DNA from: Salipiger profundus
GTDB lineage: Bacteria; Pseudomonadota; Alphaproteobacteria; Rhodobacterales; Rhodobacteraceae
Assembly: GCF_001969385.1 (NCBI RefSeq)
Contig: NZ_CP014796.1
Span: 1,257,501 to 1,321,500, forward strand
Direction of reading: 5' to 3'
DNA length: 64,000 nt
Below the pieces are notes generated by a model that saw nothing but the letters and a program-made list of their open reading frames with translations, was not told the DNA's origin and ran no database searches. The translations under genes and the position numbers were made by a program. Shown here piece after piece: positions 1 through 64,000 of the stretch (positions are counted from its first letter, which is position 1; each line of letters starts with the position of its first letter).

Positions 1-466
1 CGTGGCCCGCGCGCTCGGGTTGCCCGAGCGCGACGTGCACGCGGGCCTCGCGCCCGAGGACAAGGTCGCGCTGCTGCGCGACCTGCCCCGCCCGCTGGGG
101 TTCCTCGGGGACGGGCTCAACGACACCGGCGCGCTGGTCGCGGCGGACGTGGGGATCGCGGTGAGCGAGGCCAACAGCGCCAGCGTCGCCGTGGCCGACG
201 TGGTGCTGACGCGCGGCGGTCTCACCGGGGTGCTGCGGGCCTGCACGCTCTCGCGACGGGCGCGCGCGGTGCTGCGTCAGAACCTCGGGTTCGCGCTGGT
301 CTACAATCTTGCGGCGCTGGTGCTGGCCTTCGAGGGCGCGGTGCCGCCCGCCGCCGCCGCGCTGGCGATGACGGCAAGCTCGCTGACGGTGCTCGCCAAT
401 GCCTCGCGGCTGGCGCGCAACGGCTCCCGCCCCAAGCCCGCGCCCACGGCAAGAACCACCGCCTGA
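1..466 (+). CDS. Heavy-metal (copper-type) P-type ATPase, C-terminal fragment
   Basis: This is the 3' end of a P-type ATPase whose start lies before the window; about 154 residues are visible. The hinge motif GDGLNDTGAL of the phosphorylation/ATP-binding domain lies near fragment residues 36-45. It is followed by the last two membrane helices, which carry the YN and MTASS patterns seen in Cu+-type (P1B) exporters. These pumps move copper across the inner membrane, either for detoxification or for loading periplasmic and respiratory cuproproteins. A copper role would suit the CuA/CuB oxidase at 17-21 kb, but metal specificity cannot be proved from the C-terminus alone. The gene converges on the minus-strand operon ending at 483, with only 16 bases between. 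Family is secure; copper specificity is likely. Confidence 0.85.
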   Translation, partial: VARALGLPERDVHAGLAPEDKVALLRDLPRPLGFLGDGLNDTGALVAADVGIAVSEANSASVAVADVVLTRGGLTGVLRACTLSRRARAVLRQNLGFALVYNLAALVLAFEGAVPPAAAALAMTASSLTVLANASRLARNGSRPKPAPTARTTA

Positions 467-482
467 CCCGCGCGACCGCGTC

Positions 483-911
483 CTACTGGATCGTGATATC
501 GACTCGCTGGCTCTCGCCGGTGGAGCCGGGGATCTTCAGGTAATACTGTCCCGGCTTGATCGCGAGGAACTCGATCTCCATGGTGCCTTCCTCGTCGAAC
601 TCGACGCTTTCCACGCCGTAGGGCCGGATCTCGAGCCCGTTCACCACGACCTCGTTGACCCAGATCGCCCGGAAGAAGCCCGGCCCCTCCAGCCCCAGTT
701 CGCCCGAGCCGTCTGCCTCGATCTCGAGCTCGTAGAGCATCCCCGATTTCAGCGTGATCGGCCCGTCGGCAAGCGGCTTGCCGACCGAGAGGGTGATCTC
801 GGGCATCTCGCCCGTGTTGGTGTTCGACAGGACGCCGGCGAAGCCGAAGTCATGCGCGGCGACGGGACAGGCGGCAATCACGAGGGCCGCGGCAAGGGCG
901 AAAGGTTTCAT
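483..911 (-). CDS. Small exported protein, possibly cupredoxin-like
   Basis: A 142-residue protein with a clear Sec signal peptide (cleavage near AAHDFGF), then an all-beta-looking domain rich in acidic residues. No CXXCH or clear copper-ligand set is visible, so the cupredoxin-like label rests only on size, export and predicted beta content. I chose the ATG at 911 over the one at 920 because a GAAGGA ribosome site sits 9 bases before 911 but directly abuts 920. It is the last gene of the minus operon starting at 4821, lying 13 bases after the ABC ATPase. That context ties it to the PQQ-dehydrogenase-associated system. Function is unknown. Confidence 0.7.
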   Translation of the reverse strand: MKPFALAAALVIAACPVAAHDFGFAGVLSNTNTGEMPEITLSVGKPLADGPITLKSGMLYELEIEADGSGELGLEGPGFFRAIWVNEVVVNGLEIRPYGVESVEFDEEGTMEIEFLAIKPGQYYLKIPGSTGESQRVDITIQ

Positions 912-924
912 GTGGAACATTCCT

Positions 925-1596
925 TCAGATCAGGTGGGGACAAAGCGTGGCAGGCGTGCCGCGCAACTCGAGAACCCGGCTGGCAAGGCGGTCCGCCTCG
1001 GCTCTGGCATGGGTGACGAAGATCGTCGCCGGGCAGGCCTCGGCGATCAGGGTTTCGGTCAGGGCAAGCATCGCCTCGGCAAGCTCGGGATCGAGCGAGA
1101 CGAAGGGCTCGTCCATGATCAGCATCTCGGGCTTGCCGGCAAAGGCCCGCGCCAGCGCCAGCCGCCGCTGCTGGCCAAGCGACAGGCTGCGCGGAAAGGC
1201 ATCCTCGCGATCCTTGAGACCGACGCGGGCAAGAGCCGCGCGGGCGGCGCGCTCGGTCAGATCGGGGTGCACCAGCGTGAGGTTCTGCAGCGCAGTGCGC
1301 CACGGCAGCAGCGTCGGCTCCTGGAACACCATCGCGATGCGTCGGGGGCGCTGCACCTCGCCGTCGAAGTCGGGATCTAGCCCGGCGACGATGCGCAACA
1401 CGGTCGACTTGCCGATCCCCGATGGCCCGAGCAGCGCCACCGTTTCGCCGCGCGCGACCGAGAAATGCACATCGCGCAGCACCTCGGTCGGGCCGAACCG
1501 CTTCGAGTGGATGGCGACGCGGATCGCGGCGGCCTCGGGCGGCGTGGGATGCAGCGGCACGATGCGCCGGTCCTCGGGTCCGCTCCGCGGGATCAT
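925..1596 (-). CDS. ABC transporter ATP-binding protein (SsuB/TauB-like), quinoprotein-associated
   Basis: A 223-residue ABC ATPase. The Walker A motif GPSGIGKS, a Q-loop (VFQEPTLLPW), an unusual signature LSLGQQRR, Walker B LIMDEP and the H-loop VTHAR are all present, so it should hydrolyse ATP. The start at 1596 overlaps the stop of the solute-binding gene as ATGA, implying translational coupling. Its closest families are the nitrate/sulfonate/taurine importers. No membrane permease is encoded in this operon or anywhere else in the window, so its partner must be elsewhere or absent. By context it probably serves an importer linked to PQQ-dehydrogenase metabolism, for example of a metal chelate, cofactor or alcohol-derived compound. 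Substrate unknown. Confidence 0.9.
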   Translation of the reverse strand: MIPRSGPEDRRIVPLHPTPPEAAAIRVAIHSKRFGPTEVLRDVHFSVARGETVALLGPSGIGKSTVLRIVAGLDPDFDGEVQRPRRIAMVFQEPTLLPWRTALQNLTLVHPDLTERAARAALARVGLKDREDAFPRSLSLGQQRRLALARAFAGKPEMLIMDEPFVSLDPELAEAMLALTETLIAEACPATIFVTHARAEADRLASRVLELRGTPATLCPHLI

Positions 1597-2558
1597 TGCA
1601 CCTCGGCGAAAAGCCCGTCGGGCAGGCTGTCCGCCTTGCCGACAAGCTCTTCCCCTCCGAGTTCCGCCATCAGCGAGAGCAGCTTCCCCGCGGCCTCCGC
1701 ATCGACCGGTCCACGCGCCGGAACGCCCCCCAGCCAGTCGTCGCGAAGCTGCTCGAACTCCGCGTCGCTTTTCGCGTTCATCTGCGGGCGCAGCGTCTCC
1801 CATGCGGCCATGTCGTCGGCGAGCATCGCCTTGGCCTCGCGGCTGGCCTCGTAGAACGCTTGAGCGAGCCCCTCGTGCGCGTCGAGGAAATCGCCCTTGA
1901 AGTAGTAACTGAGCAGCGGCACGTCCGGATCGAGCCCAAGCCCCTCGGCCGCCGCCTCGACCGAGATCAGCTCGCGCATGCCGCCGGCCTTCATCTTCGC
2001 AAGGAAGTGCCAGAAGTTGATCGCCCCGGCGTAGTCGCCCGAAAGCCCCGACTTGAAGATCAGCGGCGGCGCACCGAAGACCTGCTCGGTCCCGGCCTTG
2101 AGGTCCATTTCGTATTCCTGCTGCGCGTAGGCCCGCAGGATCAGCCAGGACTTGTCGAGCGGACCGCCCGCGATGCCGATCTTGCCGCCGGCGAGATCCC
2201 GGAGGCTCTCGGCCTCCGACTCCCCGGGCACCACGACACCGCCCACGGCGCGCGAATAGGGCACGGCGACGTAGTCCTTGCCGTCCGCCCGCTGGCGGGC
2301 GATCCAGATCCAGTCGGCCACCGCCATGTCGGCCTCGCCGCCCTCGACGGCGATGCGGGTGGCCCCGTTGTCGGCATAGGGCATGACCTCGAGCCGAAAG
2401 CCGTGCTTCTCGTCGAGCCCGTTCTCGCTGATGGTGCTCAGCTCCCAGTTCACGGTGCCGATCTTGAGCACCGCCGCGCGGATCACCGGCAGATCCTGCG
2501 CCATGGCGCTACCGGCAAGGCAGAACGCGGCAAGGGTCGTGGCGATACGTGTCAGCAT
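1593..2558 (-). CDS. ABC solute-binding protein (SsuA/THI5-like), quinoprotein-associated
   Basis: A 321-residue periplasmic binding protein. A signal peptide ends at AMAQD, and the mature protein starts with a beta-strand/loop (VLKIGTVNWEL) typical of the SsuA/THI5-like type 2 fold. The ATG at 2558 is preceded by a strong GGAGGAG site. The gene follows the beta-propeller gene after 95 bases and couples to the ATPase by an ATGA overlap. The family binds small organic anions, thiamine precursors or similar ligands. In methylotroph xox/lut loci, binding proteins of this kind accompany lanthanide-dependent dehydrogenases. The actual ligand cannot be read from the sequence. Confidence 0.85.
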   Translation of the reverse strand: MLTRIATTLAAFCLAGSAMAQDLPVIRAAVLKIGTVNWELSTISENGLDEKHGFRLEVMPYADNGATRIAVEGGEADMAVADWIWIARQRADGKDYVAVPYSRAVGGVVVPGESEAESLRDLAGGKIGIAGGPLDKSWLILRAYAQQEYEMDLKAGTEQVFGAPPLIFKSGLSGDYAGAINFWHFLAKMKAGGMRELISVEAAAEGLGLDPDVPLLSYYFKGDFLDAHEGLAQAFYEASREAKAMLADDMAAWETLRPQMNAKSDAEFEQLRDDWLGGVPARGPVDAEAAGKLLSLMAELGGEELVGKADSLPDGLFAEVQ

Positions 2559-2653
2559 GTTGTCTCCTCCCCCGGGGCCGAACGGGCCCGTCTCCGGTTG
2601 TGGCGCCGCCGGCCGCGCGCTGTCCACACGACCAAAGGCGCAGGCGCGCGGCC

Positions 2654-3637
2654 TCAGTCGGGCGTGATCGCCACGCCCCAGGGCTGCTGGCCCACCTGCA
2701 CCGACTTGATGGCCTTCTCGGCCGCCACGTCGATCACTGTGATGTCGTTGGAATTGCCGTTGGTCGTGACGAGGTATTCCTCGCCCGGCGTGAAGGCCAT
2801 CTGCCAGACGCGCTGCCCGACCATGATGTAGTCGAGCACCTCGAGCGAGGCGCCGTCGATCACCGCCACGCGGTTCGCCGGCCCCAGCGCGACGAAGATG
2901 CGGCTTCCGTCCTGCGTTGCCTTGACGCCCACGGGCTGCAACCACTCGGGCAGCACGCCCGGCACCTCGAAGCCGATCTTCTGCGACAGTGTCGGCGTAC
3001 CGTCCTCGGCGATGTCGATGACGCTCACGGTGCCGCCGATCTCGGCGCTGACGAAGAGCCGCGAGCCGTCCGAGAGATACTCGGCGTAGCGCGGCCGCTG
3101 GTCGACCAGCACGTTGTGCTTGATCTCATAGTCCTCCGTCGAGATGAAATGCGCCATGTTGGTGGTCTCGGAAGTGTTCACCACCCACTTCTCGTCGGGG
3201 GAAATGGCCATCCCCTCGGGCTCGACGCCCACCGGCACCTCGGCAAGGATCTTCCGGCTCTCGGTGTCGGTCACGGTGACGAGGTTGTCGTCCTCGTTGG
3301 CGATGTAGAGCGGCGAGCCTTCCGGATCGAGCACGAAGAGCTCGGGATCGGGGCCGGACGGCAGGGTGTAAAGCTCCTGATAGGTGTCGGTGTCGAAGAC
3401 CCGCACGGTGTCGTCGTCCGACGCGCAGACGTAGAGCAGCTTGCCGTCCGGCGAGAGCGTGATGCCGCGCGGGCGGTTGCCTCCGTCGAACTCGGTCAGC
3501 ACCTCCCAGCTGTCGGTATCGACCACGGTGATGGTGTTGCCACGTTCGTTCGAGACAAAGGCCTTGCCGGCGAAGGCGCCGGAAGCGGCGAGACAGAGCG
3601 CGGCGGTGAGCAGGGGTCGGATCATCGGCATCCTCAT
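2654..3637 (-). CDS. PQQ-dependent catabolism-associated YVTN beta-propeller protein
   Basis: A 327-residue exported beta-propeller. After a signal peptide (cut near AFAGKAF) come repeated blades with VxVxDTxxxxV strands, SPDG turns and GxxPxG motifs, the YVTN pattern. The ATG at 3637 overlaps the stop of the preceding binding protein as ATGA, which is why I prefer it to the ATGs at 3631 and 3625. Proteins of this family sit beside PQQ-dependent alcohol dehydrogenases in many proteobacteria, and a YVTN-type protein is also known from lanthanide-utilisation loci, but no biochemical role is established. It may act as a periplasmic scaffold or binding protein. A second propeller lies at 6001-6954 on the opposite strand. 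Confidence 0.85.
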   Translation of the reverse strand: MRMPMIRPLLTAALCLAASGAFAGKAFVSNERGNTITVVDTDSWEVLTEFDGGNRPRGITLSPDGKLLYVCASDDDTVRVFDTDTYQELYTLPSGPDPELFVLDPEGSPLYIANEDDNLVTVTDTESRKILAEVPVGVEPEGMAISPDEKWVVNTSETTNMAHFISTEDYEIKHNVLVDQRPRYAEYLSDGSRLFVSAEIGGTVSVIDIAEDGTPTLSQKIGFEVPGVLPEWLQPVGVKATQDGSRIFVALGPANRVAVIDGASLEVLDYIMVGQRVWQMAFTPGEEYLVTTNGNSNDITVIDVAAEKAIKSVQVGQQPWGVAITPD

Positions 3638-4821
3638 TCGAAGGCGGAACATTGCGACTCGGGCTCGTCGAGCCCCAGCGTGTCGAGCGGCGAGCGCTGG
3701 TGCAGGAAACCTTCCTGCGGGCTCACGCTCACGGTGATGCGGTCGTCGTAGAGCAGGATCGGCTGGCGCAGCTGGCCGTTCCAGCCGCGAAACGTCACCT
3801 TCTGGCCCTTGAAGGCCGCCAGTTCGAAGGCGTCGGAGAGGATGTAGTCCTCGATCGTCTCCGGGTCGGTTGAAGAGGTGCGGGTCACCGCCTCGCCCAG
3901 CACCCGCAGCGCGAGCCAAGTGTTGTAGTCCTCTTCCCGGATATGGCGTCGGGTCAACTCCTCGAAGCGGTTCTGGAACTGCGTCGCACCCCAGGCCTCG
4001 TGGGCGCCGTGCATGGTGACCGGACGCAGGCCGGCGCTGCCCATCACCGGCCGCGGGGTCCAGAGGTGATACGGCAGGTAGGCGGCGAAATAGTCGGTGG
4101 CATCGGCGGCGATCACCACGTCGTGCGGTTCGGTCCGCTGCATGAAGGTCGGCAGCTGGCGCTGCACGAGCACGTGGCCGCTGTCGGTGCGACGGCTGCC
4201 GCCGGTATCCTCGAACTCGCGCTCCTCGACGATTTGCGCCCCGAACTTGCGCGCGGCCCGGCGGTAGGCCTCGGCCAGCGCGCGATCCTCGGGGTTCGAG
4301 CCCGTCACCAGCACCCAGCGCTTCCACTGCTTCCATATGGCGAACTGCGCCACCGCATCGGCCTTCATCGCGTAGGACGGCGCGATCTGCAGGAGGTTCG
4401 GCCGGCAGTCCTCGCTGCGCAGCGAGATCGCCTCGGCGCGGCTGCTGAAGACCAGCGCGCCTGCCTCGGCCGCCTGTTCGGTCAGCGCCAGGAGCTCGGG
4501 CGCCTTCGCATCGACGACGATGTAACGGATGCCGTCCCCGAGAAAGCCCTCAAGCGCCTCGGCGGCGTCCTCCGGCGAGGCGCTCGCGGTGACCGTCTCG
4601 TAGGTGTGGCCCATGAAGCGGCCGGTGGTGCCATTGTCCTCGTCGGCAAGCTGCGCCCCGGCAAAGGCGAGGTCGTCGGGCCGCAGGTCGTAGCGCGAGA
4701 TCGGCAGCAGCGTCGGGTAGTCCACCCGCAGCACCGCGGCGCGCACATCGAGCGCCTGCGCGGCGACCGCGGAGACGGCCAGACAGGCCGCCGCCAGCAG
4801 CGGCAGAAGCGGTTTCGGCAA
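3634..4821 (-). CDS. ABC substrate-binding protein of the PQQ-dependent alcohol dehydrogenase type (Leu/urea-binding fold)
   Basis: A 395-residue type 1 periplasmic binding protein, first gene of the minus operon. I place the start at the TTG at 4821, with a GGGAGG site 5-6 bases upstream, because it opens directly into a normal signal peptide (LPKPLLPLL... cut near AQALDV). The upstream ATG at 4944 would add about 41 residues unlike any leader. The body resembles branched-chain amino acid/urea-type receptors and the family annotated as 'ABC transporter substrate-binding protein, PQQ-dependent alcohol dehydrogenase system'. It lacks a cognate permease here. Ligand unknown. Confidence 0.82.
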   Translation of the reverse strand: MPKPLLPLLAAACLAVSAVAAQALDVRAAVLRVDYPTLLPISRYDLRPDDLAFAGAQLADEDNGTTGRFMGHTYETVTASASPEDAAEALEGFLGDGIRYIVVDAKAPELLALTEQAAEAGALVFSSRAEAISLRSEDCRPNLLQIAPSYAMKADAVAQFAIWKQWKRWVLVTGSNPEDRALAEAYRRAARKFGAQIVEEREFEDTGGSRRTDSGHVLVQRQLPTFMQRTEPHDVVIAADATDYFAAYLPYHLWTPRPVMGSAGLRPVTMHGAHEAWGATQFQNRFEELTRRHIREEDYNTWLALRVLGEAVTRTSSTDPETIEDYILSDAFELAAFKGQKVTFRGWNGQLRQPILLYDDRITVSVSPQEGFLHQRSPLDTLGLDEPESQCSAFE

Positions 4822-4977
4822 TCTATCCTCCCATTCCGCCCGGTCCGGGCGGCTCCTCCGGGTCTCACTCTGCCTTTTGGGGGCGGATGCGAGAAACCGA
4901 TACTTTTGGTGCGGTTGCGGGATCGAGGGTAGCGGGAGCAGCATGGAGCGCGACTCTTAATTTCTAAGAAGGCAGCG
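4822..4977. promoter_or_regulatory. Divergent intergenic region between two quinoprotein-associated operons
   Basis: These 156 bases separate the minus operon (start 4821) from the plus operon (start 4978) and must contain the promoters for both. A GAAGG ribosome site lies about 5 bases before the ATG at 4978. I cannot identify convincing -35/-10 boxes or an operator by eye. Shared placement suggests the two sets are co-regulated. Confidence 0.5.
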
Positions 4978-5469
4978 ATGCTGACACGCGCGATCATCCT
5001 GGCGCTCATGTTTTGCGGCACGGCGCAAGCCGGCGAGACCGTGGCCTTTTTCGGGATCACCTTCCTCGACTCCTCGCTGCAGACGGCCGAGCTCGGGCAG
5101 GACCCGGACGAGATCGCTCGGATTGCCATGCTGGAAGAGATGGTGCGCGACCGGTTCACCGAGGAGGGCTACGAGCTGCTGGACCTTGCCCCCGTGGCCG
5201 AGGATCTAGACCGCATCGTGAACCCCGCGAAATGCTACGGCTGCGACACCCGCATGGCGACCAGGCTGGGCGCGGATTACGCGCTGGTGGGCGAGGTGCA
5301 GAAGACCTCGAACCTGATCCTGTCGATGAACCTGCAGATGCGCGACGCCGCGAGCGGCGACATGGTCAAGGGCCGCGTCGTCGACATCCGCTCGAACACC
5401 GACGAAAGCTGGCAGCGCGGCATGCGCTACATCTTGAAAACCACGTTCTTCAGGGAGGAGGAAGAATGA
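4978..5469 (+). CDS. Exported DUF3280/DUF2380-like protein
   Basis: A 163-residue exported protein with a signal peptide (cut near AQAGETV) and a mixed alpha/beta domain (VAFFGITFLDSS, then ADYALVGEVQKTS) like the DUF2380/DUF3280 families. A conserved-looking CYGCD pair near residue 87 could be a disulfide or metal site. These proteins recur in PQQ-dehydrogenase loci, but no activity is known. It starts the plus-strand operon 4978-7757 and overlaps the next gene as ATGA. Confidence 0.75.
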   Translation: MLTRAIILALMFCGTAQAGETVAFFGITFLDSSLQTAELGQDPDEIARIAMLEEMVRDRFTEEGYELLDLAPVAEDLDRIVNPAKCYGCDTRMATRLGADYALVGEVQKTSNLILSMNLQMRDAASGDMVKGRVVDIRSNTDESWQRGMRYILKTTFFREEEE

Positions 5470-6017
5470 ATAGACGCAGGTTCGTCATGGCCGCCACGGC
5501 GCTCGCGCTGATGCCCGCCATGGCGCTGGCCCATGGCCCGACACGCCAGAAGGTGACCGTCACCACCGAGGTCGCCGCAGAGCCGGCCGAGGTCTGGGAG
5601 GCCATCGGCGATTTCCAGGATCTCACGTGGCACCCGGCGGTGGTTTCGCAGAGCGGCGAGGGCGGCAACGAGATCGACGCCACGCGCGAGCTCTACCTCA
5701 GCGACCAGGGCGCCGACGGGCCGATGATCTCGGAAGTGCTCTACAAGTACTCCGACGAGAAGATGTCCTACAGCTACCGCATCACGGATGTGGCGGTCGA
5801 GGTGCTGCCGGTCACCAACTACTCGTCGCACCTCACGGTGATGCCGCGCGACGGCGGCGGCTCCGTCGTGGAATGGCGGGGCGCCTTCTACCGGGGCTAT
5901 CCCAACAACGACCCGCCCCCCGAGCTGAACGACGAGGCCGCCATCGCGGCAGTAACCGCCGTCTACGAGGCGGGGCTCGAGGCGCTGGTCGAGCGGTTCG
6001 GTGCGCCCTCTTCGTAA
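5466..6017 (+). CDS. Exported SRPBCC (START-like) protein
   Basis: A 183-residue protein with a twin-arginine-like leader (MNRRRFVMAATA, cut near ALAHGP) and a START/polyketide-cyclase-like domain. The domain shows PAEVWEAIGDFQDLTWHPAV near the start and EWRGAFYR near the end. SRPBCC domains enclose a hydrophobic pocket that binds small ligands. A periplasmic version in a quinoprotein locus suggests binding of a small organic molecule, but the ligand is unknown. The start overlaps the stop of the upstream gene (ATGA), and the next gene begins inside its last codons. Confidence 0.8.
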   Translation: MNRRRFVMAATALALMPAMALAHGPTRQKVTVTTEVAAEPAEVWEAIGDFQDLTWHPAVVSQSGEGGNEIDATRELYLSDQGADGPMISEVLYKYSDEKMSYSYRITDVAVEVLPVTNYSSHLTVMPRDGGGSVVEWRGAFYRGYPNNDPPPELNDEAAIAAVTAVYEAGLEALVERFGAPSS

Positions 6018-6954
6018 CCCGGCCCTCGGGCTGGCCATGATCCTTGCCCTCGCCGCGCTGCCCGCGGCGGGGGACGTCGCCTTTGTCACCTGCCAGAACG
6101 GTGACGCAGTAAGCGTTCTCGACTTGTCCACCGGCGAAGAGACCGCCCGCTGGTCCGTTCCGGGGAAGCCGGCGGGGGTCGCGGTGGGCACGGGCGGCAC
6201 GGCGGTGTTCACCGTGTCGCCCGACAGCAAGACGGTACGGCGCCTCTCGCTCGACGGCGCGGTGCGGGCCGAGGTCACGCTCGACGGCGGCCCCGTCGGC
6301 GTGGCGCATGACGGCCGCCACAGGCGGCTCTTCGTGTCCGACTGGTACAATGCGAGGCTCTGGGTGCTCGACGCCGAGACCCTCGTGCCGCAGGCCGAGC
6401 TGAGCGCTGGCGCAGCCCCTGCGGGGCTGGCCATCTCGCCCGACGGGCGCATCCTCGCCGCCGCCGTGCGCGATGCCGACCAGGTAACGCTCTACGATAC
6501 GGAAACGCTGGCGCCCCTGCATGAGGTGAGCGTCGGAACCCGCCCCTTCGGTCTTGGCTTCGCCCCCGACGGGCGGCTCTTCGCAGGCAATGTCGGCAGC
6601 AACGACGTGACGGTGATCGATCCGGCCTCGGGCGAGGTGCTGGCGACGGTCCCGGTTGGCAAACGCCCCTACGGCGTGGCCTTCGCGGCGGGGCGGGCGT
6701 TCGTGACGAACCAGTATGCGAACACCGTCAGCGTTCTGTCGCTCGACGACCTCTCGACCGTCGCCACGGTCGAGGTCGGCGAATACCCCGAGGGCGTCGC
6801 CGCGACCTCGGACGGCCGCATCGCGGTGGCCAACTGGTTCGACAACACTCTGAGCCTGATCGACGCCGAGACGCTCGAGGTCACCGCCTCGCTCGATACC
6901 GCCGACGGGCCGCGCGCCTTCGGTGCCTTCATCCTCACGGGGGATCTGCCATGA
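6001..6954 (+). CDS. Exported YVTN-family beta-propeller protein (second copy)
   Basis: A 317-residue exported beta-propeller starting at a GTG (6001) that lies within the end of the preceding gene. A signal peptide (cut near AAGDVAF) is followed by about seven YVTN blades with SPDG/APDG turns and VGxxPxG motifs. It is related to, but not a recent duplicate of, the propeller at 2654-3637. Such propellers accompany PQQ-dependent dehydrogenases without a known enzymatic role. It is coupled by ATGA to the SoxYZ-like gene, suggesting fixed stoichiometry or a shared complex. Confidence 0.85.
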   Translation: MRPLRNPALGLAMILALAALPAAGDVAFVTCQNGDAVSVLDLSTGEETARWSVPGKPAGVAVGTGGTAVFTVSPDSKTVRRLSLDGAVRAEVTLDGGPVGVAHDGRHRRLFVSDWYNARLWVLDAETLVPQAELSAGAAPAGLAISPDGRILAAAVRDADQVTLYDTETLAPLHEVSVGTRPFGLGFAPDGRLFAGNVGSNDVTVIDPASGEVLATVPVGKRPYGVAFAAGRAFVTNQYANTVSVLSLDDLSTVATVEVGEYPEGVAATSDGRIAVANWFDNTLSLIDAETLEVTASLDTADGPRAFGAFILTGDLP

Positions 6955-7757
6955 CACGCCTGCCCGTCCTGTTCGCGCTTGCGCTCTTTGCCCTGCCCGC
7001 GTGGGCCGGCGAGTCCTGGGAGACCGTCCGCGCCCAGCTCTACGGCGAACGACCGATGCTCGAGGGCACGGACGTGATCGCGGTCGACGCGCCCTACCGC
7101 ACCGACAACGACGCCCGCACCCGCATCTCCGCGCAGGTGGCGGCGCCACCGGGCGGCGAGATCGCCGAGGTGTCGGTGATCCTCGACGAGAACCCGATGC
7201 CGGTCTCCGCCGTCTTCGCGCTGAAGCAACCCCAGCCGCGCTTCTTCTTCGAGACCACGCTGCGGATCAACGGCCCGACGCCGCTGCACGTGGTGGCCGA
7301 GATGACCGACGGGCGGCTGTTCGTCACCGAAGGCTTCGTCAAGACCTCTGGACAGGGCGCCTGCGCCGCGCCGCCGGGCACCGACCCGGAGGAGGCGCTG
7401 GCCACGCTGGGCGAGATGGTGCTGTCGGTCGCGGACGAGGTGCCGGGCGACGCGGCCCGGCGGCTGGCCGAACTTGCCGCCCGGCTGAAGCGGCTCGACG
7501 TGGATATCTCGCACCCGTCGCACTCGGGGATGCAGATGGACCAGATCACCCTGCTCTTCATCCCCATGCGCTACGTCGAACAGGTCGAGATCGACACCGA
7601 CGGCGGCGGCTACGTCGAGATGACGGGAAGCATCTCGCTGTCGGAGAACCCGCAGGTGAGCCTCTCGGTGCCCGGCACCACGCGCCGCGTGGGCGTGACG
7701 ATGACCGACACCGACGGCACGGTGACCACAGCCGAGAAGGACCTCGCGGGGTTCTGA
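6951..7757 (+). CDS. Quinoprotein dehydrogenase-associated SoxYZ-like carrier (copy 1)
   Basis: A 268-residue exported protein joining a SoxY-like N-terminal half (about residues 30-135) to a SoxZ-like C-terminal half (about 175-265, with the HPSHSGMQMDQIT motif). In true SoxY the substrate is carried on a C-terminal GGCGG cysteine. Here the only cysteine of the protein is C138 in GQGACAAPPG, just after the SoxY half. The family is annotated as a SoxYZ-like carrier of PQQ-dehydrogenase loci, with no proven cargo. A homologue lies at 40050-40874. It ends 8 bases before the convergent ppsA gene. Confidence 0.85.
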   Translation: MTRLPVLFALALFALPAWAGESWETVRAQLYGERPMLEGTDVIAVDAPYRTDNDARTRISAQVAAPPGGEIAEVSVILDENPMPVSAVFALKQPQPRFFFETTLRINGPTPLHVVAEMTDGRLFVTEGFVKTSGQGACAAPPGTDPEEALATLGEMVLSVADEVPGDAARRLAELAARLKRLDVDISHPSHSGMQMDQITLLFIPMRYVEQVEIDTDGGGYVEMTGSISLSENPQVSLSVPGTTRRVGVTMTDTDGTVTTAEKDLAGF

Positions 7758-7765
7758 GCCCCGGC

Positions 7766-10165
<2,400 letters not shown>

Positions 10166-10240
10166 GGCTCCCTCCTCCCGGCGGTGGAGCGAGTCTAGGG
10201 CGCGACCGGACCCGTTGCGTTGATGATGGTCAAGAGCGCT

Positions 10241-10783
10241 TCAGCGCGGCTGCGGCTCGCGCGGCGTGATCTCTTCGGTGGGGAAGTCGTAGAACGTCCA
10301 GCCGTCGGTGCCCTCGGGCAGCCAGTAAACTGTCTCGTAGCCCAGTCCGAGCGCACGTTTGGCGGCGTTCCAGCTCATCCAGCAATCCTGCAGGCAGAAG
10401 AACAGCACCGGCTGGCCCATGTCGCCGCCGGTGGCCTCGGCCAGACCGTCACGGAAGTAGGCCTCGGCGACATCGGCAAGCGCGCCGTAGCCGGTGTTGG
10501 GCAGCCACATGGCGCCGGGAATGCTGTCGCGCGGCTGCTCGTGCCAGATCGTGCCCTCGGGCAGCTTCGCGGGCTTCGGAGGGCGCGGCAGCACGTCGAT
10601 GAACACGGTCTCGCCGGCCTCCCAAAGCGCGTGCGCCTCTTCCGGGCCGACGACCGTGCCCCCCGGCAGCTCCGAGGGCACCGGCGCCCGGTAATGGTCC
10701 ATCCGGTAGCCGTCAGGCACCGCCACCTCGGCCAGCGCGAGCGCGGGCAGAAGCGCCACCGCGACCGCCAGCGCCCGGATCAC
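10241..10783 (-). CDS. PQQ-dependent catabolism-associated CXXCW-type (rhodanese-like) exported protein
   Basis: A 180-residue exported protein starting at a GTG that overlaps the xoxJ stop codon (GTGA). After the signal peptide (cut near ALAEV) comes a rhodanese-like fold: EEAHALWEAGETVFIDVLP, then FFCLQDCWMSWNAAKRA with C130 and C134. In rhodaneses a single cysteine carries persulfide; here there are two cysteines and a tryptophan. It matches the 'PQQ-dependent catabolism-associated CXXCW motif' family. A redox or sulfur-transfer role toward the dehydrogenase, its cytochrome or the SoxYZ-like carriers is plausible but unproven. Confidence 0.87.
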   Translation of the reverse strand: MIRALAVAVALLPALALAEVAVPDGYRMDHYRAPVPSELPGGTVVGPEEAHALWEAGETVFIDVLPRPPKPAKLPEGTIWHEQPRDSIPGAMWLPNTGYGALADVAEAYFRDGLAEATGGDMGQPVLFFCLQDCWMSWNAAKRALGLGYETVYWLPEGTDGWTFYDFPTEEITPREPQPR

Positions 10784-11610
10784 TGGGTGACCTCGAGCAT
10801 GCCATCCCCCATGTCGGTGACCAGCGGCACACCGGCCTCGGTGAGGATCGCGTTGATCTCGTCCTGGTTGCGGCGGATCAGCGAGTTGAGCTTGCGCTCC
10901 CAGACCTTCTCGCCCTGCCGCACGCCCATGGTGATGCGGTAGAAGAGCTTGGGAAAGCCTTCCTCCTTCAGCAGCGGCACGACCTTCATGTCGGTGCCGC
11001 GCCGCTTGACCAGCGGGCCGGCGATCGGCCCCCACATCACGGCGGCGTCTATGGTGCCGGCCTCGAGATCGTCGAGCATGTCGACCGACGGGCTTTCATG
11101 GCGACGATCGACCACGAGGTGATAGGGCTTGGCGCGCCCGATCAGGCCGTTCTTGGCCATGTGGTTCGCCGGCGGCGAACCCGCGATGATGCCGATGGCG
11201 CGGCCCTGCAGCTTCGGATCGGCAAGGCTTTCCACCTCAGCCAGCGGGCCGTCCGAGGGCACCACCAGAACGAAGGCCGAGGTCATGTAGTGGTTAGTGT
11301 TCTGCACCAGCTCGTGGCCCTGCGCGTAGCCCATCACCACGTCGCATTTGCCTGCCTTCAGCGTGTTGCGGATGAAGCCCGTCGCCATGGGATACCAGGT
11401 GTAGCTCACCGGCAGGTCGAGCTTCGCGGCGAAGAGCTCGGCGAGCCTGTTCTCGTAGCCCGAGCCGTCCTCCACGGACATCGGATCGTTGGCCGGATCG
11501 GCGCAAACCCTGAACGCTGTCCGGGAAACAAGGTCAGAGGTCTGCGCCGCGCCCGGTCCTGCGTGGGAGACGAGCAGGACCGCCAGCGCCGCCGCCATCA
11601 GGCGGCGCAT
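10780..11610 (-). CDS. xoxJ: Quinoprotein dehydrogenase-associated periplasmic binding protein XoxJ
   Basis: A 276-residue type 2 periplasmic binding protein of the MxaJ/XoxJ family, always found beside methanol dehydrogenase genes. The signal peptide is cut near AAQTSD. The body contains FRVCADPANDPMS near the mature N-terminus and a large hydrophobic cleft region. XoxJ is thought to assist activation or assembly of XoxF rather than import a solute; no transporter partner is encoded. I chose the ATG at 11610, one base after the xoxG stop (TGACATG), because it begins a proper leader, over the in-frame ATGs at 11631 and 11655. Confidence 0.9.
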   Translation of the reverse strand: MRRLMAAALAVLLVSHAGPGAAQTSDLVSRTAFRVCADPANDPMSVEDGSGYENRLAELFAAKLDLPVSYTWYPMATGFIRNTLKAGKCDVVMGYAQGHELVQNTNHYMTSAFVLVVPSDGPLAEVESLADPKLQGRAIGIIAGSPPANHMAKNGLIGRAKPYHLVVDRRHESPSVDMLDDLEAGTIDAAVMWGPIAGPLVKRRGTDMKVVPLLKEEGFPKLFYRITMGVRQGEKVWERKLNSLIRRNQDEINAILTEAGVPLVTDMGDGMLEVTQ

Positions 11611-11611
11611 G

Positions 11612-12142
11612 TCACGAGCCCATGCAGGCATCTTCCATCTCTGCGAAGGTGTCACTCTTGGGCTCCTTCTTGGCCGGGCGGCCGCGCGCGATCGCGCCGG
11701 ACCCGTGCGCCTTGAGGTAGGTGTAGATGTCGTCGAGGTAGCACATCACGTTGGGATTGGTGCCGAACGCGGGCATCACGGAATTCTCGGAGGCGCCGAC
11801 CTTCTGGCGGCCGTTCACCACCACGTCGACGAAATCGTAGTAATCCATGTCGAGCGCGGAGTTCTTCAGCGCCGGGGCATAGGTGGATCCCTCGCCGTCC
11901 GGGCCGTGGCAGACGTGGCACTCGGCGTGGTAGCGGCGGAACCCCGAGAAGGTCGGCCAGTCGACGGTGCCGTCTTCCTTCACGTTGAAGGTCGGAATGC
12001 CGTCCTCGGTGTAGTACCGCCCGCCTTCCTCGTAGCCGACCGCGATGTTCGGGTCATCCATCGAGACATTGTCCGCCGCGAAGGCGCTGGAGGCCGAAAG
12101 GATGCCGGCGGCGGCCGCAAGGGGGGTAAGGTGTCGGATCAT
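11612..12142 (-). CDS. xoxG: Cytochrome c electron acceptor of XoxF (cytochrome cL-like)
   Basis: A 176-residue exported monohaem cytochrome c. The signal peptide is cut near AFAADN and the haem motif CHVCH is at residues 75-79. The sequence matches the 'c-type cytochrome, methanol metabolism-related' group (AYAPALKNSALDMDYYDF; VMPAFGTNPNVMCYL). It should accept electrons one at a time from PQQ in XoxF and pass them to other c-type cytochromes. It lies 78 bases downstream of xoxF and is coupled to xoxJ. Extra cysteines near the C-terminus (VMCYL, DACMGS) could form a disulfide. Confidence 0.92.
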   Translation of the reverse strand: MIRHLTPLAAAAGILSASSAFAADNVSMDDPNIAVGYEEGGRYYTEDGIPTFNVKEDGTVDWPTFSGFRRYHAECHVCHGPDGEGSTYAPALKNSALDMDYYDFVDVVVNGRQKVGASENSVMPAFGTNPNVMCYLDDIYTYLKAHGSGAIARGRPAKKEPKSDTFAEMEDACMGS

Positions 12143-12220
12143 TGTCAGCTATCCTGAAACTCTGGGAAAGGTGGACCGGCAGGGTCACGGAGTCCTGCCG
12201 GCCCGGTTGATGGCTGCGGA

Positions 12221-14026
12221 TCAGTCGGGAAGGGCGAAGACCGTCAGCTGGCCACCAAGCGCGGTGTAGTCGGACAGGGCGGAGTAGCCGCCGACCGCCC
12301 CGAGACCGTCGTTCGGGTTGGTGAGACCGGCCGCGAGACCGATGCCGGCCCAGCCGCCGACGCCCGAGAGGATGCCGACATACTGCTTGCCGTCATGCTC
12401 GTAGGTCATCACGTTGCCGATGATGCCCGAGGGGGTCTTGAAGCGGTAGAGCTCGTCGCCCGTCTCCGAGTCCACGGCCTTGAGGTAGCCCTCGAGCGTG
12501 CCGTAGAAGACCACGTCACCCGCGGTGGCAAGCGCGCCGGACCAGACCGAGAACTGCTCGGGGATCGACCACTTGATCTCGCCGTTGATGTTGTCCCAGG
12601 CGATGAAGTTGCCCATGCCGCCATGGCTGTCGGGCGCCGGATACATCGCCAGCGTCGCACCCACGTAGGGCTGACCGGCGGTGTAGCTCACCCGGAACGG
12701 CTCGTAGTCCATGCAGACGTGGTTGGTCGGCACGTAGAAGAGCTCGGTCTTGGGCGAGTAGGACGCGGGCTGCTGGTCCTTGGTGCCAAGCGCCGCCGGG
12801 CAGATGCCGGTCGAGTTCACGTCTTCGCCGTTCTGCTCGGTCGAATACTCGGCAACGACCTGCGGACGCCCGTAGGTGTCCGATTCCGGGTCCATGTCGA
12901 CGCCGCTGGTCCAGTTCACCGCCGGGTCGTATTTCTCGGCCGAGATGAGTTCGCCCGAGATCCGGTCCATGGTGTAGGCGATGCCGTTCCGGTCGAAGTG
13001 GGTCAGCAGCTTGCGCTCCTCGCCGTCGATCTCCTGGTCGGTAAGGATCACCTCGTTGACGCCGTCGTAGTCCCATTCGTCGTGGGGCGTCATCTGGTAG
13101 ACCCATTTCGCCATGCCATCGTCGGGATCGCGGGCCATCAGGGTCATCGACCAGCGGTTGTCACCGGGGCGCTGCGACGGGTTCCAGGTCGAGGGGTTGC
13201 CGGTGCCGTAGTAGATCAGGTCGGCCTCGGGATCATAGGAATACCAGCCCCAGGTGGTGCCGCCGCCGATCATCCACTGGTCGCCTTCCCAGGTGTTGGT
13301 GCCCGAGTTCTCGCCCACCGGCTCGCCGAGATGCGTGGTGTTCTCGGGGTCCATCAGGATGTCTTCGTCGGGACCCATGGAATAGGCGCGCCACTCCTGC
13401 TCGCCGGTTTCCATGTTGTAGGCCGTGACATGGCCACGGACGCCGAATTCGCCGCCCGAGATACCGACGATCACCTTGTCCTTGACCGGCATCACGGTCG
13501 CGGTGTTGGTCTCGCCCTTGGAGGGGTCGCCGTTCACCGCTTCCCACATCACCTCGCCGGTCTCCGCGTCGAGCGCGACGACCTTGGTGTCGGCCTGGTG
13601 CAGGAAGACCTTGCCGTCGGCATAGGCGACGCCACGGTTCACCGTGTCGCAGCACATCACCGGGATCACGTTGGGATCCTGCTTCGGCTCGTACTTCCAC
13701 TTGATCTTGCCCTGCTCGTTCAGGTCGAGCGCGTAGACGATGTTCGGGAACGGCGTGTGCACGAACATCGTGTCGCCCACCACGAGCGGCGAACCCTCGT
13801 GACCGCGCAGCACGCCGGTCGAGAACGTCCACGCGACCTGCAGGTCGCCCACGTTTTCCTTGTTGATGGAATCGAGTTCCGAATAACGCTGGTTCGCGTA
13901 ATCGCCGGTCTGGATCGCCCATTGCGAGGGATTGTCCATCTGCGACATCAGGTCGTCATTCGCCAACGCCATGGATGCGGCACAAAGCGCCACCCCCGAC
14001 GTCATCAGAAACGTCAGCTTCTTCAT
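12221..14026 (-). CDS. xoxF: Lanthanide-dependent PQQ methanol/ethanol dehydrogenase
   Basis: A 601-residue periplasmic PQQ quinoprotein with a signal peptide (cut near MALANDD) and an eight-bladed propeller fold. The vicinal cysteine pair C125-C126 (VMCCDTV) stacks on PQQ in this family. Metal/PQQ ligands are E193 (GGEFGVRGH), N277 (GTGNPSTW) and the catalytic D319. The residue two after it is D321 (HDEWDYDG), the extra aspartate that separates lanthanide-dependent XoxF from calcium-dependent MxaF, which has alanine there. It oxidises primary alcohols, methanol to formaldehyde or further. The start at 14026 has an AAGGGAG site. No mxaF/mxaI is seen in the window. Confidence 0.96.
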
Positions 14027-14223
14027 TTCCTACTCCCTTGGGTAAAACGGCGGTGCGCCCGCCTGTTTGCCCTCCATGACCCGCGGCTCCTCAGTCGCGA
14101 CATCGCTTCGGGCGATCCGGAAACGGCACCTCGGTTCCTCCCGCCGTTTCCGGAAATCCGTATCTCCTAGGTCAGTCTCTCCCTTTCCTGTCCTGTCTGT
14201 CGGTGCATCCGTTCGAGTTCAGA
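14027..14223 (-). promoter_or_regulatory. xoxF upstream region with strong stem-loop
   Basis: The 197 bases between the cytochrome c gene (ends 14224) and xoxF (starts 14026) should hold the xoxF promoter. They contain a perfect 11-base inverted repeat (14117-14127 and 14143-14153, loop of 15) and beside it a short hairpin with a TTCG loop (14102-14116). Neither is followed by a T-run on the minus strand, so a simple terminator is not the only reading. They could terminate the upstream operon or control xoxF. Confidence 0.55.
14117..14153. repeat. 11-base perfect inverted repeat upstream of xoxF
   Basis: CCGGAAACGGC at 14117-14127 pairs exactly with GCCGTTTCCGG at 14143-14153, separated by 15 bases. 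It is a possible operator or RNA stem-loop about 90-125 bases before the xoxF start codon. Confidence 0.7.
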
Positions 14224-14625
14224 TCACTCGTTGAAGGTCGCCAGGTAGGCGATCACGTCAGCGCGCTCGTCTTCCTTGCGCAGACCGGCAAAGGACATCT
14301 TGGTGCCCTTGGCATAGTCGCGCGGCTTCTCGAGGAACGCCGCGAGTTCTTCCGGAGTCCAGTCGCCCTTTTCCTCGGCGATGCTGTTGAGCGCGTCGGA
14401 ATAGTCGAAGTCGGGCTCCCCGGCGATGCCGCGGGTGAACAGGTTGTTCAGCTCGGGGCCGACCTTGTTCTTCGCGTCTTCGCCCACTGCATGGCAGGCT
14501 GCGCACTTGCGGAACACGCGCTCGCCCTTTTCGGGGTCGCCGCTCATGTCGCCGTGATTGTCGGCAAGGGCCGCGCCCGCCGTCAGGGTCATCATGCACG
14601 CCGTCGCTAGCAGTTTCTGGATCAT
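14224..14625 (-). CDS. Class I cytochrome c (c2/c550-like)
   Basis: A 133-residue exported monohaem cytochrome c. The signal peptide is cut near AALADN, the haem motif CAACH is at residues 41-45 and a likely axial methionine is in GTKMSFAG. It resembles soluble cytochrome c2/c550 electron shuttles of alphaproteobacteria. The ATG at 14625 has a GGAAGGAGAA site. It sits between fghA and xoxF on the same strand, the position of cytochrome c genes in Paracoccus-type C1 clusters. It may shuttle electrons from XoxG to an oxidase such as the caa3-type enzyme at 17.5-21 kb; that link is inferred. Confidence 0.9.
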   Translation of the reverse strand: MIQKLLATACMMTLTAGAALADNHGDMSGDPEKGERVFRKCAACHAVGEDAKNKVGPELNNLFTRGIAGEPDFDYSDALNSIAEEKGDWTPEELAAFLEKPRDYAKGTKMSFAGLRKEDERADVIAYLATFNE

Positions 14626-14657
14626 TCTTGTTCTCCTTCCCTTGGGATGACCCGGCT

Positions 14658-15481
14658 TCACAGAAGCCGGGCCGCGTGCCAGGCGACGTGGTCGCCCGCA
14701 AACGTGTTCACGAAGAAATACGAGTGGTCGTACCCCTCCTGCATACGGAACGTAGCGGGTTGACGGCGTTTCGCAATCGCCTCTGCAAGCGCCTCGGGCT
14801 TCAGCAGGTCGAGGAACTGGTCGCTTGCCCCCTGGTCGATGAGAATATCATCCTTCCAGCCGTGCTCCTGCAGCAGCAGCGTCGAGTCGTGCGAGGCCCA
14901 GCAGCCCTCGTCATCCCCGAGATATGCCGAGAGCTGCTTGCGCCCCCAGTCCGACTGCGTGGGATGCGCGATCGGCGCAAAGGCCGACAGGCTGTCGTAC
15001 ATCTCGGGGTTGCGCATCGCGATGGTCAGCGCGCCGTGGCCGCCCATGGAATGCCCGGTGATGCCGTGCTTCGTGCCGATGCCGTCCATGCCCTCGACGA
15101 TGCCGCGCAGCTCCTTCGTGATGTAATCGTACATCTGGAAGTGCGGCTTCCACGGATCGCGCTTGGCGTTCACGTAGAACCCCGCGCCCTGCCCGAGATC
15201 GTAGGCTTCGTCGTTGGCCACGCCCTCGCCACGCGGCGAGGTGTCGGGAAACACGACCGCAAGGCCGTGTTTCGCCGCGTGTTCCTGGAAGCCGCCCTTG
15301 GTCATGGCGTTCTCGTGCGTGCAGGTCAGGCCCGAGAGATACCACAGAACCGGAACGGGCCGCTCCTTGGCCTGCGGCGGCATGTAGACCGCAAAGGTCA
15401 TGTCGCAGCCGCAGGTCTCGGAGGCGTGGGTGTAGACGCCCTGCGTTCCGCCGAAGCTTCGGTTTTCCGCAACGGTTTCCA

Positions 15482-15482
<1 letters not shown>
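14658..15482 (-). CDS. fghA: S-formylglutathione hydrolase
   Basis: A 274-residue esterase-D type alpha/beta hydrolase that splits S-formylglutathione to formate and glutathione in the cytosol. The nucleophile elbow GHSMGGHGAL carries the catalytic serine; an acid residue (DQGASDQF region) and the late histidine (GYDHSYFF) complete the triad. The oxyanion-type motif LSGLTCTHENAMTKGG is typical. Its ATG overlaps the stop of the dehydrogenase gene (TGATG), so the two consecutive enzymes of the glutathione-dependent pathway are translationally coupled. Confidence 0.95.
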
Positions 15483-16609
<1,127 letters not shown>

Positions 16610-16772
16610 GCAGTCTCCCTCCACAGTGGTGTGTTGTCCTTACGCTCTGGGCGCTTGGCTCGAGTATGGGTGCGCGATCGCATACCGAACAATACAGCCA
16701 ATGGTGGGTATTTCCCGAGATGGACCGCGCGCGCACCCTGTTTCATAGTCGCTTGAGGGAGGGAAGCGTACG

Positions 16773-17387
16773 ATGATTCATAAATGCTATGCACTGTGTG
16801 CAGTGCTCATATTCGCTGCAACCACAGCCCCGGCCGCCGATTTCTCGGACCCGACGTGGCCCTGCGTGCAACGAAAGGTCGAGCGCCTCTCGATCGGCCT
16901 CATGTGGCCCGAAGCCCTGCCCGAGAGTCCGCCCGAAGACGCGAAGGCCGAGGCCGTGGAAGAACTTGCCGAGACGCTGGCGCTGCGCCGGGTCGATCTC
17001 GAGGAGGCCCGCGACAGGGTCCGGGCCTTCGCCGAATCGCATGGCCATGACACCGACCTCATGGGAGCCGTCTTCGCCGAGGTCTTCGACACGCTCGCGT
17101 CGCGCCGAACCCGCATCATCGACGGGATCGGGGATTTCTCGCTGGGCCAGATCGCGCTGTCCGAGAAGATCGACGCAGGCCGTGCCGAGATGGACGCCCA
17201 GATGGCGAAGGACGACCCCGATTTCGACCGGGTCGACGCGCTCGAGGAACAGGTCGACTGGGACCAGCGCATCTTCAGCGACCGGCAGCAGACGATCACC
17301 TACCTCTGCGAGACACCGACGCTGCTCGAAAAGCGGCTCTACGCGATTTCCCAGATGCTGCAGGAGGCCGGCCAGGGCGGCGGCTGA
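16773..17387 (+). CDS. Exported protein of unknown function, predicted helical
   Basis: A 204-residue exported protein. The leader is cut near APAADFS and the rest is strongly helical and charged (residues 55-100 and 125-160), suggesting coiled coil. The mature start DFSDPTWPCVQRKVERLS and late TYLCETPTLLE each contain one cysteine, possibly a disulfide. It lies divergent from adhI and about 115-145 bases before the caa3-type oxidase genes, so it may be an accessory of that oxidase. I recognise no named family. Confidence 0.75.
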   Translation: MIHKCYALCAVLIFAATTAPAADFSDPTWPCVQRKVERLSIGLMWPEALPESPPEDAKAEAVEELAETLALRRVDLEEARDRVRAFAESHGHDTDLMGAVFAEVFDTLASRRTRIIDGIGDFSLGQIALSEKIDAGRAEMDAQMAKDDPDFDRVDALEEQVDWDQRIFSDRQQTITYLCETPTLLEKRLYAISQMLQEAGQGGG

Positions 17388-17451
17388 CCCGCTCCCGGCA
17401 GGCTGACGTGACCCGGTGCCGCGCGCGGTTCCGATCATCGCATCGCGAGAA

Positions 17452-17484
17452 AGCCTCACTTTTTCGGGAACCGTATGTGAGGCT
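17452..17484. repeat. Inverted repeat before coxB
   Basis: AGCCTCAC at 17452-17459 pairs with GTGAGGCT at 17477-17484, loop of 17, with a run of five T after the first arm. It may end the upstream transcript or act in the 5' leader of the oxidase operon. Evidence is structural only. Confidence 0.45.
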
Positions 17485-17501
17485 CACCTGTTGCACCGGG
17501 A

Positions 17502-18491
17502 GTGGACCGGAAGACAGGGGCGGAACGGCCGGTGCGGCGCAGCTTATTTCTCATCATTCTCGCGGTGCTCTCCGGCTGTGCGGGGCGACACAACTGGCTG
17601 GCCTCGGCAGGCGAAGAGGCCCACCGGGTCGAAGAGCTCTTCTGGGTTCTCCTTGTGGGGGCCGCGATCATCTGGACCGGGGTGATCGGCGCTGCCGTCT
17701 ACGCCCAGCGCCGGCAGATCGACCCGTCTCTCGAAAAGCAGGCCCGTCGCTTCATCGTCTGGGGCGGCGCGGTATTACCGACCGTCCTCGTGGGCGGCCT
17801 CCTGATCTGGGGACTGGTCATCCTGCGCGACATCACCAGTGACGAGGGTGACCTGACCATCCGGGTGGACGGCGAACGCTGGTGGTGGCGGGTGATCTAC
17901 GAAACGCCCGAAGGCGACGTGGTCACCGCCAACGAGATCCGGCTTCCGGTCGGACAGACGGCGCTGTTCCGGCTCACCGCCGACGACGTGATCCACAGTT
18001 TCTGGGTGCCCGCGCTTGGCGGCAAGATGGACATGATCCCCGGCCGCGAAACCCAGCTTGCGCTCACGCCGCGCAAGACCGGCAACTGGGGCGGGCTCTG
18101 CGCCGAATTCTGCGGCGGCGCCCACGCACTGATGCGCTTCGATGCCATCGTCATGGAGGAGGCCGACTTCGAGGCCTGGCTCGCGCATGAGGCCGAACCC
18201 GCCGAGGTCGCCGAAAGCGACCCCGGCTACACGGTCTTCGACGAGGAAGGCTGCGGCGCCTGCCACACAATCCGCGGCACCGAGGCCGAGGGCCCCGTCG
18301 GTCCCGACCTCACCCACCTGGCCGCCCGCGAGAAGCTCGGCGCCGGCATCTACGAGATGACGCCCGACAACATGGCGCGCTGGATCACTGACACGCACGA
18401 GATGAAGCCCGACATCGACATGCCCCCCTACCCCGACCTCTCCGGCGCGCGGCTCGACCAGCTCGTCGCCTTCCTGATGAGCCTGGACTGA
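17502..18491 (+). CDS. coxB: caa3-type cytochrome c oxidase subunit II fused to cytochrome c
   Basis: Subunit II of a haem-copper oxidase with a C-terminal haem domain (329 residues from the GTG at 17502; an alternative GTG at 17532 gives 319). Order: signal/lipobox LAVLSGC (C26), two membrane helices (about 47-68 and 86-108), the CuA cupredoxin domain, then cytochrome c. CuA ligands are all present: H165, C200, E202, C204, H208, M211 (CAEFCGGAHALM). The haem motif is CGACH at 251-255, with a likely axial methionine in DIDMPPYP. The fusion marks a caa3-type oxidase taking electrons from periplasmic cytochromes. Neither start has a strong ribosome site. Confidence 0.94.
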   Translation: MDRKTGAERPVRRSLFLIILAVLSGCAGRHNWLASAGEEAHRVEELFWVLLVGAAIIWTGVIGAAVYAQRRQIDPSLEKQARRFIVWGGAVLPTVLVGGLLIWGLVILRDITSDEGDLTIRVDGERWWWRVIYETPEGDVVTANEIRLPVGQTALFRLTADDVIHSFWVPALGGKMDMIPGRETQLALTPRKTGNWGGLCAEFCGGAHALMRFDAIVMEEADFEAWLAHEAEPAEVAESDPGYTVFDEEGCGACHTIRGTEAEGPVGPDLTHLAAREKLGAGIYEMTPDNMARWITDTHEMKPDIDMPPYPDLSGARLDQLVAFLMSLD

Positions 18492-18496
18492 CGCGC

Positions 18497-21052
18497 ATGA
18501 CCAAAGAGATCGACCTGTCGAAACTCCCGCCGCCCGAGCCCTACGACGAGGCGCGCAACCAGGCCCAGCGCAAGCGCCTCATGGACGTCTGGCGCGAACC
18601 GCCCGGCTGGAAAGTCATCTCGGCGGTCAACAACGATCACATCGGCAAGTGGTACCTGCTGACCTCCTTCGGCTTCTTCACCTTCGCCGGCATCCTCGCG
18701 CTGCTGATCCGGGTGCAGCTCGCGGTTCCGAACAACGAGCTGTTCAGCCAGAGTCTCTACAACCAGCTGTTCACGCTGCACGGCACGGCGATGATGTTCC
18801 TCTTCGCGGTGCCGATCTTCGAGGCGGTGGCGATCCTCGTGCTGCCCGAGATCCTCGGCGCGCGCGACCTGCCGTTCCCGCGCCTGTCGGCCTTCGGCTT
18901 CTGGTGCTTCGTCATCGGCGGCGTCTTCGTCTGCGTCTCGATCTTCTTCGGCGTCGCGCCAGACGGCGGCTGGTTCATGTATACGCCGCTGTCGTCCGAC
19001 CCGGACTACTCGGGCCTCGGCACCGACATCTGGCTTCTGGGCCTGTCGTTCATCGAGGTCAGCTCGATCGCCGCCGCCGTCGAGCTGATCGTCGGCGTGC
19101 TGAAGTCGCGTCCCCCGGGGATGCGGCTGAACCTCATGCCGCTCTACTGCTGGTACGTGCTGGTCGTCGCGGGGATGATCCTCTTCGCCTTCCCGCCGCT
19201 GATCGCCGGCGACCTGCTTCTCGAGATGGAGCGCGCCTTTGGCTGGGCCTTCTTCGACGTGGACCGGGGCGGCGACCCGCTGCTGTGGCAGCACCTGTTC
19301 TGGATCTTCGGCCACCCCGAGGTCTACATCATCTTCCTGCCCTCGATCGCGCTCATCGCGACCATGCTGCCGACCTTCGCCGGCCGGCCCATGGTGGGCC
19401 ATTCATGGATCGTGCTGAGCGCGGTGGGCGTGGCCTTCCTGAGCTTCGGGCTCTGGGTGCACCACATGTTCACCACCGGCCTGCCAGAGATATCGCTGAG
19501 CTTCTTCTCGGCCGCGTCCGAGGCCGTGGCGGTGCCCACCGGCATCCAGATCTTCTGCTTCATCGCGACGATGCTCGTCTCGAAGGTCCGCCATTCGGTG
19601 CCGATGCTCTTTGCCGGCGGCGCGTTGGCGATCTTCGTCTTCGGCGGGCTGACCGGCGTCATGGTCGCGCTGGTGCCCTTCGACTGGCAGGCGCACGACA
19701 GCTACTTCGTCGTGGCGCACCTGCATTACACGCTGATCGGCGGCATGCTGTTCCCGCTCTTCGCCGGCATCCACTACTGGTATCCCTTCGTCACCCAGCG
19801 AAAGATGAACGACCGCGCCGGCACCTGGAGCTTCTGGCTGATGTTCGGCGGCTTCAACCTTGCCTTCCTGCCGATGCACTGGACCGGCATCATGGGCATG
19901 CCGCGCCGGGTCTGGACCTATGACCTCAGCGATGGCTGGGCGGTGCTCAACATGGTCTCGACCGTGGGCGCCTTCGTCTTCGCGGCGGGCTTCGCGGTGC
20001 TGGCGGTCAACGTGCTCTGGCCGCGCGGCAAGCAGCCGCCCACGACGCGCAACCTCTGGAACGCCGGCACCATGGAGTGGGGCCAGGAAGTGCCGGACAA
20101 GCCTTGGGGCATCCGCTCGATTCCCTATATCCACACCCGCTACCCGCTGTGGGAACAGCCCGACATCCTCGGCCAGATCGACCGGGGCGAGTGGTTCCTC
20201 CCCGACGCCGAGGAAGGCAAGCGCGAGCTGATCGTCACCGACATCCTCGACGCGCGCCCGCTCTTCGTGCAGCGCGTCGGCGGCCCCAGCTTCCTGACAA
20301 TCGGGTCGGCGGTCTGTCTCGGGCTGGTGTTCATCCTCGCGACCTTCCACCTCTGGGCGCTGACCCTGCTGTTCGGCGCGGGCTTCGTCGGCTTCACCCT
20401 GTGGTGGCTCTGGACCGGCACCTCGCAGATCCCGGAGAAGCCCGAGAAATATGCGGGCCGCGGGCTGACGCTGCCGACCTACGCGCAGGGCAACCGCTCG
20501 CCCGGCTGGTGGGCTGTCTTCATCACCATGACCGGCGACATGACCGCCTTCATGGGTCTGGTGTTCAGCTACTTCTTCTACTGGACGGCGCTCGACGACT
20601 TCTTCCCAACGGCCGGGCAGCTTCCGGACTTCGGCTGGCTGCTGCTCGGCCTTGCCCTGATGCTCGGCTCGTGGCTGATGACCGTCACCGCGCGCAACCG
20701 GCTGGGCGCATGGGAGCGCGGGCAGGCGATGGCACTGCTGCTCGGCGCGCTGCCGGTGGGGCTGGCGGGAATCGGCGCATGGGCATGGGCGGCGTGGACG
20801 AAGGGGCTCGACCCCACCGCCAACAGCTTCGACGCGATGGTCTGGATGCTGATCCTGTGGCTGGGCCTGCACCTGCTGCTGAGCTGGGTCATGCACCTTT
20901 ATACGACGGCCCGCATCTGGCGACGGATCTGCACCGGCGACTATCGCGCGGACCTGATGAACCTCACGCTCTTCACCCACTTCCTCGCGCTGACGGCGGT
21001 GGTCACCTTCGCTCTGCTCGCGCTATTCCCGATGCTGATGGGGGTGATGTGA
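18497..21052 (+). CDS. Cytochrome c oxidase subunit I fused to subunit III
   Basis: An 851-residue membrane protein joining the catalytic subunit I (about 1-560) to a subunit III-like region (about 650-851). Active-site residues are present: low-spin haem H95 and H410, CuB/cross-link H273 and Y277 in GHPEVY, CuB pair H322-H323, and high-spin haem H408 (HLHYT). It reduces oxygen to water and pumps protons. I+III fusions are typical of caa3-type oxidases. The gene starts 5 bases after coxB and overlaps the next gene as TGATG. No separate subunit III or haem A synthase gene is in the window. Confidence 0.95.
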   Translation: MTKEIDLSKLPPPEPYDEARNQAQRKRLMDVWREPPGWKVISAVNNDHIGKWYLLTSFGFFTFAGILALLIRVQLAVPNNELFSQSLYNQLFTLHGTAMMFLFAVPIFEAVAILVLPEILGARDLPFPRLSAFGFWCFVIGGVFVCVSIFFGVAPDGGWFMYTPLSSDPDYSGLGTDIWLLGLSFIEVSSIAAAVELIVGVLKSRPPGMRLNLMPLYCWYVLVVAGMILFAFPPLIAGDLLLEMERAFGWAFFDVDRGGDPLLWQHLFWIFGHPEVYIIFLPSIALIATMLPTFAGRPMVGHSWIVLSAVGVAFLSFGLWVHHMFTTGLPEISLSFFSAASEAVAVPTGIQIFCFIATMLVSKVRHSVPMLFAGGALAIFVFGGLTGVMVALVPFDWQAHDSYFVVAHLHYTLIGGMLFPLFAGIHYWYPFVTQRKMNDRAGTWSFWLMFGGFNLAFLPMHWTGIMGMPRRVWTYDLSDGWAVLNMVSTVGAFVFAAGFAVLAVNVLWPRGKQPPTTRNLWNAGTMEWGQEVPDKPWGIRSIPYIHTRYPLWEQPDILGQIDRGEWFLPDAEEGKRELIVTDILDARPLFVQRVGGPSFLTIGSAVCLGLVFILATFHLWALTLLFGAGFVGFTLWWLWTGTSQIPEKPEKYAGRGLTLPTYAQGNRSPGWWAVFITMTGDMTAFMGLVFSYFFYWTALDDFFPTAGQLPDFGWLLLGLALMLGSWLMTVTARNRLGAWERGQAMALLLGALPVGLAGIGAWAWAAWTKGLDPTANSFDAMVWMLILWLGLHLLLSWVMHLYTTARIWRRICTGDYRADLMNLTLFTHFLALTAVVTFALLALFPMLMGVM

Positions 21053-21468
21053 TGCGGCACGAGTCCGACAAGCAGCCCGGAGACTTCCGCCCGCCCGGAG
21101 ATGCCCCCCGCGTCATCGACCAGGGCTCGGTCTGGATTCTCGTCGCCGCGCCGACGATCTGGGCGGTGCATTTCGTCGCGAGCTACGTCATCGCGGCGGT
21201 CTGGTGCGCCAAGGTCGGCCCCTCGCTGGTCGAGCCGCGCTGGATCATCGCGTTGCTCGGGCTGATCGGCATCGCGCTCATCGTCTGGCTGGGCCGCATC
21301 GCCATGCGCCGTTACGGCGGCATCTTCCTCGTCTTCGAGGAGATCACCGACAGCTCGGAACGCGGCCGCGACCGCTTCATCGGCCACGTCTCGCTGCTGC
21401 TCTGCGTGCTGTCGGCAGCGGCGATCCTGTTCACCGTCATTCCCGGCATGGTGTTCTCGACATGCTAG
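21052..21468 (+). CDS. Small membrane protein of the caa3-type oxidase operon
   Basis: A 138-residue protein with three predicted membrane helices (about 26-50, 62-82, 108-132) and a short cytosolic N-terminus. Start TGATG-overlaps the oxidase gene and its end overlaps the CtaG-like gene by 7 bases. It sits where small accessory or subunit IV-type proteins of oxidase operons usually lie. No named domain is recognised; role in assembly or as a minor subunit is inferred from context. Confidence 0.75.
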   Translation: MRHESDKQPGDFRPPGDAPRVIDQGSVWILVAAPTIWAVHFVASYVIAAVWCAKVGPSLVEPRWIIALLGLIGIALIVWLGRIAMRRYGGIFLVFEEITDSSERGRDRFIGHVSLLLCVLSAAAILFTVIPGMVFSTC

Positions 21469-22049
21469 GCAGGCTGCCTCCCCGCCGTATCGCGGCGCTG
21501 GCGCTGCTCGCGGCGCTGTGGCTCGGACCGCTGCCGGCGCTCGCCACCGGCTCGATGGTGCTGCACATGGTGCTGCATCTCGGCGTCACGGCGGTGGTGC
21601 CGGCGCTCTGGGCGCCGCGCCTGCGGCTGCCCTCGGGAGCCATGGCCCTGACGCTGGGCGCGGTGGCCGAGATGGTCGTGGTCTGGGCGTGGCACCTGCC
21701 GGGCCCGCATCTCTGGGCACGCTTCACTTCCACCGGCTTCGCGCTGGAGCAGCTGTCGTTCCTCGGCGCGGGGCTGCTGCTCTGGGGCAGCGTCCGCGCG
21801 GCCGGAGGCTTCGGCGGCGCGGTGGTGCTGCTGGCCACGACGATGCACATGACGCTGCTCGGCGCGCTGATCGGGCTCAGCCCGCGCGATCTCTACGGCG
21901 GCATCTGCGCCGGCCACCTCGGCCTCAGCGCCCTGCAGGAGCAGCAGCTCGCCGGGGCGCTGATGGCAGGTGGCGGCGGCGCGATCTACCTCGTCGCGGC
22001 GCTGCGCCGGCTCGGCAGCGCGCTCGACCTGACGGAGGCACGGACATGA
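21462..22049 (+). CDS. CtaG-like (caa3-type) cytochrome c oxidase assembly membrane protein
   Basis: A 195-residue polytopic protein with a leader-like N-terminal helix and four to five further helices rich in histidine and methionine (MVLHMVLHLGV, VVWAWHLPGPHLW, TTMHMTLLGALIG, CAGHLGLSALQEQQLAG). The pattern matches the caa3_CtaG family, which assists copper delivery or assembly of haem-copper oxidases. It is distinct from the periplasmic Cox11-type CtaG. It is coupled to both neighbours: 7-base overlap upstream and ATGA downstream. Confidence 0.8.
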   Translation: MLGRLPPRRIAALALLAALWLGPLPALATGSMVLHMVLHLGVTAVVPALWAPRLRLPSGAMALTLGAVAEMVVVWAWHLPGPHLWARFTSTGFALEQLSFLGAGLLLWGSVRAAGGFGGAVVLLATTMHMTLLGALIGLSPRDLYGGICAGHLGLSALQEQQLAGALMAGGGGAIYLVAALRRLGSALDLTEART

Positions 22050-23140
22050 AACGCTGGATCTGGGGCGGGCTCGCCGCGCTCGTCGTCGCGGGCAACGCCT
22101 TCTACTGGCTCGCGCCCTACAACATCGCGGCCTCGGTCCCGCATCTGCCCGGCGTGAGCCAGGTGCTGCATCAGTACATGCGCAACGCCGTCGCCGTCCG
22201 GGCCATGGGCAAGGAGATCCCGCGCCAGGTGGATCTCGACGACCCCGGGCTGATCCGCCTGGGCGCCGGGCATTTTGCCACCGGCTGCATGACCTGCCAC
22301 GGCGCGCCCGGCATCCCGCGCAACCCGGTGGTCGAGGGCATGCGCCCCGCCCCGCCGACGCTCACCTCCGAGGATTTCGACCGGCGCGAGTTCTGGTGGA
22401 TCGCCCGCCATGGCTTCAAGTATACCGGCATGCCCGCCTGGCCCGGCGAGGGCCGCAACGACGAGCCCTGGGCGATGGCGGCCTTCCTGTCGCGCTACGA
22501 TGATTTCGACCGGGCGGGGTTCGAGGAAGCGGCCCTTGGCAGGGCCGGCGCCTATGACAGCGCCGGCGTGCGCTTCGGCGGCCTGCCCGGCGCGATCCCG
22601 CAGGAAGTGGGCTGCGCCCGCTGCCACGGCGAGGACGGGCTCGGCCGCGACGGCACCGCACCCAAGCTCGCGGGACAGTCCGAAGGCTGGCTGACGCTGG
22701 TGCTGGGCGCCTATGCCGCGGGCCACCGCGAAAGCGGCTTCATGGAGCCCATGGCCGCGCCCCTGTCGGACGAGACCATCGCCGGCATCTCGCAACGCTA
22801 CGCCGGGATGGACGCCGCCTGGAAGGGCGATCCGCTGCCCTTCGGCGATGCGGCGCGCGGCGCCGAGATCGCCCGGCGCGGAGACGAGCACGAAGACATC
22901 GCGAGCTGCGCCTCCTGCCACGAGGGCGGCGAGACGGACGGGCTGTCGCCGGAACGCGCCGACACGCCGCGCATTGCCGGGCAGGATGGTTACTGGATCG
23001 TCAACTGGCTTGAGATGTATCGCGACGGGCCGGTGCCCGAGACTCCGCGCGCGCACCTGATGCAGGCCGCCGCCGAGCGGCTCAGCGACGACAACATCGC
23101 CGACCTCGCGGCCTACTACGCCTCGCTCGGCGCCGAGTGA
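22046..23140 (+). CDS. Membrane-anchored trihaem cytochrome c
   Basis: A 364-residue cytochrome c with three haem-binding motifs: CMTCH (81-85), CARCH (190-194) and CASCH (287-291). An uncleaved N-terminal helix (residues 4-24) probably anchors it to the inner membrane. The first domain resembles single-domain cytochromes of oxidase loci; the second and third form a tandem pair like cytochrome c4. It is the last gene of the oxidase operon (ATGA overlap with the CtaG-like gene). It probably feeds electrons from a quinol or periplasmic dehydrogenase to the CoxB cytochrome domain. Direct transfer from the XoxF system is an inference. Confidence 0.88.
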   Translation: MKRWIWGGLAALVVAGNAFYWLAPYNIAASVPHLPGVSQVLHQYMRNAVAVRAMGKEIPRQVDLDDPGLIRLGAGHFATGCMTCHGAPGIPRNPVVEGMRPAPPTLTSEDFDRREFWWIARHGFKYTGMPAWPGEGRNDEPWAMAAFLSRYDDFDRAGFEEAALGRAGAYDSAGVRFGGLPGAIPQEVGCARCHGEDGLGRDGTAPKLAGQSEGWLTLVLGAYAAGHRESGFMEPMAAPLSDETIAGISQRYAGMDAAWKGDPLPFGDAARGAEIARRGDEHEDIASCASCHEGGETDGLSPERADTPRIAGQDGYWIVNWLEMYRDGPVPETPRAHLMQAAAERLSDDNIADLAAYYASLGAE

Positions 23141-23147
23141 CCCGTTG

Positions 23148-23171
23148 CGGTGCGCCCGGTGGGGCGCACCG
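23148..23171. terminator. Convergent hairpin terminator
   Basis: A perfect 10-base stem (23148-23157 with 23162-23171) with a 4-base loop lies between the trihaem cytochrome gene and the DsbA-like gene, which converge. No strong T-run follows on either strand. Confidence 0.65.
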
Positions 23172-23191
23172 ATGGAACTGCCGGCACAGGC

Positions 23192-23809
23192 TCAGGCCGA
23201 ACGGGCCTTGGCGATCGCGCCGGTCAGCGTCTCGCGGTCGAGCACACCGCCGTAGAGTGTGGTGCCGATGGCAAAGGCCGGCGTCCCCCGGAAGCCAAGG
23301 GCCACCGCCTGCCTGTCGTTGCGCTGCAACAGCGCATTCCATTTGTCGGCGTTCTCGCGGTAGCTCGCCTGGGCCTCCTCGAGGGTGACAACGGCCCCCA
23401 CCACCTCTTCGACCTGCTCCTGCGTGAGCCGGGCCTCGGTGTCCATCAGCGCCGCGTTGACCGCCGCGTAGCGGTCGAGCCCGACCGCGCCCAGCGCCAG
23501 CCGCGTGGCATAGGTCGAGGGCGGCCCGAAAATCGGCCAGTCCTTCATCACCAGCCGTACGTTGCCGTCGGCCTCCACCACGTCCCGCAGCAGCGGGTGC
23601 ATGGCTTTGCAGTAGGGGCACTGGTAGTCGAAATACTCGACGATGGTGACGTCGCCCTCTGGGTTGCCCTGCTCGGGCGCCACCGGATCGTTCAGCACCT
23701 CGTCGATGCTCGGCGACTGCGCGCGGGCGAGATGCGGCAGCCCGACGACGCTGCCCAGCGCGCCGGCGGTCAGCCCGGCGCCGATGAGCGCCCTGCGGTT
23801 GATGGTCAT
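23192..23809 (-). CDS. Exported DsbA-family thiol-disulfide oxidoreductase
   Basis: A 205-residue DsbA-like protein. A twin-arginine-like leader (NRRALIGAG, cut near ARAQSP) is followed by a thioredoxin fold with the active site CPYC (C64-C67) and the cis-proline loop GFRGTPAFAIG. It probably oxidises or isomerises disulfides in exported proteins. The ATG at 23809 has an AGGAG site. It heads in the same direction as the L,D-transpeptidase, TlpA-like and DsbD genes, forming a thiol-redox cluster next to the cytochrome genes. Confidence 0.9.
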   Translation of the reverse strand: MTINRRALIGAGLTAGALGSVVGLPHLARAQSPSIDEVLNDPVAPEQGNPEGDVTIVEYFDYQCPYCKAMHPLLRDVVEADGNVRLVMKDWPIFGPPSTYATRLALGAVGLDRYAAVNAALMDTEARLTQEQVEEVVGAVVTLEEAQASYRENADKWNALLQRNDRQAVALGFRGTPAFAIGTTLYGGVLDRETLTGAIAKARSA

Positions 23810-23843
23810 GTCATTCTCCTCTCTGGGGTCGGTTCGATGTGGC

Positions 23844-24743
23844 TCAGCCCGGCTCCGGCGGCAGCGCGTCGAGCGTCTGTTCCGCCATGCCGGCAATATC
23901 GGGCGTGCCCGAGGCCGGAGACGCGGCGGGGCTCTGCCCCCCGTCCGCGATGTCCGACGGCGGGCGGGTGTACTTGCCGGTTTCCGCCGCGCTCAGCACG
24001 ATCACGCGCGTGCCAGAGCTCACCTGGTCGGCAAGATGGATGACGTCCTGGTTGAACAGCCGGATGCAGCCCGAGGACACCGCCTTGCCGATGGACCACG
24101 GGCTGCGGGTGCCGTGGATGCGGTAGAGCGTGTCCTCGCCGCCCTGGTGCAGGTAGAGCGCGCGGGCGCCGAGCGGGTTGTCGAGCCCGCCCTCCATGCC
24201 GTCCTCGAACTGCGTGTAGACGTCGGGTTCGCGCTCGATCATGCTCTGCGTCGGCGTCCACGTCGGCCAGTCGCGCTGGTAGGGGATCCTGGCCTCGCCC
24301 GAGAACTCGCGCCCCGCCGCGCCCACGGCCACCGTGTAGCGCATCGCCGTGTCGTCGCCCTGCAGGTGGTAGAGCCGCTTGGCGCCGGGATCGACGATGA
24401 TCGTGCCCGGCTCGAACGGCGCGTAGTAATCGACGAGCTGGCGCTTCTTGTCCTCGCTGAGATACTTGTCTTCGATCGCCGGCACCTGCAGCCCGTTATC
24501 CTCGGTGGCCGCGTACATGGCGCGCGTCTCGGGGCTGAGCGGCTGCTTGCGCGGCGGCTCCGGCGGCACCTCGACCACCTCCTGCAGGTTGCCGGTGTCG
24601 GACATCACGGTGTCGGGGGTGGGTTGGGGTTGCGGCGCGGTCACCTGCGCCGGGGAGGTGGAGGCCGGTGGCTGCGTGCAGGCGGCGAGCAGCGCCGCGA
24701 CGGTCAGCCCCGCCGCTGCCCTGATGCGGGAAGAGGGTGTCAT
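23844..24743 (-). CDS. L,D-transpeptidase (YkuD family) lipoprotein
   Basis: A 299-residue lipoprotein with lipobox LLAAC (C22) and a proline-rich linker (24-70). The YkuD catalytic domain (about 110-235) contains H210 and nucleophile C226 in [18 protein letters not shown]. Such enzymes make 3-3 crosslinks in peptidoglycan or attach proteins to it. Because the active cysteine must be kept reduced, its place between DsbA-like and TlpA/DsbD genes is sensible. Its start overlaps the stop of the TlpA-like gene (ATGA). Confidence 0.92.
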
Positions 24744-25558
24744 GTCGTGCCTTTCGAAAGTGTGGTCATGCGCCGGAGCAGTTCGGCGCGGGAGATCTCG
24801 CCCGTGTGGGTCCCGACGAGCCGCCCCTCGGCATCGAGGAACAGCGTCGCGGGCAGGCCCCTTGCGCCATAGGTCGCCATCAGGGCCCTCGCCGGGTCGA
24901 GGTAGATGCCCTCGCGGGCCAGACCAGCCTGCTCGAGAAAGCGTGTAATCTGCGGCGGCTGCTCGCCCTGGTTCACGAAGAGGATCGGCAGATCACCGCC
25001 GTCGGCGACCTCCATCATCATCGGCATCTCGCGGCGGCACGGAGGGCACCACGACGCCCACAGGTTGACGACGGCGGGACCATCAAGCGCGGTGAGGGTC
25101 AACGGCGCGCCGCCGAGCGCATGCAGCGGCACGTCGGGGGCCGGTCGGCCGCGCGGATCGGGAAACGCCGCCAGAAGGCCGAAGCCCAGCGCGACCGCGG
25201 CGAGCGCGAGCCCGCCAAGCGGCAGCGCGCCGCGGAGATCCCGCAGGGCCGTGACGGCCAGCGCGGCGCCAAGCCCGGCCAGCCCGAAGCCCACCGAGAA
25301 ACCACCCTGCCAGACCTTGAGCACGTCCAGCGGGGCCTCGGCGAAGACCGCGAGGTTCTGCGCCACGTAGCCCGCGCGCGCCGCGATCAGCCCGGTGACG
25401 ACAAGGCGCATCGCCTGCACCGCATGGCGCGCCGGGGCACCGCGCCGGCGGGCACGGATGTCGGCCAGCTCGGCGCCGCCAAGCAGCACGGCGCAGCCGA
25501 GGATGGCCGCGAGCCGGGCGGCGTCGAAGACCAGCGGCCCGAGCGCGACCGAGCTCAT
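24740..25558 (-). CDS. TlpA-like thioredoxin with N-terminal Lgt-like membrane domain
   Basis: A 272-residue protein in two parts. Residues 1-135 form about four membrane helices that resemble part of prolipoprotein diacylglyceryl transferase ([30 protein letters not shown]). Residues 138-270 are a periplasmic TlpA/ResA-like thioredoxin domain with CPPC (C171-C174) and the GLPATLFL cis-proline loop. It likely reduces disulfides, for example in apocytochrome c or the CuA site, using electrons from the adjacent DsbD. Start and stop both overlap neighbours (ATGA), so it is tightly coupled to dsbD and the transpeptidase. Whether the Lgt-like half has any lipid-transfer activity is doubtful, as only a fragment is present. 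Confidence 0.85.
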
Positions 25559-27357
25559 CGCGCGGCCTCGCGGAGGGCGGCGAGCAGCGCTTCCTCGTGA
25601 ACATCGCCCACGAGCCGCGTGCCGGGCACCTCGGCGCGGGCGGCGTCGAGAAAGACCATGGTCGGCGGCCCCGCCGCGCCCAGCAGGTCGAGCGCGCGTT
25701 GCGCTTCGTCATCGAAGTCGGAGACGTCGACCTTGATCGGGGTCACGCCTTCCAGCGCCGCAAGCACCTGCGGGTCCGACAGCGGTCCGCGTTCGATGCT
25801 GCGGCAGGTGGTGCACCAGTCGGCGGTGACATAGACCAGCGCGGGTGCTTCCGATGCCGCGAGCGCGCTCTCGAGCCCATCGGTGCCGGTGACGGTGGCG
25901 AAGGGGTCGGCTTGCGCAGCGGAGGCATCGCGCGCGGCCAGCGGGGCGAGCGGCTTCAGCGGGTCGACCGCGCCCATCGCGGCACCGACGCCCTGCAGCG
26001 CCCCGGCAAAACCGAGGATCACCGCGAGCGCGGCGACCAGCGGCGCGGGGGCTTCGCGCGGAAACAGCGCCGCGCCCGCGCCGATCAGCAGCGCCGACCA
26101 GAGCGCCAGCGTGACCGGCCCCGGCAGGATACGGCCCAGCATCCAGACCGCGAGCCCGAGGAACACGAGCCCGAACAGCTGCCGGATGCGCTCCATCCAC
26201 GCGCCCGAGCGCGGCAGCACCTGCGGACCGAAGGCCGCGACGGCCACCAGCGGCAGCCCCTGCCCCAGCCCCAGCGCGAACAGCGCCACGGCCCCGAGCA
26301 GCAGGTCGCCGCTCTGCGCGATGTAGAGCAGCGCCCCGGCCAGCGGCGCGGTCACGCAAGGCCCCACGATCAGCGCCGAGGTCACGCCCAACAATGCCGC
26401 CCCGGGCAGCGAGCCGCGACGCCCCTCGACCCGGTTCAGCCGGGCCGTCACGGCGGCGGGCATCCGCAACTCGAAGAGACCGAAGGCCGCGACGGCGAGC
26501 AGCACGAAGAGCCCGGCGGTCAGGATCACGGCAGGCGGCGACTGCAGCGCGATCTGCAGGTTCTCCCCGGACCACGCTGCCGCCGCGCCGATCAGTGCAA
26601 AGGCCCCGGCCATGCCCAGCACGTAGGCGCCGCCCAGAAGCGCTCCGCGCCGCGCCGAGGGTCGCTGGCTGCCACCTGCGACCATGCCCGCCACGATCGG
26701 GATCATCGGGAAAACACAAGGCGTGAGCGACAGCAGCAGCCCGAGCCCGAAGAAGCCGGCCACGACCATCAGCGTGCCGCCCGTCGAGAATCGTTCGATA
26801 AGCCCGTCGGTCTTCGCAAGCACGAGGCCGCCGTCGGCTGTCTGCTCGGGTTCAACCTCGGCCCCGGTGCCCGTGGAAGCGCCGTCACCCACCCGCGTGA
26901 AGCCGGAGCCCTGAAAGCCCTGCGTCGATTCCGCCGGTGACGCGCCGGGCGTGGACATCCCACCGTCCGCGCCAGCCTCGATGGTGCGGGTCTGTGGCGG
27001 ATAGCAGATGCTATCCTCTTCGCAGCCCTGCCAGCGCAGCGTAACCGGCCCATCGGCGCCTTCGATACGGGCCTGCACGCCCTCGTGGAAGATCTCGACC
27101 TCGCCGAAGTTCGGATCGTCCTTCATCTCGCCGTCTGGCAGCGCCATCGGCAGGGCCGCTCCCGAACCATCCTCGGCACCCATGAAATCGCGATAGAGAT
27201 AGTAACCTTCGGCGATCTCCCAGGTCGCGACCAGCGTGTCGCCCTCGCGCGCAACCTCGAGCCGGAACGCCTCGTCGGCCGGCAGCGGAGACTGTGCCGC
27301 GAGCGGCGCCGCAAGCGTTGTCAGGAAGACCATCAGGCAGAATCGGAGCATCATCAT
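25555..27357 (-). CDS. dsbD: Protein-disulfide reductase DsbD
   Basis: A 600-residue DsbD with all three parts. After a signal peptide (cut near LAAQSP) there is a periplasmic DsbD-alpha domain with the cysteines in CEEDSICYPP. Then follow eight membrane helices (about 190-430, with SLTPCVFPMIP and GPCVTAPLAGA cysteines) and a C-terminal thioredoxin domain with ADWCTTCRS. It carries electrons from cytosolic thioredoxin to periplasmic thiol proteins, here plausibly the TlpA-like protein encoded next. Three in-frame ATGs (27357, 27354, 27351) are possible starts; none has a strong ribosome site. It is the first gene of the dsbD-tlpA-ldt-dsbA run. Confidence 0.94.
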   Translation of the reverse strand: MMMLRFCLMVFLTTLAAPLAAQSPLPADEAFRLEVAREGDTLVATWEIAEGYYLYRDFMGAEDGSGAALPMALPDGEMKDDPNFGEVEIFHEGVQARIEGADGPVTLRWQGCEEDSICYPPQTRTIEAGADGGMSTPGASPAESTQGFQGSGFTRVGDGASTGTGAEVEPEQTADGGLVLAKTDGLIERFSTGGTLMVVAGFFGLGLLLSLTPCVFPMIPIVAGMVAGGSQRPSARRGALLGGAYVLGMAGAFALIGAAAAWSGENLQIALQSPPAVILTAGLFVLLAVAAFGLFELRMPAAVTARLNRVEGRRGSLPGAALLGVTSALIVGPCVTAPLAGALLYIAQSGDLLLGAVALFALGLGQGLPLVAVAAFGPQVLPRSGAWMERIRQLFGLVFLGLAVWMLGRILPGPVTLALWSALLIGAGAALFPREAPAPLVAALAVILGFAGALQGVGAAMGAVDPLKPLAPLAARDASAAQADPFATVTGTDGLESALAASEAPALVYVTADWCTTCRSIERGPLSDPQVLAALEGVTPIKVDVSDFDDEAQRALDLLGAAGPPTMVFLDAARAEVPGTRLVGDVHEEALLAALREAAR

Positions 27358-27535
27358 GCTGCCGGAGTTCGCCCGCCTAGCTTAACCCAATCTTAAGCCC
27401 ATCCGGCGGCGTGCCAGCCTGCCGCCGCACCGCGGCGTCCGTCGTTTTCGGAATGGCGAATGCCGGTCGAGATATAGCGGGCGGGGGCACGGCATTGGAT
27501 GGTCCCCTCGAACCTGAGCACAATTGGAACGCATC

Positions 27536-30097
27536 ATGTCCTCGTTTCCCGAACGCGCAAATGTCGTCATCGTCGGTCTCGGCGGCATCGTCGGCGCCTC
27601 CGTCGCGCATCACCTGATAGAGCGCGGCTGGACCGACATCGTCGGCATCGACAAGTCCGCCATCCCCACCGACATCGGCTCGACCGGCCATGCCTCGGAC
27701 TTCTGCTACTGCACCAGCCACGACCTGCTGAGCACGTGGTGCACGATGTATTCCGTCGATTTCTACGAGAAGATGGGCCACTACAGCCGCATCGGCGGTC
27801 TCGAGGTCGCGCGCGTCGGCGACGATGCCCGGATGCAGGAGCTCAAGCGCCGCTGCGATTCCGGCCGCGCCTTCGGCACCAACGTCAGGATGATCTCGGC
27901 CGCCGAGGCCAAGGAGAAGTTCCCGCTTCTGGAAGAGGACCAGATCCAGGGCGCCATGTGGGACCCGGACGCGGGCCTTGTCGTGCCGCGCTCGCAGACC
28001 GTCGCGGGCAAGCTGGTGGATGCCGCCGAGAAAAGCGGCAACCTGCGGGCCTTTGCCAACACCCCGGCGCTGGAGCTTCTGCAGGAAAACGGTCGGATCA
28101 CCGGCGTGAAGACCCATCGCGGCACCATCATGGCCGATCACGTCGTGGTCTGCGCCGGCCTCTGGGGCCGCCTCATCGCCGAGATGGCGGGCGAGGATCT
28201 GCCGGTGATGCCGGTCGACCACCCGCTGACCTTCTTCGGCCCCTACGACGAGTTCGCCGGCACCGGGCTCGAGATCGGCCGTCCGCTGCTGCGCGACCAG
28301 GGCAACTCGGCCTACATGCGTGACACCGGCGACCCGCTGACCACCGAGGGCGGCCAGATGGAGTGGGGCTACTACTACGAGAAGGACGTGCGGATGGTGC
28401 ATCCGCGCGACATTCTCGAAAAGGGCCAGGCCCGTCTCGGGCCGTCCATGCGCGATCTCGAGCTGGAAGACGTGATCGAGCCGCTCGAGCGCGCGATGGA
28501 GCTGACCCCGATCCTCGCCGAGCTGGGCTTCAACGAAAGCCACTCGTTCAACGGCCTGCTGCAGACCACCACCGACGGCGGCCCCTCGATGGGCGAAAGC
28601 CGCAAGCTGCGTGGCCTGTGGTACGCGGTGGCGGTCTGGGTCAAGGACGGCCCCGGCATGGGCAAGCTCATCGCCGACTGGATGACCGACGGCCGCACCG
28701 AGATCGACCATCACGCCATCGACTACGCACGCTTCCAGGACTTCCAGCTCGAGGAAGACTTCATCTGGGGCCGCTGCGAAGAGACAGCCGCCAAGATCTA
28801 CAACCCGCCGGTTCACCCGCGCGAGCCCTTCGGCAACGGGCGCGGCATCCGCCGCTCGCCGTTCCATGAGCGCGAAGTCGAGCTGGGTGGCTACTTCATG
28901 GAACTCGGCGGCTGGGAGCGGGCGCACGGCTACGCGGCCAACGAGCACCTGCTCGAGAAATACGCCGACCAGGTGCCGGTCCGCGAGAACGAGTGGGACA
29001 ACCGCCACTTCTGGCGCGTGTCCAACGCCGAACAACTCGAGATGAGCGCCGATTGCGGCATCATCAACCTGTCGCACTTCCACATGACCGACATCAGCGG
29101 CCCCGACCACGTGGCGCTGATGGAATGGCTCTGTGCCGCGAAGATCGGCGGCGGCACCATGGTCGGCAAGGGCATCTACACCCACATGCTCGATGACGAG
29201 GGCAACGTGCGGGCCGACTTCACCGTCTTCCGCATGGCCGACAAGTGCCGGCTCGTGAACGGTGCCGACGCCGGCCCGCGCGATCTGGAATACATGAAGC
29301 GGATGGCGCAGGACAAAGGCTTCGACGTCACCATCACAGACGTGACCGAGGCGTATACCACCATTGGCATCTGGGGGCCCAACGCCCGCGAGACGCTGAA
29401 GAAGGTGGTGGCCGATCCGGAAGCGCTGAACGTCGAGAACTTCCCCTTCGCGGCGATCAAGCCGATCGAGATCGCGGGCAAGACCGTCACCGCCTTCCGG
29501 ATTTCCTATGTCGGCGAGCAGGGCTGGGAGCTTCACATGCCCTACGACGACGGGCTTGCCGTCTGGGATGCGCTCCGCGAAACCGGCGTGCTGGCAGTGG
29601 GTGTCGAGACCTATGCGAACTCGCGCCGGCTCGAGAAGTCGCTGCGGCTGCAGAACGCGGACCTTCACACGCAATACAACCTCTACGAAGCCGACCTCGC
29701 GCGGCCCAAGGTCAAGGAGGCCGACTTCCGCGGCAAGGAGAAGCATCTCGAGTATCGCGCCCGCGCGCACCAGCCGGCGATGCTCTGCACGCTGGTGATG
29801 ACCGACAACGTCGATTCGAACGGGGTGGCCCGCTACCCGGTGAACACCATGCCGGTGATGGATCCCGAGACCGGCGCCGTGCTGGTCGACGCGCTTGGCC
29901 GTCGCTCCTACACCACGTCGCAGGCGTTCGGGCCGAGCGTCGGGCGGAACATCATGCTGGCCTACCTCCCGTGGGACTACTGCGAGGTGGGCCGGAAGCT
30001 GCAGGTGACCTATTTCGACGAGCCCTTCCCGGTCGAGGTCGCGGGCGTCGGCTACGCACCGCTCTACGACCCGGAAAACCTCAAGCCCCGCAGCTGA
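27536..30097 (+). CDS. Dimethylglycine/sarcosine dehydrogenase-like FAD-GcvT fusion protein
   Basis: An 853-residue flavoprotein. An N-terminal DAO-type FAD domain has VGLGGIVGASVAHHL and a covalent-FAD-type histidine H52 in GSTGHASD. A linker follows, then a C-terminal GcvT/folate-binding domain (about 470-850). This architecture is that of dimethylglycine and sarcosine dehydrogenases, which demethylate the amine and pass the C1 unit to tetrahydrofolate. GbcA/GbcB-like genes downstream suggest dimethylglycine as substrate. The ATG at 36 of the 27500s block (27536) is preferred to the TTG at 27524. The substrate among methylated amines remains to be shown. Confidence 0.85.
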   Translation: MSSFPERANVVIVGLGGIVGASVAHHLIERGWTDIVGIDKSAIPTDIGSTGHASDFCYCTSHDLLSTWCTMYSVDFYEKMGHYSRIGGLEVARVGDDARMQELKRRCDSGRAFGTNVRMISAAEAKEKFPLLEEDQIQGAMWDPDAGLVVPRSQTVAGKLVDAAEKSGNLRAFANTPALELLQENGRITGVKTHRGTIMADHVVVCAGLWGRLIAEMAGEDLPVMPVDHPLTFFGPYDEFAGTGLEIGRPLLRDQGNSAYMRDTGDPLTTEGGQMEWGYYYEKDVRMVHPRDILEKGQARLGPSMRDLELEDVIEPLERAMELTPILAELGFNESHSFNGLLQTTTDGGPSMGESRKLRGLWYAVAVWVKDGPGMGKLIADWMTDGRTEIDHHAIDYARFQDFQLEEDFIWGRCEETAAKIYNPPVHPREPFGNGRGIRRSPFHEREVELGGYFMELGGWERAHGYAANEHLLEKYADQVPVRENEWDNRHFWRVSNAEQLEMSADCGIINLSHFHMTDISGPDHVALMEWLCAAKIGGGTMVGKGIYTHMLDDEGNVRADFTVFRMADKCRLVNGADAGPRDLEYMKRMAQDKGFDVTITDVTEAYTTIGIWGPNARETLKKVVADPEALNVENFPFAAIKPIEIAGKTVTAFRISYVGEQGWELHMPYDDGLAVWDALRETGVLAVGVETYANSRRLEKSLRLQNADLHTQYNLYEADLARPKVKEADFRGKEKHLEYRARAHQPAMLCTLVMTDNVDSNGVARYPVNTMPVMDPETGAVLVDALGRRSYTTSQAFGPSVGRNIMLAYLPWDYCEVGRKLQVTYFDEPFPVEVAGVGYAPLYDPENLKPRS

Positions 30098-30116
30098 GCG
30101 GCTCCGGAACGAAACG

Positions 30117-30146
30117 AGGGCCGGCGTGCGAAAGCGCGCCGGTCCT
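30117..30146 (+). terminator. Hairpin terminator after the dimethylglycine dehydrogenase-like gene
   Basis: A 13-base stem (30117-30129 with 30134-30146, with G-T pairs) closes on a GAAA loop and is followed by TTGCCTTG on the plus strand. It lies between convergent genes. Confidence 0.7.
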
Positions 30147-30170
30147 TGCCTTGCGGGGTCCTGCCCGACG

Positions 30171-31046
30171 CTATCCCCGCTCCGCCAGCCAGTCCGCGAA
30201 GAGCCGGGCGTTGGCCGAGGCGCGGGCATGGATGCGCAGGTAGAACGGCCAGGGCGACGCCATCGCCTCGGGCACCAGCTGCACAAGCCGGCCGCTTTCC
30301 AGCGAATTGCCCAGAAGACCTTCCCAGCCCAGCACCGCGCCGACGTGATCCTCGGCCGCCTGCAGGGAGATCAGGTAGTTGTTCAGGAAGAAGCCCGGCC
30401 CGGTCGGCGCCGGCCGGTCCATTGCCGCGAACCAGTCATGCCACTCGGTATGGGCGTTGGCCCCCGACTGGGTATGGATGAGCGGCGCCTCTGCCAGGTC
30501 CCCGAGCCCGTCAATCCCGTAGCTCGCGGCGAACTGCGGCGAGCCGAGCGCCAGGATGCGATCGTGGAAGAGCACGCGGGTCTCGTCCTCTTCCCGCGCC
30601 GGATCGCCGTAATGGATGCTGAGATCCGCCCCCGTGACCTTCCCGCTGTCCTGGATGATCTGGGATATCGCGACCCCGGGATGCGCCTTCCAGAACGCGG
30701 CGAGCCGGGGCGTCAGCCAAAGCCCGCTCATCGCCGTGGTCGCCGCGATGGCAACGCCGCTGCGATCATGGTGATGACGGATTCGCGCCACGCTGTCCGA
30801 GATCGTCTCGAATCCCCGCTGCAGCGCGACGAACAGCAGCGCACCCGCCTCGGTCAGCTCGACTCCGCGGTAATGACGGTTGAAGAGCGGCTGACCCAAG
30901 GCCTGTTCCAGCGCCTTGATCCGGTGGCTGACGGCCGCCGGGGTTACGTTGAGTTCGGATGAGGCCACCTTGAAGCTCAAATTGCGGGCAGCCGCCTCGA
31001 AGCAGGCAAGGTCTCCGAGAGAGGGTAAATCATAGGGCTTGGGCAC
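30171..31046 (-). CDS. LysR-family transcriptional regulator (GcvA-like)
   Basis: A 291-residue LysR-type regulator. The N-terminal winged helix-turn-helix (SLGDLACFEAAARNLSFKVAS through TPAAVSHRIKALEQALG) is followed by an effector-binding domain. It most resembles the GcvA group. I place the start at the GTG at 31046, which leaves the usual few residues before the DNA-binding domain; an ATG at 31136 would add 30 residues. It is divergent from the GbcA-like gene and probably controls betaine demethylation, with a candidate site at 31102-31114. The inducer is unknown. Confidence 0.85.
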   Translation of the reverse strand: MPKPYDLPSLGDLACFEAAARNLSFKVASSELNVTPAAVSHRIKALEQALGQPLFNRHYRGVELTEAGALLFVALQRGFETISDSVARIRHHHDRSGVAIAATTAMSGLWLTPRLAAFWKAHPGVAISQIIQDSGKVTGADLSIHYGDPAREEDETRVLFHDRILALGSPQFAASYGIDGLGDLAEAPLIHTQSGANAHTEWHDWFAAMDRPAPTGPGFFLNNYLISLQAAEDHVGAVLGWEGLLGNSLESGRLVQLVPEAMASPWPFYLRIHARASANARLFADWLAERG

Positions 31047-31101
31047 GTGGAAGTCGCTTTCGGACCGGGGATGTCGCCTTTGGCACGAGGCGCGAGTGAC
31101 A

Positions 31102-31114
31102 TTAGACAGACTAA
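31102..31114. promoter_or_regulatory. Candidate LysR box (T-N11-A)
   Basis: TTAGACAGACTAA is an interrupted palindrome (TTAG-N5-CTAA) that fits the T-N11-A consensus of LysR regulators. It lies in the gap between the LysR gene and the GbcA-like gene, 56 bases from the LysR GTG and 86 from the GbcA ATG. Confidence 0.5.
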
Positions 31115-31124
31115 ACCCAGATGA

Positions 31125-32438
<1,314 letters not shown>

Positions 32439-32444
32439 GTTCCG

Positions 32445-33521
32445 ATGGCCGCAAGCAAGACCGCCGCCGTCTGGACCGACGACGAGCCGCTGGAGTGCGT
32501 CTCGATCCTGCCGGAGACCCCGAACGTCATCACCGTGTGCTTCCAGGCGCCGTCCGGGCGCCCGTTCGGCTTCCGCGCCGGGCAGTTCGTCACGCTCGAG
32601 CTGCCGGTGCCCGGAGGGCCGCTCTACCGCACCTACACGATCTCTTCGTCGCCCTCGCGCCCGCTGTCGCTGACGATCACCATGAAGGCGCAGGCCGACA
32701 GCATCGGCACACGCTGGATCATGGACAACCTGCGCCCCGGCATGACCCTCAAGGCGCTGGGGCCGGCGGGCCGCTTCACGGCGACCGAACACCCGGCGAA
32801 GAAGCACCTCTTCATCTCGGCGGGCTCCGGCATCACCCCGATGATGTCGATGACCACCGATTTCTACGATCGCGGCCGGGCCTGCGACATCGTCTTCGTG
32901 AACTGTGCCCGGCGCCCGTCAGAGATCATCTTCCGCGAGCGGCTGGAACATATCGCCTCGCGGATGGAGGGAATCGAGCTGCGCTGGGTGGTCGAGGCGC
33001 CCGACAAGTACCAGCCCTGGACCGGCTACCAGGGCCAGTTCAACCAGCTGATGCTTGGCCTCATGGCGCCCGACTACCTCGAGCGCGAGGTTTTCTGCTG
33101 CGGCCCCGAGCCCTTCATGCAGGCGGTGCGCGAGGCGCTGGCGGGTCTCGGCTTCGACATGGAGCACTACCACCAGGAAAGCTTCACCGCGCCGGGCACC
33201 CCTGGGCCCGAGCTGGTCGAGGCCCCCGTCCCCGAGGACGACCTGCCGGAAGAGAACGTGCAGGCCGAGATCGCCTTCGAGATTTCCGGCGTCACGGCCA
33301 CCTGCCCCGAGACAGACACCGTCCTCGCGGCGGCGCGCTCTGCCGGGGTCGCGATCCCCTCGGGCTGCACGTTCGGCGTCTGCGGCACCTGCAAGGTGAA
33401 GAAGACCGGCGGCGATGTGCACATGGTGCACAACGGCGGCATCACCGAGGACGAGATCGAAGAGGGCTACATCCTCGCCTGCTGCTCGAACCCGCGCGGC
33501 AAGGTCTCGCTCGACCTTTAA
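32445..33521 (+). CDS. gbcB: Ferredoxin reductase component of glycine betaine monooxygenase
   Basis: A 358-residue single-chain reductase. The FAD-binding domain (YRTYTISSSPSRP near 60) is followed by an NAD(P)H domain (ISAGSGITPMMSM; CCGPEPFMQAV) and a C-terminal plant-type [2Fe-2S] domain with C-x4-C-x2-C (SGCTFGVCGTCK) plus a later cysteine in ILACCSNP. It passes electrons from NAD(P)H to the Rieske oxygenase encoded just upstream. The order and length match GbcB. A terminator-like hairpin follows. Confidence 0.9.
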   Translation: MAASKTAAVWTDDEPLECVSILPETPNVITVCFQAPSGRPFGFRAGQFVTLELPVPGGPLYRTYTISSSPSRPLSLTITMKAQADSIGTRWIMDNLRPGMTLKALGPAGRFTATEHPAKKHLFISAGSGITPMMSMTTDFYDRGRACDIVFVNCARRPSEIIFRERLEHIASRMEGIELRWVVEAPDKYQPWTGYQGQFNQLMLGLMAPDYLEREVFCCGPEPFMQAVREALAGLGFDMEHYHQESFTAPGTPGPELVEAPVPEDDLPEENVQAEIAFEISGVTATCPETDTVLAAARSAGVAIPSGCTFGVCGTCKVKKTGGDVHMVHNGGITEDEIEEGYILACCSNPRGKVSLDL

Positions 33522-33524
33522 TCC

Positions 33525-33558
33525 CTTCGGCAGCGCGCATTTTGCAGCGCTGCCGAAG
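33525..33558 (+). terminator. 12-base inverted repeat after gbcB
   Basis: CTTCGGCAGCGC at 33525-33536 pairs perfectly with GCGCTGCCGAAG at 33547-33558, loop of 10 containing TTTT, starting 4 bases after the gbcB stop. No T-run follows the stem, so it may work as a barrier or processing site. Confidence 0.7.
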
Positions 33559-33948
33559 CCGCTGCCCCAAGCCGGACCATTTGCGCTCAAATGATAAGCG
33601 CCGGATATGCCATTTGGTCGCACCCGCGTGGCTTTCGGCAATTTCTGCGGTGCCGCGTCTTGTTTCGGTCCTGACCGATATTACTCTCGGAACAGAAGCC
33701 CGATGACATGCGTATGTCGCGCAGACAATCGGTGAATGAGCGGATGGCCTTCTCCCTTATGGCACCATCCGTATCTCAGGTCGGTCCGCCCCTCCTCCTC
33801 CCGGCGGACCGACCACCCTTGCCACTCCACCGCTGACCTCCCGGACGCACCAGGCCGCTGCGCGAGGGCTGCCCGGGAACCGAAAACGCCCCCGCAGTTC
33901 CCTGCGAGAGCGTTTCCCGTAGCATCAGCAAATCATGGAGGCGTCCCG
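33559..33948. other. Long non-coding interval between gbcB and the carboxynorspermidine genes
   Basis: The gap 33522-33990 is the longest gene-free stretch in the window. I find no convincing coding frame. It contains a CATTTG-CGCT-CAAATG palindrome (33578-33593), a less GC-rich patch (about 33590-33740), and a second perfect hairpin (33779-33814). A small RNA or relic gene cannot be excluded. Confidence 0.5.
33779..33814. terminator. Perfect 12-base hairpin in the gbcB/carboxynorspermidine gap
   Basis: GGTCGGTCCGCC (33779-33790) pairs with GGCGGACCGACC (33803-33814) around a 12-base pyrimidine loop. It is a second structure beyond the one at the end of the minus-strand gene, so may be bidirectional or part of an RNA. 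Confidence 0.6.
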
Positions 33949-33978
33949 TTCGCCCGCCGGAGACCTCCGCCGGGCGAA
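33949..33978 (-). terminator. Hairpin after the saccharopine dehydrogenase-like gene
   Basis: TTCGCCCGCCGGAG (33949-33962) pairs with 33965-33978 with one C-C mismatch, beginning 12 bases past the minus-strand stop codon. Likely the end of the 36381-33991 operon. Confidence 0.65.
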
Positions 33979-33990
33979 AGCGCCCGCGGC

Positions 33991-35244
33991 TCAGGCGCCG
34001 AGTTCGGTCCAGGCCATGTCCTCGCCGCCAAGACCGCCCTTCTGCACGCGGGTCGGCAGGCCGATCCGGTCAAGGATGGTGAAGAACGGCTTGGGGTCCA
34101 TCTCCTCGACGTTCTTCATGGTCTTCGCGTCCCACTCGCCCGAGGCGATCAGCATCGCGGCGGCGACCGGCGGCACACCCGCGGTGTAGGAGATGCCCTG
34201 GCTGCCCACTTCCTCGTAGGCTTCCTTGTGATCCGCGACGTTGTAGACGAAGAGCTCGACCGGCTCGCCGTCCTTGGTCCCCGTCACGAGATCGCCGATG
34301 CAGGTCTTGCCGGTGTAGTCCGGCGCCAGCGAGGCGGGATCGGGCAGGCAGGCCTTCACCACCTTGAGCGGCACGACCTCCTGGCCTTCGGCGGTGGTCA
34401 CCGGCTGCTCGGACAGCAGTCCGATGTTCTTCAGCACGGTGAACACGTTGATGTAGTGGTCACCGAAACCCATCCAGAACCGCACGTCGGCCTCGGGGTA
34501 GTTGGTCGCCAGCGAGTGCACCTCGTCATGGCCCGACTGGTAGGCCTTGGACGGGCCGACCACCGGCAGATCCCATGTCTTGCCGCTCTCGAACATCGAC
34601 AGCTCTTTCCACGTCTGGTCTTCCCAGTAGTAGACGGTGCCGGTGAACTCGCGGAAGTTGATCTCGGGGTCGAAGTTCGTCGCGAAATACTTGCCGTGCG
34701 AGCCCGCGTTGATGTCGACGATGTCGATGCTCTTCACCTCGTCCATCTGGTCGATGGCAAAGCGCGCATAGGCGTTCACCACGCCCGGGTCGAAGCCCGC
34801 GCCGAGGATCGCCGTCACGCCCTTTTCGGCGCAGAGGTCGCGTTTCTTCCACTCGTAGTTGGCATACCACGGCGGCGTCTCGCAGATCTTGTCGGGCTCT
34901 TCGTGGATCGCGGTGTCGATGTAGGCGGCGCCGGTCTCGATGCAGGCGTCGAGCACGTGCATGTTCACGAAGGCGGTGCCCACGTTGATGACGATTTCGG
35001 CGCCGGTCTCGCGGATGACGCGGGCGACCTCTTCGGACTTCGTGGCGTCGACCGCATGGGCCTCGAACACGCCGTCGACCTTCATCGCCCCCTTGTCACG
35101 GACGCTGGCGATGATCTCGTCGCACTTGGATTTCGTCCGGCTGGCGATGTGGAGATCCCCCAGCACGTCGTTGTTCTGGGCACACTTGTGCGCCACCACT
35201 TGCGCGACGCCACCGGCGCCGATGATGAGAACGTTCTTCTTCAA
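33991..35244 (-). CDS. Carboxynorspermidine/carboxyspermidine dehydrogenase (saccharopine dehydrogenase family)
   Basis: A 417-residue enzyme with an N-terminal Rossmann motif (LIIGAGGVAQVVAH) and the saccharopine dehydrogenase-like fold (GAGFDPGVVNAYA). Together with the next upstream gene, a carboxynorspermidine decarboxylase, it identifies the carboxyspermidine route. That route reductively condenses aspartate semialdehyde with putrescine or diaminopropane and then decarboxylates the product to spermidine or norspermidine. It starts 45 bases after the decarboxylase gene. Which diamine is used cannot be told from sequence. Confidence 0.87.
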   Translation of the reverse strand: MKKNVLIIGAGGVAQVVAHKCAQNNDVLGDLHIASRTKSKCDEIIASVRDKGAMKVDGVFEAHAVDATKSEEVARVIRETGAEIVINVGTAFVNMHVLDACIETGAAYIDTAIHEEPDKICETPPWYANYEWKKRDLCAEKGVTAILGAGFDPGVVNAYARFAIDQMDEVKSIDIVDINAGSHGKYFATNFDPEINFREFTGTVYYWEDQTWKELSMFESGKTWDLPVVGPSKAYQSGHDEVHSLATNYPEADVRFWMGFGDHYINVFTVLKNIGLLSEQPVTTAEGQEVVPLKVVKACLPDPASLAPDYTGKTCIGDLVTGTKDGEPVELFVYNVADHKEAYEEVGSQGISYTAGVPPVAAAMLIASGEWDAKTMKNVEEMDPKPFFTILDRIGLPTRVQKGGLGGEDMAWTELGA

Positions 35245-35289
35245 GTCAGAACCCCCTTTGATGGTGATGCCCGTTGCGGGGCGGTCAGC

Positions 35290-36381
35290 TCACGACAGGG
35301 CAGCCGCGAAATCGTCGTAGGTGAAGGCTTTCACAAGCCGCTCGGTGCCGTCCAGCTCCCGGATCGCGATGGAGGGCATCTGGACGCCGTTGAACCAGTT
35401 CTTCTTGACCATCGTGTAACCGGCGGCATCCTCGATGCTCAGCCGGTCGCCGGCAGCCAGCGCCTTGGGGAAGCGGAACTCGCCGAAGATATCCCCGGCC
35501 AGGCAGGACTTGCCGCAGATCATCCACTCCTGGTCACCGCTCTCGGCCATCTTCGCGCTCTCGCGGTAGATCAGCAGGTCGAGCATGTGCGCCTCGATCG
35601 AGCTGTCGACGATGGCGAGGTTCTTGCCGTTGAACAGCGTATCCAGGACCGTGACCTCGAGCGTGGTCGACCTGGTGATCGCCGCCTCGCCGGGCTCGAG
35701 GTAGACCTGCACCTCGTTTTCGCCCGCGAAGCGCTTGAGCCGCTCGGCGAGCTTGTCGAGCGGGTAACCCTCGCCGGTGAAATGGATGCCGCCACCGAGC
35801 GAGATCCAGTTCATCCGCTTGATGAGAGACCCGAAGCGCGCCTCGATCTGACCCAGCATCTCGTCGAACCGCTCGAAGCTGTCGTTCTCGCAGTTGTTGT
35901 GGAACATGAAGCCGCTGATGAGCTCGGCCACGGGCTCGATATCCTCGGGCGCGTGCTCGCCCAGCCGCGAGAAGGGGCGCGCCGGGTCGGCAAGGTCGAA
36001 GCCGGAGGTCGAGACGCCGGGGTTTACCCGCAGGCCACGGGTGTGGTCGCGGCTGACCTCCTCGAAGCGCGCAAGCTGCTGCGCGGTGTTGAAGATCACC
36101 TTGTCGGACGAGGCGAGCACCTCGTCGATCTCGTGCGGGGCCCAGGCGACGGAATAGGCGTGCGTCTCGCCCGGGAATTTCTCGCGCCCCAGCTTCACCT
36201 CGAACAGCGACGACGAGGTCGTGCCATCCATGTATTCGCTCATCATGTCGAAGACCGACCACGTCGCGAAACACTTCAGCGCCAGCAGCGCCTTGGCGCC
36301 GGACTGTTCGCGCAGCCAGGCGATCTTTTCCATGTTCGGCAGAAGGCGGGACTTGTCGATGAGGTAGTAGGGCGTCTGCAT
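35290..36381 (-). CDS. nspC: Carboxynorspermidine decarboxylase
   Basis: A 363-residue PLP enzyme of the alanine-racemase-fold decarboxylase group. The N-terminal TPYYLIDKSRLLPNM and LLALKCFATWSVF carry the PLP lysine, and the C-terminal motif GKSCLAGDIFGEF carries the active-site cysteine shared between subunits. It converts carboxyspermidine/carboxynorspermidine to the triamine. The ATG at 36381 is chosen because residues upstream are unlike the family. It is the first gene of the two-gene operon, divergent from the FdhF-like gene. Confidence 0.92.
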   Translation of the reverse strand: MQTPYYLIDKSRLLPNMEKIAWLREQSGAKALLALKCFATWSVFDMMSEYMDGTTSSSLFEVKLGREKFPGETHAYSVAWAPHEIDEVLASSDKVIFNTAQQLARFEEVSRDHTRGLRVNPGVSTSGFDLADPARPFSRLGEHAPEDIEPVAELISGFMFHNNCENDSFERFDEMLGQIEARFGSLIKRMNWISLGGGIHFTGEGYPLDKLAERLKRFAGENEVQVYLEPGEAAITRSTTLEVTVLDTLFNGKNLAIVDSSIEAHMLDLLIYRESAKMAESGDQEWMICGKSCLAGDIFGEFRFPKALAAGDRLSIEDAAGYTMVKKNWFNGVQMPSIAIRELDGTERLVKAFTYDDFAAALS

Positions 36382-36597
36382 TCGCGTCGGAACCTTGTCT
36401 CGGGGGAAAACCGGGAGGATGCATGGGCGGGGCGGGCGTCGCCTTGGGCACATAGAGCGTGACGCCCCCTGTCGCAATGGTCAACCTCCGCGACCTGCCC
36501 GGTATCGCGCTTCAGGCGGCGCAAGATGTGAACATCCCCCGAGGAACACTTGCTCCGCTGGCCGGTTGAGACTCGTTCTTTGCCAGAGGAGACCCCC

Positions 36598-38889
36598 ATG
36601 GAGGACCATCCGTACAACGCCACGCAGCAGGATCCCGACACCCCGTTCGACGGCGCGCCGGCCGGTGGCTGGGGATCGCTCAAGGGGGTCGCGCGCATCA
36701 CCGGTGAAGCGAAACCCTCGGCGGTGGCAATGAAGATCCTTGGCGGCCTCAACAAACCCGGCGGCGTCATGTGTTCATCCTGCGCATGGGCGAAGCCTGC
36801 CAAGCCCAACACCTTCGAGTTCTGCGAGAACGGCGCCAAGGCGACGCTGTGGGAACTCGACCGCCGCCGCGTCGGTGCAGAGTTCTTCGCCGAGCACAGC
36901 GTGGAGACGCTGCGCGGCTGGCACGACCATGACCTCGAAAGCTCGGGCCGGCTGACCGAACCGATGCGCTACGATCCCGGGAGCGGCCATTACAAGCCGG
37001 TCTCCTGGGACGAGGCCTTTGCCGAGATCGGCCGCGAGCTGGCGGCGATGTCCCCGAAGGAGGCGGTGTTCTATGCCTCCGGCCACGCCGGGCTCGAGGC
37101 ATCGTATCTCTACGCGCTCTTCGCCCGCGCCATGGGGCACCAGAACCTGCCGCAATCGTCGAACATGTGCCACGAGACCACGAGCGTGAACCTCAAGGCG
37201 GCGATCGGCACGCCGGTCGGCACCTGCACGCTCGAGGATTTCGACCACTGCGACACGATCTTCTTCTTCGGTCAGAACACCGGCAGCAACTCACCACGCT
37301 TCCTGCACGTGCTGAAGGAGGCCGTGGACCGGGGCTGCAAGATCGTCACCTTCAACCCGGTGCGCGAGCGCGGGCTGATCGAGTTCGCCGACCCGCAGAG
37401 CCCGGCGCAGATGACGGTAAGCGGCCCCACGACCATCTCGGACCATTACTACCAGGTGAAGCCGGGCGGTGACATCGCGGCGATGGCGGGCCTGATGAAA
37501 TGCGTGCTTGCCGCCGAGGACGCGGCGCCCGGCACCGTGCTCGACCAGGACTTCATCGCCGCCGAGACCACCGGCTTCGACGAGACCGCCGCCCGCATCC
37601 GCGCCACCGACTGGACCGAGATCGAGGCGGAGTCGGGTCTCACCCGCGCGATGATCGAAGAGGCCGCCGAGGTCTACCTGTCGGCCGACCGTGCCATCGG
37701 CATTTACGGCATGGGGCTGACCCAGCACGTCAATGGCTGGCTCAACCTCGGGATGCTGGTGAACCTGCTGCTCATGCGCGGCAACATCGGCAAGCTCGGC
37801 GCCGGCATCTCGCCGGTGCGCGGACACTCCAACGTGCAGGGCCAGCGCACCGTGGGCGTGGGCGAGAAATCCGCGCACATGCCCGCCGACAAGCTCAAGG
37901 AGCTGTTCGGCATCGACGCCCCCACCGAGGAAGGCCTGAACGCGGTGCACGCCTGCGAGGGCATCCTCGACGGCCGGGTGAAGGCGATGATCTCGCTCGG
38001 CGGCAACCTCGTGCGCGCCCTGCCCGACCGCGAGCGGATGGAGGCTGCCTGGCCCAAGCTGCGGCTCTCGGTGCATGTGGCCACAAAGCTCAACCGCTCG
38101 CATCTCGCGCCCGGGAAGGTCAGCTACATTCTGCCCTGCCTCGGCCGCACCGACCGCGACATCCAGGCGGGCGGCGAACAGGCAGTGTCGATGGAAGACA
38201 CCTTCAGCCACATCTACGGCTCCATCGGGCAGGCCGAGCCGCCGTCCGATCAGGTGAAATCCGAGCTGGCCGTCGTCGCCGGCATCGCCAAGGCAACGCC
38301 GCCGCCGAACCCCGCGCTCCGCTGGGACGAGTGGACGGCGAACTACGACCTCGTGCGCGCGCTCATCGCCAGGACGTTTCCCGATGACTTCGCGGAGATG
38401 AACGAGAAGCTGATGCAGCCCGGCGGCTTCTACCGCGGCAACCCGGCGCGCGAACGCAACTGGCAGACCGACAGCGGCAAGGCGCAGTTCACCACGCCGA
38501 CGACGCTGTCTGCACTCGGCGGGAAGCCTGCCGGCAAGGACGGCATGACACTGGTGACGCTGCGCTCGAACGACCAGTTCAACACCACGATCTACGGCTT
38601 CTCCGACCGGCTCCGCGGCCTGTCCGGTGGCCGCGAGGTGGTGCTGATCCACCCCGCCGAAATCGAGCGCCTGGGCCTCGAAGAGGGTCAGCGCGTCGCG
38701 TTGGAAACGCTGATCGACGACGGTGTCAACCGCCGGGTCGAAGGGCTCACCGTGACCTCCTACGATCTGCCGCCGGGCTGCGTCGCGGGCTACTACCCCG
38801 AGCTCAACCCGCTGGTGCCGCTCAGCTACCACGAGAAAAACTCGCAGACCCCGGCATACAAGGGCACCCCGGTGCGCATCGTGGCCTAG
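36598..38889 (+). CDS. FdhF/YdeP-type molybdopterin oxidoreductase
   Basis: A 763-residue molybdoenzyme of the FdhF/YdeP branch. Near the N-terminus are cysteines C59, C62 and C76 (CSSCAWAKP..FCENG), which could bind an iron-sulfur cluster. The likely molybdenum ligand is C191 in SSNMCHETTS, where formate dehydrogenase H has selenocysteine. Molybdopterin-binding motifs follow (GMGLTQHVNGW; RGHSNVQG). YdeP-like proteins are linked to acid or formate-related stress, but their reaction is not established. Formate removal after FghA is an attractive but unproven role. ATG at 36598 with a GAGGAG site. No FdhD or electron-transfer subunit is adjacent. Confidence 0.88.
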   Translation: MEDHPYNATQQDPDTPFDGAPAGGWGSLKGVARITGEAKPSAVAMKILGGLNKPGGVMCSSCAWAKPAKPNTFEFCENGAKATLWELDRRRVGAEFFAEHSVETLRGWHDHDLESSGRLTEPMRYDPGSGHYKPVSWDEAFAEIGRELAAMSPKEAVFYASGHAGLEASYLYALFARAMGHQNLPQSSNMCHETTSVNLKAAIGTPVGTCTLEDFDHCDTIFFFGQNTGSNSPRFLHVLKEAVDRGCKIVTFNPVRERGLIEFADPQSPAQMTVSGPTTISDHYYQVKPGGDIAAMAGLMKCVLAAEDAAPGTVLDQDFIAAETTGFDETAARIRATDWTEIEAESGLTRAMIEEAAEVYLSADRAIGIYGMGLTQHVNGWLNLGMLVNLLLMRGNIGKLGAGISPVRGHSNVQGQRTVGVGEKSAHMPADKLKELFGIDAPTEEGLNAVHACEGILDGRVKAMISLGGNLVRALPDRERMEAAWPKLRLSVHVATKLNRSHLAPGKVSYILPCLGRTDRDIQAGGEQAVSMEDTFSHIYGSIGQAEPPSDQVKSELAVVAGIAKATPPPNPALRWDEWTANYDLVRALIARTFPDDFAEMNEKLMQPGGFYRGNPARERNWQTDSGKAQFTTPTTLSALGGKPAGKDGMTLVTLRSNDQFNTTIYGFSDRLRGLSGGREVVLIHPAEIERLGLEEGQRVALETLIDDGVNRRVEGLTVTSYDLPPGCVAGYYPELNPLVPLSYHEKNSQTPAYKGTPVRIVA

Positions 38890-38896
38890 GTGCCAA

Positions 38897-38915
38897 GGGC
38901 GGCCGTGCGCCGCCC
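38897..38915. terminator. Convergent hairpin terminator
   Basis: GGGCGGC (38897-38903) pairs with GCCGCCC (38909-38915) around a 5-base loop between the FdhF-like gene and the convergent zinc hydrolase gene. Confidence 0.6.
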
Positions 38916-39922
38916 TACTCCCACTCGAGTTCGGTAAAGGCCACCGTGGCGTTGCGCGGGTTGTAGGCCTCGAACAGTGACCAGTCGTCGGCTTCCTCCG
39001 CCGCGATGCGTCCCACCGCCTCCGACAGGCGCGCGCCCTCGTCCAGCGCCTTGCGCGTATCGCGCGCCAGCGTGTCGAGGTAGCGCTTGAGCGGCGCCGC
39101 ACCCTCGGGCCAGCCCATCACAGGCCCCCCGTGTCCCGGAATCATCCGGTCCGCCTCGATCTTCGCCATGTCGTCCAGAACCGCCTGCCATCCGCGCAGC
39201 GAGCCGTCCAGCGCTGGCGCATGGCGGTCGAACACCAGATCACCGGCGAACAGCGTGCCGGTTTGCGCGTCGAACACGGTCAGGTCTGTGCCGGTGTGCG
39301 CCAGCGGCCAGGCGCGCAGCCGCAGCGCCCGCCCCCCAAGATCGATCTCGGCCACGTCCTCGATGCCTCGATCCACCTGCGGCACGTCGCTGCCGAGAAA
39401 CGCCCCGGGCCCGATGAGCCGCGAGAAGCTCTCGAGGTAGCTCTCCCGCCGCTCCGCCAGCGCCCGCTGCAGCCCCGCATGACCGACGACCTCGGCCCCC
39501 GCGAAGACACCGGCCCCGAAGACGTGGTCCGGGTGCATGTGCGTCAGGATGACATGTGTCACCGGCAGGTCGCTGCGGACGCGGATCGCCCGCCACAGCG
39601 CTTCCCCGACCTGCGCCGAGCCGCCGCTGTCGATCACCGCGATGGCGGTCTCGCCCACCACGAAGCCAAGGTTCGACACGTCGCCGTGGTTCGCGGCATC
39701 CGGCTCGGCGATGGCGCCCGTGTGCACGTAGACCCCCGGCGCCGCCTCGATCACCGGCAGCACCGGCCCGGCCTGCGCGCAGGCTGCCCCCTCGACCGGG
39801 CGCGCGCGCAGGCCCGCCTCGCAGGCCGCGCGGGTCCCGGTGGCGTAGCCCGGCACCAGCGCCTCGCGACAGGCCTCGCCCTCCGCCAACGTCGCGCACA
39901 GCATCATCACCGCTTCGAACAT
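38915..39922 (-). CDS. Quinoprotein relay system zinc metallohydrolase (SoxH-like MBL fold)
   Basis: A 335-residue metallo-beta-lactamase-fold protein with the zinc motif THMHPDH (H128, H130, D132, H133) and a later H in PGHGGPVMG. The first ~60 residues (LCATLAEGEACREAL) contain several cysteines and look exported. It matches the family named 'quinoprotein relay system zinc metallohydrolase', related to SoxH of sulfur oxidation. Glyoxalase II-type members cleave thioesters, so it may release a product from a SoxYZ-like carrier. It is divergent from such a carrier gene (40050). ATG at 39922 with GAGGAGGG. Confidence 0.88.
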   Translation of the reverse strand: MFEAVMMLCATLAEGEACREALVPGYATGTRAACEAGLRARPVEGAACAQAGPVLPVIEAAPGVYVHTGAIAEPDAANHGDVSNLGFVVGETAIAVIDSGGSAQVGEALWRAIRVRSDLPVTHVILTHMHPDHVFGAGVFAGAEVVGHAGLQRALAERRESYLESFSRLIGPGAFLGSDVPQVDRGIEDVAEIDLGGRALRLRAWPLAHTGTDLTVFDAQTGTLFAGDLVFDRHAPALDGSLRGWQAVLDDMAKIEADRMIPGHGGPVMGWPEGAAPLKRYLDTLARDTRKALDEGARLSEAVGRIAAEEADDWSLFEAYNPRNATVAFTELEWE

Positions 39923-40049
39923 GTCGGGCCCTCCTCTCCAGCAGCCTCCTCCCGCGCGGAAAGCTGATCCACACCGACGATGGGCGCGGTATCGCGCGGC
40001 ACCCGTCTCTGGCATACTAAAGCCCTCAGACCATGCGAGGAGGAGGAGC

Positions 40050-40874
40050 ATGGACCATCGATCCCTGACCGCGGCCCTGCTGGCAGCGGCGCTTCTGGCG
40101 TCGCCGCTCAAGGCCGCCGACACCCCCAACCCGCTGACCGACAGCCCGACGTGGGACAGCCTGCGCGCCGACGTCACCGGGCAGGACACGCCGATACCCG
40201 CCGCCGACGGGCTGTTCACGCTCGACGCCCCCTACCGCGCCGAGGACGCCGCCACGGTGCCGCTGCGGATCGTGCAGGCCGATCCGTCGGTGCCGATCCG
40301 CGCCGCGACGGTGGTGATCGACGAGAACCCCGCGCCGGTGGCCGGCACCTTCACCTTTTCCGAGGCGATGGCGCCGCTCGACTTCGAGTTTCGGGTGCGG
40401 GTGAACCAGTATTCCAACGTGCGCGTCATCGCCGACACGCCGGGGGGGCTGCGGATGGACGGGCGCTTCGTGAAGGCCTCGGGCGGCTGCTCGGCGCCGG
40501 CCACGAAGGACCCGGAGCAGGCGCTCGCGGGCATGGGACAGATGAGGCTGCGCCTCTTCGGCCAGGAGCCTGCCGCGGAACCGGCCATGTCGACACCCCG
40601 GCGCGAGGCGCAGATCATGGTCCGCCACCCGAACTACTCGGGTCTGCAGCGCGACCAGATCACCCAGCTCTTCATCCCCGCGCATTTCATCGATCACCTC
40701 GAGGTCTGGCAGGGCGAGGAGCAGCTCTTCGCCATGGATGGCGGGATCTCGATCAGCGAGAACCCGGCCTTCCGCTTTTCCTACGACGACAACGGCGCCC
40801 CGGCGCTGACGGTCCGGGCCACCGACACCGAGGGCAACCGCTTCGAGACGGTCCTGCCCAAGGCCGGCGGTTGA
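40050..40874 (+). CDS. Quinoprotein dehydrogenase-associated SoxYZ-like carrier (copy 2)
   Basis: A 274-residue exported SoxY-SoxZ fusion homologous to 6951-7757. It shares the N-terminal TLDAPYR and VVIDENPAPVAG (copy 1: VILDENPMPVSA) and the SoxZ-like HPNYSGLQRDQITQLFIPA (copy 1: HPSHSGMQMDQIT). It has one cysteine, C147 in ASGGCSAPATKDPEQAL, matching C138 of copy 1. Conservation of this lone cysteine in two diverged copies supports a carrier function. It lies divergent from the zinc hydrolase with 127 bases between, and has a GGAGGAGG site before the ATG at 40050. Confidence 0.87.
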   Translation: MDHRSLTAALLAAALLASPLKAADTPNPLTDSPTWDSLRADVTGQDTPIPAADGLFTLDAPYRAEDAATVPLRIVQADPSVPIRAATVVIDENPAPVAGTFTFSEAMAPLDFEFRVRVNQYSNVRVIADTPGGLRMDGRFVKASGGCSAPATKDPEQALAGMGQMRLRLFGQEPAAEPAMSTPRREAQIMVRHPNYSGLQRDQITQLFIPAHFIDHLEVWQGEEQLFAMDGGISISENPAFRFSYDDNGAPALTVRATDTEGNRFETVLPKAGG

Positions 40875-40882
40875 CCCAGGTA

Positions 40883-40905
40883 GGGTGGGCACTCCCTGCC
40901 CACCC
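40883..40905. terminator. Convergent hairpin terminator
   Basis: GGGTGGGCA (40883-40891) pairs with TGCCCACCC (40897-40905) around CTCCC, between the SoxYZ-like gene and the convergent small exported protein gene. Confidence 0.7.
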
Positions 40906-40919
40906 GTCCCGGCATCGGC

Positions 40920-41273
40920 TCAGAAGAAACAGACCACCTCGGCCTCGGCCTGCGCCCGGCGCAGCGCCACGACAAGATCGTTCGCCGCCACGGCGCTGTT
41001 GAACACCGCCATGCGCTCGCCGCCGGTGAGCCGCATCGACAGCACGGTCTCCGCCTCGACGTAGGCCTCGTAGGGCAGGATCGAGGCGATCTCGTCGATC
41101 GAGCAGGAACACTGCCGCAGCGCCTGGCGGCTCTGGCCGTTGGCCGCCATGCAGCCGAAGACGTAGTCGGCCCGCGCCTCGGTCGGGTAGTCGTTGAGCC
41201 GCTCGGCCACGCTCTGCGCCGCGGCCATCCCCGGCGCGAGCGTCGCGGCGCAGACAAGCAGCGCGCGGATCAT
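40920..41273 (-). CDS. Small exported cysteine-containing protein of unknown function
   Basis: A 117-residue exported protein. The leader is cut near AAAQSV; the mature part is helical and contains C41 (YVFGCMAANG) and the pair C55-C57 (RQCSCSID), which could form disulfides or bind a metal or cluster. It is coupled by ATGA to the larger exported protein upstream. The two are in the second quinoprotein-associated group, next to the SoxYZ-like carrier and zinc hydrolase, so are likely part of the same periplasmic system. No family recognised. Confidence 0.75.
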   Translation of the reverse strand: MIRALLVCAATLAPGMAAAQSVAERLNDYPTEARADYVFGCMAANGQSRQALRQCSCSIDEIASILPYEAYVEAETVLSMRLTGGERMAVFNSAVAANDLVVALRRAQAEAEVVCFF

Positions 41274-41938
41274 TCCGCCGCCACCGTGTCGAAACGCAGC
41301 TCCGAAACGTAGCCCTCCGGATCGCCACCGACCTTCGGCGCCTCGGCCACGAGGCTCACGTACCAGCCGGGCACCGCCTCGGACATCGTGACACGCATCT
41401 CGAGATCACCGAACCCCTGCATCCGGTCGCGGTTCGGATCGTCGGAAAACGGACGCAGCGTGACCGTGCGCACCGGGCGCATCTCGCCACCGATCCGGGC
41501 CTCACCCTCCTCGATGTCGGCGGGACGGACCAGCGCCTCCTTCACCCGGTTGCGGATGTAGAAGGGAGAGCCCCCGGCGGTCTCGGCCATGTCGCGGATC
41601 ACGCTCTCGTAGAAGTACATGATCATCGGGTTGCCGACGCTCGCCGGAAAGCTGCCGAGGTTGCGGTGCTTGCCGTCCTGCAGGAACTGCAGGTTGGCGA
41701 GCACGGCCTCGCCCTCGGTGAACGACAGCGCGATCTCGCCGGTGTCGCGTTCCGCGGCTTCGGGCTTGGCGGCATTGGTCACGGTGCGGGTATAGTGCAG
41801 CACCTCGTCGCGCCGAACGTCGTCGAGCGTGCCCTCCTTGAACAGCAGGTCGTAGGTCTGCGTGGCCTCCGTCGTCGCCGCCGCCGCGGGCAGGGCGAGA
41901 CAGGCCACCGCCGCCATCAAAGCCAATGTCTTGCGCAT
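41270..41938 (-). CDS. Exported protein of unknown function
   Basis: A 222-residue exported protein with leader cut near AAAATTEA. The mature part looks beta-rich (YDLLFKEGTLDDV; RTVTLRPFSDDPNRDRMQGFGDLEMRVTMS) with a helical middle (MYFYESVIRDMAETAG). No cysteine or named motif stands out. It is coupled to the small cysteine-containing protein downstream and separated from the sensor kinase gene by a GC-rich repeat. Context suggests the quinoprotein relay group. Confidence 0.75.
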   Translation of the reverse strand: MRKTLALMAAVACLALPAAAATTEATQTYDLLFKEGTLDDVRRDEVLHYTRTVTNAAKPEAAERDTGEIALSFTEGEAVLANLQFLQDGKHRNLGSFPASVGNPMIMYFYESVIRDMAETAGGSPFYIRNRVKEALVRPADIEEGEARIGGEMRPVRTVTLRPFSDDPNRDRMQGFGDLEMRVTMSEAVPGWYVSLVAEAPKVGGDPEGYVSELRFDTVAAE

Positions 41939-42061
41939 GTGTAGAATCCTCCCTGACGCCAGCCTATTCCCCCCACCACGGCTGTCATTGCCGACTTTTG
42001 TCGGTGCCCGCCAGACGCGCCGCGCCCGGCGTTTCTTCTGGCCGGAAATATCCCGGGGGGT

Positions 42062-42081
42062 CCGGGGGGCTGGCCCCCCGG
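42062..42081. repeat. GC-rich palindromic intergenic repeat
   Basis: CCGGGGGGC (42062-42070) pairs with GCCCCCCGG (42073-42081) across two bases; the stretch from about 42040 reads like the GC-rich intergenic repeats I recall from Rhodobacterales genomes (GGAAATATCCCGGGGG type). It lies 19 bases past the stop of the hybrid kinase gene and may end transcription. Confidence 0.6.
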
Positions 42082-42100
42082 CCCGACGCGCGAGGGGGTC

Positions 42101-44338
42101 TCACTCCGCCGCCGCCTCTTCCGGCGCCTGCCAGCGGATCTTCCACTCGATGAGCGGGCGCAGCCGCGACAGCTGCACCGGTTTCGTCAGCACCGAGAAC
42201 CCCTCGCGCGCGCCGGTCTTCAGAAGCTCGTTGCTGCGGTCGGCGGTGATCATGATCGCCGGCACCCGCACCCCCGACAGCGCGCGCACCGCCGCGATGG
42301 CGCGGTCGCCGGTGTCGCCGTCGTCGAGCTGGTAGTCGGCGAGGATGATGTCGGGCGGCATCCCCATGTCGCGGACGTGGCGCAGCGCCTCGGCGGTCGA
42401 GCCCGCCGCCAGCACGCTCGCACCCCATTGCTCGAGCTTGCCGGTGAAGGCGAAGAGCACGTCTGGATCGTTCTCGATCAGCAGCACGATGTGCGACATC
42501 TCGTAGTCCTCGACAGGCGTCCGGTCGCAGCCCTCCTGCGCACCCGGGGGCCGACCGGCGGCAATCTCCATCTCGATCGAGAACACCGAGCCGCTGCCCG
42601 GTTTCGAGCGCACCCGGACCTTGTGCCCGAGATGCCGGCAGGTGCGGTCGACGATCGACAGCCCCAGACCGACGCCAGAGCCCAGCGGCACGTTCTCGGC
42701 GCGGGCGAACTCCTCGAAGATCCGCTTCTGGTCCTTGCGCGAGATGCCGACGCCGGTGTCCCAGACCTGCAGCTCGACCCGGTCACCCCGGCGCCTGCAG
42801 CCGACCAGCACGCGCCCGCCGGCGGGGGTGTACTGGATCGCGTTCACCATCAGGTTCTGGATCGAGCGCAACAGGTAGACCGGGTCCGAGCGCACGAAGA
42901 CCATGCTTGGCACCACGTCGAGCTGCACCCCCTTGCGCTGCGCCAGCGGTGTCTGGTCCTCCCAGACGCTGCGCATCAGCGTGCCGAGGCACACGTCCGA
43001 GGGCGTCAGCGCCCGGTCGGCGCTTTCCAGCCGCGAGATGTCCAGCAGCGAGTGCAGCAGCTGCTCGATCGAGGCGAAGGAGCCGTCGAGCCGCTCGACC
43101 ATCGGCGCAAATCGGGTCTCGGCGGCGCTGTCGCGCAGCGTGGCAATCAGCAGCTTCGCGGCGTTGATGGGCTGCAGCAGGTCGTGGCTCGCCGCCGCGA
43201 GGAAGCGGGTCTTGGACGACACCGCCGCCTCGGCGCGTTCCTTGGCCAGCCGCAGCTCGTCCTCGACGCGGGCCATCTCGACGAACTGCTCGCGCAGCTG
43301 GGCGTTGGCGCGGGTCAGCTCGGCGGTGCGTTCGGCGACGCGGTTCTCGAGCATCTCGGTCGCGCGGGTTTCCAGCGTCACGTCCTTGAGCTCGAGCAGC
43401 ACGCCGCCGTCTGGCAGCCGGTGCGCGTGCAGGTCCAGCATCCGCCCCGTGGCGTGGCGCACCCGGCGGCGCAGGCGGCCCTGCCGCTCGAGCCGGTCGA
43501 GCCACTGCGCGATTTCCAGCGCGCCGGCCTCGGTGATGATCTCGTGGCGGGCGACGAAATCCAGCAGCCGCTGCAGCTCGGTGCCCTTCTGCAGCATCGT
43601 GTAGGGCAGCCCGAGCAGCTGCCGGAACTGCTGGTTGTACATCATCACCGCGCCCTCGGGAGAGAAGGTGCACACCCCCGAGGTCATGTTCTCGAACACC
43701 GCCTGCAGGTAGTCGGCCTGCGCGTCGATCAGGGTTTCCTTTTCCGACCGGTTGCGCCGGACGATGGCGGTGATCTCGGTGAGCAACAGCACGAGGTTCT
43801 CGGAACTCGTCCGCTGCAGGTTGATCTGGTACCAGCGGTCGCCTGCCAGCTCGAACACCAGCGACACGACCGAGGCCCCCACCCGGCTGCGCCGCGCCTG
43901 CGCCAGCGCCACGTCGAAATTGCCCTCGACGGTGACGAGATGGCGGCTCTCGGACATGGCGGCAAAGCAGTCCTCGACCGACAACCCGCGCTGCAGCCGG
44001 GCCGAGATGTCGGGCAGCAGCCGCAGGAAGATGTCGTTGCCCACCTCGAGCCGTCCGCCGGTGAACAGCGCCACGCCGCCGTCCATCGCCGAGAGCGCGT
44101 CGGCGAGGTTCTTGCGCATCCGCTCGCTGTCATCGCGGGCGTGGCGCAGCTCGTCGGTGGTACGTTCGAGATCGCGGGTCTTGGCCCAGACCTGCGCCTG
44201 CAGCGCGATGGCCGACTGAAAGGCGCCATAGGCCGAGCTGCCGACCTCGTGCTGCCGGTTGGCGCGGCGCATCAGCGCGTCGATGATCTTTGCCTGCCGG
44301 GCGACCTGTTGTTCGAGCGGCTCCTCGGGGTCGATCAT
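42101..44338 (-). CDS. Cytosolic PAS hybrid histidine kinase with C-terminal receiver
   Basis: A 745-residue hybrid kinase with no membrane segment. Order: coiled coil (about 5-85), a first PAS-like region (85-195), a second PAS (205-325), a coiled linker, HisKA with H385 (ASHDLLQPINAAK), HATPase (N-box NLMVNAIQYTPAGG; VWDTGVGI; GSGVGLGLSIV), and a receiver domain (about 625-735, ILADYQLDD). The 'SHDLLQP' group includes kinases controlling alcohol and C1 oxidation, such as FlhS of Paracoccus and ErcS-type kinases of Pseudomonas. It is coupled to the FIST gene (ATGA). The signal is likely cytosolic, possibly formaldehyde-related. Confidence 0.9.
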   Translation of the reverse strand: MIDPEEPLEQQVARQAKIIDALMRRANRQHEVGSSAYGAFQSAIALQAQVWAKTRDLERTTDELRHARDDSERMRKNLADALSAMDGGVALFTGGRLEVGNDIFLRLLPDISARLQRGLSVEDCFAAMSESRHLVTVEGNFDVALAQARRSRVGASVVSLVFELAGDRWYQINLQRTSSENLVLLLTEITAIVRRNRSEKETLIDAQADYLQAVFENMTSGVCTFSPEGAVMMYNQQFRQLLGLPYTMLQKGTELQRLLDFVARHEIITEAGALEIAQWLDRLERQGRLRRRVRHATGRMLDLHAHRLPDGGVLLELKDVTLETRATEMLENRVAERTAELTRANAQLREQFVEMARVEDELRLAKERAEAAVSSKTRFLAAASHDLLQPINAAKLLIATLRDSAAETRFAPMVERLDGSFASIEQLLHSLLDISRLESADRALTPSDVCLGTLMRSVWEDQTPLAQRKGVQLDVVPSMVFVRSDPVYLLRSIQNLMVNAIQYTPAGGRVLVGCRRRGDRVELQVWDTGVGISRKDQKRIFEEFARAENVPLGSGVGLGLSIVDRTCRHLGHKVRVRSKPGSGSVFSIEMEIAAGRPPGAQEGCDRTPVEDYEMSHIVLLIENDPDVLFAFTGKLEQWGASVLAAGSTAEALRHVRDMGMPPDIILADYQLDDGDTGDRAIAAVRALSGVRVPAIMITADRSNELLKTGAREGFSVLTKPVQLSRLRPLIEWKIRWQAPEEAAAE

Positions 44339-45492
44339 GCGAACTCCCTCCGCGGCGGCTCGAAGAAGGCGACCCCCACGAAGGTCTGGTTCACGTGCAC
44401 GCCGCAATGCTGCTCGCCGTAGGTGTTGAACCCGACGACACGGCGGCGGCGGAAGATCTCGCTCACCTCGCCGGTGAGCTGCTTCTGCTCGATCTCGAGC
44501 TTGCGCAGGACGCAGTCGAAGCCGAGCACGAAGTCAGGCTGCCCGTCGCGGCCGTCGCGCACGTCGAGCTCGGCCTCGAGGGTCTCGATGATCTCCTTGC
44601 CGCGCCCGAGCGTCAGGATCAGCCCGTCGTCGATCGCGCCCAGGAACGAGAGCGCATGCGCGCCCGGCGCGTCATGCACCGCGCGCACGTGGTAGTTCAT
44701 GTTCTGCCGCACCAGCATCGGGTTCTCGGCAAAGACCTGCGGCGACAGCTGCTCGACCGGGCAGCCGACGATGCGCGCGTATTCCAGCGCCGCCGGCGCG
44801 CCGTTGATCTCGAGCACCAGCCGCTCGTCGGGGATGGCGTTGGTCACCACCATCTGCCGCTCGGTCGGCAGGAAATGGTCGAAACCGAGGCCACGGAACT
44901 CGAGGTCGGTCTCGAGCAGCAGCAGCAGCGCGGCGTTGGTGTGGAACTGTCCATCGTGCAGCACGAAGGTCTCGCGGAAGGCAAGGTTGTCGCCCGCCGA
45001 GCCACCGAATACCGGCACCTCGCCAAGCGCCGCCTCGAGCGTGGCGACCAGCAGATCCTCCTGTTTCGACAGCCCGTCGGCAAGGATCAGCGCCAGCCGG
45101 TTCCAGCCGGCCGTGCGCTGGAACTGCGCGGCGTGGCTGCGGACCTGCCGGGCGATGCCCTTCATCGACATCGGCTTGAGCGGCGCGATCAGCATCGAGG
45201 CGCAGCGGAAGTGCGCGCGCGGAAAGGCGAGCAGCAGCAGCGCCTCGGTCTCGTAGCCTTCGGTGGTGATGGTGCCTGCCGTGGTGCAGCCGAAGACCGG
45301 CACGCCCCCGGCGCCCGCGTCGAGCGCAGCGGCCACCTCGTCGAGCGACAGCCCGTCGGGCACCAGCGCCAGCAGGAAACAGGTGTCGTCGAGGTCGACG
45401 GCGCGCAAAGCCTCCTCGACCGCCGCTTGGGCGCTCGTCTCGCGCGAGACGGCGATTCCGACGTATCTGGGCGCCGCCCCTTCCATCGCCAT
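44335..45492 (-). CDS. FIST-domain sensor protein
   Basis: A 385-residue protein with FIST_N (about 35-220) and FIST_C (about 230-365) domains, a family proposed to bind small ligands such as amino acids. Motifs include VPVFGCTTAGTI, ALILADGLSKQEDLLV and VPVFGGSAGDN. The FIST gene lies between a response regulator and a hybrid kinase, starts 6 bases after the regulator stop and overlaps the kinase start by ATGA. It could supply the input signal to the kinase. An alternative ATG at 45486 is two codons shorter. In Paracoccus, flhSR lies with a third gene; equivalence is my inference. Confidence 0.87.
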   Translation of the reverse strand: MAMEGAAPRYVGIAVSRETSAQAAVEEALRAVDLDDTCFLLALVPDGLSLDEVAAALDAGAGGVPVFGCTTAGTITTEGYETEALLLLAFPRAHFRCASMLIAPLKPMSMKGIARQVRSHAAQFQRTAGWNRLALILADGLSKQEDLLVATLEAALGEVPVFGGSAGDNLAFRETFVLHDGQFHTNAALLLLLETDLEFRGLGFDHFLPTERQMVVTNAIPDERLVLEINGAPAALEYARIVGCPVEQLSPQVFAENPMLVRQNMNYHVRAVHDAPGAHALSFLGAIDDGLILTLGRGKEIIETLEAELDVRDGRDGQPDFVLGFDCVLRKLEIEQKQLTGEVSEIFRRRRVVGFNTYGEQHCGVHVNQTFVGVAFFEPPRREFA

Positions 45493-45497
45493 TCCGG

Positions 45498-46223
45498 TCA
45501 GTGGCTCAGGAATGCCTGCGCATCGGCCTCGCCCGTGCCCATCGCCGTGGCCGGCTGCGCGCTTTCCACGAGCACCGCCGCCTGCGTCCGGTTCTGCACG
45601 CCGAGCCGCCGCAGCAGCGCGGTGATATGCGCCTTGACCGTGGCCTCGGCGAGCGACAGCTCGTAGGCGATCTGCTTGTTCGGCTTGCCCGCGCAGATCA
45701 GCTTCATGATCTTCTGCTGCTGCGGGGTCAGCTCGGCGAGCTTCGGGTGGGCCTCCTCGATCCGGTCGTCTGGCAGCTCGGTGATGCTGGTGCCCCGGTA
45801 GCCGGAATGGACGTATTTGCCGCCGCCCGCGATGTCGCGCAGCGCCTGCCGCAGCACCTGCGACGAGGCGTCCTTGGGCAGGAAACCGGCGGCGCCGTCC
45901 TCCATCAGCGCCTCCACCACCTGCGCCGAGGTCAGCGACGAGATCACCAGGATCGGCGCGTCGGGAAGCGCGGCCCGCAGCCGCTTGAAGCCCGAGATGC
46001 CGCAGACGTCCGGCAGCTTCAGGTCGAACATCACGAGATCGGGCGCAAAGCCGCTGTCGACCAGCTCGAGCGCCGCCCCGAGCGTCTGCGCCTTCTCGAC
46101 GCGCGCCTCGGGAAAGGTGAGCTGCAGCGCGGCGGCGAGCGCATCGCTGTAGAGCGGATGGTCGTCCACGATCGCGACAGAACGTATCGCACCCTGCGAC
46201 GGGGTGTCGGTCATGTCTTTCAT
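45498..46223 (-). CDS. LuxR/NarL-family response regulator
   Basis: A 241-residue response regulator. The receiver domain has the acidic pocket (IVDDHP) and phospho-acceptor D67 (LVMFDLKLPD); the C-terminal LuxR helix-turn-helix spans about 165-225 (ELTPQQQKIMKLICAGKPNKQIAYELSLAEATVKAH). Similar NarL-type regulators (FlhR, AgmR/ErbR types) activate alcohol- and formaldehyde-oxidation genes. It starts the three-gene module; ATG at 46223 has a GGGAGGA site. Probable targets are xoxF and the adhI operon, though no binding site is identified. Confidence 0.9.
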   Translation of the reverse strand: MKDMTDTPSQGAIRSVAIVDDHPLYSDALAAALQLTFPEARVEKAQTLGAALELVDSGFAPDLVMFDLKLPDVCGISGFKRLRAALPDAPILVISSLTSAQVVEALMEDGAAGFLPKDASSQVLRQALRDIAGGGKYVHSGYRGTSITELPDDRIEEAHPKLAELTPQQQKIMKLICAGKPNKQIAYELSLAEATVKAHITALLRRLGVQNRTQAAVLVESAQPATAMGTGEADAQAFLSH

Positions 46224-46345
46224 TGAAATGTCCTCCCGCCATAAGGTTAGCGCAGGAAATTTCGTTCGCGCAATGGTGTTGTCGGGGGCGGACCCCTCCG
46301 GCGGGTTTCCGCGGGGCCGGCCCCCGGTGCCTGCCCGTCCCCGGT

Positions 46346-46972
46346 CTAGCGCAAAACGCCTTTCTGCTTGGCCACATGGGTAGCGATGAGATCCATCAGC
46401 GGCGGCGACAGGCAGTCGTAGGGCTCAAGCCCCAGTTCCCGCAGGCGGCCGCGGATCTCGTCCATGCGGTCCGGGTCGACCCCCGATTCGATGATCGACG
46501 ACACGAAGGCCGCGAATTCCGCCGGCGCCCAGCCGGTCTGCGGCGACAGTTCCGTGTGCACGAAGTCGAGCCCGTGGAACGGGTGGCCGGTGTCCTCGAT
46601 GCGGCCATACATGTGCACCCCGCAGCCCTTGCAGGCATGGCGCTGGATGGCGGCCGAGGCGTCTACGACCTCGAGCTTGTCGGCGTTCTCGGTCACCTTG
46701 AGCTTGTCGCGTCCGACCACCGCGACCTGGCTGAAGATCGCGCCCTCGGGCTTCCAGCATTTCGTGCAGCCGCAGACGTGGTTGTGGGCGGTCTGCGCCT
46801 CCAGCACGACCACCACCGGGTCACTGCTGCACTTGCACTTGAGCGAGCCGCCCGAGAACCCCGGAGTCGCCGGCTTCACGCCGTTGTCGACCTGGGGATG
46901 GATCTTCACGTGGCTGTATTTCGGCGCGGCGGTCTCCTCCTCGCCGCCGAAGAGCTTGTCGAGTATTCCCAT
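46346..46972 (-). CDS. gfa: S-(hydroxymethyl)glutathione synthase (glutathione-dependent formaldehyde-activating enzyme)
   Basis: A 208-residue zinc protein of the Gfa family. Cysteine ligands are C46 and C48 (CKC), C67, C69 and C72 (CGCTKC), and C114 and C117 (HACKGCGVH). Gfa is reported to promote formation of S-hydroxymethylglutathione from formaldehyde and glutathione, the substrate of AdhI at 15482-16609; its catalytic role is debated in the literature. It lies 122 bases upstream of nothing on the same operon: the response regulator gene starts before it and reads away at 46223. Full family length. Confidence 0.93.
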
Positions 46973-47100
46973 TGCTGTTCCTCCTCCAAGGGTCGCCCCC
47001 TTCCCAGGACGCCCTGCGCGTCAGGGTGACGCCACGGCCGGATTCGGGCAATGCAGCCGTAAGTATCGGGCCATGCGGGCCCGCTTCTGCCGGGATCGGC

Positions 47101-47748
47101 TCAGCTTCGGCCGGGGACCGATGCCGCGAGCAGCGCCACCACGGCCTCGGGCGGCAGACCCGCGTCGACCCCGACGGTCGTCAGCCCGGGAAACGGCGGT
47201 CGCTCCGGAAGCGGGCCATCCGAAACCCGCAGGAGCCACAGGTCGTGCCGCGCGGAGAGCGCCGCCAGCCGCGCCGAGAGCCCGGCACCGGGCATCTCGA
47301 ACCCCGAGGCGATTACCAGCCGCACTCCCGGAGGCTCGTCGTCGAGCGGCACGAGATCGCGGGTCATCGGCGGATCGTCGAGCCGCCCCGCAAGCGCCAG
47401 CGCGGCAGCCGCGTCATGCGCCCGCACAAGTCCGGCGATGATCCGGTCCATGGTTTCGGCGCCGGCCCCGGGCGCCACCGTCACGGGCGCCCCTGCCCCG
47501 AGGGTCAGCAGCGCCACGTCTCCGCCCGCGTCGACCGCCTGCCAGCCGAGCAGCACCAGCGCCTCGGCGGCGGCCACCGAACGGAACGCCCGGCTGCGGC
47601 CGCAGAGCATCGACGGCCGCATGTCCGCGACCAGCAGCGTGACCGGCGCGGCGTCGGCCCGCCCGCCGCCGGAGCGCGCCACCTCGCGCAGCGCCGCGAG
47701 CTCGTGGCGGCGCAGGGTCGCGCCGGGAACGTCCAGCGCGGCGGTCAC
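47101..47748 (-). CDS. DUF58-like (von Willebrand A-type) protein, short
   Basis: A 215-residue protein with a vWA/DUF58-like core (VTLLVADMRPSMLCGRSRAFRSVAAAEALVLLGWQAVDAGGDVALLTLG). The GTG at 47748 is chosen because GGAGG lies 5-6 bases before it; the longer reading frame upstream is not family-like. Full DUF58 proteins carry an RRIDW motif before the vWA core and are about 300 residues, so this one is short. DUF58 proteins (MxaS in methanol operons) normally work with a MoxR ATPase, which is absent here. Role uncertain. Confidence 0.6.
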   Translation of the reverse strand: MTAALDVPGATLRRHELAALREVARSGGGRADAAPVTLLVADMRPSMLCGRSRAFRSVAAAEALVLLGWQAVDAGGDVALLTLGAGAPVTVAPGAGAETMDRIIAGLVRAHDAAAALALAGRLDDPPMTRDLVPLDDEPPGVRLVIASGFEMPGAGLSARLAALSARHDLWLLRVSDGPLPERPPFPGLTTVGVDAGLPPEAVVALLAASVPGRS

Positions 47749-47902
47749 GCGGACCTCCACGGGTGCCGGCAACCGGCATGTTCTGCGGCCCGGGTCATGG
47801 CTCCTCACGATTTGCGATACGGGTGCCGCCCAGTCTACCCGAGCGCCCCGGACCCCGGAACACAGACCCATGTCCTAAGACTGTCTACGACCCCGACACA
47901 GG

Positions 47903-47937
47903 ACGCCGCCGGCCCGGAGAGCCCGGACCGGCGGCGT
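47903..47937. terminator. Hairpin after gcvP
   Basis: ACGCCGCCGG (47903-47912) pairs with CCGGCGGCGT (47928-47937) around 15 bases, 31 bases past the gcvP stop on the minus strand. It probably ends the gcv operon. Confidence 0.65.
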
Positions 47938-47968
47938 TTGCATGTCATCGCGATGTGGATGCCGCGCC

Positions 47969-50818
<2,850 letters not shown>

Positions 50819-50884
50819 GTCGATCCATCCGGTCTCTGCGGTGACCGCGCGAGACCATCCCCCGCGTCACCTGTGCGTTAAGAT

Positions 50885-50935
50885 CTCACGCCCTGCCCGC
50901 CCCGCCGCATGCGGGCGGCGAGGCAGGAGCGTGAG
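50885..50935 (-). other. Stem-loop between gcvH and gcvP
   Basis: CTCACGC (50885-50891) plus CTGCC (50893-50897) pair with GGCAG (50922-50926) plus GCGTGAG (50929-50935), with further GC-rich pairing inside. In the direction of transcription it lies between gcvH and gcvP, where it could attenuate, protect or process the message. No T-run follows. Confidence 0.6.
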
Positions 50936-50967
50936 CCGTTCGGGGCGCGGGCCGTGGCCCGCAGGTC

Positions 50968-51324
50968 TCAACCGATGAACTTCTTGTAGGCGGCTTCGTC
51001 CATGAGCCCGTCGAGCTCGGACATGTCCTCGATCGTCATCTTGAAGAACCAGGCGTCGCCCTCGGGGTCCTCGTTGACCTTGCCGGGGTCGTCGACCAGC
51101 GCCTCGTTGACCTCGACGATCTCGCCGTCGAGCGGCGCGAGGATGTCCGAGGCGGCCTTGACCGACTCGATCACCACGATCTCGTCGTCCTTGCTCACGG
51201 TGCCCGGGTCGGGCAGTTCGACGAACACCACGTCTCCGAGCTGCTCGGCGGCGTGCGCGGTGATGCCCACCACGACGACGTCATCCTCGACCCGCAGCCA
51301 TTCATGTTCTTCGGTGAATTTCAT
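50968..51324 (-). CDS. gcvH: Glycine cleavage system H protein
   Basis: A 118-residue H protein, the lipoyl shuttle of glycine cleavage. The lipoylated lysine is in [11 protein letters not shown], within the characteristic beta-hairpin; [10 protein letters not shown] opens the protein and [12 protein letters not shown] is near the end. Full family length. It starts 18 bases after gcvT and shares its riboswitch control. Confidence 0.97.
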
Positions 51325-51342
51325 GTCGCTGTTTCCTTCCTG

Positions 51343-52479
51343 TCAGCGCTTGTAGCTCTGTTTCACGAAGGGCAGCGCGACCACCTCGACCGGCAGTCGC
51401 TTGCCCCGCACCTCGCCGTAGAACCGCGTGCCCGGCGTGGCACTGTCATTCGGCACATAGCCCATCGCCACGGGCCCGCCCACCGACGGGCCGAACCCGC
51501 CCGAGGTGACACGGCCCACCGGCGCACCGCCCTCGGCGGTCTCGAAGAGCGGCACGCCCTCGCGCATCGGCGCCCGGCCCTCGGGCTTCAGGCCAACGCG
51601 CAGCGTATCCGCACCGGTGGCAATCTCTGCAAGCACCTTTTCCGCCCCGGGAAAACCGCCGGCGCGGTCGCCGTCGGCGCGGCGCACCTTCTGGATCGCC
51701 CAGACCAGCCCGCCCGCAACCGGCGTCGTCGTCTCGTCGAGATCGTGGCCGTAGAGGCAGAGCCCGGCCTCGAGCCGCAGCGAGTCGCGCGCGCCAAGGC
51801 CGATGGCCTCGACCTCGTCCATCTCGAGCAGCGCGGTGGCGAAGGCCTCGGCACGGGCGGCGGGAATCGAGACCTCGAAGCCGTCCTCGCCGGTATAGCC
51901 CGACCGCGAGATCCACAGGATCTCGCCGTCCCAGTCGTGCGCGGCGCTGTCCATGAAGCGCATGTCGGCCACACCGGGCACCAGACGGGCCAGCGCCGTC
52001 TCGGCCTCGGGGCCCTGCAACGCCAGCAGCGCGCGGTCCTCCAGCACCTCGATCTCGCAGCTTTCGGAGAGATGGGCGCGCATATGCGCGATGTCGGCCT
52101 GCTTGCAGGCCGCGTTCACCACGAGGAACAGCGCGTCGTCCCAGGGCGCATTGGCGATCATCAGGTCGTCGAGGATGCCGCCCGCGTCGTTGGTGAACAG
52201 CCCGTAGCGCTGGCGACCGGGCTTCAGGCCCAGCACGCTCACCGGCACCAGCGTCTCGAGCGCGGCGGCGGCATCGGCCACCTCGCCGGATTTCGGGTGC
52301 AGCATCACCTGCCCCATGTGGCTCACGTCGAAGAGCCCGGCGGCGGCGCGCGTGTGAAGATGTTCCTTCATCACGCCCAGCTTGTATTGCACCGGCATGT
52401 CGTAGCCGGCGAAGGGCACCATCTTCGCGCCGAGCGAAAGGTGCAGGTCATGTAGTGGCGTGCGGTCAAGCTCGTCCAT
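51343..52479 (-). CDS. gcvT: Glycine cleavage system T protein (aminomethyltransferase)
   Basis: A 378-residue T protein that moves the C1 unit from the H-bound aminomethyl group to tetrahydrofolate, yielding methylene-THF and ammonia. Motifs include FAGYDMPVQY, DVSHMGQV near residue 50 and SRSGYTGEDGFEV. First gene of the operon; the ATG at 52479 follows the glycine riboswitch by about 80 bases, but the ribosome site (AAGGGA) is distant, consistent with regulated initiation. Confidence 0.96.
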   Translation of the reverse strand: MDELDRTPLHDLHLSLGAKMVPFAGYDMPVQYKLGVMKEHLHTRAAAGLFDVSHMGQVMLHPKSGEVADAAAALETLVPVSVLGLKPGRQRYGLFTNDAGGILDDLMIANAPWDDALFLVVNAACKQADIAHMRAHLSESCEIEVLEDRALLALQGPEAETALARLVPGVADMRFMDSAAHDWDGEILWISRSGYTGEDGFEVSIPAARAEAFATALLEMDEVEAIGLGARDSLRLEAGLCLYGHDLDETTTPVAGGLVWAIQKVRRADGDRAGGFPGAEKVLAEIATGADTLRVGLKPEGRAPMREGVPLFETAEGGAPVGRVTSGGFGPSVGGPVAMGYVPNDSATPGTRFYGEVRGKRLPVEVVALPFVKQSYKR

Positions 52480-52560
52480 GCGCGTCTCACATCCCTTGTT
52501 CCCGGATGCGGCGCCTTGGCCTGACTCCGGGCATTTCCGCGCGGCCGGATTGCCACGCCT

Positions 52561-52720
52561 GAAACGCCCCCTCTGTCCGTCAGCCTGAGATCGTTATCCC
52601 TTCGGCGGGCACCATGTCGGCGCCACTCTCCAGAGTCAGTTCACCGCGACGGTCCTTTTGGCCTGAGAGTTTCCGGGGCGGTTGCTCCTTCGGCACCGGC
52701 AAGGCCGGTTCTCCCATCGC
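52561..52720 (-). ncRNA. Tandem glycine riboswitch
   Basis: Read on the minus strand, this leader contains two glycine-aptamer signatures in series: GCCGAAGGAGCAA with CTCTCAGGCCAAAAGGACCG, then a linker with CTCTGGAGAG, a second GCCGAAGGGATAA, CTCAGGC and GGACAGAGGGGG. This matches the gcvT riboswitch class, in which glycine binding usually turns on gcv expression. It ends about 80 bases before gcvT, leaving room for an expression platform. It begins 12 bases after the stop of the Rrf2-like gene, so the promoter probably lies inside or before that gene. Confidence 0.93.
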
Positions 52721-52732
52721 GATGAACAGACG

Positions 52733-53224
52733 CTACGATGTTTGCGGCTGGGCCGCAAGATTGCCCGGGCGCATTCCGAGCGTGCAGCGCTGTTCCGGCG
52801 CGAGAATGTCCATAAGCGGGGCATTGTCGCAGACCAGCGCGTCGAGCGTGATCGGATCGAGCGTCGCGTAGAAGGCGCTGGCCGCGTCGGTCAGCGCGAT
52901 GCGCAGGCGGCAGGCGTCGGTCAGCGGGCAGGTGTTGTCGACATCGGCGAAGCATTCGGCCAGCGGCACCGGCGCCTCGAGCGCGCGGAACACGTCGCCG
53001 ATGCGGATCTGGTCGGCCGGCCGGGACAGTTCGAGCCCGCCGTTGCGGCCCCGCTGGGTGTGCAGGTAGCCGAGCTGCGCCAGCTGGTTGATGACCTGCG
53101 CGAGGTGGTTCTCGGACGCGTTGCATCGCCGCGCGATCTCGGCTTTTGTGACGAGACGACCGGCATTGGCGGCACAATGCATCAGTACGCGGACGGCGAT
53201 ATTGGTTCTCTTGGTGACGCGCAC
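52733..53224 (-). CDS. Rrf2-family regulator (NsrR-like)
   Basis: A 163-residue Rrf2 protein starting at GTG 53224 (GAGGG site 8 bases upstream). The winged helix-turn-helix (TNIAVRVLMHCAAN; CNASENHLAQVINQLAQLGYL) is followed by three cysteines C91, C99 and C105 (AECFADVDNTCPLTDACR), a cluster-binding pattern like NsrR, the nitric-oxide sensor. It is in line with and immediately upstream of the glycine riboswitch-gcv operon. It may repress its own transcript and thus affect gcv. IscR or RirA-type function is less likely but not excluded. Confidence 0.87.
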   Translation of the reverse strand: MRVTKRTNIAVRVLMHCAANAGRLVTKAEIARRCNASENHLAQVINQLAQLGYLHTQRGRNGGLELSRPADQIRIGDVFRALEAPVPLAECFADVDNTCPLTDACRLRIALTDAASAFYATLDPITLDALVCDNAPLMDILAPEQRCTLGMRPGNLAAQPQTS

Positions 53225-53268
53225 GGGGCTGCCCTCGGTTTCGAAATGTCGCGAATTTCATACATGAT

Positions 53269-53297
53269 CCGGCAAATGCCGGTTTGACATACATCAA
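53269..53297. promoter_or_regulatory. Candidate FNR/Nnr-type box and dyad between the NsrR-like and GGCT genes
   Basis: TTGAC-ATAC-ATCAA (53284-53297) matches the FNR/Dnr/Nnr consensus TTGAT-N4-ATCAA with one mismatch. Next to it is a dyad CCGGCA-AA-TGCCGG (53269-53282). They lie 60-73 bases before the GTG of the NsrR-like gene. A role in oxygen or nitric-oxide control is inferred. Confidence 0.5.
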
Positions 53298-53311
53298 TCG
53301 AACGACGGAAC

Positions 53312-53884
53312 ATGATCTCCAACAGCGCTTTCTTCTTCGGATACGGCTCACTCGTGAACCGGATGACACATGGTTTCACCCCCGCCCACACCGCCCGCGC
53401 CCGCGGCTGGCGCCGCGCATGGCGGTTCACCGCGGATCGGCAGGTGGCCTACCTCACCGCCGTGCCCGACCCCGCCTGCGAGATCGAAGGGCTCATCGCG
53501 CAGGTGCCACCCGATGGCTGGGCCGCGCTCGACCTGCGCGAACAGGCCTACGAACGGCGCGACGCGGCGGGCTGCGTGCAGCACGCCGCCGACGGCGTGG
53601 ACCAGCTTGCGATCTACGCCATCGCACCGCAGAACCACTTCCCGCCCGACGACGCGCACCCGGTGCTCCTGAGCTACCTCGACGTGGTCATACAGGGCTA
53701 CCTGTCCGAGTTCGGCGAGGCCGGAGCCGAGCGGTTCTTCGACACCACCACCGGCTGGGAGGCGCCGATCCTCGATGACCGGGCCGATCCGCAGTATCCG
53801 CGCGCGCAGCAGCTCGACGATGCCGAGCGGGCCTTTGTCGACCGCAGGCTCGACGGGCTGCGGTGCCGACGGGTCGCGGCATGA
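53312..53884 (+). CDS. Gamma-glutamylcyclotransferase-like protein
   Basis: A 190-residue protein of the GGCT/AIG2 superfamily, recognised by the N-terminal FFFGYGSLVNR loop that binds gamma-glutamyl substrates. Such enzymes can break down gamma-glutamyl compounds such as glutathione, but many members have unproven substrates. The expected catalytic glutamate is probably E87 in REQAYERRD. It overlaps the DUF2254 gene by ATGA and is divergent from the NsrR-like regulator. Confidence 0.8.
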   Translation: MISNSAFFFGYGSLVNRMTHGFTPAHTARARGWRRAWRFTADRQVAYLTAVPDPACEIEGLIAQVPPDGWAALDLREQAYERRDAAGCVQHAADGVDQLAIYAIAPQNHFPPDDAHPVLLSYLDVVIQGYLSEFGEAGAERFFDTTTGWEAPILDDRADPQYPRAQQLDDAERAFVDRRLDGLRCRRVAA

Positions 53885-55113
53885 GGCTGTCGAAAACCCT
53901 GCTTCTGGTGAAGCGGGTGGCCCGCAATCTCGCGGCACGGGTGGTCTTCGGCGCGGTGCTGGCGCTGGCGATGGCGTTCCTCTCGCCGCTGATCGAACCG
54001 CTGCTGCCGTCGCGCTGGACCGAGCAGGTCAAGCCCGATGCGGTGATCCCGATCCTGACGATCCTTGCCACCACCATGCTCACGGTGACGACCTTTTCGC
54101 TGTCGGTGATGGTGCAGGCCTTCCAGACCGCCGCGAGCCAGGCCACGCCGCGCGCCTACCGGCTGCACCTCGAGGACACCACGACCCAGACCGTGCTTGC
54201 CACATTCACCGGGGCGTTTCTCTACGCGCTGACCGCGCTGGTGATGTTCCGGGCCGACCTCTACGCGCCCGACACCGCCATCGTGATCCTCGGCGTGACG
54301 GTGCTGGTGATCGGCGCCATCGTCCTCGCCATCCTGCGCTGGATCGAGCACCTGAGCCGCCTCGGCAGCATGGACGACACGCTGGCGATGGTGGAACGAC
54401 AGGCGCGCGAGGCGCTGGAACGGGCGATGCAGCAGCCCGCGTTCGGCGGCGTGCCGCTCGACGCCGACCCCGAACTGCCCGAGAGCGCCGTGCCGGTCCC
54501 CGCGCCCTCGGGCGGCTACATCCAGTTCGTCGACGTCGAGGCGCTGCACGGGATCCTCGCCGAGCGTGGCGGCCATATCACCGTGACCAGCGCGCCGGGG
54601 CAACACGTGGTGAAGGGCGCCCCGGTCGCCTGGCTGATCGAGGGCGCGGGCGAGGACCTGGACCAGATCACGGACTGCTTCACCATCGGCAGCATCCGCA
54701 CGCCCGAGCAGGATTCACGCTTCGGCATCGTGGTTCTGAGCGAAGTGGCCGCGCGGGCGCTGTCTCCGGGGATCAACGACCCGGGCACCGCCATCGACGT
54801 GATCCACCGGCTGACACGGCTGCTGCACGAGATTGGCGCCCCGAGCGGTTCGCCCCCGGAGTTTCCCCGGGTGGAGCTTCCGACCGTGAGAGCCGCCGAT
54901 GTCGTCGAGGACGGATTCGCGTCGCTCATCCGGGCAGGCGCCGGCCACCCGGAGGTGATCGGCGCGGCGGTCGAGGCGCTGCGCACGCTCGAAGGCGCGG
55001 ATTGGCCGGGAATGGCGCAGGCGGCGCGCCGGATGCAGGGCTACGCGCTGCGCCACGTCAAGGATGCGCTGAGCGTCACTGACGACCGCGACGGGCTCGC
55101 CCACGAAATCTGA
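53881..55113 (+). CDS. DUF2254 membrane protein
   Basis: A 410-residue predicted inner-membrane protein with four helices in the first third (about 18-38, 58-82, 110-130, 136-160), then a soluble region containing SPGINDPGTAIDVIHRL, typical of DUF2254. No biochemical function is known for the family. It is coupled to the GGCT-like gene (ATGA), and a strong palindrome follows. Confidence 0.85.
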   Translation: MRLSKTLLLVKRVARNLAARVVFGAVLALAMAFLSPLIEPLLPSRWTEQVKPDAVIPILTILATTMLTVTTFSLSVMVQAFQTAASQATPRAYRLHLEDTTTQTVLATFTGAFLYALTALVMFRADLYAPDTAIVILGVTVLVIGAIVLAILRWIEHLSRLGSMDDTLAMVERQAREALERAMQQPAFGGVPLDADPELPESAVPVPAPSGGYIQFVDVEALHGILAERGGHITVTSAPGQHVVKGAPVAWLIEGAGEDLDQITDCFTIGSIRTPEQDSRFGIVVLSEVAARALSPGINDPGTAIDVIHRLTRLLHEIGAPSGSPPEFPRVELPTVRAADVVEDGFASLIRAGAGHPEVIGAAVEALRTLEGADWPGMAQAARRMQGYALRHVKDALSVTDDRDGLAHEI

Positions 55114-55143
55114 CCGTCTCGATCCAGCGGCCCCCGGGGCGGA

Positions 55144-55167
55144 AAGATTTTTCGTCCGAAAAATCTT
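55144..55167. terminator. Palindromic convergent terminator
   Basis: AAGATTTTTCG (55144-55154) pairs with CGAAAAATCTT (55157-55167), a 24-base palindrome with T-runs usable on both strands, between DUF2254 and gltX, which converge. Similar GATTTTTCG palindromes recur in Rhodobacterales genomes, from memory. Confidence 0.7.
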
Positions 55168-55213
55168 GCGCCCCTGCCGCCGGGCAGCCCGGGGGTGCCC
55201 CGGGCGTGGCGGC

Positions 55214-56551
55214 TCAGCCCTTGGCGAGCGCGCGGGCCGGCACCTTGTCGAGCAGCGGCATGACGTCGGCCATCTCGGGGCCCCGCTCGAGCCCGGTCAG
55301 CGCCTTGCGCAGCGGCATGAACAGGCCCTTGCCCTTGCGGCCGGTCTGTTCCTTCACCGCCTTGGTCCACGCGCCCCAGGTCTCGCGGGTGAACGGCCCC
55401 TCGGGCAGGATCGACATCGCCTCGGCGACGAAATCGCGGTCCTCGTCGGCCACCACCGGATCGGCACCGTCACGGAAGAGCTCCCACCAGCCGGCAAGAT
55501 CCTTGCGGGTGGTGATGTTGTCGCGGGTGACCGACCAGAACAGCTCGGCCTTGTCGGCGGGCACGCCCAGCGCCGCAATATCGTCGGCCACCGCGTCGAG
55601 CGGCAGTGCGTGCAGCTTGCGCGCGGTCAGCGGGTAGAGGTCGTTCACGTCGAACTTGGTCGGCGCGGAGCCGAACTGCGACAGCTCGAAGCCCTCGGCG
55701 ATCTCGTCGAGAGAGGTCCGCAGCTCGACGGGCTGGCTCGAGCCCAGCCGCGCCATCAGCGACAGCAGCGCCTCGGGCTCGACGCCCGACTCGCGCAGGT
55801 CGCGGATCGACAGAACGCCAAGCCGCTTGGAGAGCGATTCGCCCTGCGGGCCCGTGAGCAGCGAGTGGTGAGCGAAGGTCGGCACGCTGCCGCCCAGCGC
55901 GTTGATGATCTGGATCTGGGTCGCGGTGTTGGTGACGTGGTCCGAGCCGCGCACCACGTGCGTCACGCCCATCTCGGTATCGTCGACCACCGAGGCCAGC
56001 GTGTAGAGGATCTGGCCGTCGCCGCGGATCAGCACCGGATCCGAGACGCTCGCAGCGTCGATCGAGATGTCTCCGAGGATGCCGTCGGTCCACTCGATCC
56101 GCTCCTGGTCGAGCTTGAACCGCCAGACGCCGTCGCCGCGCTCGGCCCGGAGCGCCGCCTTCTCGTCGTCGGAAAGCGCAAGCGCCGCACGGTCATAGAC
56201 CGGCGGGCGGCCCATGTTCAGCTGCTTCTTGCGCTTCAGGTCTAGCTCGGTCGGGGTTTCCCATGCCTCGTAGAACCGACCGATCTCGCGCAGCGTTTCG
56301 GCGGCGGCGTGGTAGCGGTCGAGCCGCTCGCTCTGCCGCTCGATACGGTCCCATGTCAGCCCCAGCCACTCGAGGTCGCGCTTGATGCCATCGACATACT
56401 CTTCCTTGCTGCGCTCGGGATCGGTGTCGTCGATCCGCAGAATGAAGGTGCCGCCGGCCTTGCGGGCGATCAGGTAGTTGAACAGCGCCGTGCGGAGGTT
56501 GCCCACGTGGATGTGGCCGGTGGGCGAAGGGGCAAAACGGGTGACGGTCAT
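55214..56551 (-). CDS. gltX: Glutamyl-tRNA synthetase
   Basis: A 445-residue class I synthetase that charges tRNA with glutamate. The N-terminal APSPTGHIHVGNLRTAL contains the HIGH-equivalent (HIHVG), and SLSKRLGVLSIRDL is the KMSKS-equivalent loop. The C-terminal helical anticodon-binding region is complete. Alphaproteobacteria often have two GltX copies; this appears to be the shorter type, and whether it also makes Glu-tRNA-Gln cannot be told. ATG at 56551; upstream, divergent from the PfkB kinase gene. Confidence 0.94.
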   Translation of the reverse strand: MTVTRFAPSPTGHIHVGNLRTALFNYLIARKAGGTFILRIDDTDPERSKEEYVDGIKRDLEWLGLTWDRIERQSERLDRYHAAAETLREIGRFYEAWETPTELDLKRKKQLNMGRPPVYDRAALALSDDEKAALRAERGDGVWRFKLDQERIEWTDGILGDISIDAASVSDPVLIRGDGQILYTLASVVDDTEMGVTHVVRGSDHVTNTATQIQIINALGGSVPTFAHHSLLTGPQGESLSKRLGVLSIRDLRESGVEPEALLSLMARLGSSQPVELRTSLDEIAEGFELSQFGSAPTKFDVNDLYPLTARKLHALPLDAVADDIAALGVPADKAELFWSVTRDNITTRKDLAGWWELFRDGADPVVADEDRDFVAEAMSILPEGPFTRETWGAWTKAVKEQTGRKGKGLFMPLRKALTGLERGPEMADVMPLLDKVPARALAKG

Positions 56552-56653
56552 GGGGAGGCTCCTGCTTACGCGCAGGGCACTTCCCACAAGCGCGTTCATT
56601 TGTCCAGTTCCGGCCTCTTGGCGAACGCCGCAGGCGGTGCCATTGTGCCGCTC

Positions 56654-57607
56654 ATGAAGGACATTCTGACCGTCACGCTCAATCCCGCACTCGACCTTTC
56701 CACCGCGACCGACCGGGTCATCGCGGGGCCCAAGCTGCGCTGCGATCCGGTCGCCGTCGACCCCGGCGGCGGCGGCATCAACGTGGCGCGCGTCGTGCAG
56801 GCGCTCGGCGGCCGCGCACGGGCCTTCGTGGCGCTCGCCGGCCCCAGCGGCATGCGGCTCGAGGCGGCACTGGCCGATCACGGCATCCCGCTGGTGCGGA
56901 TGAAGGCACCGGACGAGACCCGCGAGAGCTTCGCCGTGCACGACCGCCACTCCGGCGAGCAGTTCCGCTTCGTGATGCCCGGGCCGCAATGGGCCGAGTC
57001 CGATGTGGCCGAGGCCCTGCAGGCCATCGCCTCGGCGGTGCCCGAGGGCGGCATCCTCGTCCTGAGCGGCAGCCAGCCGCCCGGCGTGTCGGTGGACTTC
57101 GCGACCCGTCTCTGCGAGGCGCTCGCCCCCCGCAACGCCCATGTCATCGTCGACACCTCGGGCGAGGCGCTGGCCTATCTCGCCGAGGGCACCTCCCCCG
57201 CGCCGGCGGTGCTGCGCATGGACCACGTCGAGGCCGAAGAGCTGGCCGGACGGCCGCTGGTCACGCGGCTCGAGTCGGCGCAGTTCGCCGCCGAGCTGGT
57301 GGCACGCGGCGCCGCGGAACGGGTCATCGTGGCGCGCGGACCCGACGGGTCGGTCATGGCCGGCCCCGACGGGCTGACACAGGTGAGCGCCGCCGCCGTC
57401 TCGGTGGTCTCGGCGGTGGGCGCGGGCGACAGCTTCGTCGGCGCCTATGCCCATGCCATCGCCAGCGGCGTCGGCGCCCCCGAGGCGCTGGCTCTTGGCG
57501 CGGCAGCCGCAAGTGCCACGGTCACCACCCCCGGCACCTCGCTCTGCACCTCCGAGATGGTCTCGGACCTGCTGCCGCAATGCGGCGCGAGCGAGATCCT
57601 GCAGTAA
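56654..57607 (+). CDS. PfkB-family hexose kinase (1-phosphofructokinase type)
   Basis: A 317-residue PfkB/ribokinase-fold kinase. It opens with the 1-phosphofructokinase-like ILTVTLNPALDLST and DPGGGGINVARV, and closes with the ATP-site motif SAVGAGDSFVGAY holding the catalytic aspartate. Likely substrates are fructose-1-phosphate, tagatose-6-phosphate or fructose-6-phosphate (PfkB-type). No PTS genes are adjacent, so a fructose-PTS role is unsupported. ATG at 56654, divergent from gltX. Confidence 0.88.
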   Translation: MKDILTVTLNPALDLSTATDRVIAGPKLRCDPVAVDPGGGGINVARVVQALGGRARAFVALAGPSGMRLEAALADHGIPLVRMKAPDETRESFAVHDRHSGEQFRFVMPGPQWAESDVAEALQAIASAVPEGGILVLSGSQPPGVSVDFATRLCEALAPRNAHVIVDTSGEALAYLAEGTSPAPAVLRMDHVEAEELAGRPLVTRLESAQFAAELVARGAAERVIVARGPDGSVMAGPDGLTQVSAAAVSVVSAVGAGDSFVGAYAHAIASGVGAPEALALGAAAASATVTTPGTSLCTSEMVSDLLPQCGASEILQ

Positions 57608-57789
57608 CCCTGCGGGCGCGCCCTCGCGGGGCTCGATACGCCCCCCGGCCGAAGAACCGCCCCCCGGGGCGGACGGCCCATTTCGCGCAAATGTCATTTC
57701 CCCGTTTCTGGCCGGACGACAGGAACGGGCTAGGTCTGGCCCATCATCAAAGGCCGGCCCCGAGCCGAAACGACAGGAGGGAAGACCAC

Positions 57790-58719
57790 ATGACCAATCA
57801 ACCGACATTCACCCGTCGCGCCGCCCTTGCGGGCGCAGCCACCATTCCGTTCGCCGCCACGGTGGCCGGCAGCGCCAGCGCGCAACCCGCGATGCAGGAT
57901 GCGCAGGTGCCGCGCGTCTACCGCGTGATGCTCGGCGATTTCGAGGTCAACGTGCTGATGGCCGGGACCGCGACCCGCGAGGACCCGCATTCGATCTTCG
58001 GACTGAACGTTTCGGACGAGACCTTCCAGCAGGTCTCGGACGATGCCATGATCCCGACTGACAAGGCACAGTTCTTCTTCACGCCGACGCTGGTGAACAC
58101 CGGCGCCGAGCTGATCCTCTTCGACACCGGCCTTGCGCCCGACGCGATCGTCGCGGCGGTCGAGGCTGCGGGATATTCCGCCGAGGACGTGACCCACGTG
58201 GTCATCACCCACATGCACGGCGACCACGTCGGCGGCCTGACCGGCGGCGACGGGCCGACCTTCGCCAACGCGCAGCACGTCACCGGGCAGCAGGAATACG
58301 ACCACTGGTCGAGCACCGACAGCGACGCCTTCGCCAACAAGATCGCGCCGCTCGAGGATCAGTTCACCTTCATCGGCGACGACGAGAGCATCGCCTCGGG
58401 CGTGACCTCGATGCTTGCGCCGGGCCACACGCCCGGGCACATGTGCTTCATGCTCGAGAGCGGCGACCAGAAGCTGCTGCTGGCCGCCGACCTTGCCAAC
58501 CACTACGTCTGGTCGCTGGCCTATCCCGACTGGGAAGTGTCCTTCGACTCCGACAAGGCGCAGGCCGCCGAGACCCGCCGCAAGGTGCTGGGCATGCTGG
58601 CCGAGGAGAAGATCCCCTTCATCGGCTACCACATGCCCTTCCCTGCCGTGGGCTTCGTCGAGACCCGCGAGGACGGCTTCCGCTACGTGCCGCACAGCTA
58701 CCAGTTGATGCTGGGCTGA
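57790..58719 (+). CDS. Exported MBL-fold metallohydrolase (Tat leader)
   Basis: A 309-residue exported hydrolase with a twin-arginine leader (FTRRAALAGA, cut near ASAQPA) and the metallo-beta-lactamase zinc motif THMHGDH (H141, H143, D145, H146), with further ligands in PGHTPGH and GYHMPFP. It resembles lactonase/quorum-quenching-like and other broad MBL enzymes. Its substrate is unknown. It stands alone between the PfkB gene and a strong terminator. Confidence 0.88.
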   Translation: MTNQPTFTRRAALAGAATIPFAATVAGSASAQPAMQDAQVPRVYRVMLGDFEVNVLMAGTATREDPHSIFGLNVSDETFQQVSDDAMIPTDKAQFFFTPTLVNTGAELILFDTGLAPDAIVAAVEAAGYSAEDVTHVVITHMHGDHVGGLTGGDGPTFANAQHVTGQQEYDHWSSTDSDAFANKIAPLEDQFTFIGDDESIASGVTSMLAPGHTPGHMCFMLESGDQKLLLAADLANHYVWSLAYPDWEVSFDSDKAQAAETRRKVLGMLAEEKIPFIGYHMPFPAVGFVETREDGFRYVPHSYQLMLG

Positions 58720-58740
58720 ACGGAACGACCATGCCACGAG

Positions 58741-58776
58741 AAGGGCGGGTGCGGCCAGAGGGCCGCACCCGCCCTT
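58741..58776. terminator. Strong convergent hairpin terminator
   Basis: A perfect 16-base stem (58741-58756 with 58761-58776) with AGAG loop, followed by TCTCG on the plus strand. It separates the MBL hydrolase gene from the convergent oxygenase gene. Confidence 0.85.
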
Positions 58777-58788
58777 TCTCGTCACGCC

Positions 58789-59340
58789 TCAGCGGAAGCC
58801 GGGCCCGTGCGCCCAGATCGTCAGCGAGTGCCGCGCGCCCTCTTCGACGGGTGTCACCCGGTGCAGCAGGAACGACGGAAACAGCGTGGCGCTGCCACGC
58901 TCGCGCGACGCCTCGACCGTGTGGGCCGAGGGCATGACCTCGAGCGCGCCGCCCCGGTAGGCATCGGCGTCGGACAGCTGCACCACCATCGTGAGCTTGC
59001 GCCGGCCCGCGAGTCGGCCGTCGCCGATGTCGGCATGCCAGCCGAAGTGCCCCTGCCGCTCGGCGCCGTAGCGGGCGACCTGCGCGCTTTCGTCGAAGCC
59101 GTCGAGATCGAAGCCGTAGACCTCGCGGTTGGCCTCGCGCACCACCTCGATGATGCGCTCCATGATCCAGCCGGTATCGGGCAGATCGTCGATCCAGACC
59201 AGATCGGCGCGCCGCAGGTTGTGGTCGCGATTGCGACCGACAAGGCGGGCGTCGGCGCTCTCGGCGGCCTTGGTGATGTCGATGATGCGGGCGCAGTCTG
59301 CCTCGGAGAAGGCGGCGGGGATCCGGTGAACGGTCAGCAT
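58789..59340 (-). CDS. 2-oxoglutarate/Fe(II)-dependent oxygenase (PKHD type)
   Basis: A 183-residue double-stranded beta-helix oxygenase. The iron ligands are H102 and D104 (WHADIGD) and H160 (LLHRV), and the 2-oxoglutarate-binding arginine is R170 (GARHSLTIW). PKHD-type enzymes hydroxylate protein or small-molecule targets; the substrate is not predictable here. The ATG at 59340 is preferred, since the longer frame to 59451 has no family resemblance. Confidence 0.88.
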   Translation of the reverse strand: MLTVHRIPAAFSEADCARIIDITKAAESADARLVGRNRDHNLRRADLVWIDDLPDTGWIMERIIEVVREANREVYGFDLDGFDESAQVARYGAERQGHFGWHADIGDGRLAGRRKLTMVVQLSDADAYRGGALEVMPSAHTVEASRERGSATLFPSFLLHRVTPVEEGARHSLTIWAHGPGFR

Positions 59341-59466
59341 GGTCGGGCTCTCGATGGAGGGAACACGCTGCCATAACGCGTCTGTCGCGCCATGCTGCGC
59401 CGAAAACGACAGGGCGGTCCGGAAACGACCTTTTCCCGCGCTCCCGCGCACGCCATATCAGGGCGC

Positions 59467-59856
59467 ATGACCGACCCGGATATTGCCAGTTTCGAAGCCA
59501 TGGCGCGCCGCGCCGTCGAGAGCTTTCCGCAGCCCTTCCGCGCCAGCGCCGAGGACGTGCTGCTCGAGGTCGTCGACTGGCCGCCCGAGGAGATCCTGCG
59601 CGACATGCAGATCCGCGACCCGCTCGACCTGACCGGGCTTTACGAGGGCATCCCGATGACCGAGCGCGCGATCAGCGCGCCCTCGCCGTGGCCTGACCGG
59701 GTGTGGCTGTTCCGGCAGCCGATCCTGGCGGAATGGCGCGACCGCGGCGACATCGAGCTCGAGGACCTCGTGGTGCATGTCACCGTGCACGAGTTCGCGC
59801 ATCATTTCGGCTGGTCCGACGACGACATCGCCACCATCGACCGCTGGTGGGAGTAG
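59467..59856 (+). CDS. Zincin-like metallopeptidase domain protein
   Basis: A 129-residue single-domain protein with the zinc-binding HExxH motif HEFAH (108-112), of the short 'metallopeptidase family' common in alphaproteobacteria and actinobacteria (DUF1025-like). No leader is visible, so it is probably cytosolic. Substrate and activity unproven. ATG at 59467. Confidence 0.85.
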   Translation: MTDPDIASFEAMARRAVESFPQPFRASAEDVLLEVVDWPPEEILRDMQIRDPLDLTGLYEGIPMTERAISAPSPWPDRVWLFRQPILAEWRDRGDIELEDLVVHVTVHEFAHHFGWSDDDIATIDRWWE

Positions 59857-59882
59857 GCACCCGCCCCACGCGTCCGAATGGG

Positions 59883-60923
59883 TCAGCCCTCGTCGATGAT
59901 CGCCTGCATCCGCCGCACGAAGCGCTGCGGCCCGAGTTCGCCGAGCGCCGTCTCACGCGCGCCCTGCCCCAGCCGCTGCCGCAGCTCGGGGTCACCGATC
60001 AGCCGGTCGAGCGCCTTTGCCACCGTCTCGGGTCGGTGCGGATCGACCAGCAGGCCGCTTTCGCCTTCCGAAAGATAGCCCGCCGAGCCTGCCTCGACCG
60101 AGATCACCGGCACGCAGCCATAGGCCATCGCCTCGGCCGGGGCGAAGCCCAGCGGCTCGTCGAAGCTCGGCAGGATGCAGATGTCGGACGAGGCGTAGAG
60201 CGCGGGCATCTCGGAAAACGGGATCAGCCCACGCATGTCGATCCAGTCTTCGGCCTCGGACGACGCCTTGAGCGCGGCGAAATGCGCGCGGTCTTCCGGA
60301 GTGTCGAGCACCCGTTCCGAGCCGACCAGGATCAGTCTTGCCCGGCCCGCCCGACCGGCTTCGCGCATCGCATCGATCACGAGGTGCTGCATCTTGCGAC
60401 GCTGCCCAAGCTTGGCGACGCAGAGCACCGTGACCGGCCCGTCCCCGCTGCGCGCCGGCATCGGCGGCGGTGGATCGGTCACGACGGGCCACGGCAGGTA
60501 ACGCGCCCAGCGGTCAGGCGTTGCCTCCCCCAGCCCCGGATTCGCGGTGATTCGGCGGATCGGAAGGCCTTGTCGCCAGAGCAGGAAGCGGTGCGAAAGC
60601 GTCTCGTGCCGGTGCCACGGGTGCATGTCGTAGGACCAAAGCGCCGCCCCGGCGCGGCGCCCGATCTTCGCCAGCTGAACCCGCAGCTTCGCGGTGTTGC
60701 GAAGAAAGACGATGTCCGGCGAGAGCGCGTCCCAGGCCGTCTTCAGCGCAGACGTATCCGCGGGGTCGGGAAAGATCTGCGGCACCACGTGGCTGTGATC
60801 CTCCGCGCCGCCGCTACCGGAGGCCCAGACCGAAACCCGGGCGCCTGCATCGACCAGCGCCTTCGTCGCGAAGAAGAGGTTCGTGTGAAACCTCGGAACG
60901 ACGAAGAGGATGGTCGCCTGCAT
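59883..60923 (-). CDS. Glycosyltransferase, GT4-like
   Basis: A 346-residue GT-B glycosyltransferase. The C-terminal half has the GT4 pattern (PSFDEPLGFAPAEAMAYG with the EX7E glutamates, then SAGYLSEGESGLLVDP). It would transfer a sugar to a cell-envelope or exopolysaccharide acceptor. It starts 5 bases after nadE on the same strand; no other polysaccharide gene is nearby, so acceptor and sugar are unknown. Confidence 0.88.
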   Translation of the reverse strand: MQATILFVVPRFHTNLFFATKALVDAGARVSVWASGSGGAEDHSHVVPQIFPDPADTSALKTAWDALSPDIVFLRNTAKLRVQLAKIGRRAGAALWSYDMHPWHRHETLSHRFLLWRQGLPIRRITANPGLGEATPDRWARYLPWPVVTDPPPPMPARSGDGPVTVLCVAKLGQRRKMQHLVIDAMREAGRAGRARLILVGSERVLDTPEDRAHFAALKASSEAEDWIDMRGLIPFSEMPALYASSDICILPSFDEPLGFAPAEAMAYGCVPVISVEAGSAGYLSEGESGLLVDPHRPETVAKALDRLIGDPELRQRLGQGARETALGELGPQRFVRRMQAIIDEG

Positions 60924-60928
60924 GTCCG

Positions 60929-62587
60929 TCAGCTCTGATCCCGCCACCTGTTGACGATAGGATAGCGCCGGTCGAGCCAGAACGCACGCTGCGACAGTCG
61001 CGCCCCCGGTGCCGACTGGAAGCGCTTGTATTCCGAGATGTAGAGCAGGTGCTCGACCTTCTTTGCGTCTTCGCGCGCATAGCCTGCCGCAACGCAGTCG
61101 GCGATCGAGCCGTCGTCGTCCACGAGGATCTGCAGGATGCCGTCGAGCACCGGGTAGTCGGGCAGCGAGTCGCTGTCCTTCTGATCCGCGCGCAGTTCGG
61201 CCGACGGCGGCTTGGAGATGATACGCTCGGGGATAACCAGCCCTTCGGGGCCGCTCATCCATGCGCGGTGGTTCGCGTTGCGCCAGCGGCAGATGTCGAA
61301 GACGCGGGTCTTGTAAAGATCCTTGATCGGATTGTAGCCGCCCGCCATGTCGCCGTAGATCGTGGCGTAGCCCACCGCGACCTCGGACTTGTTGCCGGTG
61401 GTCAGGAGCATCTCGCCGAACTTGTTCGACAGGGCCATCAGCAGCAGGCCACGCAGCCGCGATTGGATATTCTCTTCGGTGAGATCGGGATCGCGACCTT
61501 CGAAGAGCGGCGCGAGCGTCTCGGTGATGGCGTCGCGGCCCGGGGTGATCGGCACGAAGTCGTAGTGGCAGCCCAGCGCCTCCGCGCAGGCCTTGGCGTC
61601 CTCGAGCGAATGCTCCGAGGTGTATTCCGAGGGCAGCATCACGCAGCGCACGTTCTCGGCGCCCAGCGCATCGACCGCGATGGTCGCCACAAGCGCCGAG
61701 TCGATGCCGCCCGAGAGGCCCAGCAGCACCTTGCCGAAGCCGGTCTTGCGGCAGTAGTCGCGCAGCGCGACCACCATCGCGTTGTAATCCTGCTCCATTG
61801 CGTCGGGATGGCGGGTGAAATCGCCGTCGAGCGCGCGCCAGCCGTCTTCGGTCCGCTCGAGATCGACGTGGGCGATGGCCTCCTCGAAGACCGGAAGCTG
61901 CATCGCGACCGCCCCGTGCGGGTTGAGCACGAAGGAGCCGCCGTCGAAGATCTGGTCGTCCTGCCCGCCGGTCATGTTCAGGTAGATGAGCGGCAGGCCG
62001 GTCTCGACCACGCGGGCAATCATCTTGTTGAGCCGGGTCTCGTACTTGTTGCGGTAGTAGGGCGAGCCGTTCGGGACCAGCAGGAACTCGGCACCGGTCT
62101 CGGCCAGCGTCTCGGCCACGTCCTCGTACCAGGCATCCTCGCAGATCGGAGAGCCGACACGGGTGTTGCCCACCGCGTAGGGCCCGCCGATGGGCCCGCT
62201 GTCGAAGATCCGCAGCTCGTCGAAGACCTTGTAGTTGGGCAGGTGATGCTTGAAGACCTGCGTCACCATCTTGCCGCCCCGGCAGATGACATAGGCGTTG
62301 AAGAGCTCGGTGCCCTCGACCCACGGGCAGCCGATGGCGAGCGTCGGGCCGTCGGCGCAGTCCTCGGCCAGCTGCTTCACCGCTGCCATGCAGTCGAGCG
62401 TGAAGGCGTGCTTCATCGGCAGGTCCTGCGCGTTGTAGCCCGCGATGAACATCTCGGGCAGCGCCACCATGTCGGCGCCCGCAGCCTTGCCCTTTTCCCA
62501 CGCGTCGCGCGCCTTCGCGGCATTGCCCGCGAGGTCTCCGAGCGTGGGGTTCAGCTGCGCAATGGTCAGGCGGAAACGGTCGGCCAT
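60929..62587 (-). CDS. nadE: Glutamine-dependent NAD+ synthetase
   Basis: A 552-residue two-domain enzyme: an N-terminal nitrilase-fold glutaminase (LPEMFIAGYNAQD; CEDAWYEDV) and a C-terminal synthetase with the P-loop SGGIDSALVATIA and TGNKSEVAVGYATIYGDMAGG. It makes NAD+ from deamido-NAD+ with glutamine as nitrogen source. The ATG at 62587 is preferred to 62593, since AAGGG lies 8 bases before it. It is divergent from the MORN gene. Confidence 0.95.
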   Translation of the reverse strand: MADRFRLTIAQLNPTLGDLAGNAAKARDAWEKGKAAGADMVALPEMFIAGYNAQDLPMKHAFTLDCMAAVKQLAEDCADGPTLAIGCPWVEGTELFNAYVICRGGKMVTQVFKHHLPNYKVFDELRIFDSGPIGGPYAVGNTRVGSPICEDAWYEDVAETLAETGAEFLLVPNGSPYYRNKYETRLNKMIARVVETGLPLIYLNMTGGQDDQIFDGGSFVLNPHGAVAMQLPVFEEAIAHVDLERTEDGWRALDGDFTRHPDAMEQDYNAMVVALRDYCRKTGFGKVLLGLSGGIDSALVATIAVDALGAENVRCVMLPSEYTSEHSLEDAKACAEALGCHYDFVPITPGRDAITETLAPLFEGRDPDLTEENIQSRLRGLLLMALSNKFGEMLLTTGNKSEVAVGYATIYGDMAGGYNPIKDLYKTRVFDICRWRNANHRAWMSGPEGLVIPERIISKPPSAELRADQKDSDSLPDYPVLDGILQILVDDDGSIADCVAAGYAREDAKKVEHLLYISEYKRFQSAPGARLSQRAFWLDRRYPIVNRWRDQS

Positions 62588-62734
62588 GCCCATGTCCCTT
62601 TCAGTCACGTCCTCGGCCCGACATAGCAGAACCACGCCCGAGGGGAAGCGGCCCGCGGCAAAAGAGATTGTCAGTGCAGGGGCCCTTGTTTACCTTCCGG
62701 GCACAAGGAGAGGGCATCCGGCAGGGAACGAGCA

Positions 62735-64000
62735 ATGAAACGCGCAGGCATGAAACTTGCCGCAGCCGCCATCTGTCTGGCCATCGCCGGCAACGTGGCG
62801 GCGCAGCAGGACGGCGAAGTCGTCACCAAGCAGTTCGATGACGGCGGGGTCTACGAGGGCACCTTCCGCGACGGCCTGCGACACGGCACCGGCACCTACC
62901 GGCTGCCGAACGGCTACGAATACACCGGCGACTGGGTCGAGGGCGAGATCAGCGGCGACGGCACCGCGCGCTATCCCAGCGGCGCGGTCTACGAGGGCGA
63001 GTTCGACAACGGCAAGCCCGAGGGCGTCGGCAAGCTCGTGCTGGCCGACGGCAGCGTCTACGAGGGCTCGTGGCAGGACGGCAAGATCACCGGCAAGGGT
63101 GTGATCCAGTATGCCAATGGCGCCCGCTACGAAGGTTCGTTCCGCAACGCGCTGCACCACGGGCGCGGCGTGATGACCACTCCCGACGGCTACCGCTACG
63201 AGGGCGACTGGGTGAACGGCGTCGAAGAGGGCAACGCCAAGATCACCTACCCCGACGGCTCGGTCTACGAGGGCCGCGTCGCCAACGGCAAGCGCTCGGG
63301 CGAGGGCACGCTGACCATGGCCGACGGGCTGGTCTACACCGGCATGTGGCGCGACGGCCAGCAGGACGGCACCGGCAAGCTCACGCTGCCCAACGGTGAC
63401 ATCTACGAGGGCGAGCTCGTCGACGGCCGGCGCGAGGGCCAGGGCAAGGAGACCTACGCCAGCGGCGACACCTACGAGGGCGAGTTCAACAACGACCAGC
63501 GGCAGGGCTACGGGGTCTTCACCGGGGCCGACGGCTACCGGCTCGAGGGCAACTGGGTGGCCGGCCAGATCGAGGGCGAGGGCCGCGTGGTCTATCCCGA
63601 CGGGTCGGTCTACGAGGGCGAGATACGCGGCGATCTCGCCAACGGCGAGGGCAAGGACAACCTATCCCGACGGCGCCACCTACGAGGGCGACTGGGTCGA
63701 TGGCGTCATCGAGGGCGAAGGCCGCGCGACCTATCCCAACGGCGTGATCTACGAAGGCGACTTCAGCAACGCCCGCTACAACGGCGAGGGCACGATCACC
63801 TACCCCGACGGCTACACCTACGAGGGCGACTGGAAGGACAACCAGCGCCACGGGTCCGGTACCGCGACCTACGCCGACGGGACGGTCTACACCGGCGACT
63901 TCCGCGAGGACCGTCGCCACGGGCAGGGCACCATCACCATGCCCGACGGCTTCCGCTACGAAGGCGGCTGGGTGAACGGCGTGTTCGAGGGCGAGGGCAC
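62735..64000 (+). CDS. Exported MORN-repeat protein, with an apparent frameshift; runs off the window
   Basis: The N-terminus is a signal peptide (cut near VAAQQD), with an AGGGA site 8 bases before the ATG at 62735. Twelve tandem MORN repeats of about 23 residues (VYEGxxxDGxxxGxGxxxYPDG) follow in one frame to about 63658. From about 63660 the repeats continue intact (at least five, to the window end) only in the next frame, as if one base were inserted within 63656-63659 (AAGGACAACC). Both frames stay open. Either a real frameshift or a sequencing error is present. MORN proteins scaffold membranes or surface structures; here an exported or surface role is likely but not proved. Confidence 0.8.
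   Translation, partial: MKRAGMKLAAAAICLAIAGNVAAQQDGEVVTKQFDDGGVYEGTFRDGLRHGTGTYRLPNGYEYTGDWVEGEISGDGTARYPSGAVYEGEFDNGKPEGVGKLVLADGSVYEGSWQDGKITGKGVIQYANGARYEGSFRNALHHGRGVMTTPDGYRYEGDWVNGVEEGNAKITYPDGSVYEGRVANGKRSGEGTLTMADGLVYTGMWRDGQQDGTGKLTLPNGDIYEGELVDGRREGQGKETYASGDTYEGEFNNDQRQGYGVFTGADGYRLEGNWVAGQIEGEGRVVYPDGSVYEGEIRGDLANGEGKDNLSRRRHLRGRLGRWRHRGRRPRDLSQRRDLRRRLQQRPLQRRGHDHLPRRLHLRGRLEGQPAPRVRYRDLRRRDGLHRRLPRGPSPRAGHHHHARRLPLRRRLGERRVRGRGH
62810..64000 (+). repeat. 69-base coding tandem repeats (MORN)
   Basis: Repeats of about 69 bases with the core TACGAGGGC run through the MORN gene to the end of the window. They encode protein repeats and are not a CRISPR or satellite. Confidence 0.85.

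Follow-up and report, generated by a model that had tools for sequence, protein, structure and literature searches.

The role of quinoprotein-associated SoxYZ carriers and SoxH hydrolases is a live question in rare-earth alcohol oxidation. In Salipiger profundus, genes for a SoxYZ-like carrier and a SoxH-like zinc hydrolase lie far from xoxF and from a second carrier gene, which raises the questions of whether they constitute a separate system and what their products might do. The present analysis covers the surrounding stretch of 64,000 nucleotides (the window), to which all positions refer.

Organization of the locus

The genes around xoxF are all located on the minus strand and encode, in order of position, a rhodanese-like, PQQ-associated CXXCW protein (10241..10945, start approximate; TIGR03865, 226 bits at a cut-off of 128), a XoxJ-like periplasmic binding protein (10780..11655; TIGR03871, 296 bits, over cut-off), a methanol metabolism-related c-type cytochrome (11612..12142; TIGR03874, 245 bits, over cut-off), a PQQ-dependent methanol dehydrogenase (12221..14026; TIGR03075, 782 bits, over cut-off) which, based on the original prediction, the neighbouring genes and established knowledge, we take to be XoxF, an adjoining XoxG-like cytochrome c (14224..14661, start approximate; NF043008, 90 bits, below cut-off), the S-formylglutathione hydrolase FghA (14658..15482; TIGR02821, 421 bits, over cut-off) and the S-(hydroxymethyl)glutathione dehydrogenase FlhA (15482..16624; TIGR02818, 605 bits, over cut-off). 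The hydrolase gene (38915..39922, minus strand) and the gene for carrier 2 (40050..40874, plus strand) follow beyond a 21.5-kb segment (17388..38914). Further along, again on the minus strand, are genes for a NahK/ErcS'-like hybrid histidine kinase (42101..44341, start approximate; NF041832 and NF041831, both below cut-off), a NosP-like protein (44335..45450, start approximate; NF041558, 356 bits at a cut-off of 450), an ErdR-like response regulator of the NarL type (45498..46223; NF041830, 151 bits, below cut-off) and the S-(hydroxymethyl)glutathione synthase Gfa (46346..46972; TIGR02820, 333 bits, over cut-off).

The region from 38915 to 41938 had been described as a second quinoprotein locus, a label that has to be dropped, as it contains no quinoprotein gene and the XoxF gene lies at the position given above. 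In most of the regions fetched from related Rhodobacteraceae, the hydrolase and carrier genes are colinear with flhA-fghA-xoxG-xoxF; they adjoin flhA-fghA-xoxGFJ, and FlhA is encoded close to the hydrolase in most of the other Rhodobacteraceae loci. In Salipiger thiooxidans, a homologue of the sequence at window position 17387 is followed about 100 bp further on by a homologue of that at 38917, and the 21.5-kb segment between the two halves of the cluster is missing both in this species (L196) and in S. pentaromativorans (L193). Thus, the two carrier genes are indeed widely separated (6951-7757 and 40050-40874), but the colinearity in relatives and the S. thiooxidans junction argue for a local rearrangement and against the two systems that this distance had suggested. 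Judged by sequence comparison, carrier and hydrolase are the displaced half of a single xoxF methanol-oxidation cluster. We regard the anatomy of the locus, i.e. the families and the gene layout, together with the link of carrier and hydrolase to a quinoprotein, as very probably correct.

The SoxYZ-like carriers

Both window carriers contain a SoxY and a SoxZ domain within one open frame and exceed the cut-off of TIGR04557 (140 bits), the quinoprotein dehydrogenase-associated SoxYZ-like carriers, at 169 bits for carrier 1 (6951..7757, plus strand; arm VKTSGQGACAAPP) and 269 bits for carrier 2 (arm VKASGGCSAP), the start of which at 40050 is preceded by AGGAGGAGGAG, resembling a ribosome-binding site. 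The original prediction was exact with regard to the carrier coordinates and the cysteines C138 (carrier 1, codon 7362-7364) and C147 (carrier 2, codon 40488-40490), each of which is the only cysteine of its protein; likewise, its family names agree with established annotation for both carriers and, with TIGR04559, for the hydrolase. In a profile of 33 carriers this cysteine falls on the GGC of SoxY chains of solved structure and thus occupies the position of the SoxY arm cysteine. Variation among homologues, which the original prediction had named as a ground for refuting its relay, was not observed: all 38 of the 38 carriers sampled and both window copies have the cysteine, as do 28/28 and 9/9 Rhodobacteraceae copies of the two paralogues. 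The N-termini of the window carriers appear signal-like by eye; a crude signal rule is passed by carrier 1, not by carrier 2, and by 26/28 and 9/9 of the Rhodobacteraceae relatives of the two paralogues.

Like the members of TIGR04557, the window carriers are fused SoxY-SoxZ proteins with a single arm cysteine and a quinoprotein context. Carrier 1 differs in belonging to a separate paralogue clade, which is well supported in the carrier tree (10 rows) and has its own arm, KT(S/T)G(Q/T/K)GAC(A/S)APP, in all nine Rhodobacteraceae loci and the window. The carriers associated with hydrolase 1 form one clade with its own arm sequence. PP_2677 of P. putida may be compared, as may SoxYZ-S2 and S4 of PMC11237559. 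With SoxYZ of the thiosulfate pathway the window carriers share the domains and the position of the arm cysteine, but they are fused, their cysteine is internal, and they remain below the cut-offs of true SoxY (40 and 51.5 bits; TIGR04488, 125) and SoxZ (40 and 53 bits; TIGR04490, 76).

The zinc hydrolase and its leader domain

As predicted, the hydrolase gene is divergent from that of carrier 2, with 127 bp between the start codons. Its 335-residue product, a SoxH-like di-metal hydrolase (quinoprotein relay system zinc metallohydrolase 2), scores 380 bits against TIGR04559 (cut-off 280), and shares with that family the full set of metal ligands and the proximity to xoxF in relatives; 'soxH' is also labelled in the legend of an xoxF5 cluster figure (PMC5934484). 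The metallo-beta-lactamase ligands (HxHxDH, H, D, H) H128, H130, D132, H133, H209, D228 and H264 are invariant in 30/30 Rhodobacteraceae members, and the AF2 model (pLDDT 96) has a metallo-beta-lactamase fold. Assignment to GloB (25 bits against a cut-off of 200.8, TIGR03413) or to the subclass B1 metallo-beta-lactamases (40 bits against 200, NF033088) was not supported.

The Rhodobacteraceae hydrolase differs from TIGR04559 in having no recognisable secretion signal and a fused leader with four cysteines, although we do not count an export signal as part of the curated family definition. This leader domain (residues 1-55; 39758..39922, minus strand) takes the place of a signal peptide; C9, C18, C34 and C48 are invariant in 30/30 members, AF2 models it as strand-strand-helix-strand, and the genome also codes for a stand-alone homologue (E 1e-9). 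The signal rule detected an export signal in none of 29 Rhodobacteraceae members and not in the window copy, compared with 32 of 34 hydrolases outside this family, 19 of 21 for the hydrolase-2 genes among them, a set that includes a below-cut-off copy from G246 and leaves out G175, a Rhodobacteraceae genome with the leader. The rule is crude in that it misses window carrier 2 and passes 0/18 CXXCW proteins, for which the choice of start may be at fault.

Co-occurrence with XoxF

The carrier and a hydrolase of type 1 or 2 (counting matches over the curated cut-offs only) occur in an identical set of 33 among 299 genomes, after 21 of 54 genomes over the carrier cut-off had been left out owing to in-frame stops in the match, as expected of adjacent, separate soxY and soxZ genes. 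Locus L116, which had been translated out of frame, was left out. All 33 match XoxF with an E value of 1e-40 or lower. Such a match is present in 67 of the 299 genomes, 34 of which are devoid of the carrier. Of the 26 genomes with XoxF of at least 60% identity, 4 have neither carrier nor hydrolase over cut-off, indicating that the carrier is dispensable for XoxF.

Possible functions of carrier and hydrolase

Both families and the idea of a relay had already been named. The carriers represent old paralogues, both of them SoxYZ fusions that are predicted to be exported and have their only mature cysteine on a swinging arm of the GGC type. As the best explanation of their chemistry, to which we assign a probability of roughly one in three, it might be hypothesized that each would act as a periplasmic thiol taking up a reactive product from the quinoprotein, most likely an aldehyde bound as a thiohemiacetal or thioester. 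The families, the conservation of the cysteine and the metal ligands, the synteny and the co-occurrence are evident from the sequences; location, adduct and hydrolysis are what we infer. In lineages with an exported hydrolase, di-metal hydrolysis would most likely release the bound group; the Rhodobacteraceae hydrolase, predicted to be cytoplasmic beside FlhA-FghA, would more likely hydrolyse some small thiol ester, with discharge of the carrier proceeding by another way.

The periplasmic relay of carrier and hydrolase put forward in the original prediction is supported only in part. The invariant cysteine, the metal ligands and the shared 33 genomes are in its favour; against it stand the hydrolase without recognisable export signal, which in Rhodobacteraceae may therefore never meet a periplasmic carrier, and three genomes from a single other family (G019, G231 and G246) in which the carrier's hydrolase-1 partner has lost metal ligands, G231 having no further hydrolase over any cut-off. 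In addition, a search restricted to hydrolase 2 found none over cut-off in four carrier-bearing genomes, namely S. mucosus (which has both carriers), two of Mameliella and one of Mangrovicoccus. The glutathione pathway (Gfa, FlhA, FghA) shares the proposed logic of a thiol adduct followed by thioester hydrolysis, aldehyde binding by the carrier being putative. Since the cluster itself codes for this genuine pathway, there is no obvious need for a second route on a carrier protein. Transposon mutants of P. putida exhibited minimal effects on short-chain alcohols, under conditions without rare earths, according to PMC12997753. The relay is unproven, and doubtful in the Rhodobacteraceae lineage. 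The family with apparent loss of export, the broken-looking metal sites and the carriers without hydrolase 2 offer sharp tests.

Alternatively, the carrier arm might bind thiosulfate, sulfite or sulfane sulfur as SoxY does and thereby shield PQQ, with the hydrolase and the CXXCW protein clearing the sulfur. The arm is the sulfur-binding arm of SoxY, and shielding of PQQ or methanol dehydrogenase from sulfur species has been proposed in PMC12997753 and PMC11237559. The CXXCW rhodanese-like gene is present in 18 of 30 fetched Rhodobacteraceae regions, and in several others it lies near the carrier gene; with such neighbours sulfur chemistry fits as well as carbon chemistry, which counts against the thiol-carrier chemistry. 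We nevertheless consider sulfur protection unlikely, since the window carriers are below the true SoxY and SoxZ cut-offs and since PMC11237559, which favours a role in carbon metabolism, reports the fused clades also from bacteria for which energy gain from thiosulfate is not known.

A role in enzyme maturation, in which carrier, hydrolase and CXXCW protein aid vicinal disulfide formation or cofactor loading of the quinoprotein, has likewise been proposed in PMC12997753. It would still account for hydrolase partners whose metal site is broken, and the cysteine proteins CXXCW and p117 (see below) are co-localised. Nonetheless, we judge it quite unlikely in view of the XoxF genomes without carrier described above (4/26 and 34/67).

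Sox and Xox homologues of Advenella reportedly act in thiosulfate and tetrathionate oxidation. That the window carriers and XoxF serve in sulfur oxidation proper is highly improbable, as the cluster consists of methanol and formaldehyde genes, despite a SoxZ match (107 bits) in another part of the genome, the title of Pyne 2018, and statements of PMC9774590 on Sox and Xox homologues in thiosulfate/tetrathionate oxidation and on thiol dehydrotransferase.

Two unnamed proteins beside the carrier

The original prediction did not mention two unnamed proteins encoded on the minus strand at 40920..41273 (p117) and, adjoining it, 41270..41938 (p222). Both have a signal-like N-terminus, and neither matched a Pfam or NCBIfam family. 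p117 comprises 117 residues, four of them invariant cysteines, and ends in Cys-Phe-Phe; its AF2 model is all-helical.

The occurrence of p117 tracks that of XoxF. Among the 299 genomes, those with p117 are exactly those with XoxF of at least 60% identity (26/26, with no other cluster gene as control), a limit chosen after the p117 list was known, although no best XoxF match falls between 49% (G256) and 63% (G249), so that any limit in this range gives the same set; G271 was scored positive from two fragments of 84-85% identity and G217 from one covering residues 178-600. Among 122 genomes of a second sample, p117 was present in 18 of 18 XoxF genomes and in two extras, with three genomes (G564, G606 and G648) close below the 60% limit. 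This distribution marks p117 as a candidate partner of XoxF, and its novelty exceeds that of the carrier. We consider the odds about even that rare-earth methanol dehydrogenases of this clade (XoxF5, a label taken from the literature on relatives and not from a tree) have in p117 a dedicated partner that had so far gone unrecognised. It would be an exported, helical four-cysteine protein with a C-terminal Cys-Phe end, might act either as a small subunit of the enzyme or as its redox or metal chaperone, and would be retained together with such a XoxF throughout, both in Alphaproteobacteria and in a distant order that is probably Burkholderiales. Having the same genome distribution as XoxF in the 299-genome sample, p117 is a direct candidate for a missing part of the lanthanide-dependent oxidation of methanol, and one readily deleted and tested in model methylotrophs. 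p222 accompanies p117 in 28 of 29 hydrolase-bearing Rhodobacteraceae loci.

Carriers and hydrolases

Both SoxYZ-like fusion proteins of the window, carrier 1 (6951-7757, + strand) and carrier 2 (40050-40874, + strand), fall into TIGR04557, 'quinoprotein dehydrogenase-associated SoxYZ-like carrier' (169 and 269 bits; NCBIfam cut-off 140), while the SoxH-like hydrolase 2 (38915-39922, - strand) falls into TIGR04559, 'quinoprotein relay system zinc metallohydrolase 2' (380 bits; cut-off 280). The carriers and the hydrolase are members of known families, as the original prediction had stated in taking its names from established annotation, which already contains the word 'relay'. The carrier positions and the cysteines C138 and C147 that it had given were likewise confirmed. 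In an alignment with a profile of 33 carriers, SoxY chains from the PDB have their GGC at the position of this arm cysteine. The prediction had named its conservation among homologues as a check, and it is not variable, being kept in all 38 carriers of a phylum-wide sample and, within the window's family (Rhodobacteraceae, 30 regions), in 28/28 copies of carrier 2 and 9/9 of carrier 1. In 37 of the 38 sampled carriers no other cysteine occurs beyond position 17, and the carrier from genome G231 has one more. The relatives of carrier 1 form a single clade (support 100/100) with the arm KT(S/T)G(Q/T/K)GAC(A/S)APP in all nine and in the window copy; carriers associated with hydrolase 1, a second curated type, also form a single clade (100/100), with GGGC in the arm. 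The second carrier clade is a lineage variant of a known family. A published study describes two clades of fused SoxYZ near PQQ alcohol dehydrogenase or xoxF, and also near soxH (PMC11237559). Among named carriers, those of Salipiger are closest to the window's (81-83% identity), which places the host probably in Salipiger or a neighbouring genus. The family name Rhodobacteraceae follows from matches of the window's carriers and cluster to Salipiger, Roseobacter, Ruegeria and further named records. A SoxZ match of 107 bits lies elsewhere in the genome (C1:518112-518393).

In the phylum sample of 299 genomes, where a carrier was counted only if above cut-off in one uninterrupted frame (21 further genomes reaching it only across in-frame stops were left out), carriers occurred in 33, hydrolase 2 in 22 and hydrolase 1 in 13, all above cut-off, and the genomes with either hydrolase are exactly the 33 with a carrier. 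All 33 have an XoxF match at E 1e-40 or better, which is found in 67 of the 299 overall. At named carrier loci, hydrolase 2 lay inside the fetched DNA in 75 of 80. One of the remaining five (L245) has a TIGR04559 gene beyond the fetched stretch; the whole genomes of S. mucosus (L238), two Mameliella (L234, L255) and Mangrovicoccus (L226) have none above cut-off, and the Mameliella genomes gave lower matches of 158-159 bits, of the kind produced by hydrolase 1. S. mucosus retains both carriers, and its locus lacks hydrolase 2, since the homologues of window positions 17387 and 40031 are just 73 bp apart. At L238, L234 and L255, the DNA matches the window up to 17364-17387 and then continues as carrier-side sequence. 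Family region L174 has hydrolase 2, with carrier 2 not found within its 12 kb.

A single cluster, split in the window

The notion of a second quinoprotein locus, as originally predicted, was not borne out, as most relatives show one cluster in which hydrolase and carrier 2 are joined to FlhA-FghA-XoxG-XoxF. Hydrolase 2 was above cut-off in 31 of 248 family genomes; the 30 regions compared comprise 29 (L163-L191, excluding the window's genome and G175) and L192, a second region of G175, in which no cluster genes were found. Typically, the genes follow one another as Gfa, NarL-type regulator, NosP-like, NahK-like, p222, p117, carrier 2 (opposite strand), hydrolase, FlhA, FghA, XoxG, XoxF, cytochrome, XoxJ, CXXCW, carrier 1 (opposite strand) and beta-propeller, although several regions stop at a contig end and the order differs in some, e.g. 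L188. Hydrolase 2 was present in 29 of the 30, carrier 2, p117 and p222 in 28 each, FlhA in 24, XoxF in 21, carrier 1 in 9 and Gfa in 7. Most named relatives share this order, and in Salipiger thiooxidans (L196) the homologues of window positions 17387 and 38917 are about 100 bp apart. In the window, 21.5 kb (17388-38914) separate the cluster halves and carry an oxidase pair (COX2-cytochrome c and COX1, 17502-21052), a DsbD, redoxin, YkuD and DsbA-like group (23192-27357) and other ordinary genes. The DNA fetched for S. bermudensis (L194, L195) and for the same-genus locus L177 showed no FlhA next to the hydrolase and, in blastn against the window segment, no match longer than 250 bp. A figure legend lists soxH for the xoxF5 cluster of strain La 6 and Rhodobacter sphaeroides (PMC5934484, figure legend); the XoxF5 label is borrowed from literature on relatives.

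Five loci of Salipiger and Mameliella conserve, next to FlhA, the DNA of an unnamed open frame (16773-17387, 204 aa). Adjoining the carrier, 42101-46223 encodes a NahK/ErcS'-like kinase, a NosP-like protein and a NarL-type regulator, which resemble the regulators of alcohol oxidation that PMC12997753 describes in P. putida and P. aeruginosa. The unnamed p222 (41270-41938, - strand) has a signal-like N-terminus and lies alongside p117 in 28/29 hydrolase-bearing family loci, with weaker relatives at L103, L109, L113 and L114.

Hydrolase export and the proposed relay

The hydrolase 2 model (pLDDT 96) resembles metallo-beta-lactamase folds (best match 8d2z, E 1.2e-21), and the seven metal ligands HxHxDH, H, D and H are invariant in all 30 family members. 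By one crude rule, a signal-like start was found outside the family in 19/21 hydrolases 2 and 13/13 hydrolases 1, and within it in none of 29 hydrolases 2. The family proteins begin with MFEA or similar, in a leader of about 55 residues with four cysteines invariant in 30/30, and the first residues form a strand in the predicted structure. At L205, L207, L209, L249 and L254, an upstream signal is impossible, because a stop codon stands directly or one codon 5' of the start. This leader-fused, apparently unexported form is a lineage variant of the known family. The leader (window 39758-39922) has a stand-alone relative (E 1e-9), a small four-cysteine protein whose gene lies 12 kb ahead of the window (C1:1245113-1245289, L304); neither this protein nor the leader has a Pfam match.

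We propose with modest confidence that the carrier would act as a periplasmic thiol that loads a reactive product at the quinoprotein, and that the bound product would be freed by hydrolysis in lineages with an exported hydrolase. Sulfur protection and enzyme maturation are serious rivals as carrier roles; for PP_2677 and PP_2678, the corresponding pair in P. putida, one paper suggests roles in maturation, in redox control or in protecting PQQ (PMC12997753). From the sequences, the lack of a recognisable export signal in the family hydrolases speaks against a simple periplasmic relay, as do the hydrolase-1 partners of carriers in G019, G231 and G246, whose metal sites appear incomplete because NLHPDY and AGG stand in place of HxHxDH and AGD. 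Such a partner has either a non-catalytic role or is decaying; in G231 it is the only hydrolase above a cut-off, and another hydrolase-like protein of G246, below cut-off, is degenerate too. At these loci (L119 in G246, L120 in G019, L121 in G231) the degenerate motifs read NLHPDY, AGG and SHG. For the window, a direct relay between carrier and hydrolase is the weakest step of the thiol-carrier proposal, since the two are predicted in different compartments; it is conceivable that the folded hydrolase is exported together with a partner.

p117 and XoxF

The most unexpected result, outside the scope of the original prediction, concerns p117 (40920-41273, - strand), a small protein whose gene is convergent to carrier 2, and its co-occurrence with XoxF (12221-14026, - strand). 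Its C41, C55, C57 and C115 are invariant in 30 aligned members, and the cysteine pattern, including a C-terminal end of Cys-Phe type, fits 72/72 copies at named loci; no Pfam or NCBIfam family was assigned, isolated matches being far under cut-offs. In the phylum sample, p117 and an XoxF of at least 60% identity to the window protein, a limit picked once the p117 list was known (no best match in the 299 genomes lies between 49% and 63%), each occur in 26/299 genomes, and the sets are identical (Fisher p 5e-38, relatedness ignored; nine family labels). In a replicate of 122 genomes from the order of G246, by our guess Burkholderiales, which shares G246, G249 and G294 with the first sample, XoxF (at least 60% in one long match) occurred in 18 (lowest 63%) and p117 in 20, covering 18/18; the extras are G543, with XoxF in both of its listed genus-mates, and G569, whose assembly is fragmented. 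XoxF-like proteins of G564, G606 and G648 were each matched in two segments, with identities of 49-53% and 59-65%; that of G564 comes closest and is borderline, at about 60% over both by arithmetic, and p117 is absent from all three genomes. Either p117 is tied to one XoxF clade, or the rule has exceptions. The two genes lie at most 25 kb apart on one contig in 19/26 genomes and 11/15 additional ones, the smallest distance being 222 bp (G294). From co-occurrence across genomes, p117 is an unnamed candidate partner of XoxF, and the reading as a dedicated partner has a probability of roughly 0.5, cut from 0.55 because of the three XoxF-like genomes without it. The AF2 model of p117 consists entirely of helices, with a mean pLDDT of 84 and block averages over 90 at residues 31-80 and 101-117, and gave no informative structural match. 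Elsewhere in the genome, two PQQ dehydrogenase-like genes (C1:478991-480640 and C1:3504213-3505808) encode proteins with 38-39% identity to XoxF.
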